A stretch of DNA of 64,000 bases, taken from Thermosulfurimonas marina. GTDB taxonomy: Bacteria > Desulfobacterota > Thermodesulfobacteria > Thermodesulfobacteriales > Thermodesulfobacteriaceae. The stretch covers positions 558,001 through 622,000 of the forward strand of contig NZ_CP042909.1 in NCBI RefSeq assembly GCF_012317585.1. Reading direction: 5' to 3'. Under the pieces are notes generated by a model. It worked only from the letters and a program-made list of their open reading frames with translations. It was not told the origin of the DNA and ran no database searches. Below, one piece after another: positions 1 to 64,000 of this stretch (within the stretch, counting starts at the first letter, position 1; every line of letters starts with the position of its first letter). Position numbers and translations under genes: made by a program.

Positions 1-907
1 GATCCAGGAGAACGCCCGGACCTATGCCGACCAAGTCTTTAAGATCCTGGATCCGGAAAGGACCCAGGTGGTCTTCAATAGCCAGTGGATGAGCCGGATG
101 ACCGCCGAGGATTTCATCCGGCTCTGCGCCAAATACACCGTGGCCCGGATGCTTGAACGGGATGATTTCAAAAAACGCTTCGAGACTGGCCGGGCCATCT
201 ACATCCACGAGATCATCTATCCCCTGATCCAGGCCTACGACTCTGTGGCCCTAGAGACCGATGTGGAACTGGGAGGAACGGATCAACTCTTCAATCTTTT
301 GGTGGGCCGGGAGATCCAGCGGGAATACGGCCAGGAGCCCCAGGTGATCCTCACCGTGCCTATTCTGGAGGGCCTGGACGGCGTCCAGAAGATGTCCAAG
401 AGCCTGGGAAACTATGTGGGCATCACCGAACCCCCCCAGGAGATGTTCGGAAAGCTCATGTCCATCTCCGACGACCTCATGTGGCGCTATTACGAGCTTC
501 TTACCGATCTTCCCCTCCCGGAGATCGAGGCCCTCAAGCAGGCGGTGGCCGCAGGGCGGGAACATCCGAAGGAGGTCAAGAAACGCCTGGCCATGATGAT
601 TGTGACCCAGTTTCACTCCGAGGCTGCGGCCCGGGAGGCCGCCGAAGAGTTCGAACGGGTCTTTACCCGAAAGGAGATCCCTAAGGAGGCCCCGGAGATC
701 CGGGTGGCCCCGGGCCGGATCTGGCTCCCGGGGCTCCTCAAGGAGGCCGGTCTGGTCAAAAGCACCTCCGAGGGCAAACGTTTGGTGGCCCAGGGAGCGA
801 TTAAGACCCTGGAAGGGGTGGCCCTTCCCGAAGAATATGCCTTTTCTCCGGGGGAGACCTACCTCCGGGTAGGCAAGAAACGTTTTCTCAAAGTGGTTGT
901 CGGCTGA
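1..907 (+). CDS. tyrS: Tyrosyl-tRNA synthetase, C-terminal part (5' end outside window)
   Basis: Charges tRNA-Tyr with tyrosine in the cytoplasm. The reading frame is open from base 2 without a start, so the N-terminal HIGH motif lies upstream of the window. Visible are the rest of the class I catalytic domain, with the tRNA/tyrosine-site stretch GGTDQLFN and the signature KMSKS near base 391, then a C-terminal S4-like RNA-binding domain that ends with [11 protein letters not shown]. The order of domains and the spacing from KMSKS to the S4 part match the TyrZ-like bacterial TyrRS class. The stop overlaps the next gene by 11 bases, so the two are translationally linked. Identity is secure; only the start is unseen. 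Confidence 0.95.
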
Positions 908-1856
908 GGTGGCCTTTCAGACCGGAGAGGTCATTCTGGCCCCGCTTGCGGGCTACACCCACTCCCCCTTTCGGCGGCTCCTCCGCAGGCTCGGAGCCGA
1001 CCGCACTTGGACCGAACTGGTCAGCGCGGAGATGATCCTCCAGAAGGGCCTCGAGGATCCCCTCTGTTACTTTACGGAGGCCGAGCGCCCCCTGGTCTTT
1101 CAGCTCTTTGGGGCCGATCCGGAAAAGATCTTCCGGGCCGCAGAGCGGGTAGCCCGAGAACTTCGACCGGACGCCCTGGACCTCAACGCCGGCTGTCCGG
1201 TGCGCAAGGTGGTCTCCCGGGGGGCCGGGGCCGCCCTTCTCAAGGACCCCGAGCGCCTAGCGGCCTGTGCCCAGGCCCTGGCCGAAGCCGCCCGCCGCGC
1301 GGGTCTTCCCGCCTCGGTCAAAATGCGTCTCGGTTGGGATAAAGACCGCCTGGAGGAACTCGTAGAAAGGCTCCTTCACACCGGAATTTCGGCCCTGGTG
1401 CTCCATGCGCGCTTGGCGGTGGAGGGCTTCTCCGGCCAGGCCCGCTGGCCTCGCCTCCGGGACCTGGTACAACTGGCGGCCCCGGAGGGCCTTTTTGTGA
1501 TCGGAAACGGCGACATAAAGGCCCCGGAGGACATTAAGCGTATGTTCAAGGAAACCGGCTGTCAGGCGGTGATGGTGGGGCGCGCCGCCCTACGCAATCC
1601 CTGGATCTTCAAAGAATATAAGGAAAACCGCCTTCTGGAAAAACCGCCCTCCCTCCGGGCCCGCTTGGCCCTGGAACTTCTGGAAGAAATGTTCCAGGTC
1701 TTTCGCCCGGAGACGGCCTGCAAGAAGATCAAAGGCCTCCTGGCGCAGCTTTTCAAAGGCCTTCCGGGGAAAAAGGCCCTCCTCGCCCCCTTGCTCACCG
1801 CCGAAAATTGCTCTAGCCTTATAAAAGGTCTTCAAAATATCGCTGGAGGGCAATGA
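897..1856 (+). CDS. dus: tRNA-dihydrouridine synthase (Dus family)
   Basis: FMN-dependent reductase that makes dihydrouridine in tRNA D-loops. The 319-residue protein is a typical TIM-barrel Dus: FMN-site LAPLAGYT at residues 14-21, [10 protein letters not shown] at 67-76, the catalytic-cysteine motif DLNAGCPV with Cys100, VKMRLGW, and the phosphate-binding region [10 protein letters not shown] followed by [12 protein letters not shown]. The assigned start is a TTG inside the 3' end of tyrS (11-base overlap); the Dus homology begins by about residue 10, so no later start fits well. It most resembles the bacterial DusB branch, but the subfamily and target uridine cannot be fixed from sequence alone. 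Confidence 0.92.
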
Positions 1857-2044
1857 TGAAGGCTATTCGGGCCCAAAGGATCCTGATGGGAGTAATTCTT
1901 CTGGTGGGAATTTTCTTGCTCTACAAGGGAAAACCCTGCGCCAAATATATCTTCTGGTTCGTGGCCCTGATGAGCATTCTTTCCGGAATCGTAAACTTCT
2001 GCCCCTCGGAATGGTTCTTCCGCAAGATCTTCCGCGAAGGATAA
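1853..2044 (+). CDS. Small DUF2892-like inner-membrane protein
   Basis: 63-residue protein with two predicted transmembrane helices (about residues 10-24 and 31-48) and the short C-terminal motif NFCPSEW. This matches the YgaP-type DUF2892 pattern, in which two helices are followed by a conserved CP. DUF2892 proteins are membrane proteins of unknown role, sometimes fused to rhodanese domains. The start overlaps the dus stop as ATGA, and an SD-like GGAGGG lies at 1845-1850, so it is co-translated with dus. A second ATG directly follows at 1856. No gene downstream is on this strand; the sequence becomes AT-rich immediately after the stop. Confidence 0.75.
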   Translation: MMKAIRAQRILMGVILLVGIFLLYKGKPCAKYIFWFVALMSILSGIVNFCPSEWFFRKIFREG

Positions 2045-2183
2045 GCTTAAAGACTAAAGCTTTTTGATCTCTAGAAACCCAACACAGCTATACTCAAAAA
2101 CATTATACAATAAAGCTTCTTATTTAACATTCTATTTCATTGCTCTATTTTCATTTCAAATTTTGCCGCTACTCTTTTCTAAT

Positions 2184-4028
2184 TTAAAAAGAAAAATTCA
2201 AAAAGATTCCATAGCTTTCTGTTTTTCCTTCTACTAAATTTATTTTAAAAGAAATTCTAAAATTTTTAGACAAAAAAATGCTTTGAGAAAAACTTATTAA
2301 AGAATAATTTAACGGCCTTCCCCAATAAGAATAATTTATCCACGTTTTCATATGAAAAACTTCATAAATAATTAACCCAATTTGGGGATTGTAAGTCAAA
2401 TATATTTTATTTCCATATCCATTTTCTAGGTTTCCTAAAATGTATACGAATATATCTGAAAAAAACCTAAAAGTTAGACCGATACCCCCACTAATATTAA
2501 ACGAATAAAAATATTTTGAATTATCTAAGTATCTAGGCGACATCTCTATTCCAAATTGACTTGAAATGCCTTTAGTAAGAAGATCAAAAGGAATCAAAGA
2601 TCTCATATAATATAACTTAAAATTTTCCAATTTAAAAGAACATTTATTAACTAAAAAACTAAATCTTCCCACCTCTAATGCACTTTCTGAAAAATATTCA
2701 CGATTATCATCTTCGAGAGTGTGAGAAGCAGCCAAAAAATCTACTTTTAAGAATTTCTCTTTTCCAAAATATGTAATACCAGTTTCAAAATGCGTCTCTT
2801 GAGGAATCTTAAATGGAGATTTATACTTGGAAATATCAAATCCATAAGGACTATTTGAAAGCTGTTTTCTAAAAATTTTCTCTAAATTTTTCCACACTTT
2901 TTTTGAAATTATTCCATGTTTCCAAGAATAATATCCATAAACTTCTCCCAACTTTAATCGATAAAAATCTTTGACATTCTGGGGATCTAAAGAAGAAAAA
3001 TATTTTTCATTTCCTTTTTCTACGGAAAATTTTAAAAGAAGGATATCCCAAAAATTTAATCTTTCTTCTAACATTCTGATCAACCATTGATCAGAAGGCA
3101 ACAATCGCACATCATTTATCAAACCATACTGTTTAGCTAACTTAACAACATCTAATGGTGAAATCCAATGAGCTTTCTTATTGAATATTTCAGGATTTGC
3201 TAACGACAAAAGATAATATATTACTGTAGCACAATTATACCCCTGAAAATAATATTCCATTTTAACATCTTTTAACTCCCATATATGAAAATAAAGTAAC
3301 TTTTTTTGGTAAGAAGATAAATTCAATTTGTATTCCCATATATTTCTCTCTTCTTTCTCTAAATATTTTGCAACCTGATAATAATAAGGCATTAAAGAAA
3401 AAATACCTCTCATACCAGTAAACAAACTTTCTAAACCAAGTTTCAAAGGATTATAAGTATTTATCACAGCAAAAAACGAAACAGCATGAGCAACTTGCCT
3501 TCCTTCATCATTAATGCCTTCTAATTTAAGAAATAGATGGCCCATCATACTCGCAGGATTTTTAATATTTTCTGAAGCAAACACCAAATAAATATTATCT
3601 GCTGGAGCCTTTTTAAGATAATAATTAAAATCTTTACATTCTACCTGAGGAAATATATTTTCAGAAAGATTTAACTCATGTTCAATAAACAATTTCCGCG
3701 CAGGAAAACGACATATAGGATGAGCATTAGAATCAGAAAAAATACCTGGAGGCAAAAAAAAGGATTCTATAGTTTTTTTCATTTCCTCAGCTAAAGAAAA
3801 ATGAGAATAACTAAGAATAAAGGAAGGATCTTTAATATAAGGTCTTTTACTATAAGGATCAATATGAAGAAGAACTTTCCATGTAGGAGAAAGATAAAGC
3901 TTTTTATGTAAAGCTAAATAAATGATCTCTTTAGGAAGCCTTTGCGCACAACATGACAGAGAATATCCAATACATATAATTATTAAACTTATGGAAACAG
4001 AAAATTTATACAATCCTAATGAAAACAA
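2184..4028 (-). CDS. Lnb/DUF4105-domain protein with probable C-terminal outer-membrane beta-barrel
   Basis: 614 residues. The N-terminus is a hydrophobic signal segment ending in SCCAQ. An N-terminal helical part follows, then the Lnb_N/DUF4105 domain with its paired motifs MMGHLFLKLE (His about 164) and GYNCATVIYYLL (Cys about 266), likely a Cys-His hydrolase-like site. The C-terminal 220 residues are rich in alternating aromatic strands and end in Phe, as outer-membrane barrels do. The family is described mainly from domain databases; its substrate is unknown. The only start in frame is a TTG at 4028 inside a hairpin, with no good SD, so the true start is uncertain (another TTG is five codons in). 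The gene is very AT-rich compared with both flanks and probably acquired. Confidence 0.75.
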   Translation of the reverse strand: MFSLGLYKFSVSISLIIICIGYSLSCCAQRLPKEIIYLALHKKLYLSPTWKVLLHIDPYSKRPYIKDPSFILSYSHFSLAEEMKKTIESFFLPPGIFSDSNAHPICRFPARKLFIEHELNLSENIFPQVECKDFNYYLKKAPADNIYLVFASENIKNPASMMGHLFLKLEGINDEGRQVAHAVSFFAVINTYNPLKLGLESLFTGMRGIFSLMPYYYQVAKYLEKEERNIWEYKLNLSSYQKKLLYFHIWELKDVKMEYYFQGYNCATVIYYLLSLANPEIFNKKAHWISPLDVVKLAKQYGLINDVRLLPSDQWLIRMLEERLNFWDILLLKFSVEKGNEKYFSSLDPQNVKDFYRLKLGEVYGYYSWKHGIISKKVWKNLEKIFRKQLSNSPYGFDISKYKSPFKIPQETHFETGITYFGKEKFLKVDFLAASHTLEDDNREYFSESALEVGRFSFLVNKCSFKLENFKLYYMRSLIPFDLLTKGISSQFGIEMSPRYLDNSKYFYSFNISGGIGLTFRFFSDIFVYILGNLENGYGNKIYLTYNPQIGLIIYEVFHMKTWINYSYWGRPLNYSLISFSQSIFLSKNFRISFKINLVEGKTESYGIFLNFSF

Positions 4029-4030
4029 AG

Positions 4031-4054
4031 TTGGCTCGGGGTTTCCCGGGCCAA
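4031..4054 (-). terminator. Candidate intrinsic terminator after the lipoprotein gene
   Basis: On the minus strand a stem of about ten pairs with one mismatch (TTGGC-C-CGGG against CCCG-A-GCCAA, short A-rich loop) starts ten bases after the lipoprotein stop and is followed by CTTTGTTTTC. It could end the lipoprotein transcript. It also overlaps the apparent start of the DUF4105 gene, so it may instead act as a translational or attenuation element for that gene. The T-tract is interrupted. Confidence 0.4.
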
Positions 4055-4063
4055 CAGCAAAAA

Positions 4064-4434
4064 TTATTTACATTGGATATTTACATTAGAATCGTATTGC
4101 CACATAGCATTAGAAACATAATCCGTAGTAGAACCAAAAACTCCTCCACTTAAAAGGTTAACAAAGAAAACAGGATTAATCTTCTTATTCAATAAATACT
4201 GCTTTTGAGTACATTCAGGATCCAAAATTTTTATAATTTTATCTTTATTCTCTCTTTCTAATGTAACAATAGCAGGAGTAGAGTAAGTTTGTCCATCAAT
4301 TTCAAATTTGACACCTGTTTTTCCGGTAGAAGTAACATTGATTTTTTGAGTTTTCCCACTAAGGATCGTAGCACATCCAGAAAGAACAAAAGCCAAAACG
4401 ATCCACAAACATAAATACAAATAGCTCCCTCTTC
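4064..4434 (-). pseudogene. Lipoprotein gene body, cut from its start codon by an IS256-family insertion
   Basis: Encodes a lipoprotein of about 125 residues: a hydrophobic signal segment with lipobox LSGC, then CATILSGKTQ, a PEGA-like strand region (about 30-70) and the C-terminal motif NPVFFVNLLSGGVFG. That pattern is seen in small bacterial lipoproteins of unknown function. The reading frame has no native start here: removing 4435-5692 and one copy of the 8-bp repeat joins it to ATG AGA AGA GGG AGC at 5704, preceded by GGAGGGG and a consensus promoter. The frame does continue into the element, and a GTG at 4447-4445 would give a lipoprotein with leader VKHYRRGS, but no SD precedes it. AT-rich like its downstream neighbour. 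Confidence 0.85.
4427..4434. repeat. Target-site duplication, left copy (CCCTCTTC)
   Basis: Exact 8-bp direct repeat flanking the IS256-family element; the second copy is at 5693-5700. Eight or nine base duplications are usual for IS256-type elements. Confidence 0.93.
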
Positions 4435-5692
4435 GGTAGTGTTTCACAAATTGTGTCCGAGGGGGTAAATAAAGAGGCCTTCCTCCTTGCGATAATAAGT
4501 GGGAGTCAAACCAAAGGGAAGGAGGAAGGCCATGCAGGACAGAGAAATTATAGAAAAGCTGGAGGACCTCATCAAGGAGGCCATTAAAAGCGTGATTGAG
4601 CGACTGGCTATTGAGGAAAGAAGCCTTTACCTTGAGGAACACCCTGAAACCAAAGGCAATGGTTTCTACTCTCGCTCCCTTCTCACCAAATACGGGCCTA
4701 TTGAAGGCCTTATGGTTCCCAGAACTCGAGATGGAAACTTTAGAGCTCAGATTCTACCTCCTCCAAGGAGAAGAGCCGGTCTCGACTTGGGAGAAGCTGT
4801 ATTGGCCTTGTACGCTTCGGGAGCCAGTACCAGGGCGGTTTCAAGATTTATCGAGACCATTTACGGGGCTTACTATTCGCCAGCCAGTATAAGCAGACTA
4901 ACGGAGGTAGCCGAGGACCAAATTGAGTCCTGGAGAAAGCGAAGGCTTTCGGAGGAATACTTTGCCCTTTATCTGGATGCTACTTTTCTGCCGGTGAGGA
5001 GAGGAACTGTGGCCAGGGAGCCGGTGTATCTGGCTTTGGGGATAAGGCGAGATGGGACCAGAGAGATTGTGGGCTTTTGGACCAGTGGAGGGGAAGGTGA
5101 GAGCGCTCTGGTTTATCAGGAAATTTTCAACGAACTGCGCGAAAGAGGTCTCAAGAGGATTGAGGTGGTCATAGGGGACGGGCTATCAGGCTTGAAGGAG
5201 GCGGTTCTCAGGGTTTATCCTGGGGCCAGGTTTCAGAGATGCGTTCTTCACAGTCTCAAGTATAGCCTGAGGAAGGTTCGGAGGTCTCACCGAGAGGCGC
5301 TGGCTCAGGATTTGAGGAAAATTTATCGGGCTGGGAGGAGGTCCGAGGCCCTGGAGGCCTTCAGGGCTTTCAAGGCCCGGTGGCAAGGGAAGTATCCGGA
5401 AGTAGTGAAGCACTGGGAGGAGAACCTCGAGGATCTCTTGGTTTTTCTGGAATATCCGGAGCCTATTCGGAATTATATTTACACCACGAATCAGCTTGAA
5501 AGGCTGATTAAAGAGGTCAAGCGCAGGACCAAGGTGATAGAGGTTTTCTGTGAGCCTGGGGCACTTTACAAGGTAGTCTATCTGGTGCTTAGGGGTCTAG
5601 AGGAGAAATACCGTTCGCGAAAACTGAGAGGTTTTGAGGATCTTATGGAGGAAGGCCTTTTATCCTGCGGACACAGTTGACGAAACACTATG
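4435..5692 (+). mobile_element. Complete IS256-family insertion sequence (1258 bp)
   Basis: Bounded by an exact 8-bp direct repeat and by imperfect terminal inverted repeats. The left end reads TAGTGTTTC then ACAAATTGTGTCCG, the right end (reverse strand) TAGTGTTTC then GTCAACTGTGTCCG, so 19 of 23 positions match from 4437 and 5690 inward. It carries one transposase gene whose stop codon lies inside the right inverted repeat. The element looks intact and may be active. It sits within the second to fourth codons of a lipoprotein gene on the other strand, so that gene's promoter now points into the element antisense to the transposase. Confidence 0.93.
4532..5680 (+). CDS. IS256/Mutator-type transposase
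   Basis: DDE transposase of 382 residues, the normal size for the family. The start is the ATG at 4532, eight bases from a strong SD (GGAGGAAGG at 4521-4529); a GTG at 4499 is in frame but has no SD. The catalytic triad is visible as Asp149 (YLDATFLP), Asp216 (VIGDGLSG) and Glu323 (TTNQLERL), with the Cys-His motif RCVLHSLKY between the last two, all standard for Mutator-type enzymes. No frameshift or stop interrupts it. AGG, ATA and TTG codons are more common than in the neighbouring rpo genes, consistent with foreign origin. Confidence 0.95.
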   Translation: MQDREIIEKLEDLIKEAIKSVIERLAIEERSLYLEEHPETKGNGFYSRSLLTKYGPIEGLMVPRTRDGNFRAQILPPPRRRAGLDLGEAVLALYASGASTRAVSRFIETIYGAYYSPASISRLTEVAEDQIESWRKRRLSEEYFALYLDATFLPVRRGTVAREPVYLALGIRRDGTREIVGFWTSGGEGESALVYQEIFNELRERGLKRIEVVIGDGLSGLKEAVLRVYPGARFQRCVLHSLKYSLRKVRRSHREALAQDLRKIYRAGRRSEALEAFRAFKARWQGKYPEVVKHWEENLEDLLVFLEYPEPIRNYIYTTNQLERLIKEVKRRTKVIEVFCEPGALYKVVYLVLRGLEEKYRSRKLRGFEDLMEEGLLSCGHS

Positions 5693-5704
5693 CCCTCTTC
5701 TCAT
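5693..5704 (-). pseudogene. Detached first codons of the IS-disrupted lipoprotein gene
   Basis: Minus-strand ATG AGA AGA GGG (start at 5704), with SD GGAGGGG at about 5709-5715. These codons read M-R-R-G and continue exactly into S-Y-L-Y-L at 4426 when the insertion and one repeat copy are removed. They include the right target duplication (5693-5700). Confidence 0.88.
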
Positions 5705-5748
5705 CGCTCCCCTCCTTTTGTTTTTTTGGATTTGTTTTTTGGAATTCC

Positions 5749-5777
5749 GTATAACAAATCTCATAGCGAGTTGTCAA
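5749..5777 (-). promoter_or_regulatory. Sigma70-type promoter of the disrupted lipoprotein gene
   Basis: TTGACA (5777-5772), spacer of 17, then TTATAC (5754-5749) on the minus strand. Transcription would start near 5741, about 37 bases before the detached ATG. It lies downstream of the rpoC terminator, so the lipoprotein had its own transcript. The site is in AT-rich sequence. Confidence 0.75.
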
Positions 5778-5837
5778 GATGTTTTTATTCTTAATTAAAA
5801 TTCATTTATGGTGATAATTAAAAAACAAAAAAGCTTT

Positions 5838-5870
5838 TAAAAAGAAAAGGCCGCCCTCTCGGGCGGCCTT
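5838..5870 (-). terminator. Intrinsic terminator of the rpoC transcript
   Basis: Perfect 10-bp stem (AAGGCCGCCC at 5847-5856 with GGGCGGCCTT at 5861-5870, 4-base loop). On the minus strand it is followed by TTTTCTTTTT. It starts 25 bases after the rpoC stop and closes the ribosomal-protein/RNA-polymerase cluster. Confidence 0.92.
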
Positions 5871-5894
5871 CTTCTCGGCCAGGGAAAAATCTTC

Positions 5895-8800
5895 TTAGAA
5901 GGGTAGCTCCAGTTCGGCCTTCTTTTCCTTTTCCAGGGCCTTTTGTTCGGCCCGCATGTCGTAATAGACCCGGCCGGTGCCTGCGGGAATGAGACGCCCG
6001 ATGATCATGTTCTCCTTGAGGCCCCGCAGGTAGTCCACCTTACCCGCCAGCGCAGCGTCCGTAAGCACTCGGGTGGTCTCCTGGAAGGAGGCCGCAGACA
6101 GCCAGCTCTCGGTGTAGAGGGCGGCCTTGGTAATTCCCAGGACCACCGGTTCGGCCACCGCCGGACGCCCTCCCTGCCGCAGGACGCGCTCGTTTTCCTC
6201 CTCAAAAACGTGGCGGTCCACCAGCTCCCCGATCATAAAACGCGTGTCCCCCACCTCTTTGATCTTCACCTTCTTGAGCATCTGGCGCACGATGACCTCA
6301 AAGTGTTTGTCGTTGATCCGCACCCCCTGGAGCCGATAGACCTCCTGGATCTCCTCCACCAGGAATTTGGCCAGCTCCTTGACCCCCTTGACCCGCAGAA
6401 TGTCGTGAGGATTGGGGGAGCCCTCGATCAGGGGGTCTCCGGCCCGAATGTAATCCCCCTCCTGCACCGCCAGATATTTCCCCTTGGGAATGAGATACTC
6501 CTTGGGTTCCCCCACCTCCGGCTTGACCACGATCTTGCGCTTGCCCTTGAGCTCCTTGTCAAAGAGGACCTCGCCGTCGATCTCGCTGATCACCGCGTAG
6601 TCCTTGGGCTTTCGGGCCTCAAAGAGCTCGGCCACCCGGGGAAGACCACCGGTGATGTCCTTGGTCTTCACCGTCTCCCGCGGGATCTTGGCGATCACGT
6701 CTCCAGCCTCCACATAGTCGCCCTCCTGCACGGTAAGGATGGCCCCCACCGGAAGGAGATACCGGGCCTCCCCCCGGCCGGAGGGCAATTTTTTGGTCCG
6801 CCCCCGCTCGTCCTTAATGGAAATCCGCGGGCGATAGTCGGTGAGCTTATACTCCCGCACGATAATGCTCACCCGGCCGGTGATGGGGTCGGTGCGCTCG
6901 TCCACGGTGACCCCGTCAATGATGTCTCCGAATTTTACCTTTCCGGAGACCTCCGTGATAATGGGATTAGTAAAGGGATCCCACTCCACCAAGAGATCCC
7001 CGGGCTTGACCTCCTGTCCCTCTTTTACCCGGATCTTGGCCCCGTAAACCACCGGGTAACGTTCCTTCTCCCGTCCATCCGGGGCCACAATGGCGATCTC
7101 TCCCTGACGGTTGAGGGCCACCAGAGAGCCGTCCCGGGCCCGCACCGTGCGCAGATTGATAAATTTCACCTGACCCTGGGTCTGGGCCCGATGCTCACTC
7201 TGCTCCACGGCCCGGCTGGCCGTACCTCCGATGTGGAAGGTCCGCATGGTGAGCTGGGTCCCGGGCTCGCCAATGGACTGCGCGGCGATGATCCCTACGG
7301 CCTCCCCGATTTCCACCATGCGCCCGGTGGCTAGATCCCTTCCGTAACACTTGGCGCAAACTCCGTAACGGCTCTGACAGGTAAGGACCGAACGGATGGC
7401 CACTTTCTCGATTCCGGCCTCCCGCAGACGTTTTACCGCCTCCTCGTCGATCTCCTCGTTGGCCTTGACCAGCACCTCCCCGGTCACCGGGTCCACAACG
7501 TCCTCCAGGGCCACCCGACCCAACACCCGGTCCCACACCGGCTCCATGATCTCTCCGGCCTCAATGAGGTGCCCCACTTCAATCCCGTCGATGGTCCCGC
7601 AGTCTTCCTCCACGATGGTCACATCCTGGGCCACATCCACCAGACGACGGGTGAGATACCCGGCATTGGCGGTCTTGAGAGCCGTGTCGGCCAGCCCCTT
7701 CCGGGCTCCGTGAGTGGAGACAAAGTATTCCAGGACGGAAAGGCCCTCCCGAAAGTTGCTCTTAATGGGGGTCTCGATGATCTCTCCCGAGGGTTTGGCC
7801 ATAAGGCCGCGCATCCCGGCCAGCTGGCGGATCTGGTCGATGGAGCCCCGGGCCCCGGAGTAGGCCATTATGTAAACCGGGTTCATGCTGGGCCCTACCA
7901 CCTTCTCCCCGTTGGGCCCCACGTACTCCGCCGTCTCCATCTCCTTGACCATCTCCTGGGTGACCTTCTCCGTGGCCGCCGACCAGATATCCACCGTCTT
8001 GTTATAGCGCTCCCCGTCGGTAATGAGCCCCTCCTGGTACTGCCGCCGGATCTCCTCCACCTTCTTTTCTGCCTCGGCCAGGATCTCGGCCTTCTTCTTG
8101 GGGATCACCAGATAGTCCACACAGATGGAAAGTCCGGCCTCGGTGGCCATCTGATAACCCAGATCCTTGATGCGGTCGGCAAAAATCACCGTCTTCTTGG
8201 CCCCGGCCCGCCGGTAGGAGAGGTCGATCAGACGCTGGAGCTCTTTCTTGCGCAAAGGCTTGTTGTACTCCTCAAAGGGAATCTCTTCCGGCACAATGGT
8301 GGAGACGATCAGGCGTCCCGGAGTGGTCTCCACCAGCTTTCCGTCTAGACGCACCTTGATCCGCGCCTGGAGGTCCACCGCCCCCTCTTGATAGGCCAGA
8401 AGGGCTTCTTCCCGATTGCGAAAGGCCCGGCCCTCTCCCCGGGCAAAGGGCCGCTCCATGGTCATGTAAAAGAGTCCCAGAACCATGTCCTGCGTGGGGT
8501 AGACCACCGGAACCCCGCTTGCCGGAAGCAAAATATTATTGGTGGAAAGAAGGAGCACCCGGCATTCGGTCTGGGCCTCTACCGAAAGGGGCACGTGGAC
8601 CGCCATCTGGTCCCCGTCGAAGTCCGCATTATAGGCCACGCAAACCAGAGGATGGAGCTGAATGGCCTTGGAGTCGATGAGCACCGGCTCAAAAGCCTGG
8701 ATCCCCAGCCGATGAAGGGTGGGAGCCCGATTGAGCATCACCGGGAATTCCTTGACGATCTCCTCCAGGGCATCCCAGACCAGGGGATCTTCCTCCTCCA

Positions 8801-10001
8801 CTAGGCGCTTGGCGGTCTTGATCGTGGTGGCGTAGCCCTTCTTTTCCAGCCAGTGATAGATAAAAGGCTTGAAGAGCTCCAGAGCCATCTTCTTGGGCAG
8901 TCCGCACTGATGCATCCGCAGCTCCGGCCCGGCCACGATCACCGAACGCCCGGAAAAGTCCACCCGCTTACCCAGGAGGTTCTGCCGAAAACGGCCCTGC
9001 TTGCCCCGAAGCATGTCCGAAAGGCTCTTAAGCGGCCGGCGGTTGGGCCCGGTCACCGGCCGGCCCCGACGCCCGTTATCAAAGAGGGTGTCCACCGCCT
9101 CCTGGAGCATGCGCATCTCGTTGCGCACAATGACCTCCGGAGCGTCGAGCTCCATCAGACGCTTGAGACGGTTATTCCGGTTGATCACCCGACGATAAAG
9201 GTCGTTGAGGTCCGAGGTGGCGAAACGCCCTCCCTCAAGGGGCACCAGGGGGCGCAACTCCGGAGGAATTACCGGAACCACCTCCAGGATCATCCACTCC
9301 GGCCGATTCCCGGACTGGCGTAGGGCCTCCACCACCCGTAGGCGCTTGCCCAGCTTCTTGCGCCGGGCCTCACTGGAAGTTTTTTCTATCTCCGCCCGGA
9401 TCCTCTCCGCCTCCTCATCCAGATTAATGGTGCGCAGGATCTCCCGGATGGCCTCCGCCCCCATGCCCACCCGGAACTTCTCGCCGTACTTCTGGCGGAA
9501 GGCCTGGACCTGCTCCTCGGTGAGCACCTTGCGCGGCGAAAGCTCCGGGACCTCGCTTTCGATCACGATGTACTTTTCAAAGTAAAGAACAGACTCCAGC
9601 TCTTTAAGGGTGAGATCCAGAAGGGCCCCGATCTTGCTAGGCACGCTACGCAGGAACCAGATATGGGCCACCGGAGCCGCCAGCTCAATGTGCCCCATGC
9701 GTTCCCGGCGCACCTTGCTCTGAATGACCTCCACCCCGCACTTCTCGCAGATCACCCCCCGGTGCTTGGCCCGCTTGTACTTTCCACAGAGACACTCGTA
9801 ATCCTTAACCGGCCCGAAGATCTTGGCGCAGAAGAGTCCGTCCCGCTCGGGCTTGAGGGTGCGGTAATTGATGGTCTCCGGCTTCTTGACCTCTCCGTGA
9901 CTCCACTCCCGGATCCTCTCCGGAGAGGCGATCCCCAGCCGGATGGCCTTGATATCCATGGGGTCCTTGGGCTTGGTAAAGTAGGAGAAAAGCTCCTCCA
10001 T
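5895..10001 (-). CDS. rpoC: DNA-directed RNA polymerase subunit beta'
   Basis: Largest catalytic subunit of RNA polymerase, 1368 residues, normal for a bacterial single-chain beta'. Near the N-terminus the zinc-binding Cys set [19 protein letters not shown] is seen, then the active-site motif NADFDGDQM with its three Mg-binding aspartates, and a second zinc site, [11 protein letters not shown], in the C-terminal third. The trigger-loop region [16 protein letters not shown] is present. The start at 10001 has SD AAGGAGG. It follows rpoB by 29 bases and ends the operon just before a strong terminator. No unusual insertion is apparent. Confidence 0.98.
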
Positions 10002-10030
10002 CTCTCTGCACCTCCTTAACCCTCAAAGGG

Positions 10031-13000
10031 TTATTCCTCAATGACTTCCACATCCAGACAGAGACCCTGGAGTTCCTTGACCAGGACCTTGAAGCTTTCC
10101 GGAAGACCGGGCTCCAAGAAGTTCTCCCCCTTGACGATCTTCTCGTACATCCGGGTCCGCCCAGTCACATCATCGCTTTTCACCGTAATAAACTCCTGAA
10201 GGGCGTAGGCCGCCCCGTAGGCCTCCATGGCCCAGACCTCCATCTCTCCCAGCCGCTGTCCGCCGAACTGGGCCTTACCTCCCAGAGGCTGCTGGGTAAT
10301 GAGGGAGTAGGGTCCGGTGGAACGGGCGTGGATCTTGTCGTCCACCAGATGGTGCAGCTTGAGCATGTACATGTAGCCTACGGTGACCGGCTCCCGGAAG
10401 GGCTCTCCGGTAAGCCCGTTATAGAGCACAGTCTGCCCGGTCTCCGAAAGTCCGGCCTCCCGCAACCAGGCCTTGATCTCCGGCTCCTTGGCCCCGTCGA
10501 AGACCGGGGTGGCCACCGGAATCCCGTCGGCAAAGGCCCGGGCCATGTCCAGGATCTCCTCCTCGCTCTTGCCCTCGGTAAGCCGCTGATACTCCTCCTC
10601 GGTAAAGAGCTTTTTCAGGAGATCCTTTACCGCCTTTACCTGGTGTTCCTCGGCCAGACGGGCCAGCTTGCGCCCCAGCTCCTTACAGGCCCACCCCAGA
10701 TGGGTCTCGAGGATCTGTCCGATATTCATCCGGGAGGGAACCCCCAGGGGAGAAAGCACCATGTCCACCGGGGTCCCGTCCGGGAGATAGGGCATGTCCT
10801 CAATGGGGACCACCTTGGAGATTACGCCCTTGTTTCCGTGGCGGCCGGCCATCTTGTCCCCGGGCTGGAGCTTGCGCTTCATGGCTACATAGACCTTGAC
10901 CACCTTGAGGACCCCGGGAGGGAGCTCGTCCCCCTTGGTGACCCGCTTGATACGCTGGTCGAATTCGTGCACAATCTCCGCCTTGCGGACCTCGAATTTC
11001 TTGAGGAGCTCGTCCACCTTGCCCCGAAGCTTCTTGGGGGCCAGATCCCGAATCTTGTTAAGGGGTACCCGTTCGAGGACCTCCCGCGTAAAGGGCTCCC
11101 CGCGGGAGACCACCTCCTCGCCCTTCTCATCAATGTAAGCCGCCGCCGTCTCCGCCCCGGAAAGGATTTCCTCCAGGGCCAAAAGGGTGCTGCGGCGCAA
11201 GATCTCCAGATAGTCTGCCCGATTTTTTTCCAGACGGGCAATCTTTTCCGCTTCTTTAGCCAAGGCCCGTTCGTCTTTTTCTACTCCCCGGCGGGTAAAG
11301 ACTTTGGTATCGATCACGATTCCTTCAATCCCCGCCGGAACCCTCAGAGAGGTGTCCTTCACGTCGCTGGCCTTCTCCCCGAAGATGGCCCAGAGAAGCT
11401 TCTCCTCCGGAGTGAGCTGGACCTCCCCCTTGGGGGTCACTTTGCCCACGAGGATGTCCCCAGGGCGCACGTAGGCCCCGATCTTCACGATCCCGCTTTC
11501 GTCAAGGTTGGAAAGGGCCTCCTCGCTCACATTGGGGATATCTCGGGTGATCTCCTCCCGGCCGAGCTTGGTCTCCCGGGCCACACACTCGAACTCCTCG
11601 ATATGGATGGAGGTGTAAACATCGTCCCGCACCAGGCGCTCGGAGATGACGATGGAGTCCTCAAAGTTGTAGCCCCGCCAGGGCATGAAGGCCACGAGCA
11701 CGTTTTTACCCAGGGCCAACTCCCCTCCATCGGTAGAGGGACCGTCGGCCAGGACCTCGCCCTTGCGCACCCTCTGGCCCGGACGCACCCGGGGTTTCTG
11801 AGTAAAGGTTGTGTTCTGGTTGGAACGCCGCCATTTGATAAGATTGTAGATCTTGACCTCTGGAAAGCCTCCGTTGCGGGAGTCGTAGCGCACCACGATC
11901 CGGGTGGAGTCCACATCCTCCACCACCCCGTCCTCTTCGGCCAGGATGACCATGCCGGAGTCCCGGGCGGCCACCCGCTCCATTCCCGAGCCCACCAGGG
12001 GGGCCTCGGTGCGAATAAGGGGCACGGCCTGGCGCTGCATGTTGGAGCCCATGAGGGCCCGGTTAGCGTCGTCGTGCTCCAGGAAGGGGATGAGCGAAGA
12101 GGAGACGCTTACCACCTGGGCCGGTACCAAGTCCACCAAATCCACTTCCTCCCGCCGGGCCATGATAAATTCTCCGCCCTTCCGAGCCGGGACCACCTCA
12201 TCCAGGATACGCCCGTCCTGATCGATATTGATGGTGGCTTGGGCAATAACCATATCCTTCTCTTCAGCGGCGTTAAGGTAGATCACCTGATCGGTCACCC
12301 GGCCCTTTTTCACCAGCCGATAAGGGGTCTCCAGGAACCCGTATGGATTGGGCCGGGCGTAAGTGGCCATAGAGACAATGAGCCCGATGTTCGGACCCTC
12401 TGGGGTCTCAATAGGACAAATCCGACCGTAGTGGGAGGGATGGACGTCCCGCACCTCAAATCCCGCCCGCTCCCGGGTGAGTCCGCCGGGGCCCAAAGCC
12501 GAAAGGCGGCGCTTGTGGGTGATCATGGAAAGAGGATTGGTCTGATCCATGAACTGCGAAAGCTGCCCCTGGGCGAAGAACTCCCGCAGGGCCGCGGTCA
12601 CCGGCTTGGGGTTGATCAAATCATTGGGCATCATGGCCTCCACATCCTGGAGGGTCATCCGTTCCTTGACCGCCCGCTCCAGGCGCACCAACCCCACCCG
12701 ATACTGGTTCTCGGCCAACTCTCCCACGGCCCGCACCCGCCGATTGCCCAGGTGATCGATATCGTCCCCCTCCTCTCCCGCCTCCTTCATGCGGATGAGC
12801 TCCTTGAGGATGGCCAGGACATCTTCTTTGGTAAGGGTGGTCTGGGTAATAGGAATGTCCAGCCCCAGCCGGAGATTGATTTTGTAGCGGCCCACCTCGG
12901 AAAGATTGTAGGTGGCCGGATCGAAGAAAAGGGACCGGAAATAGGGCTCGGCCACCTCCAGCGTCGCCGGGCTGGATGGCCGCATCTTCCGGTAGATCTC

Positions 13001-14113
13001 GATCAAGCACTCCTCCCGGGTCTTGGCCTTGTCGAGTTTAAGGGTGTCCCGCAAGGCCCGGGTGTAGCGATGGACGTCAATGTAAAGGCACTCCACCTCC
13101 TTGATGCCCGCTTCCCGAAGCCGGGCCAGCTTCTCCTTGGTAATCTCCTCGTTACAGTGCACCAGGACCTCTCCGGTCTCCGGATCCACCACATCTTTAG
13201 CCGCTACTCGCCCCAGGAATTCCTTTTCCGTAACCGGGACGGTCTTCACTCCGGCCTCAAGGATCCTCTTTAAGGCCGCCTTAGTCACCCGACGGCCAGC
13301 TTTGAGAAGGACTTCCCCGGTCTCTGGATGGACGATATCCACCGAGACCGTCTGGGTGAGGAAGACTTCCGGGTTGATCTCCTTTTCGATCCGGTCCTCG
13401 TAAAGATAGAACTTCTCCCGGGGATAAAAGTAGTTGAGGATCTCCTCCTCGGTCATCCCCATGGCTTTAAGAAAAGTGGTGGCCGTAAAGTTCTTGCGGC
13501 GATCGATACGGACCAGCAACCGTCCCCGGTGGTCGTATTCGAAATCCAGCCAGGAGCCCTTGGCCGGGATGATGCGGGCGGTATAGACGATCTTTCCGGC
13601 ATGGGCCTTGCCCTTGTCGTGATCGAAAAAGACCCCAGCCGAACGCTGGATCTGGCTCACCACCACCCGCTCGGTGCCGTTGATGATGAAACGTCCGTCG
13701 TCGGTCATGAGGGGCACCGAGCCGAAAAAGATCTCCTGCTCCTTGATATCCCGTATATTGCGGGTCTCAGAGTCTGGATCTACATCATAGGTGATGAGCC
13801 GCACCCGCAGCTTCATCTGGGCCTCGTAGGTCAGACCCTTCTCCCAGCACTCCTCCGGAGAGAGCTCCGGAGGTAAAATCTCGTAGTCCACGAATTCCAG
13901 CTCCGCGGTGCCCGTAAAATCCCGAATGGGGAAGACCTCCTTGAGGGCCCCCTGAATGCCCTTGTCCTGGCGCCTTTCCGGGGGAACATTCCTCTGAAGG
14001 AACTGCTCGTAAGATTCCCTCTGGACCCCTATGAGGTAGGGGACCTCCATAATGGGTTTGACTTTTCCAAAGGTTCTCCTTATCCTGGCCGGTAAGATGA
14101 TGGGAGTTTCCAT
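10031..14113 (-). CDS. rpoB: DNA-directed RNA polymerase subunit beta
   Basis: Second catalytic subunit of RNA polymerase, 1360 residues. Clear family landmarks include the rifampicin-pocket stretch [26 protein letters not shown] (given in parts: [10 protein letters not shown] and HKRRLSALG), the RP-link-type motif [18 protein letters not shown], and the C-terminal [10 protein letters not shown] and [18 protein letters not shown]. Residue patterns at the rifampicin pocket (Asp in FMDQ, His in THKR) look wild-type. It sits between rplL and rpoC, separated from rplL by a 103-base gap that holds a hairpin. Confidence 0.98.
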
Positions 14114-14154
14114 ACCGCGGACCGCCTCCTTCTGAGAAGTTTCTCAAACACAAT

Positions 14155-14188
14155 AAGGGCTTCTCCCCATGGCAGGGAAAAGCCCTCT
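14155..14188 (-). promoter_or_regulatory. Hairpin in the rplL-rpoB gap (candidate attenuator or processing site)
   Basis: Inverted repeat AGGGCTTCTCCC / GGGAAAAGCCCT with a short loop lies between rplL and rpoB. On the minus strand it is followed by ATTGTG, not a U-run, so it is a poor terminator. In other bacteria this gap holds a partial attenuator or an RNase III site that lowers rpoBC output relative to L10-L12; that role here is inferred from position. Confidence 0.45.
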
Positions 14189-14216
14189 TTTTGAGCCCTG
14201 GTTTCAAAGGGATATT

Positions 14217-14606
14217 TTACTTGATTTCTACCTTGGCGCCAACCGCCTCGAGCTTCTTCTTGATCTCCTCGGCCTCCTCTTTGGAGACTCCCTCCTTTAT
14301 GGGTTTAGGAGCGCTTTCCACCAGCTCCTTGGCCTCCTTGAGGCCCAAACCGGTAATGGCCCGGACCTCCTTGATGACCTGGATCTTCTGGCCACCGGCG
14401 TCCGCCAGGATCACATCAAACTCCGTCTTTTCCTCCGCCGGAGCCGCCTCCGCCCCCGGAGCTACCCCGGGAGCCGCCGCCACCGCAGCCACCGGAGCCG
14501 CGGCACTCACCCCGAACTTCTCCTCGAGCTCCTTGATGAACTCCGAAAGCTCAAGCACACTCATGTTGGCAATGAACTCGATCACCTCTTCCTTGGTTAC
14601 CGCCAT
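14217..14606 (-). CDS. rplL: 50S ribosomal protein L7/L12
   Basis: 129-residue stalk protein that recruits translation factors to the ribosome. It has the helical N-terminal dimerisation domain (about 1-33), an Ala/Pro/Gly-rich hinge (about 34-58, [17 protein letters not shown]) and the compact C-terminal domain with the conserved [17 protein letters not shown]. The hinge is somewhat long and Ala-rich. It follows rplJ with a 31-base gap that includes SD GGAGG and precedes rpoB. Confidence 0.97.
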
Positions 14607-14637
14607 GATCCTTGCCTCCTTCCAGGATTTTTAAGGT

Positions 14638-15171
14638 TTACTGGCCACCTTCGGCCCGTTTTTTCTCTTCAATAGCCTTGAGCACATAAAGGAAAGAGCG
14701 TAAAACATTGGCCAGGAGCTGCACCAGGCGCGCCGGAGGGGCCTGGAGCAGACCCAAGAGCTGGGCCAGAAGCACTTCCCGCGGCGGAAGCTTGGCCAGG
14801 GCCTCAATCCCCTTGGCCTCCACCGGTTTGCCCTGAAGGGCCGCCCCGCGCAAAATGAGGGCTTCGTGCTCCTTGGCAAACTCCGTAAGTACCTTGGCCA
14901 GGGCCACCGGATCCTTATAGGCGAGGGCTATCCCGGTAGGGCCCTCAATGAACTGCTGCAAAGGCTCCGCCGGAGTGCCGGAAGAGGCGATCCGCAGGAG
15001 AGTATTCTTGACCACCCGATACTCTCCTCCGGCCTCCCGCACCTTCTTGCGCAGCTCGTTGCTCTCGTTGGCCGTAAGGCCCTTGAAAGAAGTCACAAAT
15101 ACTGCCTGGGCCTCTTCAAACTTTTCCCGCAAACTCTTTACCAGAGCTTCCTTTTGGGCTCGCGTAAGCAC
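14638..15171 (-). CDS. rplJ: 50S ribosomal protein L10
   Basis: Base of the ribosomal L12 stalk, 177 residues. The N-terminal half shows the L10 pattern (FVTSFKGLTANESNELRKK, in parts, then YRVVKNTL) and the C-terminal helix that carries L12 dimers follows after about residue 135. Start is GTG at 15171 with SD GGAGG nine bases upstream. It is preceded by a structured 138-base leader, the usual place for autogenous control by the L10-L12 complex. Confidence 0.96.
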   Translation of the reverse strand: MLTRAQKEALVKSLREKFEEAQAVFVTSFKGLTANESNELRKKVREAGGEYRVVKNTLLRIASSGTPAEPLQQFIEGPTGIALAYKDPVALAKVLTEFAKEHEALILRGAALQGKPVEAKGIEALAKLPPREVLLAQLLGLLQAPPARLVQLLANVLRSFLYVLKAIEEKKRAEGGQ

Positions 15172-15309
15172 GCTTCCCTCCTTGAAATAAGCAATTTGAC
15201 GAAGGCCTCCCTTCGCCTCCGCAGGCCGGCCTGCGCCGTTTAAAGCCCTTTAGGGCTACCTGCTCTCTCCGACTCAGGGCCGCCCCCAAAGGGGAGGGGT
15301 CCTGAGACT
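15172..15309 (-). promoter_or_regulatory. Structured rplJ leader, candidate L10 autoregulatory element
   Basis: The rplA-rplJ gap holds several nested inverted repeats on the minus strand: CTCAGG ... CCTGAG enclosing CCCC/GGGG, AGCCC-TAAA-GGGCT, and the perfect 16-base palindrome at 15220-15235. L10 leaders in this position bind L10(L12)4 and repress rplJL translation in many bacteria. I infer the same here from position and folding potential; I did not verify the kink-turn consensus. Confidence 0.5.
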
Positions 15310-16029
15310 TTACTCCGCCTGGTACTCTTTCACCAGGTTGCGCACATCCGCCGGCTCCACCTTGATGCCCGGCCCCATAGTGGTGGAAATGGTCACACTC
15401 TTTATATACTGGCCTTTGGCCGCCGAGGGTTTGGCCCGCAAAAGGGCCTCAAAAAAGGCCGCCAGATTCTCCAAAATCTTCTGCGGCCCGAAGGAGACCT
15501 TACCCACCGGGGCATGCACCACCCCGGCCCGGTCTACCTTGAAGTCCACCTTTCCGGCCTTGATCTCCTTTACCGCCCGGGCCACATCAAAGGTCACCGT
15601 CCCGGTCTTGGCACTGGGCATAAGCCCCCGCGGCCCCAGGATCTTTCCGATCCGCCCCACCAGAGGCATCATATCCGGAGTGGCTACCGCCTTGTCAAAC
15701 TCGAGCCAGCCCTCCTGGATCTTCTGGATGAGGTCCTCCGCCCCTACATAGTCCGCCCCCGCGGCCTCCGCCTCTTTGGCCTTGTCTCCCTTGGCAAAAA
15801 CCACCACCCGCGCGGTCTTTCCCGTGCCGTGGGGAAGGACTACCGAGCCCCGCACCATCTGGTCCGCATGCCGGGGATCCACCCCCAGCACCACCGCCAC
15901 ATCCACCGTCTCGTCAAAGTTGGCGTAGGCGTTCTCCAGGGCGAGCTTCACCGCTTCTTCGAAGGTATAGCGCTTGGTGCGATCGATCTTGGAAAGCGCC
16001 TCCCGATACTTCTTGCCTCTTTTAGCCAT
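15310..16029 (-). CDS. rplA: 50S ribosomal protein L1
   Basis: 239 residues, standard length. It binds 23S rRNA at the L1 stalk and in many bacteria represses its own rplKA mRNA. Diagnostic stretches are [19 protein letters not shown] and the highly conserved [10 protein letters not shown], plus [19 protein letters not shown] near the end. It follows rplK by 11 bases. Nothing unusual. Confidence 0.97.
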
Positions 16030-16040
16030 AGCGCCTCACC

Positions 16041-16466
16041 TCAGTCCACAATCTCGATCCCCATGCTCTTGGCCGTCCCCTGGATCATGCGCATGGCGGC
16101 CTCAAGATCTAAAGTATTAAGATCCTTCATCTTCGTGCGGGCGATCTCTTCCACCTGCTTGCGGGTGACCCGCCCTACAATTTCCTTTTTGGGATTATGG
16201 GCCCCCTTTTCCACCCCTGCGGCCTTTTTGAGAAGGACCGAAGCCGGTGGAGTCTTGAGCTCGAAGGTAAAGGAACGGTCGGCATAGACCGTAATGACCG
16301 CCGGAATAACCAGGCCTTCCTGCCCTTTGGTCTTGGCATTGAAGGCCTTACAGAACTCCATGATATTTACCCCGTACTGTCCTAAAGCCGGCCCTACCGG
16401 CGGTGCCGGAGAAGCCTGACCGGCTGGAAGCTGGAGCTTAATGATCCCGATTACCTTCTTGGCCAT
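16041..16466 (-). CDS. rplK: 50S ribosomal protein L11
   Basis: 141 residues. Binds the GTPase-associated region of 23S rRNA. The N-terminal domain shows the [20 protein letters not shown] pattern with the proline-rich thiostrepton-site segment, and the C-terminal RNA-binding domain holds [10 protein letters not shown]. It lies 14 bases after nusG in the conserved nusG-rplK-rplA order. Confidence 0.97.
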
Positions 16467-16480
16467 CGCACCTCACCCCT

Positions 16481-17002
16481 TTAGATCTTCTGCACGTGGG
16501 CAAATTCAATTTCTACCGGGGTCTCTCGCCCAAAAATACTCACCAGCACCCGGACCTTGCCCTTGTCGGGTTTCACCTCGTCCACCACTCCGTGAAAGTT
16601 GGCAAAAGGCCCCTCGGTAATCCGCACCCGATCCCCGGGCATAAACTGATACCGGGGCTTGGGCTTGATCTCCTCTACCGCAATCTGCTCCAAGAGCTTC
16701 CGGGCCTCCTCTTCCGTAAGAGGCCGGGGCTTGCCATCGCCCATTATCCCTACCACACCTTCCACGTTTCGCAAGAGCTCGAAGGCCCCCTCTCCGTCCT
16801 GAAGCTTCACCAGAATATAGCCGGAATAAAAGCGCCTGGAGACGTGTTTTTCCGGACTGAAGACCACCTCGATGATCTTCTCCGGAGGCACCACCACCTG
16901 CTCCAGGACCTCCGCCAGCCCCTCTTCCGCAAACCGGGCCTTTAAGGCCTCGGCCACCTCCCGCTCCCTTCCGGCCCACACGTAAACTACATACCAGCTC
17001 AT
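16481..17002 (-). CDS. nusG: Transcription antitermination/elongation factor NusG
   Basis: 173 residues. NGN domain at the N-terminus (MSWYVVYVWAGRE, then the FSPEKHVSRRFYSGYILV stretch that contacts the polymerase clamp) and a C-terminal KOW domain (FMPGDRVRITEGPFANFHG). NusG binds elongating RNA polymerase and links it to Rho or the ribosome. I use the ATG at 17002, which overlaps the secE stop region, rather than an upstream in-frame ATG whose extra eight residues have no NusG counterpart. Confidence 0.96.
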   Translation of the reverse strand: MSWYVVYVWAGREREVAEALKARFAEEGLAEVLEQVVVPPEKIIEVVFSPEKHVSRRFYSGYILVKLQDGEGAFELLRNVEGVVGIMGDGKPRPLTEEEARKLLEQIAVEEIKPKPRYQFMPGDRVRITEGPFANFHGVVDEVKPDKGKVRVLVSIFGRETPVEIEFAHVQKI

Positions 17003-17003
17003 C

Positions 17004-17276
17004 TCAATACACCAGCCACTGCACAATCTTGGAAAGGATTAGATCCACCAGTCCCAAATAAAAGGCCACGAAGAGCGTAAAGGAAAGGACCGCGGCCGTA
17101 GTCGCCAGGGTCTGCCTCCGGCTGGCCCAGGTGATCTTCTTGAATTCCACCCGCACTTCCTTGAGGAACTGCACGGCCTGAGCCAGCTTCCCCCTCTCCC
17201 GCAACTCTTTAAGCGAAGCCACCTTTCCCTCAGCCGGCTTTGCCACTTTCCTTTTCGCCCCCGCCGCCTTGGCCAT
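17004..17276 (-). CDS. secE: Preprotein translocase subunit SecE
   Basis: 90 residues. Basic N-terminal tail (AKAAGAKRKVAKPAEGK), then the amphipathic-helix/hinge motif VRVEFKKITWASRRQT and one transmembrane helix (about 62-84), the single-span SecE type. It stabilises SecY in the inner membrane. It is immediately upstream of nusG, one base apart, as in most bacteria, and downstream of tRNA-Trp. Confidence 0.95.
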   Translation of the reverse strand: MAKAAGAKRKVAKPAEGKVASLKELRERGKLAQAVQFLKEVRVEFKKITWASRRQTLATTAAVLSFTLFVAFYLGLVDLILSKIVQWLVY

Positions 17277-17296
17277 CTCCCTCTCCTATAAAAAAA

Positions 17297-17373
17297 TGGC
17301 AGGCCAGGGAGGATTCGAACCCCCAACCCCCGGATTTGGAGTCCGGTGCTCTACCAGTTCGAGCTACTGGCCT
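17297..17373 (-). tRNA. tRNA-Trp (anticodon CCA)
   Basis: Full cloverleaf on the minus strand: acceptor AGGCCAG paired with CTGGCCT, anticodon loop CTCCAAA in a CCGGA/TCCGG stem, T-loop TTCGAAT and encoded 3' CCA. Placed between rpmG and secE, a common order in bacterial tuf-secE clusters. Confidence 0.97.
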
Positions 17374-17387
17374 GCCTTATATTAATT

Positions 17388-17561
17388 TTACTTCCCCTTG
17401 ACCTCCCTGTGGAGGGTGTGTTTCCGGTCCCAGGGACAATACTTCCGGAGCTCCAGACGATCCGGAGTGTTACGCCGATTCTTGGTAGTGGTGTAATTGC
17501 GCCGCTTACACTCCGTACACTGAAGATGAATAATCACCCGCGCCTCGCCCTTCTTGGCCAT
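17388..17561 (-). CDS. rpmG: 50S ribosomal protein L33
   Basis: 57 residues, read directly from the minus strand: begins [18 protein letters not shown] and ends HREVKGK. It keeps the two CxxC pairs (CTEC, and the CPW region reduced to one Cys), so the second zinc pair looks partly lost. The [20 protein letters not shown] core is typical of L33. SD GAGGAG precedes the ATG. The order tuf-rpmG-tRNA-Trp-secE-nusG is conserved in many bacteria. Confidence 0.95.
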
Positions 17562-17574
17562 CTCTCCTCACCCC

Positions 17575-18774
<1,200 letters not shown>

Positions 18775-18804
18775 CTCCTACCTCCTCTTTTTGATCAAAC
18801 CTTA

Positions 18805-18880
<76 letters not shown>

Positions 18881-18896
18881 TCCTTCATCTTTTTAG

Positions 18897-18969
18897 AGCG
18901 GGAGACGGGACTCGAACCCGCAACCCTCAGCTTGGAAGGCTGATGCTCTACCACTTGAGCTACTCCCGC
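18897..18969 (-). tRNA. tRNA-Gly (anticodon TCC)
   Basis: Acceptor GCGGGAG/CTCCCGC, anticodon loop CTTCCAA, T-loop TTCGAGT. Unlike the other tRNAs here it has no encoded CCA: the acceptor is followed by TCTA, so CCA must be added by nucleotidyltransferase. Confidence 0.95.
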
Positions 18970-18985
18970 TCCTTAAATTCTAAAA

Positions 18986-19070
18986 TGGTGGAGGGGGGAG
19001 GATTCGAACCTCCGAAGGCTGAGCCATCGGGTTTACAGCCCGACCCCTTTGACCGCTCGGGAACCCCTCC
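18986..19070 (-). tRNA. tRNA-Tyr (anticodon GTA)
   Basis: Class II tRNA with long variable arm. Acceptor GGAGGGG/CCCCTCC, anticodon loop CTGTAAA in a CGGG/CCCG stem, T-loop TTCGAAT, encoded CCA. First gene of the tRNA-tuf-rpo cluster. Confidence 0.96.
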
Positions 19071-19078
19071 AACTCCAT

Positions 19079-19113
19079 CAAAAAAGCAGGCCTGAGTCCC
19101 TCAGACCTGCTTT
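19079..19113 (-). terminator. Strong hairpin with U-run between qmoC and tRNA-Tyr
   Basis: Twelve-pair stem (AGCAGGTCTGAG with CTCAGGCCTGCT, loop GGA) followed by TTTTTT on the minus strand. It is a good intrinsic terminator for qmoC transcripts. Because a consensus promoter ends only four bases upstream of it, it would also form the very 5' end of the tRNA-tuf-rpo transcript. Confidence 0.85.
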
Positions 19114-19116
19114 GGA

Positions 19117-19144
19117 ATTATAACCAAGGCTTGAGGCGTGTCAA
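19117..19144 (-). promoter_or_regulatory. Consensus sigma70 promoter of the tRNA-tuf-rpoBC cluster
   Basis: Perfect TTGACA (19144-19139), 16-base spacer and perfect TATAAT (19122-19117) on the minus strand. The predicted start at about 19110-19112 falls on the first base of the terminator-like hairpin. The -35 element begins five bases after the qmoC stop. Confidence 0.88.
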
Positions 19145-19148
19145 GAAT

Positions 19149-20417
19149 TTAGGCCTGGGCCTCCTCAGAGGACCCTTCGCCCTCCCCGGAAGAAGCCTCT
19201 TCCGCAGCCTCGGTGGAGGCCGGAGCGCTTGCGGCCTCCAGAGCGGCCATCCTGGCCCGCACATCCCGGCTGTATAGATCAAAGACATAGGCCGTAGTGC
19301 GGTAAACCAGGTGGGCAAACTTGGAATAGGGCACACTCAAAAAGAGCATAAAGACCGAGGCCAGATGCAGGGCGTACATTCCAGGATAGATGGTGCTTCC
19401 GGCAATCCGCAGAAGCTCCGTGAGCACCCCGGTCAATCCTACCGCCAGGATAAGATAGATGAGGAACCAATCCTGATAGCTGCTGGCCAGTTTACCCTCC
19501 GCTGCAGCGCGGCTGCGATTCACGATGACACTGATCACTCCGTAGAGGAGAAGAATAGCCCCGATGTTGGCCAAGATCTTAATGGGGTTATAGAGGGGCC
19601 ACGGGGTGTGGAATCCGAAGACATCCGCAGCGATGAAGACCACGGCAGTGACAAAGGCCAAAATAATGAAAGACCAAAGGAGCATCCGGTGGCCGTTGAA
19701 ACGCCAGCGATTGGCCCCGCACTCCAGAAAGCGGCTATGTGCCAGGATCTCGCGAAGGGCCGCCCCCAGATAAGTGGTCACCAAGGCCCAAAAACCCAGA
19801 CGATACGCCGCCGGTATCCCGGCATTTTCCACCAGTCCGTTCCACATGCGGTTGATCCCGATGGCCACCATGAGGACTACAAAGGCGGCAAGGGGCAAGA
19901 AAACCGCGTCCACCGCCACCACCCTAGGGCTTAACTTAAGGAAGAGGATGTGCACTTCTTCGGCACTCATGTGCGGCAGATAAGGTAGCGTGGGAAATCC
20001 CGGAACACCTCCAGCAAAGATGGAAAGGGAAAGCCAGACCGTGATCAGGGACAAAGCTATGAGGATGGGAAGCCCCCAGGGTTTGTTGTAAAAGGTCCAC
20101 AAGAACTTGAATTCGGTAAGCTCCCGGACCGCCATGTTCCGCAAGGCCCCCAACACGTCCCCCGGCCGGGCCCCCCGGGGACAATAAAGGGTGCAGTCCC
20201 CGCACTGATGACAGAGCCAGAGGGCCGGGTCCGAAAGGAGCTTTTCCTTGAATCCCCACTGCCCAAGGAGCATCTGTTTCCGCGGAAAGGGCACCTCCTC
20301 CGTGGCCAGAGGACAGACCGAGGTACAGGTGGCACACTGATAGCACTTCTTGACCGTATCCCCTCCGGCGGCCTGGATCTCCTTTACCGTCTGGACATCG
20401 GGCTCTATACGGGCCAT
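19149..20417 (-). CDS. qmoC: QmoC, membrane subunit of the quinone-interacting oxidoreductase
   Basis: 422 residues; HdrC/HdrE-like fusion. An N-terminal ferredoxin-like domain carries two 4Fe-4S motifs (C25, C28, C31, C35 and C69, C72, C75, C79). Six or so transmembrane segments follow from about residue 115, with histidines suited to heme b as in HdrE/NarI-like subunits. The tail is Ala/Glu-rich (about 393-422). The Qmo complex passes electrons from menaquinol to AprBA in sulfate reducers. qmoB precedes it by 11 bases and it is the last gene of the operon. Confidence 0.95.
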   Translation of the reverse strand: MARIEPDVQTVKEIQAAGGDTVKKCYQCATCTSVCPLATEEVPFPRKQMLLGQWGFKEKLLSDPALWLCHQCGDCTLYCPRGARPGDVLGALRNMAVRELTEFKFLWTFYNKPWGLPILIALSLITVWLSLSIFAGGVPGFPTLPYLPHMSAEEVHILFLKLSPRVVAVDAVFLPLAAFVVLMVAIGINRMWNGLVENAGIPAAYRLGFWALVTTYLGAALREILAHSRFLECGANRWRFNGHRMLLWSFIILAFVTAVVFIAADVFGFHTPWPLYNPIKILANIGAILLLYGVISVIVNRSRAAAEGKLASSYQDWFLIYLILAVGLTGVLTELLRIAGSTIYPGMYALHLASVFMLFLSVPYSKFAHLVYRTTAYVFDLYSRDVRARMAALEAASAPASTEAAEEASSGEGEGSSEEAQA

Positions 20418-20428
20418 ATCTTACCTCC

Positions 20429-22624
20429 TTACCATCCCTTAAAGGGACTTTCTCCGTATTCCTGGAGGAACTCTACAAATTTACCCATGATCTGCGGGAG
20501 TTTTTCCACCTCATCGATGGCCACAATCTCCATCGTGACCCGCTCGGTCTCCAGGGCCAGCTGCTGCAGGGTCTCGGCCACGTTTTCCATCCGCCGGTTG
20601 GCCAGCTCACTTCCTTTGATGAAATGGCACTGATAATTCTCCCCGAACTTGCAACCCAGAAGGAGCACCCCGTCAAAACCTTTGCTCATGGCGTCCTTCA
20701 CGAAGGAGACGTTCACCGCTCCCAGACAGCGCACCGGGATCACCCGGAAGGCCACCGGAAGATTGATCCGCCGATAGGCCGCCATGTCCAGCGCGGGATA
20801 GGCGTCATTTTCGCAGACCAGGGCCAGCACCCGGTAGAGCCCATAGTCCGGCTCCGGCATCTCGCAGGCCTTGATCATCTGGGTGACCATGTCAATGCTG
20901 TAGTCCTTGAAATTGATGATCCGCTGCGGACAGGCCCCGAAGCAGGTCCCACACCGACGGCACCGCGTGGGATTGGGCATGGGGGTCCCATCCTCGGTCT
21001 CGTCCAGGGCCCCGAAGGGGCACTCCTCCGTACACCGCTTACACTGGGTGCACATCTTGAGGTCCCATTCGGGATAGGCAAAGTCCCAGGTCCGGGGATG
21101 CACGGCATGGCCCATCTCGATGGCCTTGAGACACTGCAGGGCCTTAAGGGCCGCCCCGGTAGCATCCTCCATGGCCTGAAAGATGGTCATGGGCTGATGC
21201 ACCGCCCCTGCGGCATAAATACCGGTACGCCGGGTCTCATAAGGGAAACAGATGTAATTAGAGTCCGCAAAACCATAAAAGAGTTCCAACTCCGGAAAGC
21301 CTGCCCCCTGGCGGTACTCGAGGGGAATGATGGGATCTTCGGCCGTAGCCGGGACCATACCCGTGGCCAGAACCACCATGTCCACAGGAATCTCCATCTC
21401 CTCCCCGAAAAGGGTCTGATCCACCTTGACCACTAGCTTCCCATCCTCTTCGGCAATCCCTTGGATCTCTCCCTTGGTAAGAAAGATCCCGGGGTCATCC
21501 TGCATATTCCGATAGAAGTTCTCGTAGATCCCCACCGTACGCATGTCTTTATAAATAATGTAGGCCTTGGCCTCGGGATCGAGCTCCCGCACATACTTGG
21601 CCTGCTTGAGAGAGACCAGACAGCAGACCGAGGAGCAGTAAGGGAGGTGATTCTCGTCCCGCTGTCCGGCACACTGGACAAAAAGGACGCTTTTGACCGG
21701 GGAGCCGTCCTTTTTCTTGATCTCCCCCTTGGCGGCCATTTCCTCGAATTCCACATTGGTGACCACATTGGCCAACTTTCCGTAGCCCAATTCCTCAAGC
21801 TTGGAGGCGTCGTAGGGCTTCCAGCCCGCAGCCACCACAATGGCTCCCACCTTGACCTCTTCCTCGCTTCCACCCTTTTTGATGGTCACCGTAAAGAGCC
21901 CCGGAGCCCCCTTGATGCTGGTCACCTGAGCCCCGGTATATACGGTGATCTTTTCATTCCCCTGCACCTCGGAGATGAGCCTTCCCACAATGGGCTCGGT
22001 GATCCCGTCGAAGGGAGGCTCGGCCTTGACCTGGGCCTTCATTTTGGCCGCAAAGCCCCCGAGTTCCTTCTCCTTCTCCACCAGGATGGCCGGATGCCCC
22101 GCCTTGGCCACCTCAAGGGCCGCGGTCATTCCGGCCACTCCGCCCCCGATCACCAGCACGGTCTTAGAAATCTCCTCTTCCGGTTTATACGGTTCAGGGA
22201 ATTTATAAGCCTGGAGCTTGGCCACCCCCATACGCACATAATCCTTAGCCAGGGACATGAGTTCATCCTTGAAGGTAACCCCCTCGGCCACCTCCTTGGT
22301 GTCGTCCACGGATTCCTCCCCCTCCCCGGGCACCGGGAAGCGGCTCCAGACCACCCCCTCCCGGAGGTTTACCCGCTCTACCGCCACCTTGCCGAAGTCA
22401 AAGACCTCCCAGTTTACCCGTGGAGAACAGGCACAGATGGCCACCGCCTCCAGGCCCTCGTTCTTAATGGCCTCATTGATGGCCTGAACCCCTTCCTTGC
22501 TACAGAGGAATTCCCGGGAGGCGACGAACTGGGCCCCCTGGTCCTGGGCCGCCGCCTCCAGTTCCGAGATCTCCAGCCTCTCCCCAATATTACAAGAGGT
22601 GCAGATGAAGGCTCCTATCTTCAT
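20429..22624 (-). CDS. qmoB: QmoB, HdrA/MvhD-like flavoprotein
   Basis: 731 residues. An N-terminal segment (1-150) of the HdrA type with CTSCNIG is followed by an FAD-binding Rossmann core (VLVIGGGVAGMTAALEVA), the HdrA motif VQCAGQRDENHLPYCSSVCC, two ferredoxin motifs (CTQCKRCTEECPFG and CRRCGTCFGACPQ) and a C-terminal MvhD-like domain (VIPVRCLGAVN ... LLLGCKFGENYQCHFIKG). This layout is diagnostic of QmoB. It links the soluble QmoA/AprBA side to the membrane subunit. It follows qmoA by four bases. Confidence 0.96.
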   Translation of the reverse strand: MKIGAFICTSCNIGERLEISELEAAAQDQGAQFVASREFLCSKEGVQAINEAIKNEGLEAVAICACSPRVNWEVFDFGKVAVERVNLREGVVWSRFPVPGEGEESVDDTKEVAEGVTFKDELMSLAKDYVRMGVAKLQAYKFPEPYKPEEEISKTVLVIGGGVAGMTAALEVAKAGHPAILVEKEKELGGFAAKMKAQVKAEPPFDGITEPIVGRLISEVQGNEKITVYTGAQVTSIKGAPGLFTVTIKKGGSEEEVKVGAIVVAAGWKPYDASKLEELGYGKLANVVTNVEFEEMAAKGEIKKKDGSPVKSVLFVQCAGQRDENHLPYCSSVCCLVSLKQAKYVRELDPEAKAYIIYKDMRTVGIYENFYRNMQDDPGIFLTKGEIQGIAEEDGKLVVKVDQTLFGEEMEIPVDMVVLATGMVPATAEDPIIPLEYRQGAGFPELELFYGFADSNYICFPYETRRTGIYAAGAVHQPMTIFQAMEDATGAALKALQCLKAIEMGHAVHPRTWDFAYPEWDLKMCTQCKRCTEECPFGALDETEDGTPMPNPTRCRRCGTCFGACPQRIINFKDYSIDMVTQMIKACEMPEPDYGLYRVLALVCENDAYPALDMAAYRRINLPVAFRVIPVRCLGAVNVSFVKDAMSKGFDGVLLLGCKFGENYQCHFIKGSELANRRMENVAETLQQLALETERVTMEIVAIDEVEKLPQIMGKFVEFLQEYGESPFKGW

Positions 22625-22628
22625 GGAA

Positions 22629-23870
22629 TTACCCCCTTACAATGGTCTGAATGGCCTTAAGGGCCGCGGCCGTAGCCGTCTCATTCGAGGTCATCACATC
22701 CAAGGGAAGCCGCGCACACCCGCAGGCGTACATCCCCTCCGAGACCCGCACAAATCCGTTTTCGTCCACCGAGACCCCGGGTACCGCCCCCTCGGCCAGG
22801 GAAGGCTGCATACCCACCGCCAGCACCACCATATTTACCCGCTGCTGGACCTTCTTTCCGGAAAGCGTATCCTCGGCGGTCACAATCAGATCCTTGGTCT
22901 CCGGATCCTCCTCGATCTTGGCCACCTTGCCCTTGATGAAGTTGATCCGGGCCTCTTCCTGGGCCCGCCGGAGGAACTTCTCATAACGACCCGGGGTCCG
23001 GATATCAATGTAAAAGATATAACTTTCGGTCTCCGGATTCTGCTCGGCCAGATAGAGACTCTGCTTAAGGGAAGCCAGGCAGCAAATATAGGAACAGTAA
23101 GGAAGATGGTTCTCATCTCGGGAGCCCGCACACTGGACAAAGGCCACCGTCTTGGGTTCGGTCTGGTCCGAGGGCCGGAGGATCTTGCCTCCGGTAGGTC
23201 CGGTGGGCGAAGCCAAGCGCTCCATCTGCATATTGGTAATCACATTGGCAAACCGCCCCCAGCCCAGGTTGTCGAGCTTGGAAGCATCATAAGGCTTCCA
23301 GCCCGTGGCCCAGATAATGGCCCCCACCTCCAATTCCACCGTCTGGGGCTGCATATCCGGCTCGATGGCGTTGTACTTGCAGGCCGCCATAATCCGGTCC
23401 AGATCCCCTTCGGCCAGGGCCGACTTGTCCAGCACATAGCGGGCCGGAAAGGCCATGGGATGGGGAAGATAGATGGCCTTGGTCTTGGAGAGCCCGAAAT
23501 CGAAATCGTTTACCCGCTCCCCCTGGCAGACCTTTTCACATTCCCCACAGGCCGTGCAATTTTCGTTCACATACCGGGGGGCGATCTCCACCTTTACCTT
23601 GTAATTTCCCGGCCCCCCGGAGATCTCCTTCACCGTGGCCATGGTGTAAACGGTGATGCGGGGGTTGGTCTTGATACGCCGATAGTTCATCTCCAGACCG
23701 CAGGTGGGAGGACAGAGCTTGGGGAAATAGTAGCGCAACTGAAGGACCCGGCCTCCCAAAGTGGGCTCCTTCTCCACCAGATAGACATCGTATTCCATCT
23801 CGGCCGCTTCCACGGCCGCCGTAATGCCACTTATCCCTCCTCCTACCACCAAAATCTTATCCTGAGCCAT
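22629..23870 (-). CDS. qmoA: QmoA, HdrA-like flavoprotein
   Basis: 413 residues with the ATG at 23870 behind a GGAGGCGG SD; a longer frame upstream runs through a hairpin and is not credible. FAD-binding motif VVGGGISGITAAVEAAE at the N-terminus, a 4Fe-4S-type set around NENCTACGECEKVCQGE, and the HdrA hallmark VQCAGSRDENHLPYCSYICC. QmoA is thought to contact AprBA and may support electron confurcation. First of three tightly packed qmo genes, separated from aprA by 117 bases with two hairpins. Confidence 0.95.
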   Translation of the reverse strand: MAQDKILVVGGGISGITAAVEAAEMEYDVYLVEKEPTLGGRVLQLRYYFPKLCPPTCGLEMNYRRIKTNPRITVYTMATVKEISGGPGNYKVKVEIAPRYVNENCTACGECEKVCQGERVNDFDFGLSKTKAIYLPHPMAFPARYVLDKSALAEGDLDRIMAACKYNAIEPDMQPQTVELEVGAIIWATGWKPYDASKLDNLGWGRFANVITNMQMERLASPTGPTGGKILRPSDQTEPKTVAFVQCAGSRDENHLPYCSYICCLASLKQSLYLAEQNPETESYIFYIDIRTPGRYEKFLRRAQEEARINFIKGKVAKIEEDPETKDLIVTAEDTLSGKKVQQRVNMVVLAVGMQPSLAEGAVPGVSVDENGFVRVSEGMYACGCARLPLDVMTSNETATAAALKAIQTIVRG

Positions 23871-23897
23871 AACCGCCTCCTCCAGGTTTTGATAAAC

Positions 23898-23944
23898 CCT
23901 TGGCTTGGACGAAGGGCCCTTCCAACCCCTCGTCCAAGCCAAGG
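23898..23944 (-). repeat. Perfect 15-bp inverted repeat in the aprA-qmoA gap
   Basis: Arms 23898-23912 and 23930-23944 are exact reverse complements (CCTTGGCTTGGACGA and partner) around a 17-base loop that itself contains GGGCCC. On the minus strand it lies between the aprA terminator and the qmoA SD. It may stabilise the qmo mRNA 5' end or mark a processing site. No U-run follows. Confidence 0.8.
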
Positions 23945-23974
23945 AAAAAAGAGGGGGGCCTTCCGGCCCCCCTC
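23943..23974 (-). terminator. GC-rich intrinsic terminator after aprA
   Basis: Ten-pair stem GAGGGGGGCC / GGCCCCCCTC with TTCC loop at 23951-23974, followed on the minus strand by TTTTTTCC. Fourteen bases after the aprA stop. As no promoter is obvious before qmoA, it may be a partial terminator that sets apr above qmo expression. Confidence 0.85.
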
Positions 23975-23987
23975 ACAGACTACAACC

Positions 23988-25988
23988 TTACGGTCCCAGC
24001 GGATCCGGGATGATCTGGATGTAGGGGAACTTCTCCATCTTCCACTCGCCGGTCTCCGGATCCACGCTGGAGAGGGTGAAGCAGCGCCAGCTGGCATCGT
24101 CGAGATTGGGGAAGTCGGTCCGGTAGTAGTAACCGGGATAACGGGTCTCCTCACGGAAGAGGATGTGCCGCAGGTGGGCCTCCGCGGTCCATACCCGGTG
24201 GATGTTCTCCCAGGCCCGCATGAGCTCGTGCAGATCCCGGGCCGCAGCCTTCTGCATGTCCTCCTTGAGCATAGTGAGCAACTCCAGTCCGGTCTCGAGC
24301 ATGATCTTGTTGGTCTGATAGTAGGTGGAGGTCCCGGCCACATACTCGTCCATGAGTTTCATGAGCCGGTTCTGGATCTGCCGCGGCAGGAGGTAGTTGG
24401 GGTTGATCTCGTAGACCGTGGTGGCGTTCTTGAACTCCTGGAAGCGGTACCAGGGAGCATAGATCTCCTTCTTATACTCCTCGGGGCTGCGCCTCGGGGT
24501 GGGCTTAAAGTCCTTGTGGTCCAGACAGAACTTCACCATGGCCTTGGCCGCAATCCGGCCCTCCACGTGCGAACCGGAGGAGAACTTGTGTCCGCAGGCC
24601 CCCACCGTGTCTCCGGCGCAGAACATGCCCTTTACGGTGGTCATGCGGTTGTAACGGCCGATCTCATCCCAGGGTTTCTTGTATTCCTCGGGTACCCAGT
24701 CCTCGTCCGGACCGCAGCACCAGGCCCCGGCACAACCGGCGTGCGAACCCAGGAAGTAGGGCTCGGTGGGCATGATCTCCGAAGGCTTCTTCTCCGGCTC
24801 GATGTTCAGGCAGGCCCAGAGTCCAGCCTGGGTCACACACATGTCCAGGAAGTCTTCCCAGGCCTCGGCCTCGAGCTTCTTGAACTCCTTCTTGTCCATG
24901 GTCTTCATGGCCTCCTGCAGGGCCCACTCGGTGTGCATGAAAATAGGCCCCCGGCCCTCTTTCATCTCGATGAGCATGGCGTGGTTCCGCAAACAGGTTC
25001 CCACCACCGAGGCCTCGCTGTAGGGCTTGAACTTCTCGAGCTCACCCTTGTGCTTGGCGATATAGTCCTCATCGAAGGCGTTGGTGGCCCGGGCCTTGAA
25101 GAGGAGGAACCAGGCCCCCACCGGACCATAACCATCCTTGAAGCGGGCGGGAACGAAACGGTTCTCCATAAGGACCAACTTGCCACCGCTCATGAGGACC
25201 ATGGCGTAACCGGAGCCAGGGTTCCAGACCGGATACCAGGTCCGGCCCATACCCTCACCCTGAGAGCGGGGACGGAAGATGTTCACCGCTCCCCCAGTGG
25301 CGATTAAGGTGGCGTTGGCCTTAATGACATAGACCTTATTTTCCCGCACGGAAAAGCCCACCCCACCGCAGCAGCGGTTGGGCTCGTTGGCGTCCATAAG
25401 CGGCCGCACAATAAAGACCCGCTCCAGGATCTTTCCGTTTTCGCCCATCTGGTCCATGGCGTTCTTGGCCGCCTCGGCCACAATCACCTTGTAGGACTCA
25501 CCGTTGATCATGATCTGCCAGCGTCCGGAACGCACCGGCTTGGCCCCACCCTTTAAGGTCAGCCCCTTGGCCTTGGCCTCGGCCCCGTCCAGGGTCTTGC
25601 CGTCTTCGGTCTTCTTCCAGATGGGAAGACCCCACTCCTCAAAGCAGTGCACGGTGTCGTCTACGTGACGGCCCACATCGAAGGAAAGGTCCTCCCGGAT
25701 GATCCCCATGAGGTCGCAACGAACCATGCGCACGTAGTCGTCCGGGGTGTTTTCGCCGATGTAGGTGTTGATGGCCGAAAGACCCATGGCCACAGCCCCG
25801 GAACGCTCGAGGGCCGCCTTGTCGCAGAGCACAATCTTGAGACCGGCCTGCTTAGCCCAACGCACGGCCTCTACCGCCGCCCCACAGGCGGCCATACCCC
25901 CACCGACAATAAGAATGTCGGTCTCCATCTCCACGATTTCCGGTTCGGCACACTCCAAGCCCGGATTGTAAGCCCAAATCCTACCCAT
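23988..25988 (-). CDS. aprA: Adenylylsulfate reductase, alpha subunit
   Basis: 666 residues; the FAD subunit that reduces APS to sulfite and AMP. The dinucleotide-binding motif ILIVGGGMAACGAAVEAV lies near residue 25. Other AprA landmarks are the substrate-pocket stretch VRENKVYVIKANATLIATGG (in parts), RSQGEGMGRTWYPVWNPGSGYAM (in parts) and the C-terminal FRWETRYPGYYYR-like LFREETRYPGYYYRTDFP. It follows aprB by 46 bases. The length and motif order match sulfate-reducer AprA. Whether the enzyme runs reductively cannot be read from the sequence, but the adjacent qmo genes favour reduction. Confidence 0.97.
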   Translation of the reverse strand: MGRIWAYNPGLECAEPEIVEMETDILIVGGGMAACGAAVEAVRWAKQAGLKIVLCDKAALERSGAVAMGLSAINTYIGENTPDDYVRMVRCDLMGIIREDLSFDVGRHVDDTVHCFEEWGLPIWKKTEDGKTLDGAEAKAKGLTLKGGAKPVRSGRWQIMINGESYKVIVAEAAKNAMDQMGENGKILERVFIVRPLMDANEPNRCCGGVGFSVRENKVYVIKANATLIATGGAVNIFRPRSQGEGMGRTWYPVWNPGSGYAMVLMSGGKLVLMENRFVPARFKDGYGPVGAWFLLFKARATNAFDEDYIAKHKGELEKFKPYSEASVVGTCLRNHAMLIEMKEGRGPIFMHTEWALQEAMKTMDKKEFKKLEAEAWEDFLDMCVTQAGLWACLNIEPEKKPSEIMPTEPYFLGSHAGCAGAWCCGPDEDWVPEEYKKPWDEIGRYNRMTTVKGMFCAGDTVGACGHKFSSGSHVEGRIAAKAMVKFCLDHKDFKPTPRRSPEEYKKEIYAPWYRFQEFKNATTVYEINPNYLLPRQIQNRLMKLMDEYVAGTSTYYQTNKIMLETGLELLTMLKEDMQKAAARDLHELMRAWENIHRVWTAEAHLRHILFREETRYPGYYYRTDFPNLDDASWRCFTLSSVDPETGEWKMEKFPYIQIIPDPLGP

Positions 25989-26034
25989 ATTACCCCTCCT
26001 TTTTCTTAATTTTGGAAAAAGTTATCAATTCTGC

Positions 26035-26499
26035 TTACCCCGCAAACTTGATGGCCACCGGATTCTGCGGCACGGCCGGGGTTACCCCGTCGGCCATCTC
26101 GGTAAAGAGCCGGTTGTCTCCCAGAGCGCTCAGGTCCGGATCCGGCTTGCCCACCGTGGGATCAGCCGAACCTTCGGGCGTGGTCCGGATGGGGAACTTG
26201 AAGCGCTTGACCACCCCATTGCGGAACTTGATGGTCCACATGATGTCCGTGGTGCCCCGCATGGGCTGACAGGAGGCCCCCAGCGGCGAGAAGTCCGCAT
26301 AGTGCCGTACAGAAATGGCCCCCTGCGGACAGCTCTTCACACAGCTATAGCACTCCCAGCACTGATCCGGCTCCTGGTTGTAGGCCTTCATGTTCTCGGT
26401 GTCCAGGATCATGAGGTCGTTGGGGCAGATGTACATGCAAACCGTCCGGTCACCACCCTTACATCCGTCACACTTTTCAGGATTTACATAGCTCGGCAT
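26035..26499 (-). CDS. aprB: Adenylylsulfate reductase, beta subunit
   Basis: 154 residues; ferredoxin-like subunit that carries electrons to AprA. Eight cysteines for two 4Fe-4S clusters: C10, C13, C21, C25 and C47, C50, C53, C57. A beta-rich tail follows (WTIKFRNGVVKRFKFPIRTT in part), as in known AprB. Gene order aprB-aprA and spacing are standard. Confidence 0.97.
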   Translation of the reverse strand: MPSYVNPEKCDGCKGGDRTVCMYICPNDLMILDTENMKAYNQEPDQCWECYSCVKSCPQGAISVRHYADFSPLGASCQPMRGTTDIMWTIKFRNGVVKRFKFPIRTTPEGSADPTVGKPDPDLSALGDNRLFTEMADGVTPAVPQNPVAIKFAG

Positions 26500-26524
26500 A
26501 CTCCCTACCTCCTTTGCGTATTTT

Positions 26525-26546
26525 TAGCCTCCCCTCTTCGGGGCTA
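26525..26546 (-). repeat. Small inverted repeat before aprB
   Basis: TAGCC(T)CCCC TCTT CGGGGCTA-like stem in the 161-base gap between the small sat-linked gene and aprB. On the minus strand it is followed by AAAAATA, so it is not a classical terminator; it may be an RNA-processing stem. The rest of the gap shows nothing recognisable. Confidence 0.4.
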
Positions 26547-26660
26547 TTTCCTCCTTTATCTTATTCGCCCATGAAGATCAAACAGGATTTAGGCAAATCT
26601 ACCTTCCTAAAACCCAGTCTTTCTATTTTCCTCTTTTCTAGCATCCCCAATCGCACCCTT

Positions 26661-27020
26661 TTATTCGGTTTCAATGTCCGGGGGAGGAAGGTATTCAGAC
26701 TCCTTGGCCGCCATCTCCTTGATCTCGTCGATCTTGGCCAGCACTCCCTCCACCACCTCCGGACCCAGAGACTTCTTTTCTACCACCTGATTGAAAAGTT
26801 CGCGCATGAAGGCCACCGGCACATCGGTAATGGCTCCCCGGGAGTCGATACGCGCAGTCTCAAACTCTTTGAGGATCCGGTCCTTAAGCTCTTCATTTAC
26901 CTCCACCTCCAGGAGCCGCAGCTCCCCTCCGAACATATATTTGATGTGTTCCTCCAGACCGGTTCCCCGCAGTTTGCTCATCCGCATATCGTCCAAAAGT
27001 ACCACCATAAAGTAGGCCAT
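26661..27020 (-). CDS. Conserved small protein between sat and aprB, function unknown
   Basis: 119 residues, acidic, probably soluble: a beta-rich start (MAYFMVVLLDD), the segment IKYMFGGELRLLEVEVNEE in parts, and a long helical C-terminus ending in EYLPPPDIETE. No cysteines, no membrane segment, no motif I recognise. From memory, Archaeoglobus fulgidus also has a small reading frame between sat and aprBA, so the position seems conserved across sulfate reducers. It may be an assembly or interaction factor for Sat or AprBA; that is inference only. It follows sat by 30 bases with an SD (GGAGGGAG). Confidence 0.8.
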   Translation of the reverse strand: MAYFMVVLLDDMRMSKLRGTGLEEHIKYMFGGELRLLEVEVNEELKDRILKEFETARIDSRGAITDVPVAFMRELFNQVVEKKSLGPEVVEGVLAKIDEIKEMAAKESEYLPPPDIETE

Positions 27021-27050
27021 TTTTTCTCCCTCCTTCCAAATTTTTGCGGT

Positions 27051-28409
27051 TTAGAGGTCCTCCAGATCGACCTCGAGCTCCTTCTCTTTATTGATCACAT
27101 ACTTTTCGTTGCAGAAGGGATACCCGAACTTCTTCCACCACTTGACCACCACTTTATAGACTTCGGGACGCATAATGATCGCCGGAGGCTGCACCCCCTC
27201 GGCCACCATGCCCCGCAGGAAGCTTCCCGAAAGCTTCTCCCGTTTGTGGCCGCAGGTCTCCGAGTAGGCCATCTCCTTACAGGTGGGGCAGTAGGAGAAC
27301 TCGCGCATGTTCTGCGGCCGAATGAGAAGCCCGTAGGGCACATCCGTGGGCGGGGCGGGAAAGCCAAAGCTGGGAATACCCTTGGTCCAGAGGATCTGAG
27401 TGGCAAACTTATCGTAGTACTCACCCACAGCCGCGTGGTCACGCCCGAACATGTGGTGGGTGCACCCCATGTTCTGACGAATGATTCCGTGAAGCAGAGA
27501 CTCCAAGGGGTTCCCGTAGCGCATATCCCAGAGAACGATGCTCACCAGGTGCCGCTCCGGCTTGATATAACCATACTTGTTGACCGCCTCATGGGCCTCC
27601 ACAATGGCCTCGTCCGGATAGTCCCCCCGGCGCTTCACCCCGATCACGGCGTTGACCAAAATGCCGTGGCAGGGCTCCACATCCCCGGTAAAGGCCGCAC
27701 ATTTCATCAGAAACTCGTGGCCTACGTGGGGCACGTTCCGGGTCTGGTGGTTAATGACCGTACGCCAGCCGCGCTTCTCAAACTCCTCCCGGCTCTTGCG
27801 CGGCGGGAACCAGAACCGATCAAAAGGCGGCTTAAGCTTGGGCGGATTGATAATGGTGTACTTTCCGGCAAGGACCCAGGGCTGGTGACTGCGATAGATC
27901 ACCCATCCCGGGTGCTTTTTGTCAAACTTTTCCCGCACCACCTCGGGATTGGCCTCCGGATCCCCAAAGGTCTTGTAGGCCAGCTCCTCGGGATCGATCT
28001 CGTAGATCTCCTCGATGTCCAGAATGGCAAAAGGCTTCCCCTTCAGAGTCAATCCCAACCGATCCCCAACTTCTACTCCCAGCTTGTTGAGGTCGTCCTT
28101 GCTAATGTCGAAGACCAGGGGATAGGGAAAGATCCACTCGTTGAGAAGCCGGCGCTCCTTGAGGACCCGCTCCACCTCGGCCTGCTTCATGGAGCCTTCG
28201 ACCGGGCTAAAGAATCCGTAGCAGATGGACATAATCTCCCGGTACACGTTGCGCACCGGCACCCCGGTCTCGTAATGGAGGGTGGGCTTGATCTCGTAAG
28301 TGGCGTTACAACTCTTCCAGAGCTTGCGGGCTACCCTTTTGTCCTCAATAACCCTTTCTACCAGACGCCCACCGTGCGGCAAAGGCCGTTCGATCAAAAG
28401 ACGCGACAT
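27051..28409 (-). CDS. sat: Sulfate adenylyltransferase (ATP sulfurylase)
   Basis: 452 residues. Activates sulfate with ATP to APS and pyrophosphate, the first step of dissimilatory sulfate reduction. Key motifs are QTRNVPHVGHE (equivalent to QxRNxxHxxH) and GRDHAAVG, with FGFPAPPTD later; there is no C-terminal APS-kinase domain. A Cys/His set in the region YCPTCKEMAYSETCGH may bind zinc, as in dissimilatory Sat. The ATG at 28409 stands six bases after AGGAGG; a GTG one codon upstream is less well placed. First gene of the sat-orf-aprBA-qmoABC set, behind a strong promoter. Confidence 0.96.
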   Translation of the reverse strand: MSRLLIERPLPHGGRLVERVIEDKRVARKLWKSCNATYEIKPTLHYETGVPVRNVYREIMSICYGFFSPVEGSMKQAEVERVLKERRLLNEWIFPYPLVFDISKDDLNKLGVEVGDRLGLTLKGKPFAILDIEEIYEIDPEELAYKTFGDPEANPEVVREKFDKKHPGWVIYRSHQPWVLAGKYTIINPPKLKPPFDRFWFPPRKSREEFEKRGWRTVINHQTRNVPHVGHEFLMKCAAFTGDVEPCHGILVNAVIGVKRRGDYPDEAIVEAHEAVNKYGYIKPERHLVSIVLWDMRYGNPLESLLHGIIRQNMGCTHHMFGRDHAAVGEYYDKFATQILWTKGIPSFGFPAPPTDVPYGLLIRPQNMREFSYCPTCKEMAYSETCGHKREKLSGSFLRGMVAEGVQPPAIIMRPEVYKVVVKWWKKFGYPFCNEKYVINKEKELEVDLEDL

Positions 28410-28432
28410 CACACACCTCCTTCTCCAAGACT

Positions 28433-28452
28433 TTTAATAGAATTTAATAGAA
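28433..28452. repeat. Tandem 10-bp repeat in the sat 5' leader
   Basis: Two exact copies of TTTAATAGAA in tandem, followed by a partial third (TCTATAG). It lies between the sat start and its promoter, so it is in the transcribed leader. It could bind a regulator. Confidence 0.7.
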
Positions 28453-28480
28453 TCTATAGCCCCTCTACAGGACATGAGAA

Positions 28481-28510
28481 GTTATAGAACAGGGCGCCCT
28501 TTCCTGTCAA
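28481..28510 (-). promoter_or_regulatory. Sigma70-type promoter of sat with a palindrome in the spacer
   Basis: TTGACA (28510-28505), 18-base spacer, TATAAC (28486-28481) on the minus strand, with start near 28474 and a leader of about 65 bases. The spacer contains the perfect 10-base palindrome AGGGCGCCCT (28491-28500), which could be an operator. Confidence 0.8.
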
Positions 28511-28564
28511 GTCCGGAAAAAAAGGTCTTATGACAATTTTTTAGAAATAGGTTAAAAATTTTGC

Positions 28565-29212
28565 ATGCGCAGAAACTTGATTGGACTTATTCTGGCAGGA
28601 GGACAAGCCCGACGTTTCGGAGGAAAAAAGGCCTTGGCCCATCTTGAAGGAAGGCCCCTGGCCCTCTGGGTAAAAGAGGCCTTAGAGCCCTTCTGTGAGG
28701 AAATCTGGCTTTCCTTGAGAGAACCGGACCAGCCTGAAGCCCTTCTTGGTCCCCATTTTAAGAGGATTTTCTTTGACCCTCTGCCCGGAGCGGGCCCTCT
28801 GGCCGGACTCCTTGCGGCCCTAAAGGGGCTTTCTCCGGAGGCGGCCCTGCTGGTGGCCCCCTGCGATCAGCCCCTGATTCAGCCGACCCTCCTCCAAGGA
28901 CTTCGGGCCACCTTCGAAAAAGACCCTGCTCCGGCGGTGGTCTTCCTGGGAACTAAGGGCTACGAGCCCTTTCCCGGGATTTATTGCGGGGACTTAGTGA
29001 AGGATCTTGAAAATTATCTTGAGGCCGGAGGGCGTTCGGTGCGAAAGTGGCTCTCCGGGCTCTCTCCCGAAAAATTGCTTGGAATCCCTCCGGAAAAATG
29101 GTATGCTTGGGATCCGGAAGGATGGAGTTTCTTAAACATAAACTACCAGGAGGATCTGAAACGGATAGAAGCACTGCTTCGGGAAAAAAGGCCCCCCTTA
29201 TCCTCTGCGTAG
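28565..29212 (+). CDS. mobA: Molybdenum cofactor guanylyltransferase
   Basis: 215 residues. Transfers GMP from GTP onto molybdopterin to form the guanine-dinucleotide cofactor. The nucleotide-binding signature LILAGGQARRFGGKKAL lies at 8-24, then LPGAGPLAGLLAAL and the catalytic-Asp region APCDQPLI, typical of MobA; the C-terminal NINYQEDLKR matches the conserved NxNTPEDL. It diverges from sat across 155 bases. The next gene overlaps its last 91 bases. It implies molybdo- or tungsto-enzymes elsewhere in the genome. Confidence 0.93.
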   Translation: MRRNLIGLILAGGQARRFGGKKALAHLEGRPLALWVKEALEPFCEEIWLSLREPDQPEALLGPHFKRIFFDPLPGAGPLAGLLAALKGLSPEAALLVAPCDQPLIQPTLLQGLRATFEKDPAPAVVFLGTKGYEPFPGIYCGDLVKDLENYLEAGGRSVRKWLSGLSPEKLLGIPPEKWYAWDPEGWSFLNINYQEDLKRIEALLREKRPPLSSA

Positions 29213-30315
29213 ATGACGATATCACCATTTTAGAGCTCCTGGGGGATTATCTTGAAGCCCTGGGCTACCGGGTCCTTCGAGCCGGAAACGGACGCGAAGG
29301 GCTGGAGTTGGCCCGGAAGCATCTTCCGGATCTCATCCTGCTGGATGTAATGATGCCCGAGATGTCGGGTTTTGAGGTCTGTCGGGAACTGAAACGGGAT
29401 CCGGAGACCACAGATATTCCGGTAGTCATGGTCACCGCCCTGGGCGAGGTGGAAGACCGGGTCCGGGCGCTGGAGGCCGGGGCCGACGACTTCCTTACCA
29501 AACCGGTGGCCCTCCCGGAGCTCAAGGCCCGGGTAAAGTCCCTCCTTGAGGTTAAGGCCTACCGGGACCACCTCAAACAACACAAGGCCGCCCTAGAAAG
29601 AGAAGTAGACCGCAAGACCCGGGAACTCCAGCGGGCCTTCGAGGCCCTGCGGGAGGCCCACCGCCGCATCAAGGAGCTTTCGCTAGAGGTCATTGTGCGG
29701 CTTTCTCGGGCCGCGGAATATCGCGACGAGCATACCGGAGAGCACATCTTGCGGATAGCCCATTATTCGGCCATGATCGCCCGCAAATTGGGGCTCAACG
29801 AAGAGGCGGTGGAAAGCATCCTCTATGCCGCTCCCCTTCACGATATCGGAAAGATCGGTATCCCGGACCAGATCCTCCTCAAGCCCGGCCCCCTCACCCC
29901 GGAAGAATGGGAGATCATGAAAAAGCATACCAAGATCGGGGCCGAGATCCTCAAGGGGACCCGAAGCGGTTTTGTAAGGGTGGGCGAGGTGGTGGCCCTC
30001 TATCATCACGAAAGGTGGGACGGCACCGGCTATCCCCAAGGCCTCAAGGGCCCCGAGATCCCCCTTGCGGCGAGGATTGTAGCGGTAGCCGATGTCTTTG
30101 ATGCCGTAACCAGTGACCGTCCTTACCGCAAGGCCATGAGCAACGAGGAAGCCTTTCGCATCATCGAGGAAGGTGCCGGTAGCCATTTTGACCCCCGGGT
30201 GGCCCGGGTCTTTCTCAAAAGCCGAGAAGAAATCCTCTTAATTCAGGAAAGGTTCCAGGATCGGGAACCCCCGAAACTCTATCAGCTGGTAAAAAGCCTC
30301 CGTGACCAAAGGTAG
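29122..30315 (+). CDS. Response regulator with HD-GYP phosphodiesterase output
   Basis: About 397 residues. Receiver domain with DDD acidic pocket, phospho-acceptor in LILLDVMMPEM and Lys in FLTKPV, then a coiled linker (HKAALEREVDRKTRELQRA in part) and a complete HD-GYP domain: HTGEH, HDIGKIGIPD, HHERWDGTGYPQG. HD-GYP proteins hydrolyse cyclic di-GMP. I use the ATG at 29122, which overlaps mobA by 91 bases, as the nearest start to the receiver; there is no ATG, GTG or TTG closer. The adjacent kinase gene, its likely partner, is broken, so its input may be lost. Confidence 0.92.
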   Translation: MEFLKHKLPGGSETDRSTASGKKAPLILCVDDDITILELLGDYLEALGYRVLRAGNGREGLELARKHLPDLILLDVMMPEMSGFEVCRELKRDPETTDIPVVMVTALGEVEDRVRALEAGADDFLTKPVALPELKARVKSLLEVKAYRDHLKQHKAALEREVDRKTRELQRAFEALREAHRRIKELSLEVIVRLSRAAEYRDEHTGEHILRIAHYSAMIARKLGLNEEAVESILYAAPLHDIGKIGIPDQILLKPGPLTPEEWEIMKKHTKIGAEILKGTRSGFVRVGEVVALYHHERWDGTGYPQGLKGPEIPLAARIVAVADVFDAVTSDRPYRKAMSNEEAFRIIEEGAGSHFDPRVARVFLKSREEILLIQERFQDREPPKLYQLVKSLRDQR

Positions 30316-31091
30316 ACCCTCTTGGGCCTCCCAAATAGGCGAAATCTTGGGAGAGTTGTTTCAGCGCTTAGAGGCCTCTCCGGGGATCTTCTATAACCAT
30401 CTCTGCGAGAGGATACGCCAGCTCTTTGAGGCCGATTTGGTATGGTTTGGGACAGTGGATGCCCAGGGAGAGGTGAAGCCCCGGGCCTTTTCCGGAAAAG
30501 AGGCCGGCTACCTCAGGGGTTTACAGATTAATATTCGGGATCCCCTCCTCTCCCAAGGCCCTACCGGCCAGGCCCTTCTCAAGAAAAATATAATGACCGA
30601 AAGTGACATCCTCCGGTCCCCTCGGTTTGCTCCCTGGCGCCAGAAGGCCTTGGCTTACGGATTTCGTTCCACGACCTGTCTTCCCCTATTTTTCGGGAAG
30701 AACCCTGCGGGACCCTCAACCTTTATTCTACTCGCCCCAAACATTTTTCCTCCCGGACCCTCCGTCAACTCACCCCCTATCTTCAGGTCCTGGGCTGTGC
30801 CGTAAAAACCTTCGAAGCCTTACAGAAAAAGCGGCTGGCCCTGGAAAAACTCCAAAGAAAGTGCCTGCGTCTTGAAGAGTGTCTGTATCTCCGGGAAAGC
30901 CGCATACGTTACTTGGAAGAGTTTCATCAACGCTGGCTAGCTGTTTTGGCCCATGAATTGCGCACTCCCCTTGCTACTATAGCTGGTTTTACCGAATTTC
31001 TCTTAGAAGAACTCCCCGGACCCCTGAATTCTCGACAGCGAGAAAAGCTCCTCCACATCCAGAAGGCTCGGGACAGCTCCTGGAAATATTA
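30302..31091 (+). pseudogene. GAF-sensor histidine kinase, 5' part; frameshifted and cut by IS630-type element
   Basis: Starts at GTG 30302, overlapping the regulator stop by 14 bases. A GAF domain reads in frame to TTCLPLFF, then frame is lost in the T5 run at 30689-30693; adding one T restores REEPCGTLNLYS and the rest of the GAF domain. The new frame continues through a coiled linker to the H-box AVLAHELRTPL. A second shift lies in the GGG at 31070-31072; adding one G gives KARGQLLEIL, which runs exactly across the insertion point into the 3' part. The gene is thus disrupted three times and cannot give a kinase. Either shift alone could be a sequencing error; the insertion cannot. Confidence 0.9.
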
Positions 31092-32192
31092 AGAGGTGCA
31101 GAAAATGTATGACATGAAAGAATTTTTGTGGTAGTCTTCCCCTATGAAAGACGCTCGCTATTTATCCCCAAAAGCTCAAGAAGCCATAAGACTTAGAGCC
31201 GTCCGAGCTGTCCTCAATGGCCAGTCTCAAACCCAGGTGGCTCAAACTTTTGGTGTGGCCAGAGGGACCATTTCAAGATGGCTCAAAATCTATCGGGAAA
31301 AAGGCGAAGAAGCCCTTTTGGCCAAACCTCGCGGACGACCTAAGGGAGGAAAGCTTAAGGGTTGGCAGGCGGCGCTGATTTGCAATCTCATAAGGGACAG
31401 ATGTCCAGACCAGATGAAGCTTCCCTTTGCTCTTTGGACTAGAGAGGCTGTGGGGCAGCTCATAGAGAGGAAGTTTGGGATCAAGCTATCGGTATGGACG
31501 GTAGGGCGGTATTTGAGGCGGTGGGGCTTTACGCCGCAGAAGCCTTTGAAGCGGGCCTATGAGCAGAATCCTAAGGAAGTAAAGGCGTGGCTTGAGGAGG
31601 AATATCCACGGATCAAGCAGAAGGCCCGAGAGGAAGGAGCGGAGATTTACTGGGGAGACGAGACAGGGATCAGGTCTGACCATCAGGCAGGAAGGAGTTG
31701 GGCCCCTAAGGGGGAAACACCGGTGGTGGAAGTAAGCGGCAAGCGATTTCAGTTCAACATGATATCGGCCATAAGCAACCGAGGGAAGATGAAATTCATG
31801 ATTTTTGGGGAGCGGTTTAATGCGGAGATATTTATCGAATTTTTACGAAGACTCATAAGATCCAACGAAAAAAGAAAGATATTTCTGATAGTTGACAATC
31901 ATAGGGTACATCATGCGAAGAAGGTGTCAAAGTGGGTGAGTAGACATAAAGAAGAGATAGAGATTTTCTTTTTACCGAAATACAGTCCGGAGCTGAATCC
32001 GGATGAATATCTGAATCAAGACGTGAAGACAAACGCAGTGGGAAGGAGGAGGTCCCGGACGAAAGAAGAATTGATGGGCAACGTGAGGAGCTATTTGATG
32101 AGCACGCAAAGGCAGCCAGAGATAGTGAAGAGTTACTTCCGTGCTCCGGCAGTCAGATATGCCATGTAATGTCACACATTAATTGCTCGGAT
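31092..32192 (+). mobile_element. IS630-family (Tc1/mariner-like) insertion sequence, 1101 bp
   Basis: Flanked by TA at 31090-31091 and 32193-32194, the TA duplication expected for IS630. The ends are imperfect inverted repeats: AGAGGTGCAGAAAATGTATG against ATCCGAGCAATTAATGTGTG, both followed by ACAT, 16 of 24 positions equal. Removing the element and one TA rejoins the host kinase as GAA ATA TTA ATA ATA GAA. It holds one intact transposase gene and looks complete. Confidence 0.9.
31144..32169 (+). CDS. IS630-family transposase
   Basis: 341 residues in one uninterrupted frame. An N-terminal helix-turn-helix (about 20-50, TQVAQTFGVARGTISRWL) binds the ends, a second winged-helix-like region follows (WTREAVGQLIE ... 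WTVGRYLRRWGF), and the DDE catalytic domain has Asp172 (YWGDETG), Asp251 (LIVDNHRVHH) and Glu288 in PELNPDEYLN, the family signature. Many IS630 members need a frameshift; this one does not. Start ATG at 31144. Confidence 0.95.
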   Translation: MKDARYLSPKAQEAIRLRAVRAVLNGQSQTQVAQTFGVARGTISRWLKIYREKGEEALLAKPRGRPKGGKLKGWQAALICNLIRDRCPDQMKLPFALWTREAVGQLIERKFGIKLSVWTVGRYLRRWGFTPQKPLKRAYEQNPKEVKAWLEEEYPRIKQKAREEGAEIYWGDETGIRSDHQAGRSWAPKGETPVVEVSGKRFQFNMISAISNRGKMKFMIFGERFNAEIFIEFLRRLIRSNEKRKIFLIVDNHRVHHAKKVSKWVSRHKEEIEIFFLPKYSPELNPDEYLNQDVKTNAVGRRRSRTKEELMGNVRSYLMSTQRQPEIVKSYFRAPAVRYAM

Positions 32193-33406
32193 TAATAATA
32201 GAAGAACTGCGCAAGACCGCTTCTTATACCAGAGAAAAATTCCTGGAGAGTCCTTTTTCCTTCAAAGCCTTGCTAGAAAGCCTCCTGGCCCGCTTTCGTT
32301 CCCGTATCCAGGAAAAAGGGCTCAAGGTGGTGGTAGAAGCCCCCGAGAATCTGGAGGGGCGGGGAGATCCGGTCCGTCTCAAAGAAGCCTTCCATCAACT
32401 TCTTTCCAACGCGGTAAAATTTTCCCCTCCCGGAGGAAATATTTATCTCCAGGTACAACCCCTTGAGGATCTCCGAGGCCGGAAATGGATCTCGGTAGAG
32501 GTCCGGGAAGAAGGACCGGGAATCCCTCCAGAACTAACCTTTCGGATCTTCGAGCCCTTTTTCCAGGGGAAAAGCCTTTACACCGCTAAACCCCAAGGGC
32601 TGGGGCTGGGCCTTCCCTTAGCCCGAGATCTCATTGAAGCCCACGGAGGGGCCCTTCTCTCCTTACCCTCCACTAAAGGGGCCCGCCTGGTGGTCTTCCT
32701 CTCGGAAACTCTTCTTCAAAGAAGGCCTGCTCCAGAAATTCTTGTTTCCGAAAACCGGCCAGAAGTGGCCTGGCGAGTGGCTTTTCTTTTCGCCACCGAA
32801 GGGCTACGCCCCATAGTAATCCCGGGGCTGGCCCTCCTTTACCAACATCTCCACCAAGATCCTTACGAAAAGCTCCTCGCCCTAGATCCTTGGGAAGCCG
32901 GTCCTGCCGCCTCAACCTTTCTCAGAAAAGTCTCCTCTTTGAGACTTCCTGTACTCTTTTATCGGGCCAGCTCTGAAGGCCGGATTTCTCTAGCCCTGGG
33001 AGCCAACTTTCTTTCCCTAGCCCCTCTTTCTTTTCCGGGGGTAAGAAGGCTCCTCCAGAGCTATTTAGAGCTTCTCGAGATGCGGCCGTCCAGCATTTTT
33101 CTTGCCAGAAGACCCCATCTTCTAAGAAAAGCCCGGCGTCTGGTCAAAGCCTTGGGGATAGAGCCTCTCGAAAGCCCTCTCGAGGCCGAGACCTTGGGGA
33201 TAGACCTGGGGCTTCCTGCAGAAGAATGGCTAACTCTTCTTCCCCTTCTCCCGCCTGCCAAACCCCTTTTTGCCCATCTGGATCAGAAGGGGCTGCTTCC
33301 TCTCGAGCCTTTCCAGGAAATCCCTCCAGAGGTCTTTCTGCGAGAGATCTCAAGGATTCTCGCTTTCCGCGAACCGGAAGTAGGCCGCACAGGCCCCCTC
33401 ACTTGA
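32193..33406 (+). pseudogene. Histidine kinase, 3' part: ATPase domain plus receiver-like tail
   Basis: Continues the gene broken at 31091. The end of the dimerisation helix (LIIEELRKTASYTREKF) leads to the HATPase domain: N-box QLLSNAVKFS, G1 EEGPGIPPE, F-box IFEPFFQG, G2 GLGLGLPLA. About 200 further residues follow (EILVSENRPEVAWRVAFLFATE in parts) that resemble degenerate receiver domains without a clear acceptor Asp. A TTG at 32183 inside the element could start translation but would yield no H-box. The end overlaps hypD on the other strand by 57 bases. It would have been a hybrid-like kinase feeding the upstream HD-GYP regulator. Confidence 0.87.
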
Positions 33407-34375
33407 AACCATACAGGGACCATAGGGGGTTTCTGGAGTGCAACGTTTGCCGAAAAGGGGGCATTCCGGAGGACGCTTTTGTCCCCGTAGGATCTTTCCA
33501 CAGGCACAACCCGGGGGCTCGGGAAGGGGTTTAGGTTCCAGGGAAAAGGTCTTTTCTGCGGAAAATTCCTCAAAATCCGGGGCCAGGGCTAGTTTGCTTC
33601 CGGGGATAAGGCCTAGACCCCGCCAGCGACCATCCACCGGCCGAAAGACCTCTTTAAGGAGGCGTTTTCCCCAGGGATTGCCCTCCGGCGTCACCACCCG
33701 CCGATACTGGATCTCTATGGTCGGCCGGCCGGATCGAGCCAACTCCAGAAGCCGAGCCAGGCCTTCCAGCATGTCCCGGGGCTCGAAGCCCGTAATAACC
33801 CCGGGGAGACCGAACTCCTCCGCGATGAAAGTATAGGGACGGGAGCCAATGACTGCGCTTACATGTCCGGGAAGAAGTAGCCCGTCGAGAGCCAATTCCG
33901 GATCGGAAAGGAGGGCCCGCAAAGGCGGGGGCATGATCCTCAAGGCCGAAAAGAAAAAGAAGTTCCTAAGCCTCCGCTTGCGGGCCTCCAGTAGGGCCAC
34001 TGCATGAGCCGGAGCCGTGGTTTCGAAGCCCACTCCGGCCAGAACGATCTTCTTTTCGGGCTCGGAGGCCGCAAGGTGTACGGCTTCCATAGGAGAATAG
34101 ATCAGGCGCACTCCACCGCCTTGGGCCCGGACTTCTCGCAGAGAGCCCTTGCTCCCTGGCACTTTGAGAAGATCTCCAAAGGCGCAGACCACCACCCCGG
34201 GTTTGCGGGCCACCTCTACCAGAAAATCCACCTCTTCGGGAGGCATGACACACACCGGACATCCCGGACCAGAAACCAATTCGACTTCCGGAGGGAGAAG
34301 CTTCCGGAGCCCAAAACGGAAAAAATTAACCGTGTGGGTTCCACAGACCTCCATAAAACGATAGACCCGTGCCAT
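33350..34375 (-). CDS. hypD: Hydrogenase maturation protein HypD
   Basis: 341 residues. Scaffold on which HypC-HypD builds the Fe(CN)2CO group of NiFe hydrogenases. Diagnostic segments are FMEVCGTHT near the N-terminus, SGPGCPVCVMP, GFETTAPAHAV, GLLLPGHVSAVIG, and the C-terminal cysteine set CACGKILRG ... CPLFGKRCTPETPYGPCMVSSEGACAAY that binds a 4Fe-4S cluster. All expected cysteines are there. No other hyp gene is in the window; it is coupled to the DUF72 gene, whose stop overlaps its start by one base. Confidence 0.96.
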   Translation of the reverse strand: MARVYRFMEVCGTHTVNFFRFGLRKLLPPEVELVSGPGCPVCVMPPEEVDFLVEVARKPGVVVCAFGDLLKVPGSKGSLREVRAQGGGVRLIYSPMEAVHLAASEPEKKIVLAGVGFETTAPAHAVALLEARKRRLRNFFFFSALRIMPPPLRALLSDPELALDGLLLPGHVSAVIGSRPYTFIAEEFGLPGVITGFEPRDMLEGLARLLELARSGRPTIEIQYRRVVTPEGNPWGKRLLKEVFRPVDGRWRGLGLIPGSKLALAPDFEEFSAEKTFSLEPKPLPEPPGCACGKILRGQKRPPECPLFGKRCTPETPYGPCMVSSEGACAAYFRFAESENP

Positions 34376-35154
34376 CAGTCAAGCGGCCTCCTAGCGAGTT
34401 CCGCCCAGGCCTCCTCCGGAAGCGGCCGCACGGGAAGGCCCAACAGGGCCTTAAGCCGTAGGGCATTTTCCGGGGCCCAGCCCAGGGCATCGTTATCAAA
34501 ATAAACATACACCCGTTGAACCGGAAAGGCGCGAATCCTTTCGGCCCAGGCCTTAAGTTCTTCGGGAGTGTAACAGGATCGATAAAGACGCCGAGAGCCG
34601 TGGAGACGGATATAGGTCCAGTCGGCGGTCAGGGCCAGAAGCAGGGAGGGATAACGACCGGCGGTGTCTGAAAGGCAAAGGGCCACCCCGTGGCGCCGCA
34701 ATCTCTTCAAGAAGTCCTCCTGATGAAAACTGGCATGCCGGATCTCCAAAGCCACCGGGAGATCCCGGGGAAGAGCCGCCAAAAAGGCCTCAAGCACCTC
34801 CGGCTGATAGGAAAGTGATGGGGGAAGCTGAAAAAGAATAGGGCCCAGCTTGGGCCGCAAGGGGGCCAAGGTCTCGTAAAACCGCTCAAGGGCCTCCTCC
34901 ACCCCCCGCAGCCTTTTCACGTGGGTGAGGTAACGGTGGGCCTTAACCGCAAAAAGAAAATCGTCCGGGGTTTCAGACACCCAACGGGCTAAGGTCTGAG
35001 GTTTGAGGGTGCCGTAAAAGGTGGCGTTTACTTCCACGGTATCAAAATATTGTGCGTAATAGCTCAGCCAGCGCCGGGGGAGAAGATCTCGGGGATAGAA
35101 GACCCCCCGCCAGTGCCGGTAATTCCAACCGGAAGTCCCGATACGGATCTCCAT
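34375..35154 (-). CDS. DUF72 (YecE-like) TIM-barrel protein
   Basis: 259 residues. Begins with the family hallmark IRIGTSGWNYRHWRGVFYP, then YFDTVEVNATFYG, FAVKAHRYLTH and near the end VYVYFDNDALGWAPENA, all typical of DUF72. The family has a TIM-barrel fold and no agreed biochemical role; structural resemblance to nucleases has been suggested. It forms a two-gene unit with hypD. Its -10-like TATAAT (35182-35177) overlaps the divergent rpsT promoter. Confidence 0.92.
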   Translation of the reverse strand: MEIRIGTSGWNYRHWRGVFYPRDLLPRRWLSYYAQYFDTVEVNATFYGTLKPQTLARWVSETPDDFLFAVKAHRYLTHVKRLRGVEEALERFYETLAPLRPKLGPILFQLPPSLSYQPEVLEAFLAALPRDLPVALEIRHASFHQEDFLKRLRRHGVALCLSDTAGRYPSLLLALTADWTYIRLHGSRRLYRSCYTPEELKAWAERIRAFPVQRVYVYFDNDALGWAPENALRLKALLGLPVRPLPEEAWAELARRPLD

Positions 35155-35155
35155 A

Positions 35156-35184
35156 TTGACACCTTCCCCAAAGGAAATTATAGA
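35156..35184 (+). promoter_or_regulatory. Sigma70-type promoter of rpsT
   Basis: TTGACA (35156-35161), 17-base spacer, TATAGA (35179-35184); start near 35191, leader about 30 bases with SD AAGGAGGG at 35206-35213. A minus-strand TATAAT at 35182-35177 may serve the divergent DUF72 gene, although its -35 is poor. Confidence 0.82.
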
Positions 35185-35220
35185 TTTTATGCACCAAGAA
35201 ACCAGAAGGAGGGATTAGTC

Positions 35221-35505
35221 TTGCCGCTGCACAAATCCGCTGCCAAGGCTTTACGTCAGAGCGAAAAGAGGCGCCTGCGTAACAAGGCTATTAAGACCAG
35301 GGTAAAGACGGCCACCAAGAAGTTTTTGCGGGTTTTGGAGGAAGGAGACCTGGCCCGGGCTGAAGAGGCCTTTCGGGAGGCCCAGAGCATTATTCAGCGG
35401 GCGGCCTCTAAAGGGACCCTTCACTGGCGTACGGCCGCCCGTAAGATTTCGCGTTTGGCGGCCAAGCTCAATGCGCGCCGGGCCGCTCTTTCCGGTCAGG
35501 CTTAA
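35221..35505 (+). CDS. rpsT: 30S ribosomal protein S20
   Basis: 94 residues starting at TTG 35221 (read M-P-L-H-K-S-A-A-K), seven bases after SD AAGGAGGG. Basic helical bundle protein that binds 16S rRNA; the pattern KSAAKALRQSEKRRLRNKA and the C-terminal KGTLHWRTAARKISRLAAKL are standard for S20. A non-ATG start is also known in other rpsT genes, where it serves autogenous control, so the TTG may be meaningful. Followed by tRNA-Ala after six bases. Confidence 0.95.
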   Translation: MPLHKSAAKALRQSEKRRLRNKAIKTRVKTATKKFLRVLEEGDLARAEEAFREAQSIIQRAASKGTLHWRTAARKISRLAAKLNARRAALSGQA

Positions 35506-35511
35506 TCTGGT

Positions 35512-35587
35512 GGGGATGTAGCTCAGTTGGGAGAGCGCCAGAATCGCAATCTGGAGGTCGGGGGTTCGAATCCCCCCATCTCCACCA
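35512..35587 (+). tRNA. tRNA-Ala (anticodon CGC)
   Basis: Acceptor GGGGATG/CATCTCC with one G-T pair, D-arm GCTC-AGTTGGGA-GAGC, anticodon loop ATCGCAA in a CCAGA/TCTGG stem, T-loop TTCGAAT, encoded CCA. Reads GCG codons. Confidence 0.96.
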
Positions 35588-35608
35588 ATCCTCTGTAAGT
35601 TTTCCCCA

Positions 35609-35626
35609 AGGATTTCTTGAAATCCT
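35609..35626 (+). terminator. Weak candidate terminator after tRNA-Ala
   Basis: AGGATTT-CTTG-AAATCCT stem of seven pairs, followed by CTACCCTCTTT; the U-run is poor. The rest of 35588-35725 (138 bases) shows no gene or convincing RNA motif. Confidence 0.3.
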
Positions 35627-35725
35627 CTACCCTCTTTGAGGAAAGCCTTCGATGCAAGGACCTCCTTAGGCCCATTCTAAGGAGAGGCAAACTCGAGGAA
35701 AGCGGATAAGCGCAAAGGGAAAGCT

Positions 35726-35764
35726 TGGTGGGCCGCCCAGGACTCGAACCTGGAACCTATGGAT
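35726..35764 (-). pseudogene. 3' remnant of a tRNA gene (probably tRNA-Lys)
   Basis: On the minus strand the sequence reads ATCCATAGGTTCCAGG, then T-loop TTCGAGT, CCTGG, acceptor strand GCGGCCC and ACCA. This is the 3' side of the anticodon stem, variable loop, complete T-arm and acceptor end of a tRNA. The 5' half is missing: upstream of the break the sequence belongs to a transposase frame. ATCCATAGGT resembles tRNA-Lys; the amino acid is a guess because the anticodon is lost. It may mark an old integration into a tRNA gene. Confidence 0.8.
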
Positions 35765-36981
35765 GGAAGGAGACAGTCTATCGGCCGGAGTTTGAAAGGC
35801 TTAAGCTACACCATTTCTACCGGGCTCTTGATTTTCTGGCCGATCATAAGGAGGAAATAGAGGAGAAGCTTTTTGAGAGGATAAGGGATCTATTTCATTT
35901 GGAGCTTGATTTGGTGTTTTGGGACACGGCGAGCGTGTATTTTGAGGGGAGAGGGGCGGAGGGGTTTTGCGAGTATGGATTTTCGAAGGATCATCGTCCG
36001 GACAGGGTGCAGGTGATATTGGGGTTTCTTATGACGCGGGAGGGGATACCGATAGCCCACGAGGTATTTCCGGGGGCTACGGCGGACGTAGAGACCTTTC
36101 GGGTGGTGCTAAAAGACTTACAGAATCGGTTCAGGATAAGGCGGGTCATTCTTGTGGCGGACCGGGGGATGGTGAGTCGGGAGGTGTTAAAGGAGATAGA
36201 GGCTATGGGGCTTGAGTACTTGGTGGGGGTGAGGATGCGGAGGCTCAGGGCCATGAAGGAAGTGCTGGGCAGAGGGGGGCGTTTTCGGGAGGTGAAGGGT
36301 AACCTTAAGGTGAAGGAAGTCTGGCATGAGGGGAGGCGTTATCTGATTTGTTTCAATCCGGAGGAGGCGGAGAGGGAGAGGCTTTCCCGTGAGGAGATGG
36401 TAGGGAAGCTTGAGGAGAAGCTCAAGGCCGGGGGTCTTAAGGGGCTTATAGGGAACCGGGGTTATCGTCGGTATTTGAAGGTGGAGGGGAGTTCGGCGGT
36501 TGTTGATCGGGAGGTTTTGGAGGAGGAGGCTAGATATGATGGGAAGTATGTGCTTGAGACGAATGCGGGGTTAAGTGTGGAGGAGGCGGCTTTGGCGTAT
36601 AGGGGACTTTGGCAGGTAGAGAGGGCCTTTCGGGAGATGAAAAGCGGTCTGGATCTTAGGCCGGTGTATCACTGGACGGAGAAGCGGATTCGGGGGCACA
36701 TCATGGTATGTTTTTTGGCCTTTGTGCTGGAGGTGGTGCTGATGAGGAGGCTGAGGGAGGTTGGCTACGAGGGAAGTTATCAGGAGGTGATGACGGATCT
36801 TGAGCGGCTTAAGGCGGTGGAGGTTACGGTGGATGGGAGGAATTACTTGGTGAGGACGGAACTTGAGGGGAAGGCCTATGAGGTATTCAAGGCGGTGGGG
36901 ATAAGGGTACCAGGGAGGGTTCTTGAGGTGGGAGGAGAGGATGTTGTGGAACGCGGGGGTAGTATGCCCGGAAACCGTTGA
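35765..36981 (+). pseudogene. IS1634-family transposase lacking its N-terminus
   Basis: About 405 residues of a DDE transposase that is usually 550 or more. It starts abruptly at VYRPEFERLKLHHFYRALDF. Present are the first catalytic region FWDTASVYFEG, the second VILVADRGMVS and the third, YRGLWQVERAFREMKS, with the Y-x2-R-like/E/K signature. No stop or frameshift occurs after the truncation. The open frame reaches back through the tRNA remnant, where it reads GRPGLEPGTYG, a well-known artefact of translating tRNA sequence; that part is not protein. Probably inactive. Confidence 0.82.
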
Positions 36982-37025
36982 TACAAGCGAATTTTTTTGC
37001 CCGGGGTGTCAAAGTTGAGTTAGAC
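35765..37025 (+). mobile_element. 5'-truncated IS1634-type (IS4-like) element
   Basis: The left boundary is where the tRNA remnant stops; no left inverted repeat is present. The right end is placed near GTGTCAAAGTTGAGTTAGAC (about 37008-37027), which looks like a terminal repeat, but without the left copy this cannot be checked. The joint with the tRNA fragment suggests that deletion or recombination removed the first part of the element. Confidence 0.6.
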
Positions 37026-37083
37026 CCCCCTTTGGGAAGGCCTACCTGTCAGATTAAGTCTGAGCTAATGCATTTAAGGGGAC

Positions 37084-37776
37084 TCAAGGGGTGGAGCTTT
37101 TTTCCAGACTTTTCAGGAAGTCCAGGACCTCTTCATAATCTAAGTCGTACCAGTTCTGGTAGGCGTCGGCCACCGCGAAATAGGGACCGGAGCGGACATT
37201 GGGACAGTAGATTTCGTCCACCTGGGGCTCTAGGAGCTCTAGACTCCTTTCCGAGGCCGTGGGGACCGCCACGATGACTTTGGAGACCCCCTTGCGGCGC
37301 ACCATCTGGACCCCGGCCAGCATGGTAAAACCCGAGGCCAGCCCGTCGTCTACGAGAAGGACGGTCTTCCCTGAAAGGTCCGGATAAGGACGCCCCCCGC
37401 GAAGTAGCCGATTGCGTTTTTGGAGTTCCTCCCTGGCCCTCTCCCGGGCCCAGGCGAGATCCTCCTCCGTGAGGCGGAAATAGCGCATGGCCTCCCGGTT
37501 CACCAGGAGATCTCCCTCTATAGTCAAAGCCCCGAAGCCGGCCTCCGGATTCCAGGGGAGGGGGAGCTTTTTGACCAGAAGGAGATCCAGGGGCCACTTC
37601 AGGGCCCGGGCCACCTCCACCGCCACCGGGACCCCGCCGGCCGGAATGGCCAGGATCCAGCCCGGCGGGCCTTTTTCATAGGCCGGCCGTAACATTTCCG
37701 CCAACCGGCGGCCGGCCTCCGTCCGGTCGCGAAATACATGAATCCGGTTTCGATAACGTGGATCTTCAAAAATCAA
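37084..37776 (-). CDS. Phosphoribosyltransferase-domain protein
   Basis: 230 residues. PRTase fold with the PRPP-binding loop VLLVDDGLASGFTM (about 140-153) and a glycine-rich N-terminal loop ILAIPAGGVPVA. It matches the stand-alone 'phosphoribosyltransferase' family often seen next to dienelactone-hydrolase or erythromycin-esterase-like genes; substrate unknown. The mid-region GFGALTIEGDLLVN is typical of that family. It follows dapA with two bases between, so both are likely one transcript. Its 3' end faces the IS1634 remnant. Confidence 0.85.
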   Translation of the reverse strand: MIFEDPRYRNRIHVFRDRTEAGRRLAEMLRPAYEKGPPGWILAIPAGGVPVAVEVARALKWPLDLLLVKKLPLPWNPEAGFGALTIEGDLLVNREAMRYFRLTEEDLAWARERAREELQKRNRLLRGGRPYPDLSGKTVLLVDDGLASGFTMLAGVQMVRRKGVSKVIVAVPTASERSLELLEPQVDEIYCPNVRSGPYFAVADAYQNWYDLDYEEVLDFLKSLEKSSTP

Positions 37777-37778
37777 AG

Positions 37779-38699
37779 CTAGATTAACCCGTAGTCCTTA
37801 AGGACCTCCCGGAGCTTTTCGAGATTGGCCTCGCTCATGGGGGCCAGGGGAAGGCGTACCGTGGGGCTGGCTATCTTTCCCATAAGGGCCAGGGCGGCCT
37901 TGGCCGGCACAGGATTGGTCTCCAGAAAAAGGGCCTTAAACAAGGGGTAGAGCTTGAAATGCATCCGCCGGGCCTGGTCCCACTTGCCCTTGAGGCAGGC
38001 CTCCATGAAACGGGCCATCTCCCGGGGGACCACATTGGCGGCCACCGAGATTACTCCGTGTCCTCCCAGGGCCATGAGACCGAAGGCCGTAAAGTCGTCT
38101 CCGGAAAAGACCCGAAACTTGTTCCCGCAGAGGCGAAAGATCTCCGTAGCCTGTTTCATGCAGCCCGTGGCCTCTTTGATACCAATAATGTTGCGGATCT
38201 TAGAGAGCCGGGCCACGGTTTCCGGAGCCAGATTGACCGAGGTGCGCCCGGGCACGTTATAAAGGATAATGGGCACCTTCACCTCCCGGGCCACCGCCTC
38301 GTAATGCCGGAAAAGCCCTTCCTGGGTGGGCTTATTGTAGTAAGGGGTGACCATGAGGACGGCATCGGCCCCCATCTCCTGGGCCATCTTGGTGAGCTCG
38401 ATGGAGGCCGCAGTATTGTTGGTGCCGGTCCCCAGAATGACCGGGACCTTGCCCTTGGCCTCCTCCAGGGCGATCTCAAAGACCCGGGCCTTTTCCTCCT
38501 TGGAAAGGGTGGCTGACTCCCCGGTGGTTCCCACCACCACCAGGCCGTGAGTCTTTTCCTTGAGGTGCCAGCGCACCAGCTCCCGGAAGCCCTCCTCGTC
38601 CAGGGTCCCGTCCTCTTTAAAGGGGGTGACGATGGCCACAATGGAACCTTTGATGTCTTCCGGGCCGAAATTCTTGCAGCGCTTTCTTCCGCAGGGCAT
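37779..38699 (-). CDS. dapA: 4-hydroxy-tetrahydrodipicolinate synthase
   Basis: 306 residues. Condenses pyruvate with aspartate semialdehyde in lysine/diaminopimelate synthesis. TIM-barrel with GTTGESATLSKEE, the tyrosine-containing VTPYYNKPTQEGL and ILYNVPGRTSVN, and the Schiff-base lysine in IGIKEATG. The start at 38699 has a strong SD (GGAGGGAGG); it gives a 17-residue N-terminal extension (MPCGRKRCKNFGPEDIK) with two cysteines before the usual GSIVAIVTPF start of DapA, and no later start codon is available. It follows the beta-helix gene by 14 bases. Confidence 0.95.
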   Translation of the reverse strand: MPCGRKRCKNFGPEDIKGSIVAIVTPFKEDGTLDEEGFRELVRWHLKEKTHGLVVVGTTGESATLSKEEKARVFEIALEEAKGKVPVILGTGTNNTAASIELTKMAQEMGADAVLMVTPYYNKPTQEGLFRHYEAVAREVKVPIILYNVPGRTSVNLAPETVARLSKIRNIIGIKEATGCMKQATEIFRLCGNKFRVFSGDDFTAFGLMALGGHGVISVAANVVPREMARFMEACLKGKWDQARRMHFKLYPLFKALFLETNPVPAKAALALMGKIASPTVRLPLAPMSEANLEKLREVLKDYGLI

Positions 38700-38713
38700 G
38701 GCCTCCCTCCTTT

Positions 38714-39508
38714 TTACTTTTTAATGATACTCCGGGCCGGAAAGATCCCGGGGCCGGCGGTCACGTTGGGAAGAACCAGGGAGCCGGGGCCGAGAAGGGT
38801 CCCGGGATTGGTCACACTGTTACAGCCAGTCTGCACCCCGTCTCCCAATACGGCTCCCAATTTACGAAGCCCGGTATCCACCACCTGACCTTCCTTCCGC
38901 ACCCTAATGGTCCCCCGGGCAAGCCTTAGATTGGCCAGCTTGGTTCCCGCCCCCAGATTGACCTCCCGGCCCAGGAGGCTATCGCCTACATAAGCGAAAT
39001 GGCCGGCCTTGGCTCCGTCGAGGAATACGGCCTTTTTGACCTCCGTGGTGTGTCCAATGATGCAACCCTCTCCGGTAAGGACCTCTCCCCGGAGGTAGGC
39101 CCCCTGCCGAACTTCGGTCCTGGGGCCGAGAAGGGTGGGGCCATAGATCAAAGCCCCGGGTTCCACCAGCACCCCCGGAGAGAGCCCCACCTCCCGATCC
39201 ATAAAGACCGCCCCCGGGAAGACCAGAGCGGCTCCCGGGAGTTCCTCCCCTTTGCGCAGGACCCGGAATCCTTTCCGTTCCCGAAAAAGCTTTACTTCAG
39301 AGAAGGGGAAGATTTCTTCTCCCCAGAAGACCAGACCCTCCCTCAGGGGTTCGGCGAGAGGAACCTCCGGGGGAAGGGGACGGATATGGTCCCGAAGATA
39401 CTCGGCCAGTCTTTTCAGGACCTCCCACACGTAGACACAGTCTTCAAAGAGGATCCGGTGTCGAGTAAGGGCGGTAAGATCGAAATAGTCTTGCGGGCTC
39501 AAACTCAT
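38714..39508 (-). CDS. Left-handed beta-helix (hexapeptide) protein, GlmU C-terminal-like
   Basis: 264 residues. The first 95 residues (MSLSPQDYFDLTALTRH...) have no nucleotidyltransferase motif. The rest is a hexapeptide-repeat helix; GHTTEVKKAVFLDGAKAGHF followed by AYVGDSLLG and NLGAGTKLANLR parallels the acetyltransferase domain of GlmU and glucose-1-phosphate uridylyltransferase tails. A role in sugar-nucleotide acylation or as a regulatory partner is possible; the missing GT-A domain makes a full GlmU role unlikely. Its start overlaps the KaiC-like gene stop by four bases, so they are co-translated. Confidence 0.78.
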   Translation of the reverse strand: MSLSPQDYFDLTALTRHRILFEDCVYVWEVLKRLAEYLRDHIRPLPPEVPLAEPLREGLVFWGEEIFPFSEVKLFRERKGFRVLRKGEELPGAALVFPGAVFMDREVGLSPGVLVEPGALIYGPTLLGPRTEVRQGAYLRGEVLTGEGCIIGHTTEVKKAVFLDGAKAGHFAYVGDSLLGREVNLGAGTKLANLRLARGTIRVRKEGQVVDTGLRKLGAVLGDGVQTGCNSVTNPGTLLGPGSLVLPNVTAGPGIFPARSIIKK

Positions 39509-40371
39509 TTTTTGAGAATTTCCGCCAGGGGTTTTCCCACTTTTACCAGACCGAGTTCGGTAATTTCAAGTAGGCGCACCGAGGTGTCGTGCCCGCAGAG
39601 GCGGCAGCCGTCTATCCGGAAAAGCCGGAGGATGGTCCCCGGGGAAAGACCGTAGGCCGAGGCCGCCCGGGCTGAAAGAAGGAGTTCTTTGGAAAGCACC
39701 ATGGTGCAGTCTACGATATGGCCCACGGCGTAACCTCCGGCGGCTTCGGCCGAAAGTTCTTCATGGGCACTTCTTTTCTGGGAGACAAAGACCGCGGTCT
39801 GGTGCCATTTCTTACAAAAGGTATAAAGGGCCCGCACCACGCTACGGGCCATCATCTCCCGGGCCTCGTAAAGGCCGGTTACCGAGTCCACCACCGTGCG
39901 GGTGACCTTGTAGGTGCGATAGATATGGGCCAGGGTGTCGAGCAGGGTGGGTAGATCCTCCCGCAACCGGTGGTGGCTTGCCGCATCAAGAAGAACGATG
40001 TTCTCTTCAAGGCTGGAAAAATCAAACCCCATGGCCCGAGCCCGCTCTTCCAACCCTCGGGCCACAAAGGGGGCCGGGGTCTCCACGGTCACCAGACAGA
40101 CCCGGTGGCCCTCCGCCGCTTGGCGCACGGTAAATTGTTCGGCCATGAGGCTTTTTCCGGTATCCGGCATCCCGGTGAGGTTGACCACCGCCCCTAAAGG
40201 AATCCCTCCCAGCGGTCGGCGCACCGGACGGCCCTTTTCCCACTCCACCCGGAAAAAGAGTTCGTCTAGACCGGGCACTCCTGTAGGGACCCCCTCAAGG
40301 GGCGGGGCCTTTTCCGCGGCCTCCGAAGGCCGGAAAATGGCCTCTTCTACAATGGTCCGTTCCCTTTCCAA
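39505..40371 (-). CDS. KaiC/RecA-like ATPase
   Basis: 288 residues, single RecA-type domain. Starts with the KaiC-like lead PTGVPGLDELFF, Walker A GMPDTGKS at 67-74, Walker B-like TRTVVDSVTGL with Asp162, and SQKRS/GYAVGHIVD in the later core. Near the end DGCRLCGHDT adds a CxxC that could bind metal. Single-domain KaiC homologues occur widely and seldom have known partners; no kaiA or kaiB is here. It is in one unit with the beta-helix protein, dapA and the phosphoribosyltransferase. Function unknown; a regulatory or sensing ATPase is plausible. Confidence 0.82.
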   Translation of the reverse strand: MERERTIVEEAIFRPSEAAEKAPPLEGVPTGVPGLDELFFRVEWEKGRPVRRPLGGIPLGAVVNLTGMPDTGKSLMAEQFTVRQAAEGHRVCLVTVETPAPFVARGLEERARAMGFDFSSLEENIVLLDAASHHRLREDLPTLLDTLAHIYRTYKVTRTVVDSVTGLYEAREMMARSVVRALYTFCKKWHQTAVFVSQKRSAHEELSAEAAGGYAVGHIVDCTMVLSKELLLSARAASAYGLSPGTILRLFRIDGCRLCGHDTSVRLLEITELGLVKVGKPLAEILKK

Positions 40372-40385
40372 AATCTACCTCCGAG

Positions 40386-40413
40386 TTTGACTTTTTATAT
40401 AGATTTACTATAT
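40386..40413 (+). promoter_or_regulatory. Candidate promoter of the PilZ-pilD pair
   Basis: TTGACT (40386-40391), 16-base spacer, TATATC (40408-40413), start near 40420, 28 bases before the GTG of the PilZ gene. The whole AT-rich stretch also offers minus-strand TATATA, so a divergent promoter for the KaiC-like gene may overlap. Confidence 0.6.
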
Positions 40414-40447
40414 CATAGAAACAGAGCGATTTCTAAAGGAACCCGAG

Positions 40448-40804
40448 GTGAAAGAAAAGAGGCGCTATCCCCGTTTACATTTTGATTGCATTCGGGCCTA
40501 TCTGCCGGGGAAGGAAAAACCTTACGATGTGTTGGATATCTCCCTCAAAGGTTGTTTTATCGCTATGGAGGATCCTCCTCCGCCGGGGACTATTCTGCCC
40601 CTAGAGTTGGAGCTTCCCGGGGTAGGACGTATTCCCGTACGGGCCCTGGTGATGCATCAGGGAGGGCTTGAGCCCCGAGGAGCGGGAGTCCTCATTCTGG
40701 AAATTGAAGGAGAACTTCACCACGTCTACGCCAAGTTTCTCAAGGCTCTTCAGATTATCCACGAAGCCCGGCAACTTTACGACAAGATCATGTCTTCACG
40801 ATGA
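40448..40804 (+). CDS. PilZ-domain protein (cyclic di-GMP receptor type)
   Basis: 118 residues from a GTG start. The PilZ signature is complete: RRYPR near the start (RxxxR) and DISLKG (D/NxSxxG) at about 31-36, the residues that bind cyclic di-GMP. The rest is the expected beta barrel and a C-terminal helix. Its stop overlaps the prepilin peptidase start as ATGA. With HD-GYP, GGDEF and HDOD proteins nearby this suggests cyclic di-GMP control of pili or surface behaviour. Confidence 0.88.
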   Translation: MKEKRRYPRLHFDCIRAYLPGKEKPYDVLDISLKGCFIAMEDPPPPGTILPLELELPGVGRIPVRALVMHQGGLEPRGAGVLILEIEGELHHVYAKFLKALQIIHEARQLYDKIMSSR

Positions 40805-41574
40805 ATCCTCCCCAGCTCTTCTTTCTCTTTCTTCTGGGTCTGGCTTTGGGGAGTTTTCTCAACGTGGTGATCTACCGCTTACCCCGCGGGCTTTCCCTGG
40901 CTACTCCCGGCTCTTTTTGCCCCCACTGTGGGCATCGCCTGCGCTGGTACGAAAATCTACCTTTGCTTTCTTATCTTTTACAAAAGGGGCGCTGTCGAAG
41001 CTGTGGGGGGATTATCTCTTGGCGTTATCCTCTGGTGGAACTGACCAGTGGTCTTCTGATCCTTTTCACTTTTGAGCGGTTTGGTTGGCCGGCCGGGGCC
41101 ATTTTTTATCTCTTTTCCCTCCTCCTTTTGGCCGCCACCTTTATCGATCTGGAACACCGCATCATTCCGGACGAGATTACCCTGGGAGGGCTCCTCCTGG
41201 GGCTGGCCCTTTCCCCCTGGAACCCCCTGGTGACCCCTTTTAGGGCCCTGGTGGGAGCCCTCTGCGGGGCCGGGGCCTTCTATCTCTTGGGAGAGTTCTA
41301 CGCCTGGTTGCGGGGCCGGGAGGGCCTGGGCGGGGGAGACCACAAGCTTCTGGCCCTCATAGGGGCCTTCCTCGGGCCCTGGCGCCTTTTTCCGGTGGTC
41401 TTTCTGGCTGCGGCAAGCGGGCTGGGGGCAGCCCTCTTTCTTTTTCTGTTGGGCCGCCGGCGGCTTTCAGGAGGATCCGCCCTCCCCTTCGGGCCCTTTC
41501 TGGCCCTGGGAGCCCTGGCGACGCTCTTTCTTCCCCGGGGCGCGCTTTTTTTTCTCTTTCCGACGGTCTATTAA
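40801..41574 (+). CDS. pilD: Type IV prepilin peptidase / N-methyltransferase
   Basis: 257 residues, integral membrane enzyme that cleaves and N-methylates type IV prepilins or secretion pseudopilins. The N-terminal methyltransferase part has FLNVVIYRLPRG and two zinc CxxC pairs (CPHC, CRSC). The peptidase aspartates are in DLEHRIIPDE and in GGGDHKLLALIGA. About eight membrane helices. The last 108 bases overlap the GGDEF gene on the other strand. No pilin genes are in the window except a TPR lipoprotein that might be PilF-like. Confidence 0.93.
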   Translation: MNPPQLFFLFLLGLALGSFLNVVIYRLPRGLSLATPGSFCPHCGHRLRWYENLPLLSYLLQKGRCRSCGGIISWRYPLVELTSGLLILFTFERFGWPAGAIFYLFSLLLLAATFIDLEHRIIPDEITLGGLLLGLALSPWNPLVTPFRALVGALCGAGAFYLLGEFYAWLRGREGLGGGDHKLLALIGAFLGPWRLFPVVFLAAASGLGAALFLFLLGRRRLSGGSALPFGPFLALGALATLFLPRGALFFLFPTVY

Positions 41575-42474
41575 AAAGGCGCTCCCGGGCATCTTCTTGA
41601 GATAGTGTTTGATCTGGGCGGCTACCGCAGCCACTTCCCCGTAATGGTGAAAGCGTCCCGGCCAGACCGGTACGATGGCAATGGAGACCGAAGGCCAGGG
41701 AAGCCGACAGAGGACCCCCTGCCGGTCGGTGGTGATCAGGCATCCTCGACGACGATCTTCTTCATTTACGAAGTTGAGGATGAGCTCGTCGAAATTCTGG
41801 ATGATCTCCCGGGCCACCTCTTCAGCCACTTCAAGAGGCACAATGAAGACGAAATCGTCTCCTCCGATGTGCCCTACAAAACCCTTGGGGCCGGCATGGG
41901 CTTCCACCGTGTTTACTAAGAGACGGGCCACCATGCGGATGACCTCGTCTCCCCGGGAAAAGCCGTAGGTGTCGTTATAGGGTTTAAAGTGGTCCAGGTC
42001 CACATAGGCCACGGCCCAGCGGCCGGGGCTTTCCAGCACCTCTTCGATCTTTCGCAAAATGGAAGTATTCCCCGGAAGGCCGGTAAGGGGGTTATTGTCT
42101 GCCAAGCGCTGCGAGCGGATGAAGGCCAGCTGTACTCGGGAAAGGACCTCCTCTTTCGGGGAATTTTCAGTCAAAAAATCATCTATGAAGTAATCTTCCC
42201 ACTCAATTTCGGAAATTCTTTCCGACTTGAGCACCAGGAGAATGGGAAGGGAGGAAAGGCTGAGATCCTCTTTTAGGGCGAAGACCAGATCCCGGGCCAG
42301 ATGCGGACTAAGGCTCTCCTGAAGAATCAGCATGTCTGGAAGGTCGAAGAGGACCCTTTCGGCAGCCTCTCGAATCTCGGGGAAGATCTCCGTCCAGTAT
42401 CCCTTCTGGCGCAGGGCTCTGGTCCATTCCTTAAAGGGAGGGTTCTCTTCACTTACCAGAAGGATTTTCCGCAC
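41467..42474 (-). CDS. Degenerate receiver-GGDEF protein (putative diguanylate cyclase)
   Basis: 335 residues. The N-terminal receiver-like domain (1-120) has Gln52 where the phospho-acceptor Asp should be (LILQESLSP) and SEE for the acidic pair, so phosphorylation is unlikely. The GGDEF domain begins at NNPLTGLPG with DLDHFKPYND and active-site variant GGDDF (204-208), which is still compatible with activity; no upstream RxxD I-site is seen. The C-terminal 35 residues are Lys/Arg/Gly-rich and coincide with the convergent pilD end. It overlaps the HDOD gene by 26 bases. Confidence 0.87.
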   Translation of the reverse strand: MRKILLVSEENPPFKEWTRALRQKGYWTEIFPEIREAAERVLFDLPDMLILQESLSPHLARDLVFALKEDLSLSSLPILLVLKSERISEIEWEDYFIDDFLTENSPKEEVLSRVQLAFIRSQRLADNNPLTGLPGNTSILRKIEEVLESPGRWAVAYVDLDHFKPYNDTYGFSRGDEVIRMVARLLVNTVEAHAGPKGFVGHIGGDDFVFIVPLEVAEEVAREIIQNFDELILNFVNEEDRRRGCLITTDRQGVLCRLPWPSVSIAIVPVWPGRFHHYGEVAAVAAQIKHYLKKMPGSAFLIDRRKEKKKRAPGKKERRQGSQGQKGPEGEGGSS

Positions 42475-43324
42475 TCAGGGCCTCCCGCAAATCCTCAGTA
42501 AAAAATTTTAGTTCATAAAATTTCTCTTCCATCTCTCGGAAAATTTCCTTTAAATCTTCCCGGGAGAGGGGGATTTCGGCCAGGGCCTTTTTGGAGGGTT
42601 CCGGCAACCACCAGTCTCCCTCTACTCCAAATCCTCGGGCCCGGACCAGAATATCCGCCAGATGCACGAGGGCCGTCTCTTTAGGAAATTTTCGGGCCTT
42701 TTTCGGTTCATGATGGTGGGCCACGGGCTCCACCAGCCTTTCCGGAAGATTCCAGCGGTCAAGGAGATATCCCCCAATCTCTGCGTGGTCCATATGGAGG
42801 GCCTCAAGTTCGGCCTCGCGAGGGGGTTTCCCCTGGGCAATCTTTTCCTTGATGGCCGGCCAGTCCTCGGTAAGCGAGGCCCGGATAACCACCTTGCCCA
42901 GATCGTGGAGGAGCCCGGCCGTGGCCACCTCCTCCGGGTTTTCTAATTCAAATCGCTTGGCCAAAAGGCCGCTGGTGACCGCAACCCCTAGAGAATGCTC
43001 CCAGAGGGCCACATCCTGACTCTGCATCATCTCGAAGATGGAGGCCGTAAGGACCAGAGTGCGAATGACGTTGAAGCCCAGAAGGACGATGGCGTTAGAG
43101 ACGGTGGAAATCCGCCGGGGAAAGCCGTAAAAGGCAGAGTTGACCAGGCGCAACACTTTACCGGTGAGCACCTGGTCTTTTTCGATTACCGCGGCAATCT
43201 GGGGGGCGGAGACGGTCTCGTCCCCAATCATGCGGGTGAGTTGAGAGACAATAGGCGGAAGGGTGGGAAGCCCCTGAAGGGTGCGCAGCTTTTTCTTGAT
43301 CTCCCGGCGCTTGTCGTCAGGCAT
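42449..43324 (-). CDS. HDOD-domain signalling protein
   Basis: 291 residues. HDOD pattern: LPTLPPIVSQLTRMI, IEKDQVLTGKVLRLVNSAFYG, ISTVSNAIVLLGFN, and an HD-like pair (LLHDLGKVVI, HMDHAEIGGYLLDRW). HDOD proteins lack a proven catalytic activity and act in signalling of the cyclic di-GMP or stress type. The set DUF3391-like, HDOD, GGDEF is overlapping and co-directional, so they probably act together. Confidence 0.9.
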   Translation of the reverse strand: MPDDKRREIKKKLRTLQGLPTLPPIVSQLTRMIGDETVSAPQIAAVIEKDQVLTGKVLRLVNSAFYGFPRRISTVSNAIVLLGFNVIRTLVLTASIFEMMQSQDVALWEHSLGVAVTSGLLAKRFELENPEEVATAGLLHDLGKVVIRASLTEDWPAIKEKIAQGKPPREAELEALHMDHAEIGGYLLDRWNLPERLVEPVAHHHEPKKARKFPKETALVHLADILVRARGFGVEGDWWLPEPSKKALAEIPLSREDLKEIFREMEEKFYELKFFTEDLREALSAENPSGK

Positions 43325-43634
43325 CCTCGCTCTCCCGATGAAGCTCTCCCAGGACCTCGCGCAGGACCTCCTTGAGTTCCAGGAGGAAGGGATGGAGGGC
43401 CTGAGAAAAGCGCTTCTCTAGGGCGGCCAGTTCTTCGGCCAGGGTCTTTTCCCAGGGGAAGTTTACTGGATGTCCCTCCACGGTGACATAACTTACCCCC
43501 ATCTTGGCAAAGCGTTCGAGGATTTCGGGGCTAAGAGTGGTGCCCGCAGGACAGAGTACCCGACCCTTTTCGTCCCGCACCTCCTGGGCGGTGCGCATCC
43601 CTGGCTTGAGATACTTTAGGGGCAGCCTCTGCAA
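43317..43634 (-). CDS. Small DUF3391-like protein upstream of HDOD
   Basis: 105 residues. The first half (LKPGMRTAQEVRDEKGRVLC, then AGTTLSPEILERFAKMGV and YVTVEG) is the fold that usually precedes HD-GYP domains (DUF3391-like). The second half is a charged helix (EELAALEKRFSQALHP). It stands alone here and overlaps the HDOD gene by eight bases. It may act as a sensory or dimerisation module for the HDOD or GGDEF protein; that is inference. Confidence 0.72.
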   Translation of the reverse strand: MQRLPLKYLKPGMRTAQEVRDEKGRVLCPAGTTLSPEILERFAKMGVSYVTVEGHPVNFPWEKTLAEELAALEKRFSQALHPFLLELKEVLREVLGELHRESEDA

Positions 43635-43638
43635 AATT

Positions 43639-45087
43639 TCACTCCAGCGGAGGTTTGAGCTCCAGGGCCAGGGCCCTTTCCAGATGATGGGCCAGGGCCA
43701 GGACCCGATCGTCGGCCAGCTGAGGGCCGATCACTTGGAGACCCACCGGAAGCTTTCCTTCGGCCAAGCCCACCGGGAGACTCAGCCCCGGAAGCCCGGC
43801 TAGATTCACCGGGATGGTATAAATATCCGAAAGGTACATTTGAAGGGGATCGTCGGTCTTTTCTCCCAGACGGAAGGCGGGGGTTGGGCTTGCGGGAAGA
43901 AGAAGGAGGTCCACCTCCCGGAAGGCCACCTCGAAATCGCGCCGGATAAGGGTCCGCACCTGGGAGGCCTTGCGGTAAAAGGCCTCGTAATAGCCGGCCG
44001 AAAGGGCATAGGTCCCCAGCATGATCCGCCGTTTGACCTCCGGGCCAAAACCCTCGGAGCGGGTCTTTTTGTACATCTCCAGAAGGTCTCGCCCTTCGGC
44101 CCGAAAGCCGTATTTCACTCCGTCGTAGCGGGCCAGATTGGAACTGGCCTCCGCCGGGGCGATGATGTAATAGGCCGCCAGGGCGTATTCCATATGGGGA
44201 AGGGAGACCTCCCGGAGCTCACAACCCAAATCTTTTAAGGCCCTGAAGGCCTCCTCCACCACGGAGCGTACCTCCTCGGAAAGACCCTCTCCGAAGGCCT
44301 CCCGGACCAGCCCCAGCTTCATTCCCTCCACCGGGGCCTTCAGGGCCTCCAGGTAGTCGGGCTGGGGTTCGGGCCAGGAGGTGGAATCCCTTTCGTCCGG
44401 GCCTCCGATCACCTGAAGGACAAGGGCCGCATCCGCCACCGTCCGGGTAAGGGGACCAATCTGATCCAAAGAAGAGGCGAAGGCCACCAGCCCGTACCGG
44501 GAAACCCGCCCGTAGGTGGGCTTAAACCCTACTACCCCACAGAAAGAGGCGGGCTGCCGGATGGACCCTCCGGTATCTGAGCCCAGAGAGGCCGCGCAGA
44601 GGTCTGCGGCCACGGCGGCAGCCGAACCCCCGGAGGACCCTCCTGGAACCCGCTCGAGATCCCAGGGATTGCGGGTGGGAAAGAAGGTCGAATTTTCCGT
44701 GGAAGAACCCATGGCGAATTCGTCGAGATTGGTCTTCCCTAGGAGGACCGCCCCCGCGGCTTTGAGCCTTTCCACCACCGTGGCGTCATAAGGGGGGACA
44801 AAATTCTCGAGGATCTTCGAGGCACAGGTGGTACGGATCCCTCGGGTGCAGATGTTGTCTTTTATGGCCACCGGAAGACCCAGAAGGGGAAGATCTTCTC
44901 CGGCGGCCAGCCGGCGATCAGCCTCTCGGGCTGCAGAAAGGGCTTGGTCAGGGGTAACGGTAATATAGGCCCGCAGGCGGGGATCCAGGCGTTCAATCCT
45001 TTCCAGGTAATAGCGCGTAAGCTCTTCGGCACTTATCTCACGCCTTCTCAGGCGCTCTCTTAGGGTCAGAAGGGACTCAAAGGACAT
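43639..45087 (-). CDS. gatA: Aspartyl/glutamyl-tRNA amidotransferase subunit A
   Basis: 482 residues. Amidase that supplies ammonia to GatB for Gln-tRNA(Gln) or Asn-tRNA(Asn). The amidase-signature triad is visible: Lys in [10 protein letters not shown], Ser in [13 protein letters not shown] and nucleophile Ser in [13 protein letters not shown]. It follows gatC by 14 bases; gatB is not in the window. Presence suggests that the organism makes at least one of these aminoacyl-tRNAs indirectly. Length standard. Confidence 0.97.
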
Positions 45088-45101
45088 CTTTCCGCTCCTC
45101 C

Positions 45102-45392
45102 TCAGCTCCGAATAACCCGGGGGACTACGAAGGAAGTCCCTTCCCGCTCCGGGGCATTGGCCAAAATTTCTTCCGGGGGGAAAGAAGAACGGGTCTGGTC
45201 CTCCCGGAAGCGGTTCGTGAGCCGCAGGGCATTATAGGTGGGCTCCACTCCGGAGGTGTCCACCTCCGAGAGCTTGGCTACATAGTCCAGGATGCTGGAG
45301 AGTTCCCGGGTGAAGCGTTCCAGATCCTCTTCGGAAAATTCCAAACGGGCTAGATGAGCTACGTGTTGCACTTCCTCTTTGGAGATGGCCAT
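45102..45392 (-). CDS. gatC: Aspartyl/glutamyl-tRNA amidotransferase subunit C
   Basis: 96 residues. Small belt subunit that holds GatA to GatB. Typical start [21 protein letters not shown] and the conserved [26 protein letters not shown] (in parts). It begins the gatC-gatA-signalling group; a 71-base gap with an AT-rich patch separates it from thiDN and may hold a weak promoter. Confidence 0.95.
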
Positions 45393-45463
45393 AAGAAAAT
45401 CCCCTCTCTTAAAGATCTTTTTCTACCTTTTAATTAACACAAAGCCGCGGAGGGAACAAGGAA

Positions 45464-46771
45464 TCAAGGCAGAAGTTTCAGGGCCAGGCGGACCGCCTCC
45501 TGGGGGCTGCGGGCCAGGATGCGGATCATGGGCTCCTTGCCCAGGTCGCCCGGGTCGGCGATGAGGTCCGGGACATAGCCCAGACGCTGGCAGACCGCGG
45601 TCACCGCCCAGGAGAGGGTCCCCCCTTCGCGACGCTTGATTTCCTCGGGTTCCTCGGTGCGGGAAAAGTGGGCCACCCGCAGGCCCAGAGCTTCGGCCCG
45701 TTTTAGGAACTCTTCTTCATAACGGATATTCATGGCGGCCCGTTTTTCGGGATCGAAACGCAGGGCGGCCAGGACGATGCGGGCTACATGACTGGAGGCC
45801 CCGAAGGCGGGACAGCCTACCGGTCGGGCGGTTTTTCCGTACCCCACGATGCGTCCGGGAAAGGCGGCCACTTCCTCCGGGCCCCGGGCCAGGGGCAGGG
45901 CATAGGCCAGATTGGTCTGGACCTCCGGGATCAGGGGGCGCACCGGATGCGTACAGAACTCTTCGGCGGCCTCGGCGAGGGCCTCTAGCACCTGGCGGCC
46001 TTCGGAAAGCCGTTCCCAGAGGATTCCGGCCTCCGCCCCCGGACGATCCCTGTAGGAGGCGGCCTGCAGGGCTAGAGAAAGCAGATCTTCGGCCTGGGCT
46101 ACGGCTTGAGGGAGGGGTTTCTCCTGGGAAAGGAGCCCGGCTACGGTGCTGGCCAAAAAGCAGCCGGTGCCGCGGAAGTTCCGCAAAAGACGGGGCCGCC
46201 GGAAGACCTTAGTTTCCCTTCCGTCCCAGAAGAAGTCTCGCACCTCCGGCCCCTCTCCATGTCCTCCTTTGAGAAGGACCGCTCGGGGCCCCAGGGCGCC
46301 CAGAGCCTTGGCGGCCTCGGCCTCTCCTCCGGGTTCTATCCTTCGTCCGAGAAGGGCCTCGGCCTCAGGGAGATTGGGGGTAAGAAGGGTCACCCGGGGA
46401 AGGAGTTCCTTCTTCAGCACTTCCCCGAGGGCCGGCTCGGCCAGAGGAAGGCCACTTGAGGCCGAAAGCACCGGATCCAGGACCACAGGACCGGGGAAGT
46501 CCGCAAGCACCCGGGCCAGGGTCCGGACCAGGGAGGCCTTCCCCAGCATCCCCACCTTGACCACCCGTACCCCGGGAAGGGCTGCAACCAGGGCCTTTTC
46601 AAAAAGGGCCTCGGGGACGGGTTCCCAGAAGAAGGCCTCCTCCGCGGTCTGGACGGTGAAGGCCGAAGGAACCGCGGTGGCCGAAACCCCAAGGAGGGCC
46701 AGCACCCGCAGGTCCATCTGAAACCCGGCCCATCCCGAGGGATCTGAGCCGGCTACGACCAGGACTTCCAA
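45464..46771 (-). CDS. thiDN: ThiD-ThiN fusion: HMP-P kinase and thiamine-phosphate synthase
   Basis: 435 residues. Residues 1-255 are a ThiD-type ribokinase-fold domain (VVAGSDPSGWAGFQMDL, VLDPVLSASSG, VLLKGGHGEG, FRGTGCFLASTVAGLL). Residues 260-435 are a ThiN domain (VQTNLAYALPLARGPEEVAAFPGRI in parts, FGASSHVARIVLAAL, DLGKEPMIRILA). The fused enzyme phosphorylates HMP-P and joins it to thiazole phosphate, replacing ThiE. This fusion is common in archaea and thermophilic bacteria. It follows mnmE by ten bases. Confidence 0.92.
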   Translation of the reverse strand: MEVLVVAGSDPSGWAGFQMDLRVLALLGVSATAVPSAFTVQTAEEAFFWEPVPEALFEKALVAALPGVRVVKVGMLGKASLVRTLARVLADFPGPVVLDPVLSASSGLPLAEPALGEVLKKELLPRVTLLTPNLPEAEALLGRRIEPGGEAEAAKALGALGPRAVLLKGGHGEGPEVRDFFWDGRETKVFRRPRLLRNFRGTGCFLASTVAGLLSQEKPLPQAVAQAEDLLSLALQAASYRDRPGAEAGILWERLSEGRQVLEALAEAAEEFCTHPVRPLIPEVQTNLAYALPLARGPEEVAAFPGRIVGYGKTARPVGCPAFGASSHVARIVLAALRFDPEKRAAMNIRYEEEFLKRAEALGLRVAHFSRTEEPEEIKRREGGTLSWAVTAVCQRLGYVPDLIADPGDLGKEPMIRILARSPQEAVRLALKLLP

Positions 46772-46781
46772 GGCCTCCCCC

Positions 46782-48176
46782 TTACTTTCCTATACAAAAA
46801 CTGGAGAAGATTCTATCTAAGAGATCTTCGGTGGTCACCTCCCCGGTGATCTCCGAAAGGGCTGAAAGGGCCTCTCGCAGTTCCACGGCCAGAAGTTCCG
46901 GAAGGGGCGCGGGTTGATCAAGAAGCCTCAGAGCCCTTTCCAGGGCCTTTTTCGCCCGTTCGAGGGCGGCCTTTTGACGTAGATTGGGGGCGATTTCCGG
47001 GGGCTCGGCCGGACCGTGACCTACCGCCACTTCGAAGATCCTCCGGGAAAGTTCCTCAAGTCCCCGGCCCTCCTTGGCGGAGATGAAGACCGGGGTTTGG
47101 TGGAACTGGCGGCGCCAGAGGGAGAGATTTTCCGCCGGAGCGATATCGATCTTGTTTACCGCTACCACGTGCGGCCGGGAGCGTACCTCTTCGTAAAGAC
47201 GCTGGTCTTCTTCGGTCGGGCTCTGGCTTCCGTCCACCAGAAAGACCACCACGTCTGCGGCGGCCAGTTTCTCCCGGGCCTTGCGCACCCCGATGGACTC
47301 CACCTCGTCGGCGGCCTCCCGGAGCCCCGCCGTATCGATGAGCCGCACCGGAAGTCCGGCAATCTGGGCCGTCTCCTCGATCACGTCCCTGGTGGTCCCG
47401 GGGACAGGGGTCACGATGGCCCGTTCTTCTCGCAGGAGGGCGTTAAGGAGGCTGGATTTGCCCACATTGGGCCGCCCGGCCAGCACTACGGCGATTCCCT
47501 CTCGGAAGACCCGCCCCTCTTCGGCCGAGGCTAGGAGACGCCGGATCTCCGGAAGGACTTCCTCGGAGAGCCTACGGCGCATTTCTTCCGGGGAGAGGAT
47601 CTCCACGTCTTCTTCCGGAAAGTCAACAGCCACCTCGGTAACCGCTAAGAGATCCAGGATCCGGTCCCGCAGGGCCTGGATGCGTTCCGAAAGCCCTCCG
47701 GAAAGGTGTCTTAAGGCCAGGCGCAGGGCCTGATCGGAGCGAGCATGGATGATCTCTTCTACGGCCTCGGCCTGGGCCAGGTCGAGGCGGCCGTTGAGGA
47801 AGGCCCGCCGGGTGAACTCTCCGGGTTCGGCCGGCCGGGCCCCGGCCCGCAACACCAACTCCAGGATGCGGGTGAGGACCCGGTAGCCGGAATGGGCGTA
47901 AATCTCGAGCACATCCTCCCGGGTGTAGCTGCGGGGGGCCCGCATAAGGGCCACCAGGACTTCGTCCACCGGCTCCCCGCTTTCAGGGTCCACGATATGT
48001 CCGTAGTAAAGCCGGTGGGATTCAAAGTGTTCCCGGGGCCGGGCCGGGCGAAAGACCCGGCGGAGGATGCCTTCGGCCTCCGGCCCGCTGATCTTGATGA
48101 CTCCGATGGCCCCCGGCCCCGGGGGAGTAGCGATGGCCGCAATGGTGTCCTCGGTCCGGAGGTGGGCCGGGATCAT
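46782..48176 (-). CDS. mnmE: tRNA modification GTPase MnmE
   Basis: 464 residues. With MnmG it makes the wobble-U34 aminomethyl modifications. N-terminal folate-binding domain (DTIAAIATPPGPGAIGVIKI in parts), helical domain, and an inserted G domain with GRPNVGKSSLLN, DTAGLRE and NKID; the C-terminus has the catalytic cysteine motif CIGK. Its start overlaps jag by four bases. Standard gene order of the rpmH cluster. Confidence 0.97.
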   Translation of the reverse strand: MIPAHLRTEDTIAAIATPPGPGAIGVIKISGPEAEGILRRVFRPARPREHFESHRLYYGHIVDPESGEPVDEVLVALMRAPRSYTREDVLEIYAHSGYRVLTRILELVLRAGARPAEPGEFTRRAFLNGRLDLAQAEAVEEIIHARSDQALRLALRHLSGGLSERIQALRDRILDLLAVTEVAVDFPEEDVEILSPEEMRRRLSEEVLPEIRRLLASAEEGRVFREGIAVVLAGRPNVGKSSLLNALLREERAIVTPVPGTTRDVIEETAQIAGLPVRLIDTAGLREAADEVESIGVRKAREKLAAADVVVFLVDGSQSPTEEDQRLYEEVRSRPHVVAVNKIDIAPAENLSLWRRQFHQTPVFISAKEGRGLEELSRRIFEVAVGHGPAEPPEIAPNLRQKAALERAKKALERALRLLDQPAPLPELLAVELREALSALSEITGEVTTEDLLDRIFSSFCIGK

Positions 48177-48814
48177 TTGCGGCGAGCGGGATGGATCACC
48201 ACATGCCGGCGCTCCCCCTGCCCGGCACTACGGGTTTCCACGTCCTTGCGCCCCCTGAGGGCCATGTGCACCAGACGGCGTTCCCGGGCGCTCATCGGGG
48301 GAAGACTTACCGGTTTGCCCGTCTTTTTAGCCTTTTCGGCGGCCTTAAGGGCCATCTCCCGGATCTCTTTTTCCTTTTCCTCCCGAAAACCGTTGACATC
48401 TATGACAATCTTGGGGCCGATCCCCAGGCGCCGGGCTACCACTTTGTTTACCAGAAATTCCAAGGCCTCCAGGGCCAGACCCCCGTTTTGGGTAAAGATT
48501 TCCCGATCCTCTCCGGTGAGATTGATGACCACGTGATCCTCGGCCAGTTCGGCCTGGGGCTCGAGCTTCAACTCTCCGGAAAGGAAAAGTTCCTTGAGAA
48601 ACATTACGGCCCGGTTAGCCCGTTCGGAGAGGATCTTTTCCGGCTTAAGGCGGGCCTTGATCTTGGCCTTCTTGGCCCCCAGGCCGAAGAGCCCGCTTGA
48701 GCCGTGTTCTAAGATTTCGATTTCCAGATCCTCCGGAAGACAGCCCATCACCCGGCAGGCCTCCTCGATGGCCTGATCTACGGTCTTGGCCTCAAAAATG
48801 CGTTCTTCGGTCAT
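48173..48814 (-). CDS. jag: Jag / KhpB-like RNA-binding protein
   Basis: 213 residues. Jag-N domain (FEAKTVDQAIEEACRVMG in part), a KH-like domain around 75-145 (LEFLVNKVVARRLG), and an R3H domain near the end (MSARERRLVHMALRGRKDVETRS in parts). KhpB-type proteins bind RNA and influence cell division or envelope. It follows yidC by six bases, as in many genomes. The C-terminal tail is basic. Confidence 0.94.
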   Translation of the reverse strand: MTEERIFEAKTVDQAIEEACRVMGCLPEDLEIEILEHGSSGLFGLGAKKAKIKARLKPEKILSERANRAVMFLKELFLSGELKLEPQAELAEDHVVINLTGEDREIFTQNGGLALEALEFLVNKVVARRLGIGPKIVIDVNGFREEKEKEIREMALKAAEKAKKTGKPVSLPPMSARERRLVHMALRGRKDVETRSAGQGERRHVVIHPARRK

Positions 48815-48820
48815 CGCTCC

Positions 48821-50464
48821 TCACCTCGCGTGAAGTTTATTGATCATTACCTGCTGGACAATGGAAAGCAGGTTGTTGGTCAGCCAGTAGAGCACCAGGC
48901 CCGAAGGAAAGTTTACAAAGAGCACGGTAAAGAAGACCGGCATAATAAGCATAAGGCGGGCCTGGGTAGGATCAAGAGAGGTGGGAGAGAGTTTTTGCTG
49001 CACATACATGGAGATTCCCATAAGGATGGTGAGCACCGGAAGGCCGTGAAGGTAGGGGATGTCGAAGCCCACCGGCAAACGATCCGGGGCGGAAAGGTCG
49101 TCGATCCAGGCCCAAAAGGGGGCATGACGGAGTTCGATGGCCTGAAGGAGCACCTTGTAAAGGGCGAAAAAGACCGGGATCTGGATGAGCATGGGGAGAC
49201 AGCCGGAGAAGGGATTGATCTTATAGGTCCGGTAGACCTGCATGAGTTCCTGCTGGAGGCGTTGCGGATCATCTTGGTATTTTTCCCGCAGGCGCTGGAT
49301 GATGGGCTGGATTTCCTGCATCTTTTTCATGCTTTTGTAACTCAGATGATTGAGGGGCCAGAAGATAATGCGCACCAAGAAAGTGAGGAGAATGATGGCC
49401 AGCCCGTAATTGCCTACGTAACGATGAAAGAATTTAAGGCACCAGAGGAGGGGCTTGGCCACTGGGTCGAAAAAGCCGAAGTGCAGGGCCTTCGGCAGCC
49501 CCCGCCCCACGGCTTTGAGGTCTTCCATGCGCTTGGGCCCGAAATAGGCCGCCAGACGAAAGGTCTTGGAGGCCCCAGGGGAAAGCGTGAACTCCGGGGA
49601 CCAGAGGATGACCTCGTCTGTATCCCTTTCAAGACGCCGAAAAGTAAGACGCCAGGGACCTTTACGATCTTCCGGAAGGAGGGCCAGGATAAAGTAGGCA
49701 TCCTCGTAAGCCACCCAGGAGACCGGCCCGGCATACTCTCGAAAACTTCCGGGCTTTTTAAGTTTGATCTCTTCGAGCTTCTTTCCGTCCATGTAGGCCG
49801 GGCCTTTAAAGACATAGCGGGTGGACCGGGAAAAGGGGGCCCCCACGATCCGAAAAAGGAGCCGGTCCTGGACCGGCTTTTCCCCGGGGTTGGTTACTTT
49901 TACCTCCAGGTGAAAAAGGTAGCTCTTGGCCGAAAAGCTGAAGACCCTTTCCAGGGAAAGGGGAGAGGTTCCTTGAGGCCGAAAGAGGATTTTTCCCCTC
50001 TCGGCATCGGTTAGTCGGAGGGCCCGGGGTTCGCCTTTTACGGGACGGACAGCAAGCTCCGGATGCCCTGCAGGATAGACCTCAATGGGTAAGCCCTGTT
50101 TGGGGGCGGAGACCAACTCTACCAGGGGAGCTTTCGGGCCCTTGTCCTCTCGGTAATTTTTGAGCCTGAAGCTCAAGAAGCGGCCGCCGGCTTCGGTCAT
50201 CTGGGCGGAAAAGAGCTCGGTCTCCACGGGAAGGACCTCCACCCGCAAAAGAGAAGGACTCGGAGAGGACCTCCTTTCCTTGAGAGGAAGAGGGGTTTCA
50301 GGCCGAGCCTCTTTTCTGGCGGGCGAAGAGGCCTGCGGACGGCTCTTGGGAGAGGTAGAGGGGGCGTAACGTTTGGCATACCAGGTATTGAAGGCCAAAA
50401 GAATTAAAAGCGAGGCCACTACAGCCAGCAGGGCCCGCATCTCCATATCTGAGTCCTTTTTCAT
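48821..50464 (-). CDS. yidC: Membrane protein insertase YidC
   Basis: 547 residues. An N-terminal signal-anchor helix (about 9-26), a Pro/Ser-rich linker, a large periplasmic beta domain (about 70-330) as in Gram-negative YidC, and the C-terminal insertase core with about five helices, including the conserved positively charged loop region ([20 protein letters not shown] in parts) and [19 protein letters not shown] (in parts). This architecture supports a diderm cell. Start overlaps yidD by four bases. Confidence 0.97.
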
Positions 50465-50691
50465 ACCGTTCGTCCTCCTTCAGGAACGGGATCGTAGCCC
50501 CCGGGATGCCAGGGGTGACAGCGCAGGATTCTTCTGAGGGCCAGCCATCCTCCCCGGAAAAGCCCGTGACGCCGCAGGGCTTCTTCGGCGTAGCGGCTGC
50601 AAGAGGGATAAAAACGGCAGTTTCCGGGAAGCCAGGGAGAAAGCAACCAACGATAAAGCCGGATGAGGGCCGTTATCGCCTGGGTGAGCAT
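50461..50691 (-). CDS. yidD: Membrane protein insertion efficiency factor YidD
   Basis: 76 residues. The signature is complete: [20 protein letters not shown] then [10 protein letters not shown] and [18 protein letters not shown]. An amphipathic helix binds the inner membrane and helps YidC-dependent insertion. It overlaps rnpA by 19 bases and yidC by four. Confidence 0.95.
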
Positions 50692-51023
50692 TTCTGAAAG
50701 GCCTCCGCAAGGTCCCGGGCCAGCTCCTGCGGCGAAAGCCGGACCACCTCGGGCCGGGGGATGAAAATAAAATCACATCCCGGGGGAAAGATCTCTTTGT
50801 TCCGGCGAAAGGTCTCTCGTAGCAGGCGTTTTATGCGGTTGCGCACCACGGCCTTGCCCACCCTTTTGGAGACCGCAAATCCGATGCGGCGCCGACCGCA
50901 GGCATTCGGGGCATAGACCACACGGAGATAGGGAAGATCGAGCCTTCGCCCCTCCCGGAAGACCCTTTCGAAGTCTCGCTTGCGGGAGAGACGTTCGGCC
51001 CGGGAAAGCCCCTCACGCTTCAA
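50673..51023 (-). CDS. rnpA: Ribonuclease P protein component
   Basis: 116 residues. Basic protein cofactor of RNase P. Signature near the centre: [20 protein letters not shown] followed by [10 protein letters not shown]. It starts two bases after the rpmH stop region and overlaps yidD. Normal length. Confidence 0.95.
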
Positions 51024-51025
51024 AC

Positions 51026-51163
51026 CTAAACCGTAAGACGCCAGCGGCCCTTACGCCGCCGATTGCGCAGGATTCTCCGCCCGGAGCGGGTGCTCATCCG
51101 CGCCCGGAAACCGTGACACCGCTTGCGCTTTATCCGGCTCGGTTGATAGGTCCTTTTAGGCAT
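51026..51163 (-). CDS. rpmH: 50S ribosomal protein L34
   Basis: 45 residues read from the minus strand: [20 protein letters not shown], then [11 protein letters not shown] and [11 protein letters not shown]. Very basic, matches L34 along its length (the usual HGFRxRM is present with Cys-His before it). First gene of the rpmH-rnpA-yidD-yidC-jag-mnmE order. SD GGAGG stands upstream. No dnaA lies beyond it. Confidence 0.96.
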
Positions 51164-51214
51164 TTCCAGCCTCCGCCCTTAAATTTTCCACCGGATGGAC
51201 TAAAATGTTTGGCC

Positions 51215-51245
51215 TAAATAAAACCGGAGGCCCGGGGACTGTCAA
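51215..51245 (-). promoter_or_regulatory. Candidate promoter of the rpmH cluster
   Basis: TTGACA (51245-51240) then, after 19 bases, TATTTA (51220-51215) on the minus strand; the -35 is perfect but spacing and -10 are weak. It overlaps the trpC start codon on the other strand. Confidence 0.35.
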
Positions 51246-52036
51246 TGGGAGGAAACTTTCTGGAAAGGATTCTGGAAAAGAAACGGCAAGAGGTGGAGGC
51301 CCGGAGAAGGCGGGGACTCTTTTTTCGTCCCTTCTGGGAGGCTCCTCGCCGGGACCTGGCCCGGGTCCTGGAAAGGGCCCGCCCGGCCATTATAGCCGAG
51401 ATCAAAAGGGCCTCCCCCTCCAAGGGCCTTCTGGCCCCGGAGTTCGATCCGCTGCGTCTGGCCCGGGCCTACCAGAGAGGTGGGGCCGCGGCCCTTTCCG
51501 TGATTACCGATGAGCCCTTCTTTCAGGGTTCCCTAGAATATTTGGCCGCGGTGAGGGCCGAGGTGGACCTCCCTCTCCTGCGCAAGGACTTTATCCTGGA
51601 TCCGGTACAAATCGAAGAAGCCCGGGCCTTCGGGGCCGACGCCGTGCTTCTCATTGTGTCCGCCCTTACGGTGGAGGACCTGCGCGAACTTCTGGCCTAT
51701 GCGCGACGTCTTTCGCTTTCGGCCTTAGTAGAGGTCCACGATGAGGAGGAGTTGGAGACCGCCCTTTGGGCCGGGGCCCAAGTTATAGGGATCAATAACC
51801 GGAATTTACGGACCTTTGAGGTCTCGGTGGAAACCACCCTGAGGCTCCTTCCCCGGATTCCCCCCGGACGGGTGGTGGTCTCTGAAAGCGGACTTTCGCA
51901 TCCGGAGACCCTCGAGCCTCTGGCCCGGGCCGGGGTGGCCGCCTTTCTTATCGGGGAGGCCCTGGTTACGGCCCCGGACCCGGAGGCCCGTCTTAAGGCT
52001 TTCACCGAACACCTTGCCGGGCTCAAGGGCTCGTAG
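51245..52036 (+). CDS. trpC: Indole-3-glycerol phosphate synthase
   Basis: 263 residues. Tryptophan pathway ring closure. TIM barrel with the early catalytic motif [28 protein letters not shown], and [14 protein letters not shown], then VSESGL, all standard TrpC. The ATG at 51245 has only a distant GGAGG; homology starts within a few residues of it. It stands alone from other trp genes and is followed by hisI after 23 bases. Confidence 0.96.
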
Positions 52037-52059
52037 TAAAAACCCGGAAGGAGGCCAAA

Positions 52060-52452
52060 ATGGCGCAGGTGACCCCGGACTTTTCGAAAATGGGCGGCCT
52101 GGTGCCGGCTATCGTTCAGGATGCCGAAAGCGGGGAGGTCCTCATGCTGGCCTATATGAACGAGGAGGCCTGGCGGAAGACGCTGGAGACCGGAAAGGCC
52201 CATTTTTACAGCCGCAGCCGGGGCCAGATCTGGCTCAAGGGGGAGACTTCCGGACACATTCAGGAGGTGCGGGAGGTGCTCCTGGATTGCGATGCGGATG
52301 CCGTGCTTCTAAAAGTGAAACAACACGGGGGGGCCGCCTGTCACACCGGCTACCGTTCCTGCTTTTTCAGGCGTCTCCGGGAGGGCCAAGTGGAGATCGT
52401 AGGGGAGAAGATTTTCGATCCGGAGGAGGTCTATGGGCGAAAGGGTGCTTAA
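52060..52452 (+). CDS. hisI: Phosphoribosyl-AMP cyclohydrolase
   Basis: 130 residues. Third step of histidine synthesis. Motifs [36 protein letters not shown] (metal site follows in DCDADAVLL) and HTGYRSCF with the zinc cysteines. No HisE domain is fused, so phosphoribosyl-ATP pyrophosphatase must be elsewhere. It overlaps hisG by 20 bases. Confidence 0.96.
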
Positions 52453-53311
52453 GTTCGGTATCCCCAAAGGAAGCCTGGAGAAGGCCACGATCGAACTCCT
52501 GGAGAAATCCGGCTGGAGGGTAAAGGTCCATCACCGGAGTTATTTTCCCGAAATTGATGATCCAGAGATCTCCTGCGCCATCTGTCGGGCCCAGGAGATG
52601 AGCCGCTACGTGGAGGCCGGGGTGCTCGATGCCGGGATCACCGGCAAGGACTGGATCCTGGAAAATGATTCTAAAGTGGTCCCGGTGGCGGATCTGGTCT
52701 ACTCCAAGGTGAGCAAGCGGCCGGCCCGGTGGGTGCTGGCCGTGCCTGCGGACTCGGAGATCCGCACCCTGGAGGACCTGCGGGGCAAAAAGATCGCCAC
52801 CGAACTGGTGAATTTCACCCGGCGTTATTTCGCCGAGCGGGGCATCGAGGTAAAGGTGGAGTTTTCCTGGGGGGCTACGGAGGCCAAGGTGGTCCAGGGT
52901 CTGGCCGACGCCATCGTGGAGGTCACCGAGACCGGCTCCACCATTCGGGCCCACGGGCTGAAGATCATCCACGAACTCCTGGTCACCCATCCGCAACTCA
53001 TCGCCAATGAGGCCGCCTGGCAGGATCCCTGGAAGCGCAAGAAGATCGAGCAGCTGGCCCTCCTCTTGCAGGGAGCCCTCCGGGCGGATCGTCTGGTAGG
53101 CCTTAAGATGAACGTCTCCGAGGAGAATCTCGAGAAGGTGGTCAAACTCCTTCCCAGTCTTACCGCCCCCACCATCGCCCGGCTTTATCAGGAGGGCTGG
53201 TACGCGGTGGAGACGGTGGTCTCCGAGGAGGTGGTGCGGGAGCTGGTCCCCCGCCTTATAGAGGCCGGAGCTCAGGGGATCATCGAATACGCCCTCAACA
53301 AAGTGATCTAA
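52433..53311 (+). CDS. hisG: ATP phosphoribosyltransferase (long form)
   Basis: 292 residues. Committed step of histidine synthesis. N-terminal [18 protein letters not shown], the PRPP-loop-containing [18 protein letters not shown], and a C-terminal ACT-like regulatory domain (about 215-292, [18 protein letters not shown]) that marks the self-sufficient long form, so no HisZ is needed and histidine feedback is expected. The ATG at 52433 lies inside hisI; a GTG four codons on is an alternative. Confidence 0.96.
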
Positions 53312-53350
53312 AAATGCTATAAAGATAAAAAACACCAAAGAGGGGGGCTT

Positions 53351-54127
53351 ATGAGAAAATTGGTCTTTTTCTTGAGCATCGTTTTCCTCCTTTCCGCTTG
53401 CGGGCCCCAAGCTACCTACCGCAAGCAGGCCTCGGGCATGCACAAGGAGTTGGCCTATGTCTATCTCAAGGACGGGCGTTATCCGGAGGCCTTGAGAGAG
53501 GCCCTTTTGGCCAAAGAAGAGTTGCCCAAAGATCCGGAGGTCTATAATATTCTGGGCCTGATTTATATGGGGCGAGGAGATCATGAGAAGGCCCGGGCCC
53601 AGTTCCAGCAGGCCCTTCTCCTCGATCCCCAGTATTCTGAGGCCCTAAACAATCTGGGGGCCTTAGCCCTCCTTGAGGGCCACTACGATACCGCCATCGA
53701 CTACTTTGAAAAGGCCCTGGCCAATCCCCTCTATACCAAGCCCTTTATGGCCCTGACTAACCTGGGTTGGGCCTATCACAAAAAGGGCGACGATGAAAAG
53801 GCCCTGGCCTCTCTGGAAAAGGCCCTCAAGCTCAACCCTCGCTACGCCAAGGCCTACTATTACGCCGGGCTCATAGCCTTTGAGAAGGGGCGCTGGGAAG
53901 AGGCCCAGCTCAACTTCCGCCGGGCCGTGCGCTTCGACCACAGCGACATGGCTGCCCGCTACTGGCTGGGGGAGGCCTGCTTCCGCCTGGGGGAACTGGA
54001 TAAGGCCCGGAGGATCTGGAAATCTATCACCGAGCTGGCCCCCGAAAGTGAATGGGCCTTGAAGGCCGAAGATCGGCTTCTCCTTCTCGAGAATCTCTCC
54101 TCCGGGGAGGACTCTAGCGGCACATAG
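53351..54127 (+). CDS. TPR lipoprotein, PilF/PilW-like
   Basis: 258 residues. Lipoprotein signal MRKLVFFLSIVFLLSACG with lipobox LSAC. Five or so TPR units follow from about residue 33 (PEALREALLAKEELPKDPEV, EKARAQFQQALLLDPQYSEA, DTAIDYFEKALANPLY, EKALASLEKALKLNPRYAKA). The pattern fits outer-membrane pilotins of type IV pilus secretins. No pilus genes adjoin it, so a general TPR lipoprotein is also possible. Its 3' end overlaps leuA on the other strand by 14 bases. Confidence 0.8.
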   Translation: MRKLVFFLSIVFLLSACGPQATYRKQASGMHKELAYVYLKDGRYPEALREALLAKEELPKDPEVYNILGLIYMGRGDHEKARAQFQQALLLDPQYSEALNNLGALALLEGHYDTAIDYFEKALANPLYTKPFMALTNLGWAYHKKGDDEKALASLEKALKLNPRYAKAYYYAGLIAFEKGRWEEAQLNFRRAVRFDHSDMAARYWLGEACFRLGELDKARRIWKSITELAPESEWALKAEDRLLLLENLSSGEDSSGT

Positions 54128-55793
54128 GCTGGGGTTCGGCCCTTGGGCCCTCGGCCTCGGCCTCCCGGGCCAGACGCTCCCGCAGGGTCTCACCGGCCTC
54201 TCGGGAGGCCTCCAGGCGGTTGAGGGCGTTGAGGAGGGCCTTGATCCCCGCGGCCACGATGTCCCCATCCCGGCCGAGGCCGGCGGTGCGCCTGCCGGAG
54301 GCATCCTCCAGGATGACTCCACAGACTCCTTCGGCCTCGGTCCCCTTACCCAGGGCGTCGATATGAAAGTCTACCAGGCGAAGCCTCTCCCCTTCCCCCT
54401 CCTCTCCGAAACGATAACCCAGAGCCCGGGCCACGGCCTTAAAGGCTGCGTCCACCGAACCCACGCCCACGGCCACAGCCACCCTCTTTCCGGTCTTTCG
54501 GTCTTCTACTTCCACTTGGGCAATAGGGCTAAGGGAAGTCCCGTAAAGGCTCGAGACCTGAGCGGAGATCACTCGATAGCGGTAGTTTTCGGAGAGATAC
54601 TCGTCATAGAGGATGCCCTCTAAATATTCGTCAGGGATGCGGCGCAGGACGTCCTTGATCTCGGTGCGGAAGCGTTCAAAGACCCGGGAAAGGGCCTCGC
54701 GGGAGAGCTTCCAGCCCAGGGAACGCAATTTATAGTCTACGGCATGGCGTCCGGAATGTTTGCCCAGGACAATGGCACTTCCGCTCCAGCCCACGGACTC
54801 CCGGTCCATGATTTCGTAGGTGAGACGATGGGCGATGACCCCGTGCTGATGGATGCCCGATTCGTGGGCAAAGGCGTTGGCCCCCACAATGGCCTTGTTG
54901 GGTTGAACGAACATCCCGGTAAGGCGCGAGACCAGTTGGCTGGTGGGCACGATCTTTCGGGTATCTATGCCGGTCTCCAGGGCCGTGCCCAGGGCCTTCT
55001 GAAAATAGTCCCCCCGGGTGCGGAGGATCATGACGATCTCTTCCATGGCCGCGTTTCCGGCCCGCTCTCCGATGCCGTTTATCGTGCACTCCACCTGACG
55101 GGCCCCGGCCAAAAGGGCGGCTACGCTGTTGGCCACCGCCAGTCCTAGATCATTGTGACAATGCACCGAAAGACGGAGTTCTCCTTTATCCAGGGCCTCT
55201 CCAAAGCCGGCCTGGCGAAGCCTTTCCACCAGAAAGACTATGAGGTCGTAATATTCCTGAGGGACGGTATAGCCCACGGTATCCGGAATGTTGATCACCC
55301 GGGCCCCGGCCTGGGCTACAGCCACTACGACCTCGGCCAGGTATTCCCGGTCGCTTCGGGTGGCGTCCTCGGCGGAAAATTCCACATTGGGGGTAAATTT
55401 TCGGGCCCATCTTACGGCCTCTTGGGCCAGCTGCAGGACCTCCTCCCGGCTCTTGCGCAACTTGTACTGGAGATGGATATCCGAGGTGGCAATAAAGGTG
55501 TGTATCCGGGGATTTTCCGCCTCTTTTAAGGCCTCCCAAGCGGTCTCGATATCCTTGGGGTTGGCCCGGGCTAGGGCCGCAATCTCCACCCCCCGAAGCT
55601 CTCGGGCCAGGGTCTGGACCGCCTGGAAATCTCCAGGGGAAGCCACGGGAAAACCGGCCTCGATCACGTCCACCCCCAGGTCTACCAGGGCCCGGCCAAT
55701 TTCGATCTTCTCTTCCATGGAAAGAGAGACCCCGGGGGACTGCTCTCCGTCCCGCAGGGTGGTATCGAAGATGTAAACCCGGTTAATCATCAA
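54114..55793 (-). CDS. leuA: 2-isopropylmalate synthase
   Basis: 559 residues, longer than the usual 500-520. Acetyl-CoA plus 2-oxoisovalerate to isopropylmalate. Catalytic domain with FDTTLRDGEQSPGVSLS, SVHCHNDLGLAVANS (metal histidines) and NGIGERAGNAAMEEI; C-terminal leucine-feedback domain (about 390-510). A charged tail (REAGETLRERLAREAEAEG) is extra and may be poorly conserved. Divergent from ilvC with overlapping promoters. Confidence 0.95.
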   Translation of the reverse strand: MMINRVYIFDTTLRDGEQSPGVSLSMEEKIEIGRALVDLGVDVIEAGFPVASPGDFQAVQTLARELRGVEIAALARANPKDIETAWEALKEAENPRIHTFIATSDIHLQYKLRKSREEVLQLAQEAVRWARKFTPNVEFSAEDATRSDREYLAEVVVAVAQAGARVINIPDTVGYTVPQEYYDLIVFLVERLRQAGFGEALDKGELRLSVHCHNDLGLAVANSVAALLAGARQVECTINGIGERAGNAAMEEIVMILRTRGDYFQKALGTALETGIDTRKIVPTSQLVSRLTGMFVQPNKAIVGANAFAHESGIHQHGVIAHRLTYEIMDRESVGWSGSAIVLGKHSGRHAVDYKLRSLGWKLSREALSRVFERFRTEIKDVLRRIPDEYLEGILYDEYLSENYRYRVISAQVSSLYGTSLSPIAQVEVEDRKTGKRVAVAVGVGSVDAAFKAVARALGYRFGEEGEGERLRLVDFHIDALGKGTEAEGVCGVILEDASGRRTAGLGRDGDIVAAGIKALLNALNRLEASREAGETLRERLAREAEAEGPRAEPQPMCR

Positions 55794-55832
55794 AGGGCCT
55801 CCTTTAAAAACTGAAAAAGATTTTAATGCCCG

Positions 55833-57059
<1,227 letters not shown>

Positions 57060-57552
57060 TTTTCTTCGACTCCCGCCTTCCTTGCCAAATGTTCTACCCT
57101 TTCATGATCCAAGGAGGGATCCCGCAGAAGAATTTCTAGATCCGTCTGATCCTTAAAGCTTCGATAGTGGGCCAACTTTAAAACCAGAATGTCTTCTTTA
57201 CGGGCTACCTTAACCTTTTGACCAAAGACCTCCAGAACCAAAGCCTCTTGGAGGATGTCCTTTTCCCACGGATATTTGGCTTCTACCAGATCTACAGGGA
57301 CTAAATCTTTTTTTTCCCAGAAGCGCAAGAGTTTTTTCCCTTCGGGAAGCTCTACCACCGCGATCTCAAAATTAAGAGAGGCTAAAAGTCTTCTGAGACC
57401 TTCGAAATCTTTGAAAGATACCAGAAAGTCCAGATCGATGGTGGGGAGGATTTCCACCTGGGCCGCTAAGGCCAATTTTCCGATGAGCGCCCAATCTTCC
57501 ACCAGATGGGAAGAGGATTCAAAGAGATCCAGGGTTTTCAAAAAGGTTTTGG

Positions 57553-58845
57553 TTAAGATTGGGCTACCTCCCGCAAGGCCTCCTGCGCGGCTTCAAGGGT
57601 TTCTTCAATCTCGGTCTCGGTGTGGGCCAGGGAGACGAAGGCCGCCTCGAACTGGGAGGGAGCCAGATAGACTCCCCGGCGGGCCATGGCCCGCCAGAAA
57701 GCCCCGTAACGGGCCGTATCCGAGGCTGCGGCCTCGGCGAAGTTGGTCACCCGGCCCTCCCGGAAAAAGAGGGTCATCATGGAGCCCACCCGATTCCCCG
57801 TGGTCGGGAGCCCGGCTTTGCGGGCCGCCTCCGAAAGGCCCTCAAAGAGTCGCGCTGAAAGCTCCTCCAGGCGTTCGTAAGTTCCGGGACGGCGAAGAAG
57901 GCGCAGGGTGGCCAGACCTGCGGCTACTGCCAGGGGATTTCCCGAAAGGGTTCCGGCTTGATAGACCGGACCTTCCGGGGCGATGTAGTCCATGATTTCC
58001 GCCTTGCCCCCGTAGGCCCCTACGGGAAGCCCTCCGCCGATGATCTTTCCCAGACAGGTAAGATCCGGCTCGATCCCGTAAAGGGCCTGGGCCCCTCCCA
58101 GCCCCACCCGAAAACCGGTGATGACTTCATCAAAGATGAGAAGGGACCCGTGCTTCCGGGTGATCTCTCGCAGGCCCTCCAGGAAACCGGGCTCCGGTGG
58201 CACCACCCCCATGTTCCCGGCGATGGGCTCCACAATCACCGCGGCGATCTCCTGACCTACGGCCTCAAAGCACTCCCGCACCGCGGAAAGGTCGTTATAA
58301 GGGAGGCTTATGGTGTTGGCCACGATCTCTTCCGGCACCCCGGGGCTTCCAGGGATTCCCAGGGTGGCCACTCCGGAGCCGGCCTTCACCAGGAAGGAAT
58401 CCGCATGGCCGTGGTAGCAACCGTCGAACTTTACGATCTTCTTGCGTCCGGTATAGCCCCGGGCCAGGCGGATGGCGCTCATGGTGGCCTCGGTCCCGGA
58501 GTTGACCAGACGGACCTTCTCGATGGAGGGCACACATTCGCAGATGAGCCGGGCCAGCTCCACCTCGGCCCAGGTAGGGGCCCCGAAGCTCGTCCCCCCT
58601 TCGGCCGCGGCCTTCACCGCGGCCACCACCTCGGGATGGGCATGCCCCAGGATGAGAGGCCCCCAGGAGGCCACATAGTCGATATACCGGCGCCCATCCA
58701 CATCATAGAGGAAGGGGCCTTTGCCTCGTTCAAAGAAGATGGGCTCGGCCCCTACGCTCTTGCAGGCCCGCACCGGGCTATTCACCCCTCCGGGGATGAC
58801 CTTCACCGCCTCGGCAAAATAGGCTCTGGATTTCGTTCCCGCCAT
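57553..58845 (-). CDS. hemL: Glutamate-1-semialdehyde 2,1-aminomutase
   Basis: 430 residues with ATG 58845 behind SD GGAGG; a longer upstream frame overlaps the previous gene and is rejected. PLP enzyme that makes 5-aminolevulinate. Motifs [44 protein letters not shown] and the PLP-lysine in [16 protein letters not shown]. Together with the siroheme decarboxylase gene ten bases upstream it makes a small tetrapyrrole group. Confidence 0.97.
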
Positions 58846-58855
58846 TTTTACCTCC

Positions 58856-59329
58856 TCACGAAAAATACCTCCGCGTGCGGCGGACGATCTCCTTTTCGGT
58901 AAATAACATTTCGTAGTCGGGAAGATCAAGATCCCGGGAAATTTCGGCCACCAGACGCCGACATTCCCCCTCCGAGGCCGCATGCACCATGGTGTAAAGG
59001 TTATAAGGCCAATCCGGCCCCGGGCGGCGAAGATAACAGTGACTTACGGCGGGATGAGCGGCCAGCTTTCTCCCTACCTCTTCCACCCTTTCTTCCGGCA
59101 CCCGCCAGGCCACCATGACGTTGCCTTCATAGCCGGAAAGATTGTGCCGAATGAGGGCGCCAAGCCTCCGGATAATCTTCTTTTCCTGAAGGGTCTTTAC
59201 CGCCGCCAGGACTTCCTCTTCCGTGACTCCCAGTTTTTCGGCCAGTACCGCAAAGGGCCTTTCCACGAGCGGGAGCCCTTCCGAAAGGAGATCCACCAGA
59301 CGTTTTTCCAGTTCGGTGAGCTCGACCAT
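58856..59329 (-). CDS. ahbB: Siroheme decarboxylase subunit (AhbA/AhbB type)
   Basis: 157 residues, Lrp/AsnC-like: N-terminal winged helix ([39 protein letters not shown] in parts) and a ligand domain with [20 protein letters not shown] and [21 protein letters not shown], the hallmark of AhbA/B proteins. They decarboxylate siroheme to didecarboxysiroheme in the alternative heme pathway of sulfate reducers and archaea; relatives (NirDLGH) work in heme d1 synthesis. A or B cannot be decided here, and only one copy is in the window. Confidence 0.87.
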
Positions 59330-59330
59330 T

Positions 59331-59600
59331 TCAGATCTTTCCCCAGAGGATCAAAATTCCCAGGAGAACGAAAAGGCCCCCGGAAAGGATCCGGAGGTAC
59401 CTCAAAGGGAGGAGTTCTCCCAGAAATTTTCCGGCGGCTGCCCCTAAAGCCGCAGCCAGAACCAGGGCCAGGGCTGCTACCAAAAAGACGGGCCAAAAAC
59501 GCCCTTCCCGGGCCGCAAGGGCCAGGGTGGCCAGCTGGGTCTTGTCTCCCAGTTCGGCCAAAAAAACCGTAATAAGGGCGGCCAGGAAGGTCTTCATCAT
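59331..59600 (-). CDS. Half-size Gdt1/TMEM165 (UPF0016) cation transporter
   Basis: 89 residues, three transmembrane helices. The family signature [15 protein letters not shown] is at residues 16-30. Full-size members have two such repeats; here only one is present, so it should work as a homo- or heterodimer, as in the half-size bacterial forms. The family moves Mn2+ or Ca2+ against protons. Overlaps pstB by four bases. Confidence 0.9.
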
Positions 59601-60382
59601 CCGAACTTCCCCTTGAGAAAATCCTCTGTCCGGGGATCCCGGGGCACGGTAAAGACCTGGGAAGTGGGGCCAAATTCCACCAACTCCCCCAAATAGAAAA
59701 AGGCCGTATAATCGGAAACCCGTCCAGCCTGGGCAATGTTATGGGTCACGATCACGATGGTCACGCTACGCTTGAGCTCCACCACCAGTTCCTCGATCTT
59801 GGCCGTGGACTTGGGATCCAGGGCCGAGGTAGGCTCGTCCATGAGGAGGACCTCGGGATTTATGGCCAGGGCCCGGGCGATGCAGAGCCGCTGCTGTTGT
59901 CCCCCGGAAAGATAGGTCCCCCGTTTGTGGAGACTGTCCTTGACCTCCTCCCAGAGGGCGGCCTTGCGCAGGGCCTCCTCCACGATCCGGTCGGCCTCTT
60001 CCCGCCGAAGGCGTATCCCCAAGAGCTTGTAGCCGGCAAGGACGTTGTCGTAGATGGTCATGGTGGGAAAGGGATTGGGGCGTTGGAAGACCATGCCCAC
60101 CCGGCGCCGGACCAGCACCGGATCCAGATCCAGGATGTTTTCCCCTTTGAGGTAGATCTCCCCTTCCACTCGGGCCCCGGGAGTGAGCTCATGCAGGCGG
60201 TTGAGGCAACGGATGAAGGTGGTCTTCCCGCAACCCGAAGGGCCCATAACCGCGGTGACCTTCTTTTCGGGGATCTTGACCGTGACCTCCCGGATGGCCG
60301 GTTTCTCTCCGTAATAGGCCCAAAGATTGCGGATGTCGAAGATGGCCGGCTCTTTAGGGTCCACTATAGCCTTAGCGCCCAT
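59597..60382 (-). CDS. pstB: Phosphate ABC transporter, ATP-binding protein
   Basis: 261 residues. Walker [12 protein letters not shown]-loop [16 protein letters not shown], the ABC signature [15 protein letters not shown] and Walker [13 protein letters not shown]. The region [21 protein letters not shown] (in parts) at the end is the PstB tail. Overlaps pstA by 11 bases. Confidence 0.97.
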
Positions 60383-61217
60383 TTCCTCCGAGCCTCCGGG
60401 CCAGGAATCGGGAAAAGAGATTCAGCCCCAGAACCAGCAGGGTGAGGACCGCGCTAGCCCCCCAGGCCTGGCGCACCCATTCGGGATAAGGGCTGATGGC
60501 GTATTTGAAGACCGTAAGGGGCAGGGCCTCTACCGGTTGTAGGGGATTGAGGTTCCAGAAGGGGTTGCCGAAGGCCGTGAAAAGAAGGGGCGCGGTCTCT
60601 CCCATGATCCGGGCCAGGGAAAGGAGGATGCCCGTGGTGATCCCCACCAGGCCCGTGGGAAGGAGGACCTTGAGCACCGTGCGCCAGTAGTTCACCCCCA
60701 GGGCCAGGGAGGCCTCCCGCAAGGCCTCCGGAATGCGTTTGAGGATCTCCTCCGTGGAACGCACGATTACCGGAAGCATCATGATGGCCAAAGCCACGGC
60801 CCCGGAAAGGGCCGAAAAGTGCCCCATGGGTTTGACCACCCAGAGATAGGCCACGATCCCCAGCACGATGGAGGGCACCCCCTGGAGCACGTCCGCGCAG
60901 ATGCGCACCACCTCCCCGAATTTCCCCCGGGAAAATTCCGAAAGATAGATCCCGCAGAGGACCCCCACCGGGACCGCCATGAGGGAGGCCAGAAGGGAAA
61001 GCATGAGGGTGCCCACCAGGGCGTTGCCCACCCCTCCCCCTTCCTCACCCGGAGGCTTGGGGAGACTGGTAAAGAATTCCCAGGAAAGGGCCGGAAGACC
61101 CTGCTTAAAAATCCCGTAAAGAATGTGGAAAAGGGGCAGAGCCGGAAAGAGGGCCAGGAGAAAGATGACCGCAAGGGCCAGGCGGTCTTTGAACTTGCGC
61201 CACCAGAGGGGTCTCAT
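60372..61217 (-). CDS. pstA: Phosphate ABC transporter permease PstA
   Basis: 281 residues, about six transmembrane helices. The permease signature is [20 protein letters not shown], and [19 protein letters not shown] is the typical PstA loop. Overlaps pstC by four bases; PstA and PstC form the membrane channel. Confidence 0.96.
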
Positions 61218-62086
61218 CGCACCTCAAGCCTCACGATAATTATGCGGGCCAGGGTGTTCACCACCAAAGTGATGAGAAAGAGGAGGAGGCCGATCTCGAT
61301 CAGGGCCGAAAGGTGGAGGTCCTTGGAGGCCTCGGTGAACTCGTTGGCGATGACACTGGCCATGGTATTGGCCAGATCCCAGGGGCTTTGCGGCATTTCC
61401 GAGCGGTTTCCGATCACCATGGTTACGGCCATGGTCTCTCCCAGGGCCCGACCCAGGGAAAGGAGAAGACCGGCCACGATTCCCGAAAGACCATAAGGGA
61501 GACATACTCGGCGAATGACCTCCCACTTGGTGGCCCCCAGGCCGTAGGCCGCCTCCTTCAGTTCCTGAGGCACCAGGCGCAAGACCTCCCGGGTAATGGA
61601 GGCCGCATAGGGGAGAATCATGATGGCCAAAACCAGAGAGGCCGAGGGTAGTCCCAGCCCGAAGGGGGGGACCCCCAGGCGCATTTCTATCCAGCGCACC
61701 AGAGGTACCAGATAATAGAGGGCCCAGAGGCCGTAAATCACCGAAGGGATCCCCGCTAAAAGTTCCACCAGGGAGGCCAGGAGCCCAGCCAGCCTCGGCG
61801 GGGCATATTCCGCAAGGAAGATCCCGGAAGAAAGGGCAAAAGGCAAAGCCAGGACCAGGGCGGCCAGAGAGGTGACCAGGGTGCCCACGATGAAAGGCAG
61901 GGCTCCGAATTCTTCGTTTACCGGATCCCATACCCGCCCCCAAAGGAAACGCCCTCCAAAGGCCTTGATACTGGGAAGGCTTCCCCAGAGGAGGGTGAGC
62001 CCTACGGCCAGCACCAGGACTACCAGGCCCACCGCCAGGGCCCAACACAAGTATCGAAATACTCGATCCGGGTCGGCCAAACGCAT
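61214..62086 (-). CDS. pstC: Phosphate ABC transporter permease PstC
   Basis: 290 residues, about six transmembrane helices (first at about 14-35). The permease signature is VPQELKEAAYGLGATKWEVI, followed by SLGRALGETMAVTMVIGN. It follows pstS by 43 bases. Confidence 0.96.
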   Translation of the reverse strand: MRLADPDRVFRYLCWALAVGLVVLVLAVGLTLLWGSLPSIKAFGGRFLWGRVWDPVNEEFGALPFIVGTLVTSLAALVLALPFALSSGIFLAEYAPPRLAGLLASLVELLAGIPSVIYGLWALYYLVPLVRWIEMRLGVPPFGLGLPSASLVLAIMILPYAASITREVLRLVPQELKEAAYGLGATKWEVIRRVCLPYGLSGIVAGLLLSLGRALGETMAVTMVIGNRSEMPQSPWDLANTMASVIANEFTEASKDLHLSALIEIGLLLFLITLVVNTLARIIIVRLEVR

Positions 62087-62129
62087 AGTCAGTCTCTTTT
62101 ACCAGAGCCCCCGGGGAGGACAAGTCCCC

Positions 62130-63185
62130 CTATTTTCCGGGACAGCCCCCAAGGATGGGTTTTCCTTGATAGGTGATGGAACGGATCAGCCCTTCATCGA
62201 TCCGGACCAGGTTTTCCGGAAGACGGGCATAAAGCAGACTTTCATTGTATTGCTGGCCCTCATGCACACACCACCAGAGGAGGTCCACCAAGGCCTTGGC
62301 CCGTTCAAAGGAGCGCCCGTTATAGGCCTGTTCCTTGTAGACCAGGATCCAGGTGAGGGCTGAAAGGGGATAACCGTCGGGGGCGTCGGTATTGACCAGG
62401 ATGATCCGCGTGTCCGGGGGAATCTTGGTCTTGGCCGCGGCAGAGATGGCCTTAAGGGTGGGAAGGATGAAATTCCCGGACTTGTTTTGGAGGGCCACCA
62501 CGGGAAGGTGGTTCTGGTGAGCGTAGGCCAGTTCGATATAGCCGATGGCCCCGGGGAGCTGTTTTAGATAACCGGTGACCCCCTCGTTACCTTTGCCTCC
62601 CAGACCCGTGGGCCAGCGCACGGCCTTGCCATAGCCCACGCGCTTTTTCCACTCCGGGCTCACCTGGGCCAGGTAGTAGGTAAAATTGAAGGTGGTCCCG
62701 GAGCCGTCGGAACGATGGACCACCACGATGGGCAAACCCGGAAGGCGCAGGCCCGGATTGAGCTTGACAATCCGGGGATCGTTCCACCTGCGGATCTTTC
62801 CCAGAAAGATGTCCGCCAGGACCTCCGGGGTAAGCTTGAGTCCGGAGGGTACCCCGGGGAGGTTGTAGGAGATCACCACGGCCCCTAAGGCCATGGGGAT
62901 ATGTAAAATCTCGGCCGGGGCCTTGGCCAGTTCCTCCTCGGTCATGGGGGCGTCTGAGGCCCCGAAATCCACGGTGCGGGCCAGAATCTGGCGGATACCT
63001 CCCCCGGAGCCGATGGACTGATAGTTCACTTTTATCCCGGTCTTCTGGTAGTACACATAGAACCATTTAGAATAGAGAGGGTAGGGAAAAGTGGCTCCGG
63101 CCCCAAGGAGGGTTATCTTTTCCGCCAGAGCCGATCCGGAGAAAGCTCCCAGAAGAAGGACCAGGACCCAAATCCATTTCCGCAT
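62130..63185 (-). CDS. pstS: Phosphate-binding periplasmic protein PstS
   Basis: 351 residues. Signal peptide MRKWIWVLVLLLGAFSGSALA with an AxA cleavage site, then the PstS start ITLLGAGATFPYPLYSKW. Phosphate-site motifs: GSGGGIRQI, DFGASDAPM, VVHRSDGSGTTFNFTYYL. It captures phosphate outside the inner membrane. SD GAAGGAGG. It starts 30 bases after phoR, so its expression is tied to or close to that of the sensor. Confidence 0.96.
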   Translation of the reverse strand: MRKWIWVLVLLLGAFSGSALAEKITLLGAGATFPYPLYSKWFYVYYQKTGIKVNYQSIGSGGGIRQILARTVDFGASDAPMTEEELAKAPAEILHIPMALGAVVISYNLPGVPSGLKLTPEVLADIFLGKIRRWNDPRIVKLNPGLRLPGLPIVVVHRSDGSGTTFNFTYYLAQVSPEWKKRVGYGKAVRWPTGLGGKGNEGVTGYLKQLPGAIGYIELAYAHQNHLPVVALQNKSGNFILPTLKAISAAAKTKIPPDTRIILVNTDAPDGYPLSALTWILVYKEQAYNGRSFERAKALVDLLWWCVHEGQQYNESLLYARLPENLVRIDEGLIRSITYQGKPILGGCPGK

Positions 63186-63215
63186 AAAGAACCTCCTTCA
63201 GATTTTGGAAATATC

Positions 63216-64000
63216 CTATCCTTTTCCTGTGGCAAAATTTTGAACCTCCGGCGACGAAACCGGGAGCAGAAAGACGAAGGTGGCCCCCTGCCCGGAGGGC
63301 TCCAGAAGAAGATCCCCTCCCTGGAGGCACACCAGGCGCCGGGCCAGGGCCAGGCCCAGGCCCAGGCCCGGAGAATTTTTCCCCCGCACCAGGGGCTCAA
63401 AGATCCGGGACCGCAGCTCCTCCGGCACCCCCGGCCCTTCGTCCCGAATAGCTATCCGGACTTTCTTTCCCTGACTGCGCACCTCTATGATGATCCGGCC
63501 CCCCTCCGGACTGTAACGCACGGCGTTTTCCAGCACCTTGAGGAGGGCCTGTACCAGATAGTCCGGGTCTCCCCGCACCGTAAGATCTTTTTCCGGATGG
63601 ATTTCCAGCCGGAGGCCCTTGGGCTGAAGGAGGGGTTCGGCCGCCCGGCGTAGGGCCTGAAGGAGGGCCGCCACCGGAAGGGCTTCGCACCGGAGATCTC
63701 GACCGGAAAGGCGCGAAAGTTCCAGAAGTTCTTTGACCAGGCGGGTGAGGCGGTGGAGATGCTCCCGAATGGCCGAGAGGATCTCCCGAGGATAGCCTTC
63801 GGCCGGAAGCTCCTCCTCCAGGGCCTCCACATATCCCTGGAGGGCCGTAAGAGGGGTGCGAAATTCATGGGCCAGGGTGGAGGCCAGGAAGCGGAGCTCT
63901 TTCTCCAGGGTGCGCTCTCGGGTGACCTCCACCAGGGCGAGGACCGCAAGCTCCGAGGATATGCGCCGGCCGAGCACCCGGAAGGCTCTTTCCCGGTACT
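63216..64000 (-). CDS. phoR: PhoR-like sensor histidine kinase (5' end outside window)
   Basis: At least 261 residues; the frame stays open to base 64000. A tail of a PAS-like domain (FRVLGRRISSELAVLALVEV in parts) is followed by dimerisation H-box TLAHEFRTPLTAL, then N-box LENAVRYSPEGG, G1 RDEGPGVPEE, F-box RSRIFEPLVRG, G2 GLGLGLALARRL. Position directly before pstS and domain order indicate PhoR, which senses phosphate status with PhoB; phoB would lie beyond the window. Other kinases cannot be excluded without the N-terminus. Confidence 0.88.
   Translation of the reverse strand, partial: YRERAFRVLGRRISSELAVLALVEVTRERTLEKELRFLASTLAHEFRTPLTALQGYVEALEEELPAEGYPREILSAIREHLHRLTRLVKELLELSRLSGRDLRCEALPVAALLQALRRAAEPLLQPKGLRLEIHPEKDLTVRGDPDYLVQALLKVLENAVRYSPEGGRIIIEVRSQGKKVRIAIRDEGPGVPEELRSRIFEPLVRGKNSPGLGLGLALARRLVCLQGGDLLLEPSGQGATFVFLLPVSSPEVQNFATGKG

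Follow-up and report, generated by a model that had tools for sequence, protein, structure and literature searches.

The small DUF6955 gene between sat and aprB of Thermosulfurimonas marina accompanies one class of ATP sulfurylase

ATP sulfurylase (Sat) carries out the first step of dissimilatory sulfate reduction. In the window analyzed here, a 64,000-nucleotide stretch of the Thermosulfurimonas marina genome (NZ_CP042909.1, positions 558,001 to 622,000), a small gene lies between sat and aprB, and so between the genes for the maker and the user of APS. The original prediction read it as a conserved gene of unassigned function in a sulfate-activation operon, and took its place to suggest a role in channeling, assembly, or regulation. 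Which of its two neighbors does the small protein serve?

The gene is an intact, ATG-initiated open reading frame of 119 codons, and GGAAGGAGGGAGAAAAA precedes its start codon with a GGAGG 8 nt away, so that the earlier description of a real small gene with a good Shine-Dalgarno sequence and spacing holds. It is separated from the sat stop codon by 30 nt and from aprB by 161 nt. The gene order in the window is sat, the small gene, aprB, aprA, qmoA, qmoB, and probable qmoC (Table 1). A scan for promoters and terminators around the small gene returned nothing above shuffled expectation, and the source genome, a single contig of 1.76 Mb, carries one copy. Because the protein matches the Pfam family DUF6955 (PF22271), has 19 relatives in named genomes, and shows a dN/dS of 0.03-0.06 in three of six pairs (those with close relatives, dS being saturated in the other three), the frame is more than a chance one; it is a real gene under purifying selection. 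Elsewhere in the window, at 30302-33406 on the plus strand, a sensor-kinase gene is apparently split by a transposase, with a GAF piece, a DDE_3 transposase (31144-32169), and a HATPase_c piece.

Table 1. Positions in the window of the DUF6955 gene, its neighbors, and the segments discussed in the text
Feature	Positions	Strand	Description	Basis
DUF6955 gene	26661-27020	-	119 aa, 13.6 kDa, pI 4.7, no cysteine	Open reading frame, ribosome site, PF22271 (E=6e-33), relatives
Ribosome-binding region	27026-27037	-	GGAAGGAGGGAG, GGAGG 8 nt before ATG	Read directly from sequence
Well-conserved loop, residues 56-68	26817-26855	-	ARIDSRGAITDVP	Family alignment
C-terminal tail	26664-26708	-	Contains KESEYLPPPDIE; low model confidence	Conserved only in the window's subfamily
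sat	27051-28412	-	ATP sulfurylase, 453 aa, DUF6955-linked class	Pfam/NCBIfam, locus comparison, tree
Sat loop	27714-27740	-	RNVPHVGHE, class signature	RNPxHxxH in the other class
Sat C-terminal segment	27054-27125	-	PF..E.Y motif	In 43/49 linked and 0/60 unlinked Sats
aprB	26035-26499	-		Pfam/NCBIfam
aprA	23988-25988	-		Pfam/NCBIfam
qmoA	22629-23942	-	HdrA-like; start codon from a mechanical listing, true start may lie further in	Pfam/NCBIfam; name from operon order
qmoB	20429-22624	-	HdrA/MvhD-like	Pfam/NCBIfam; name from operon order
Probable qmoC	19149-20417	-	4Fe-4S domain	Name from operon order

The match to DUF6955 scores 113.3 bits against a gathering score of 27 (E=6e-33) and spans the full profile, with residues 3-94 aligned to positions 1-91 of 91; none of the NCBIfam models matched. 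The protein is a member of a family to which Pfam gives no function, and a search of the open-access literature found no paper on DUF6955. Its relatives in named genomes, 19 in number and 67-94% identical, include proteins of Thermosulfurimonas dismutans and Thermodesulfatator autotrophicus, and all 19 of their genes also lie downstream of sat. The copies linked to sat make up two branches of the family, A (the window's) and B, while the nine that are not beside sat form a separate, divergent branch C. Across 62 distinct members that were aligned, P68 and G32 are present in all and D59 in 61, and a loop at residues 56-68 is well conserved. The window's subfamily differs from the rest in an extra conserved C-terminal tail, and this tail, with its KESEYLPPPDIE, is a candidate docking peptide.

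An AlphaFold2 model built from 20 close sequences gives a confident, small structure (pLDDT 86, pTM 0.77), in which a strand, a helix, two strands, a helix, and a further strand are followed by helices and a loose C-terminal tail. Neither the window protein nor a profile of the B branch has a significant match in a sequence search of solved structures. Fold searches of the PDB and of viral models likewise returned no trustworthy match, which does not make the fold new. In the comparison with PII and ferredoxin-like folds, Foldseek gave weak matches only (best E 0.76, TM about 0.2), and the best hits from VIA-align, up to a Z of 2.8, were to unrelated chains. Recurrent weak matches to the PII fold were dropped at a TM of about 0.2. 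Profiles of the three branches found no DUF6955 relative in the viral collection, and PADLOC and PHROGs gave no match. The window protein might be compared with DsrD in the way it works, both being small and encoded in an operon next to an enzyme central to sulfate respiration; the comparison is one of analogy, and no sequence relation between the two was found (PF08679 is not matched, and DUF6955 is the one family listed up to E=1).

The distribution of the family was surveyed in 198 genomes of the phylum, from which the Sats were also taken, and in 14 control genomes. DUF6955 occurs in 42 of the 198, with 46 copies in total. Of these, 36 immediately follow sat on the same strand, 9 lie elsewhere, and 1 is at a contig end (G163). 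Besides the window's own, 32 of the 35 sat-linked copies start no more than 52 nt from the sat stop codon or overlap sat, as judged from mechanically assigned start codons. A profile search had been proposed by the original prediction, and homologues are indeed present in the sat-apr operons of other organisms; the gene can be called a conserved one of unassigned function in sulfate-activation operons, as a member of PF22271 whose relatives lie downstream of sat. The view that it holds a conserved place between the maker and the user of APS did not survive the same survey. The fetched stretch downstream contains aprB at 17 of the 36 sat-linked copies and lacks it at the other 19, a count limited by stretches that end with short contigs. 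In G038, a single-contig genome, sat and DUF6955 lie far from aprA on the same contig, and AprBA 86-95% identical to its counterparts occurs without the gene, as set out below.

AprA is nonetheless a common companion at the level of the genome, scoring over the curated cut-off in 41 of the 42 carriers. Among the 115 genomes without AprA over the cut-off, DUF6955 was found in one, G108, which is 90% complete. By a hand count, AprA scores over the cut-off in 83 genomes, and 42 of these have no DUF6955. Of the controls, only Sulfolobus acidocaldarius (1/14) carries the family; it has a Sat, and its AprA match is below the cut-off.

The window Sat contains ATP-sulfurylase and PUA_2 domains, and when it was used as a query, all 36 matches with at least 41% identity and at least 227 bits adjoined a DUF6955 gene, against none of the other 102, a set which includes weak or fragmentary matches, one of them covering just 46 residues of an A-type Sat where a contig ends. 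Matches and DUF6955 places were compared by hand, with adjacency taken from coordinates for Sat matches whose loci were not fetched. G163, with DUF6955 at the edge of one contig and the 5' end of an A-type Sat at the edge of a second, stands outside the 36, its Sat piece being counted among the 102. Four further Sat fragments (G023, G047, G113, and G142) have best matches at 37-42% identity over about 125-234 residues and below 113 bits. No DUF6955 was found at their fetched loci; the fragments from G023 and G113 contain the RNP loop, and those from G047 and G142 end short of it. Among the fetched loci, picked from DUF6955 matches and from Sat matches, DUF6955 accompanies 51 of 51 distinct Sats of the linked class vs 0 of 60 others. 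In the sampled genomes of the phylum, each sufficiently complete Sat of a single clade has DUF6955 immediately downstream, no Sat outside this clade has it there, and the split of its presence by Sat class is without exception in the sample.

This class is also visible in the enzyme itself. A tree of 109 Sats places the linked ones on one side of a single branch with an SH-aLRT of 100, a value from a quick method at a split where long branches meet. Every one of the 49 linked Sats carries the loop RNVPHxGHE, which is absent from all 60 unlinked ones; RNPxHxxH is seen in 59 of the 60 and in none of the 49. All 49 linked Sats have V and not P after R-N, and HxGH where the commonest form of the other class has HRxH. 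They keep the Q-T-R-N ahead of the changed letter. The window Sat shares with the RNP-motif ATP sulfurylases the two domains, GRDHA, and QTRN and differs from them at the V after R-N and at HxGH. A C-terminal segment with a PF..E.Y motif is a second feature of the linked class and a candidate contact surface for DUF6955. The nearest solved structure by sequence is a methanogen enzyme (8a8d), and a structure prediction of the window Sat from a shallow alignment gave an unusable model (pLDDT 39).

Published work on Sat describes the RNP and GRD loops as strictly conserved, in an alignment that includes the Archaeoglobus fulgidus enzyme (PMC3779200). The residues QTRN contact APS in that paper's Allochromatium vinosum comparison, and the paper recognizes no separable functional classes of Sat. 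Judged by its loop sequence, the RNVPHxGHE class departs from the strict RNP conservation described there. A comparable small frame in Archaeoglobus had been mentioned in the original prediction, and the literature bears this out: the operon in A. fulgidus is named a 'Sat-ORF2-AprAB operon', with sat and aprAB within AF1667-AF1670, and the passages on the operon state no function for ORF2 (PMC3949148). ORF2 has the same place as the window gene, between sat and the apr genes, according to the text of that paper; that ORF2 is a DUF6955 protein would be a guess. The alignment in PMC3779200 implies an ordinary RNP loop for the A. fulgidus Sat and, if so, this enzyme does not belong to the linked class despite its ORF2. 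Open-access searches on AF1668, ORF2, a gene downstream of sat or between sat and apr, and channeling found nothing on function.

What the gene owes to AprBA can be judged from natural exchanges of Sat. G120 and two genomes of the same genus, G017 and G055, have AprB 95%, AprA 93-95%, and QmoA 95% identical, and Sats only 29% identical; G120 has a linked Sat with DUF6955, while G017 and G055 have the other Sat and lack DUF6955. G222, a single-contig genome from the window's order, has AprB and AprA 86% identical to those of the window, an other-class Sat directly before AprBA, and no DUF6955. Because of these exchanges, AprBA of the window's kind can be said to do without DUF6955, which comes with its Sat; the presence of DUF6955 is shown to be independent of AprBA. 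G215, which lacks Sat and DUF6955, was set aside because its contig stops some 500 bases beyond aprA. A separate arrangement is seen in L014, from a record named Desulfonauticus, where two unlike sat genes (29% identical) lie back to back at 2696-6351. The other-class Sat there is divergent beside aprBA, and the linked Sat is paired with DUF6955.

These exchanges bear on the proposal that the DUF6955 protein bridges Sat and AprBA as a scaffold, passing APS across. Such a role would suit a gene that, in the window, has sat on one side and aprB on the other, and that is followed by aprB at 17 of the 36 sat-linked copies, in a family whose carriers have AprA over the cut-off in 41 of 42 genomes. 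We nevertheless consider it quite improbable, given AprBA of 86-95% identity that occurs with another Sat and without DUF6955, the 19 of 36 loci with no aprB in the fetched stretch, and S. acidocaldarius, which has DUF6955 and an AprA match only below the cut-off. Co-variation gives a mixed answer in the comparison of AprA with Sat. Pairwise distances of Sat and DUF6955 correlate with r=0.87 in 30 A pairs and r=0.74 in 19 B pairs. In the 12 A loci that include aprA, r is 0.96 for Sat and DUF6955 and 0.36 for AprA and DUF6955; leaving out L014 raises the AprA value to 0.51, and leaving out L056, itself a swap case, as well raises it to 0.66, and the Sat value stays at 0.96. The 9 B loci do not favor Sat, with r=0.80 for Sat and DUF6955 and 0.91 for AprA and DUF6955, and here the distances track AprA at least as well as Sat, as channeling would have it. 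Since the gene is missing beside nearly the same AprBA when the Sat is of the other class, channeling to AprBA and assembly of AprBA, two of the roles first proposed, are disfavored; a role on Sat, which may be its regulation or assembly, is favored.

Genomes with two linked Sats point the same way. G074 and G107 have two such enzymes each, with subfamily A paired with A and B with B, and G136 has two A-type pairs of Sat and DUF6955. The tie to one Sat class, the independence from AprBA, and these matched pairs argue that DUF6955 works on Sat. Much of the pattern could be explained by a single ancient gene pair that has stayed together, and it might then be asked whether the gene is a hitch-hiker, kept beside sat by old linkage with a function not tied to Sat. 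The tree does fit one origin of the pair. We give this idea very little credence, as dN/dS is 0.03-0.06 in the three computable pairs, sat and DUF6955 have stayed together where aprBA is no longer nearby and where Sat identity is down to about 40%, and two pairs are kept in each of G074, G107, and G136.

The nine copies of branch C count against a role for DUF6955 on Sat only. Five of them, in L054 and L058-L061, belong to dsrAB operons, the one in L065 is close to dsrAB but on the opposite strand, and three lie in other settings. Eight of the nine are in genomes where no linked-class Sat was found; the ninth genome, G182, combines a C copy at dsrAB with a B copy at sat. The order in the dsrAB operons is ferredoxin, DUF6955, a protein of 113-133 aa, a TPR protein, dsrA, and dsrB, with genes assigned by Pfam in L059 and by BLAST clusters in L054, L058, L060, and L061. 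L059 further contains dsrD and, as the presumed dsrN, a gene resembling CobB/CobQ. The 113-133 aa frame, which separates DUF6955 from the TPR gene ahead of dsrA, is itself conserved in these five loci, and its copy in L059 (6104-6505) has no Pfam match. At L065, a YcaO-domain gene (5092-6405, minus strand) lies between dsrAB and the divergent DUF6955 copy.

Alternatively, the family may be a general sensor or regulator of sulfate respiration, binding, for example, APS, sulfite, or a nucleotide, and serving several steps while being most often placed beside sat. Six of the nine branch C copies are found within dsrAB operons or close to them, G182 has its two copies at sat and dsrAB, and 41 of 42 carriers in the sample have AprA. 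All of this agrees with a general factor, and the conserved D59, P68, and basic residues could, from the alignment, form a ligand site. We regard this reading as unlikely, since DUF6955 is absent from 42 of the 83 genomes whose AprA passes the cut-off, the split by Sat class is exceptionless in the sample, and the fold matches lend no support to a ligand-binding family. Branch C near dsrAB may instead represent a paralogue taken on for the sulfite-reductase step.

The reading we prefer, and think probable, is that DUF6955 is an accessory protein, small and soluble, that serves a single class of Sat. It would be a non-catalytic subunit bound to the linked Sat, most likely at a surface specific to that class, and once bound would stabilize the enzyme or tune its activity, somewhat as DsrD does with DsrAB. 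The changed RNVPHxGHE loop and the C-terminal segment of Sat are natural candidates for what it meets. The nearest rival is a folding or assembly helper needed for making the linked Sat and absent from the finished enzyme. The same genetic evidence of class split, tree, and motif would be expected of it, and the protein, being short and acidic and having a flexible tail that is conserved, might suit the task; it matches no chaperone family in Pfam or NCBIfam, and we rate a helper of this kind as rather doubtful, although the present data would suit a helper and a subunit alike.

The accessory role on Sat can be taken a step further, as a tentative proposal that we hold to be possible but not probable. 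There may be a two-component class of ATP sulfurylase, made up of a catalytic RNVPHxGHE Sat and an obligate non-catalytic DUF6955 subunit by which the enzyme is completed or controlled. The arrangement might set it for fast turnover in both directions in organisms that reduce sulfate or disproportionate sulfur, and a paralogue of the subunit would later have moved to dissimilatory sulfite reductase. T. dismutans is a disproportionator of sulfur in which Apr and Sat are suggested by the authors to run backwards, Sat in this direction being proposed to make ATP (PMC4911364). The same paper gives its sat as TDIS_1516 and its aprB as TDIS_1514, and TDIS_1515 is presumably the DUF6955 gene.

If a class of Sat with a changed loop and its own partner is true, the solved Sat structures would miss part of the enzyme as it occurs in many sulfate reducers. 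DUF6955, a Pfam family without a function, gains a clear test, and the search for its partner shifts from AprBA to Sat.
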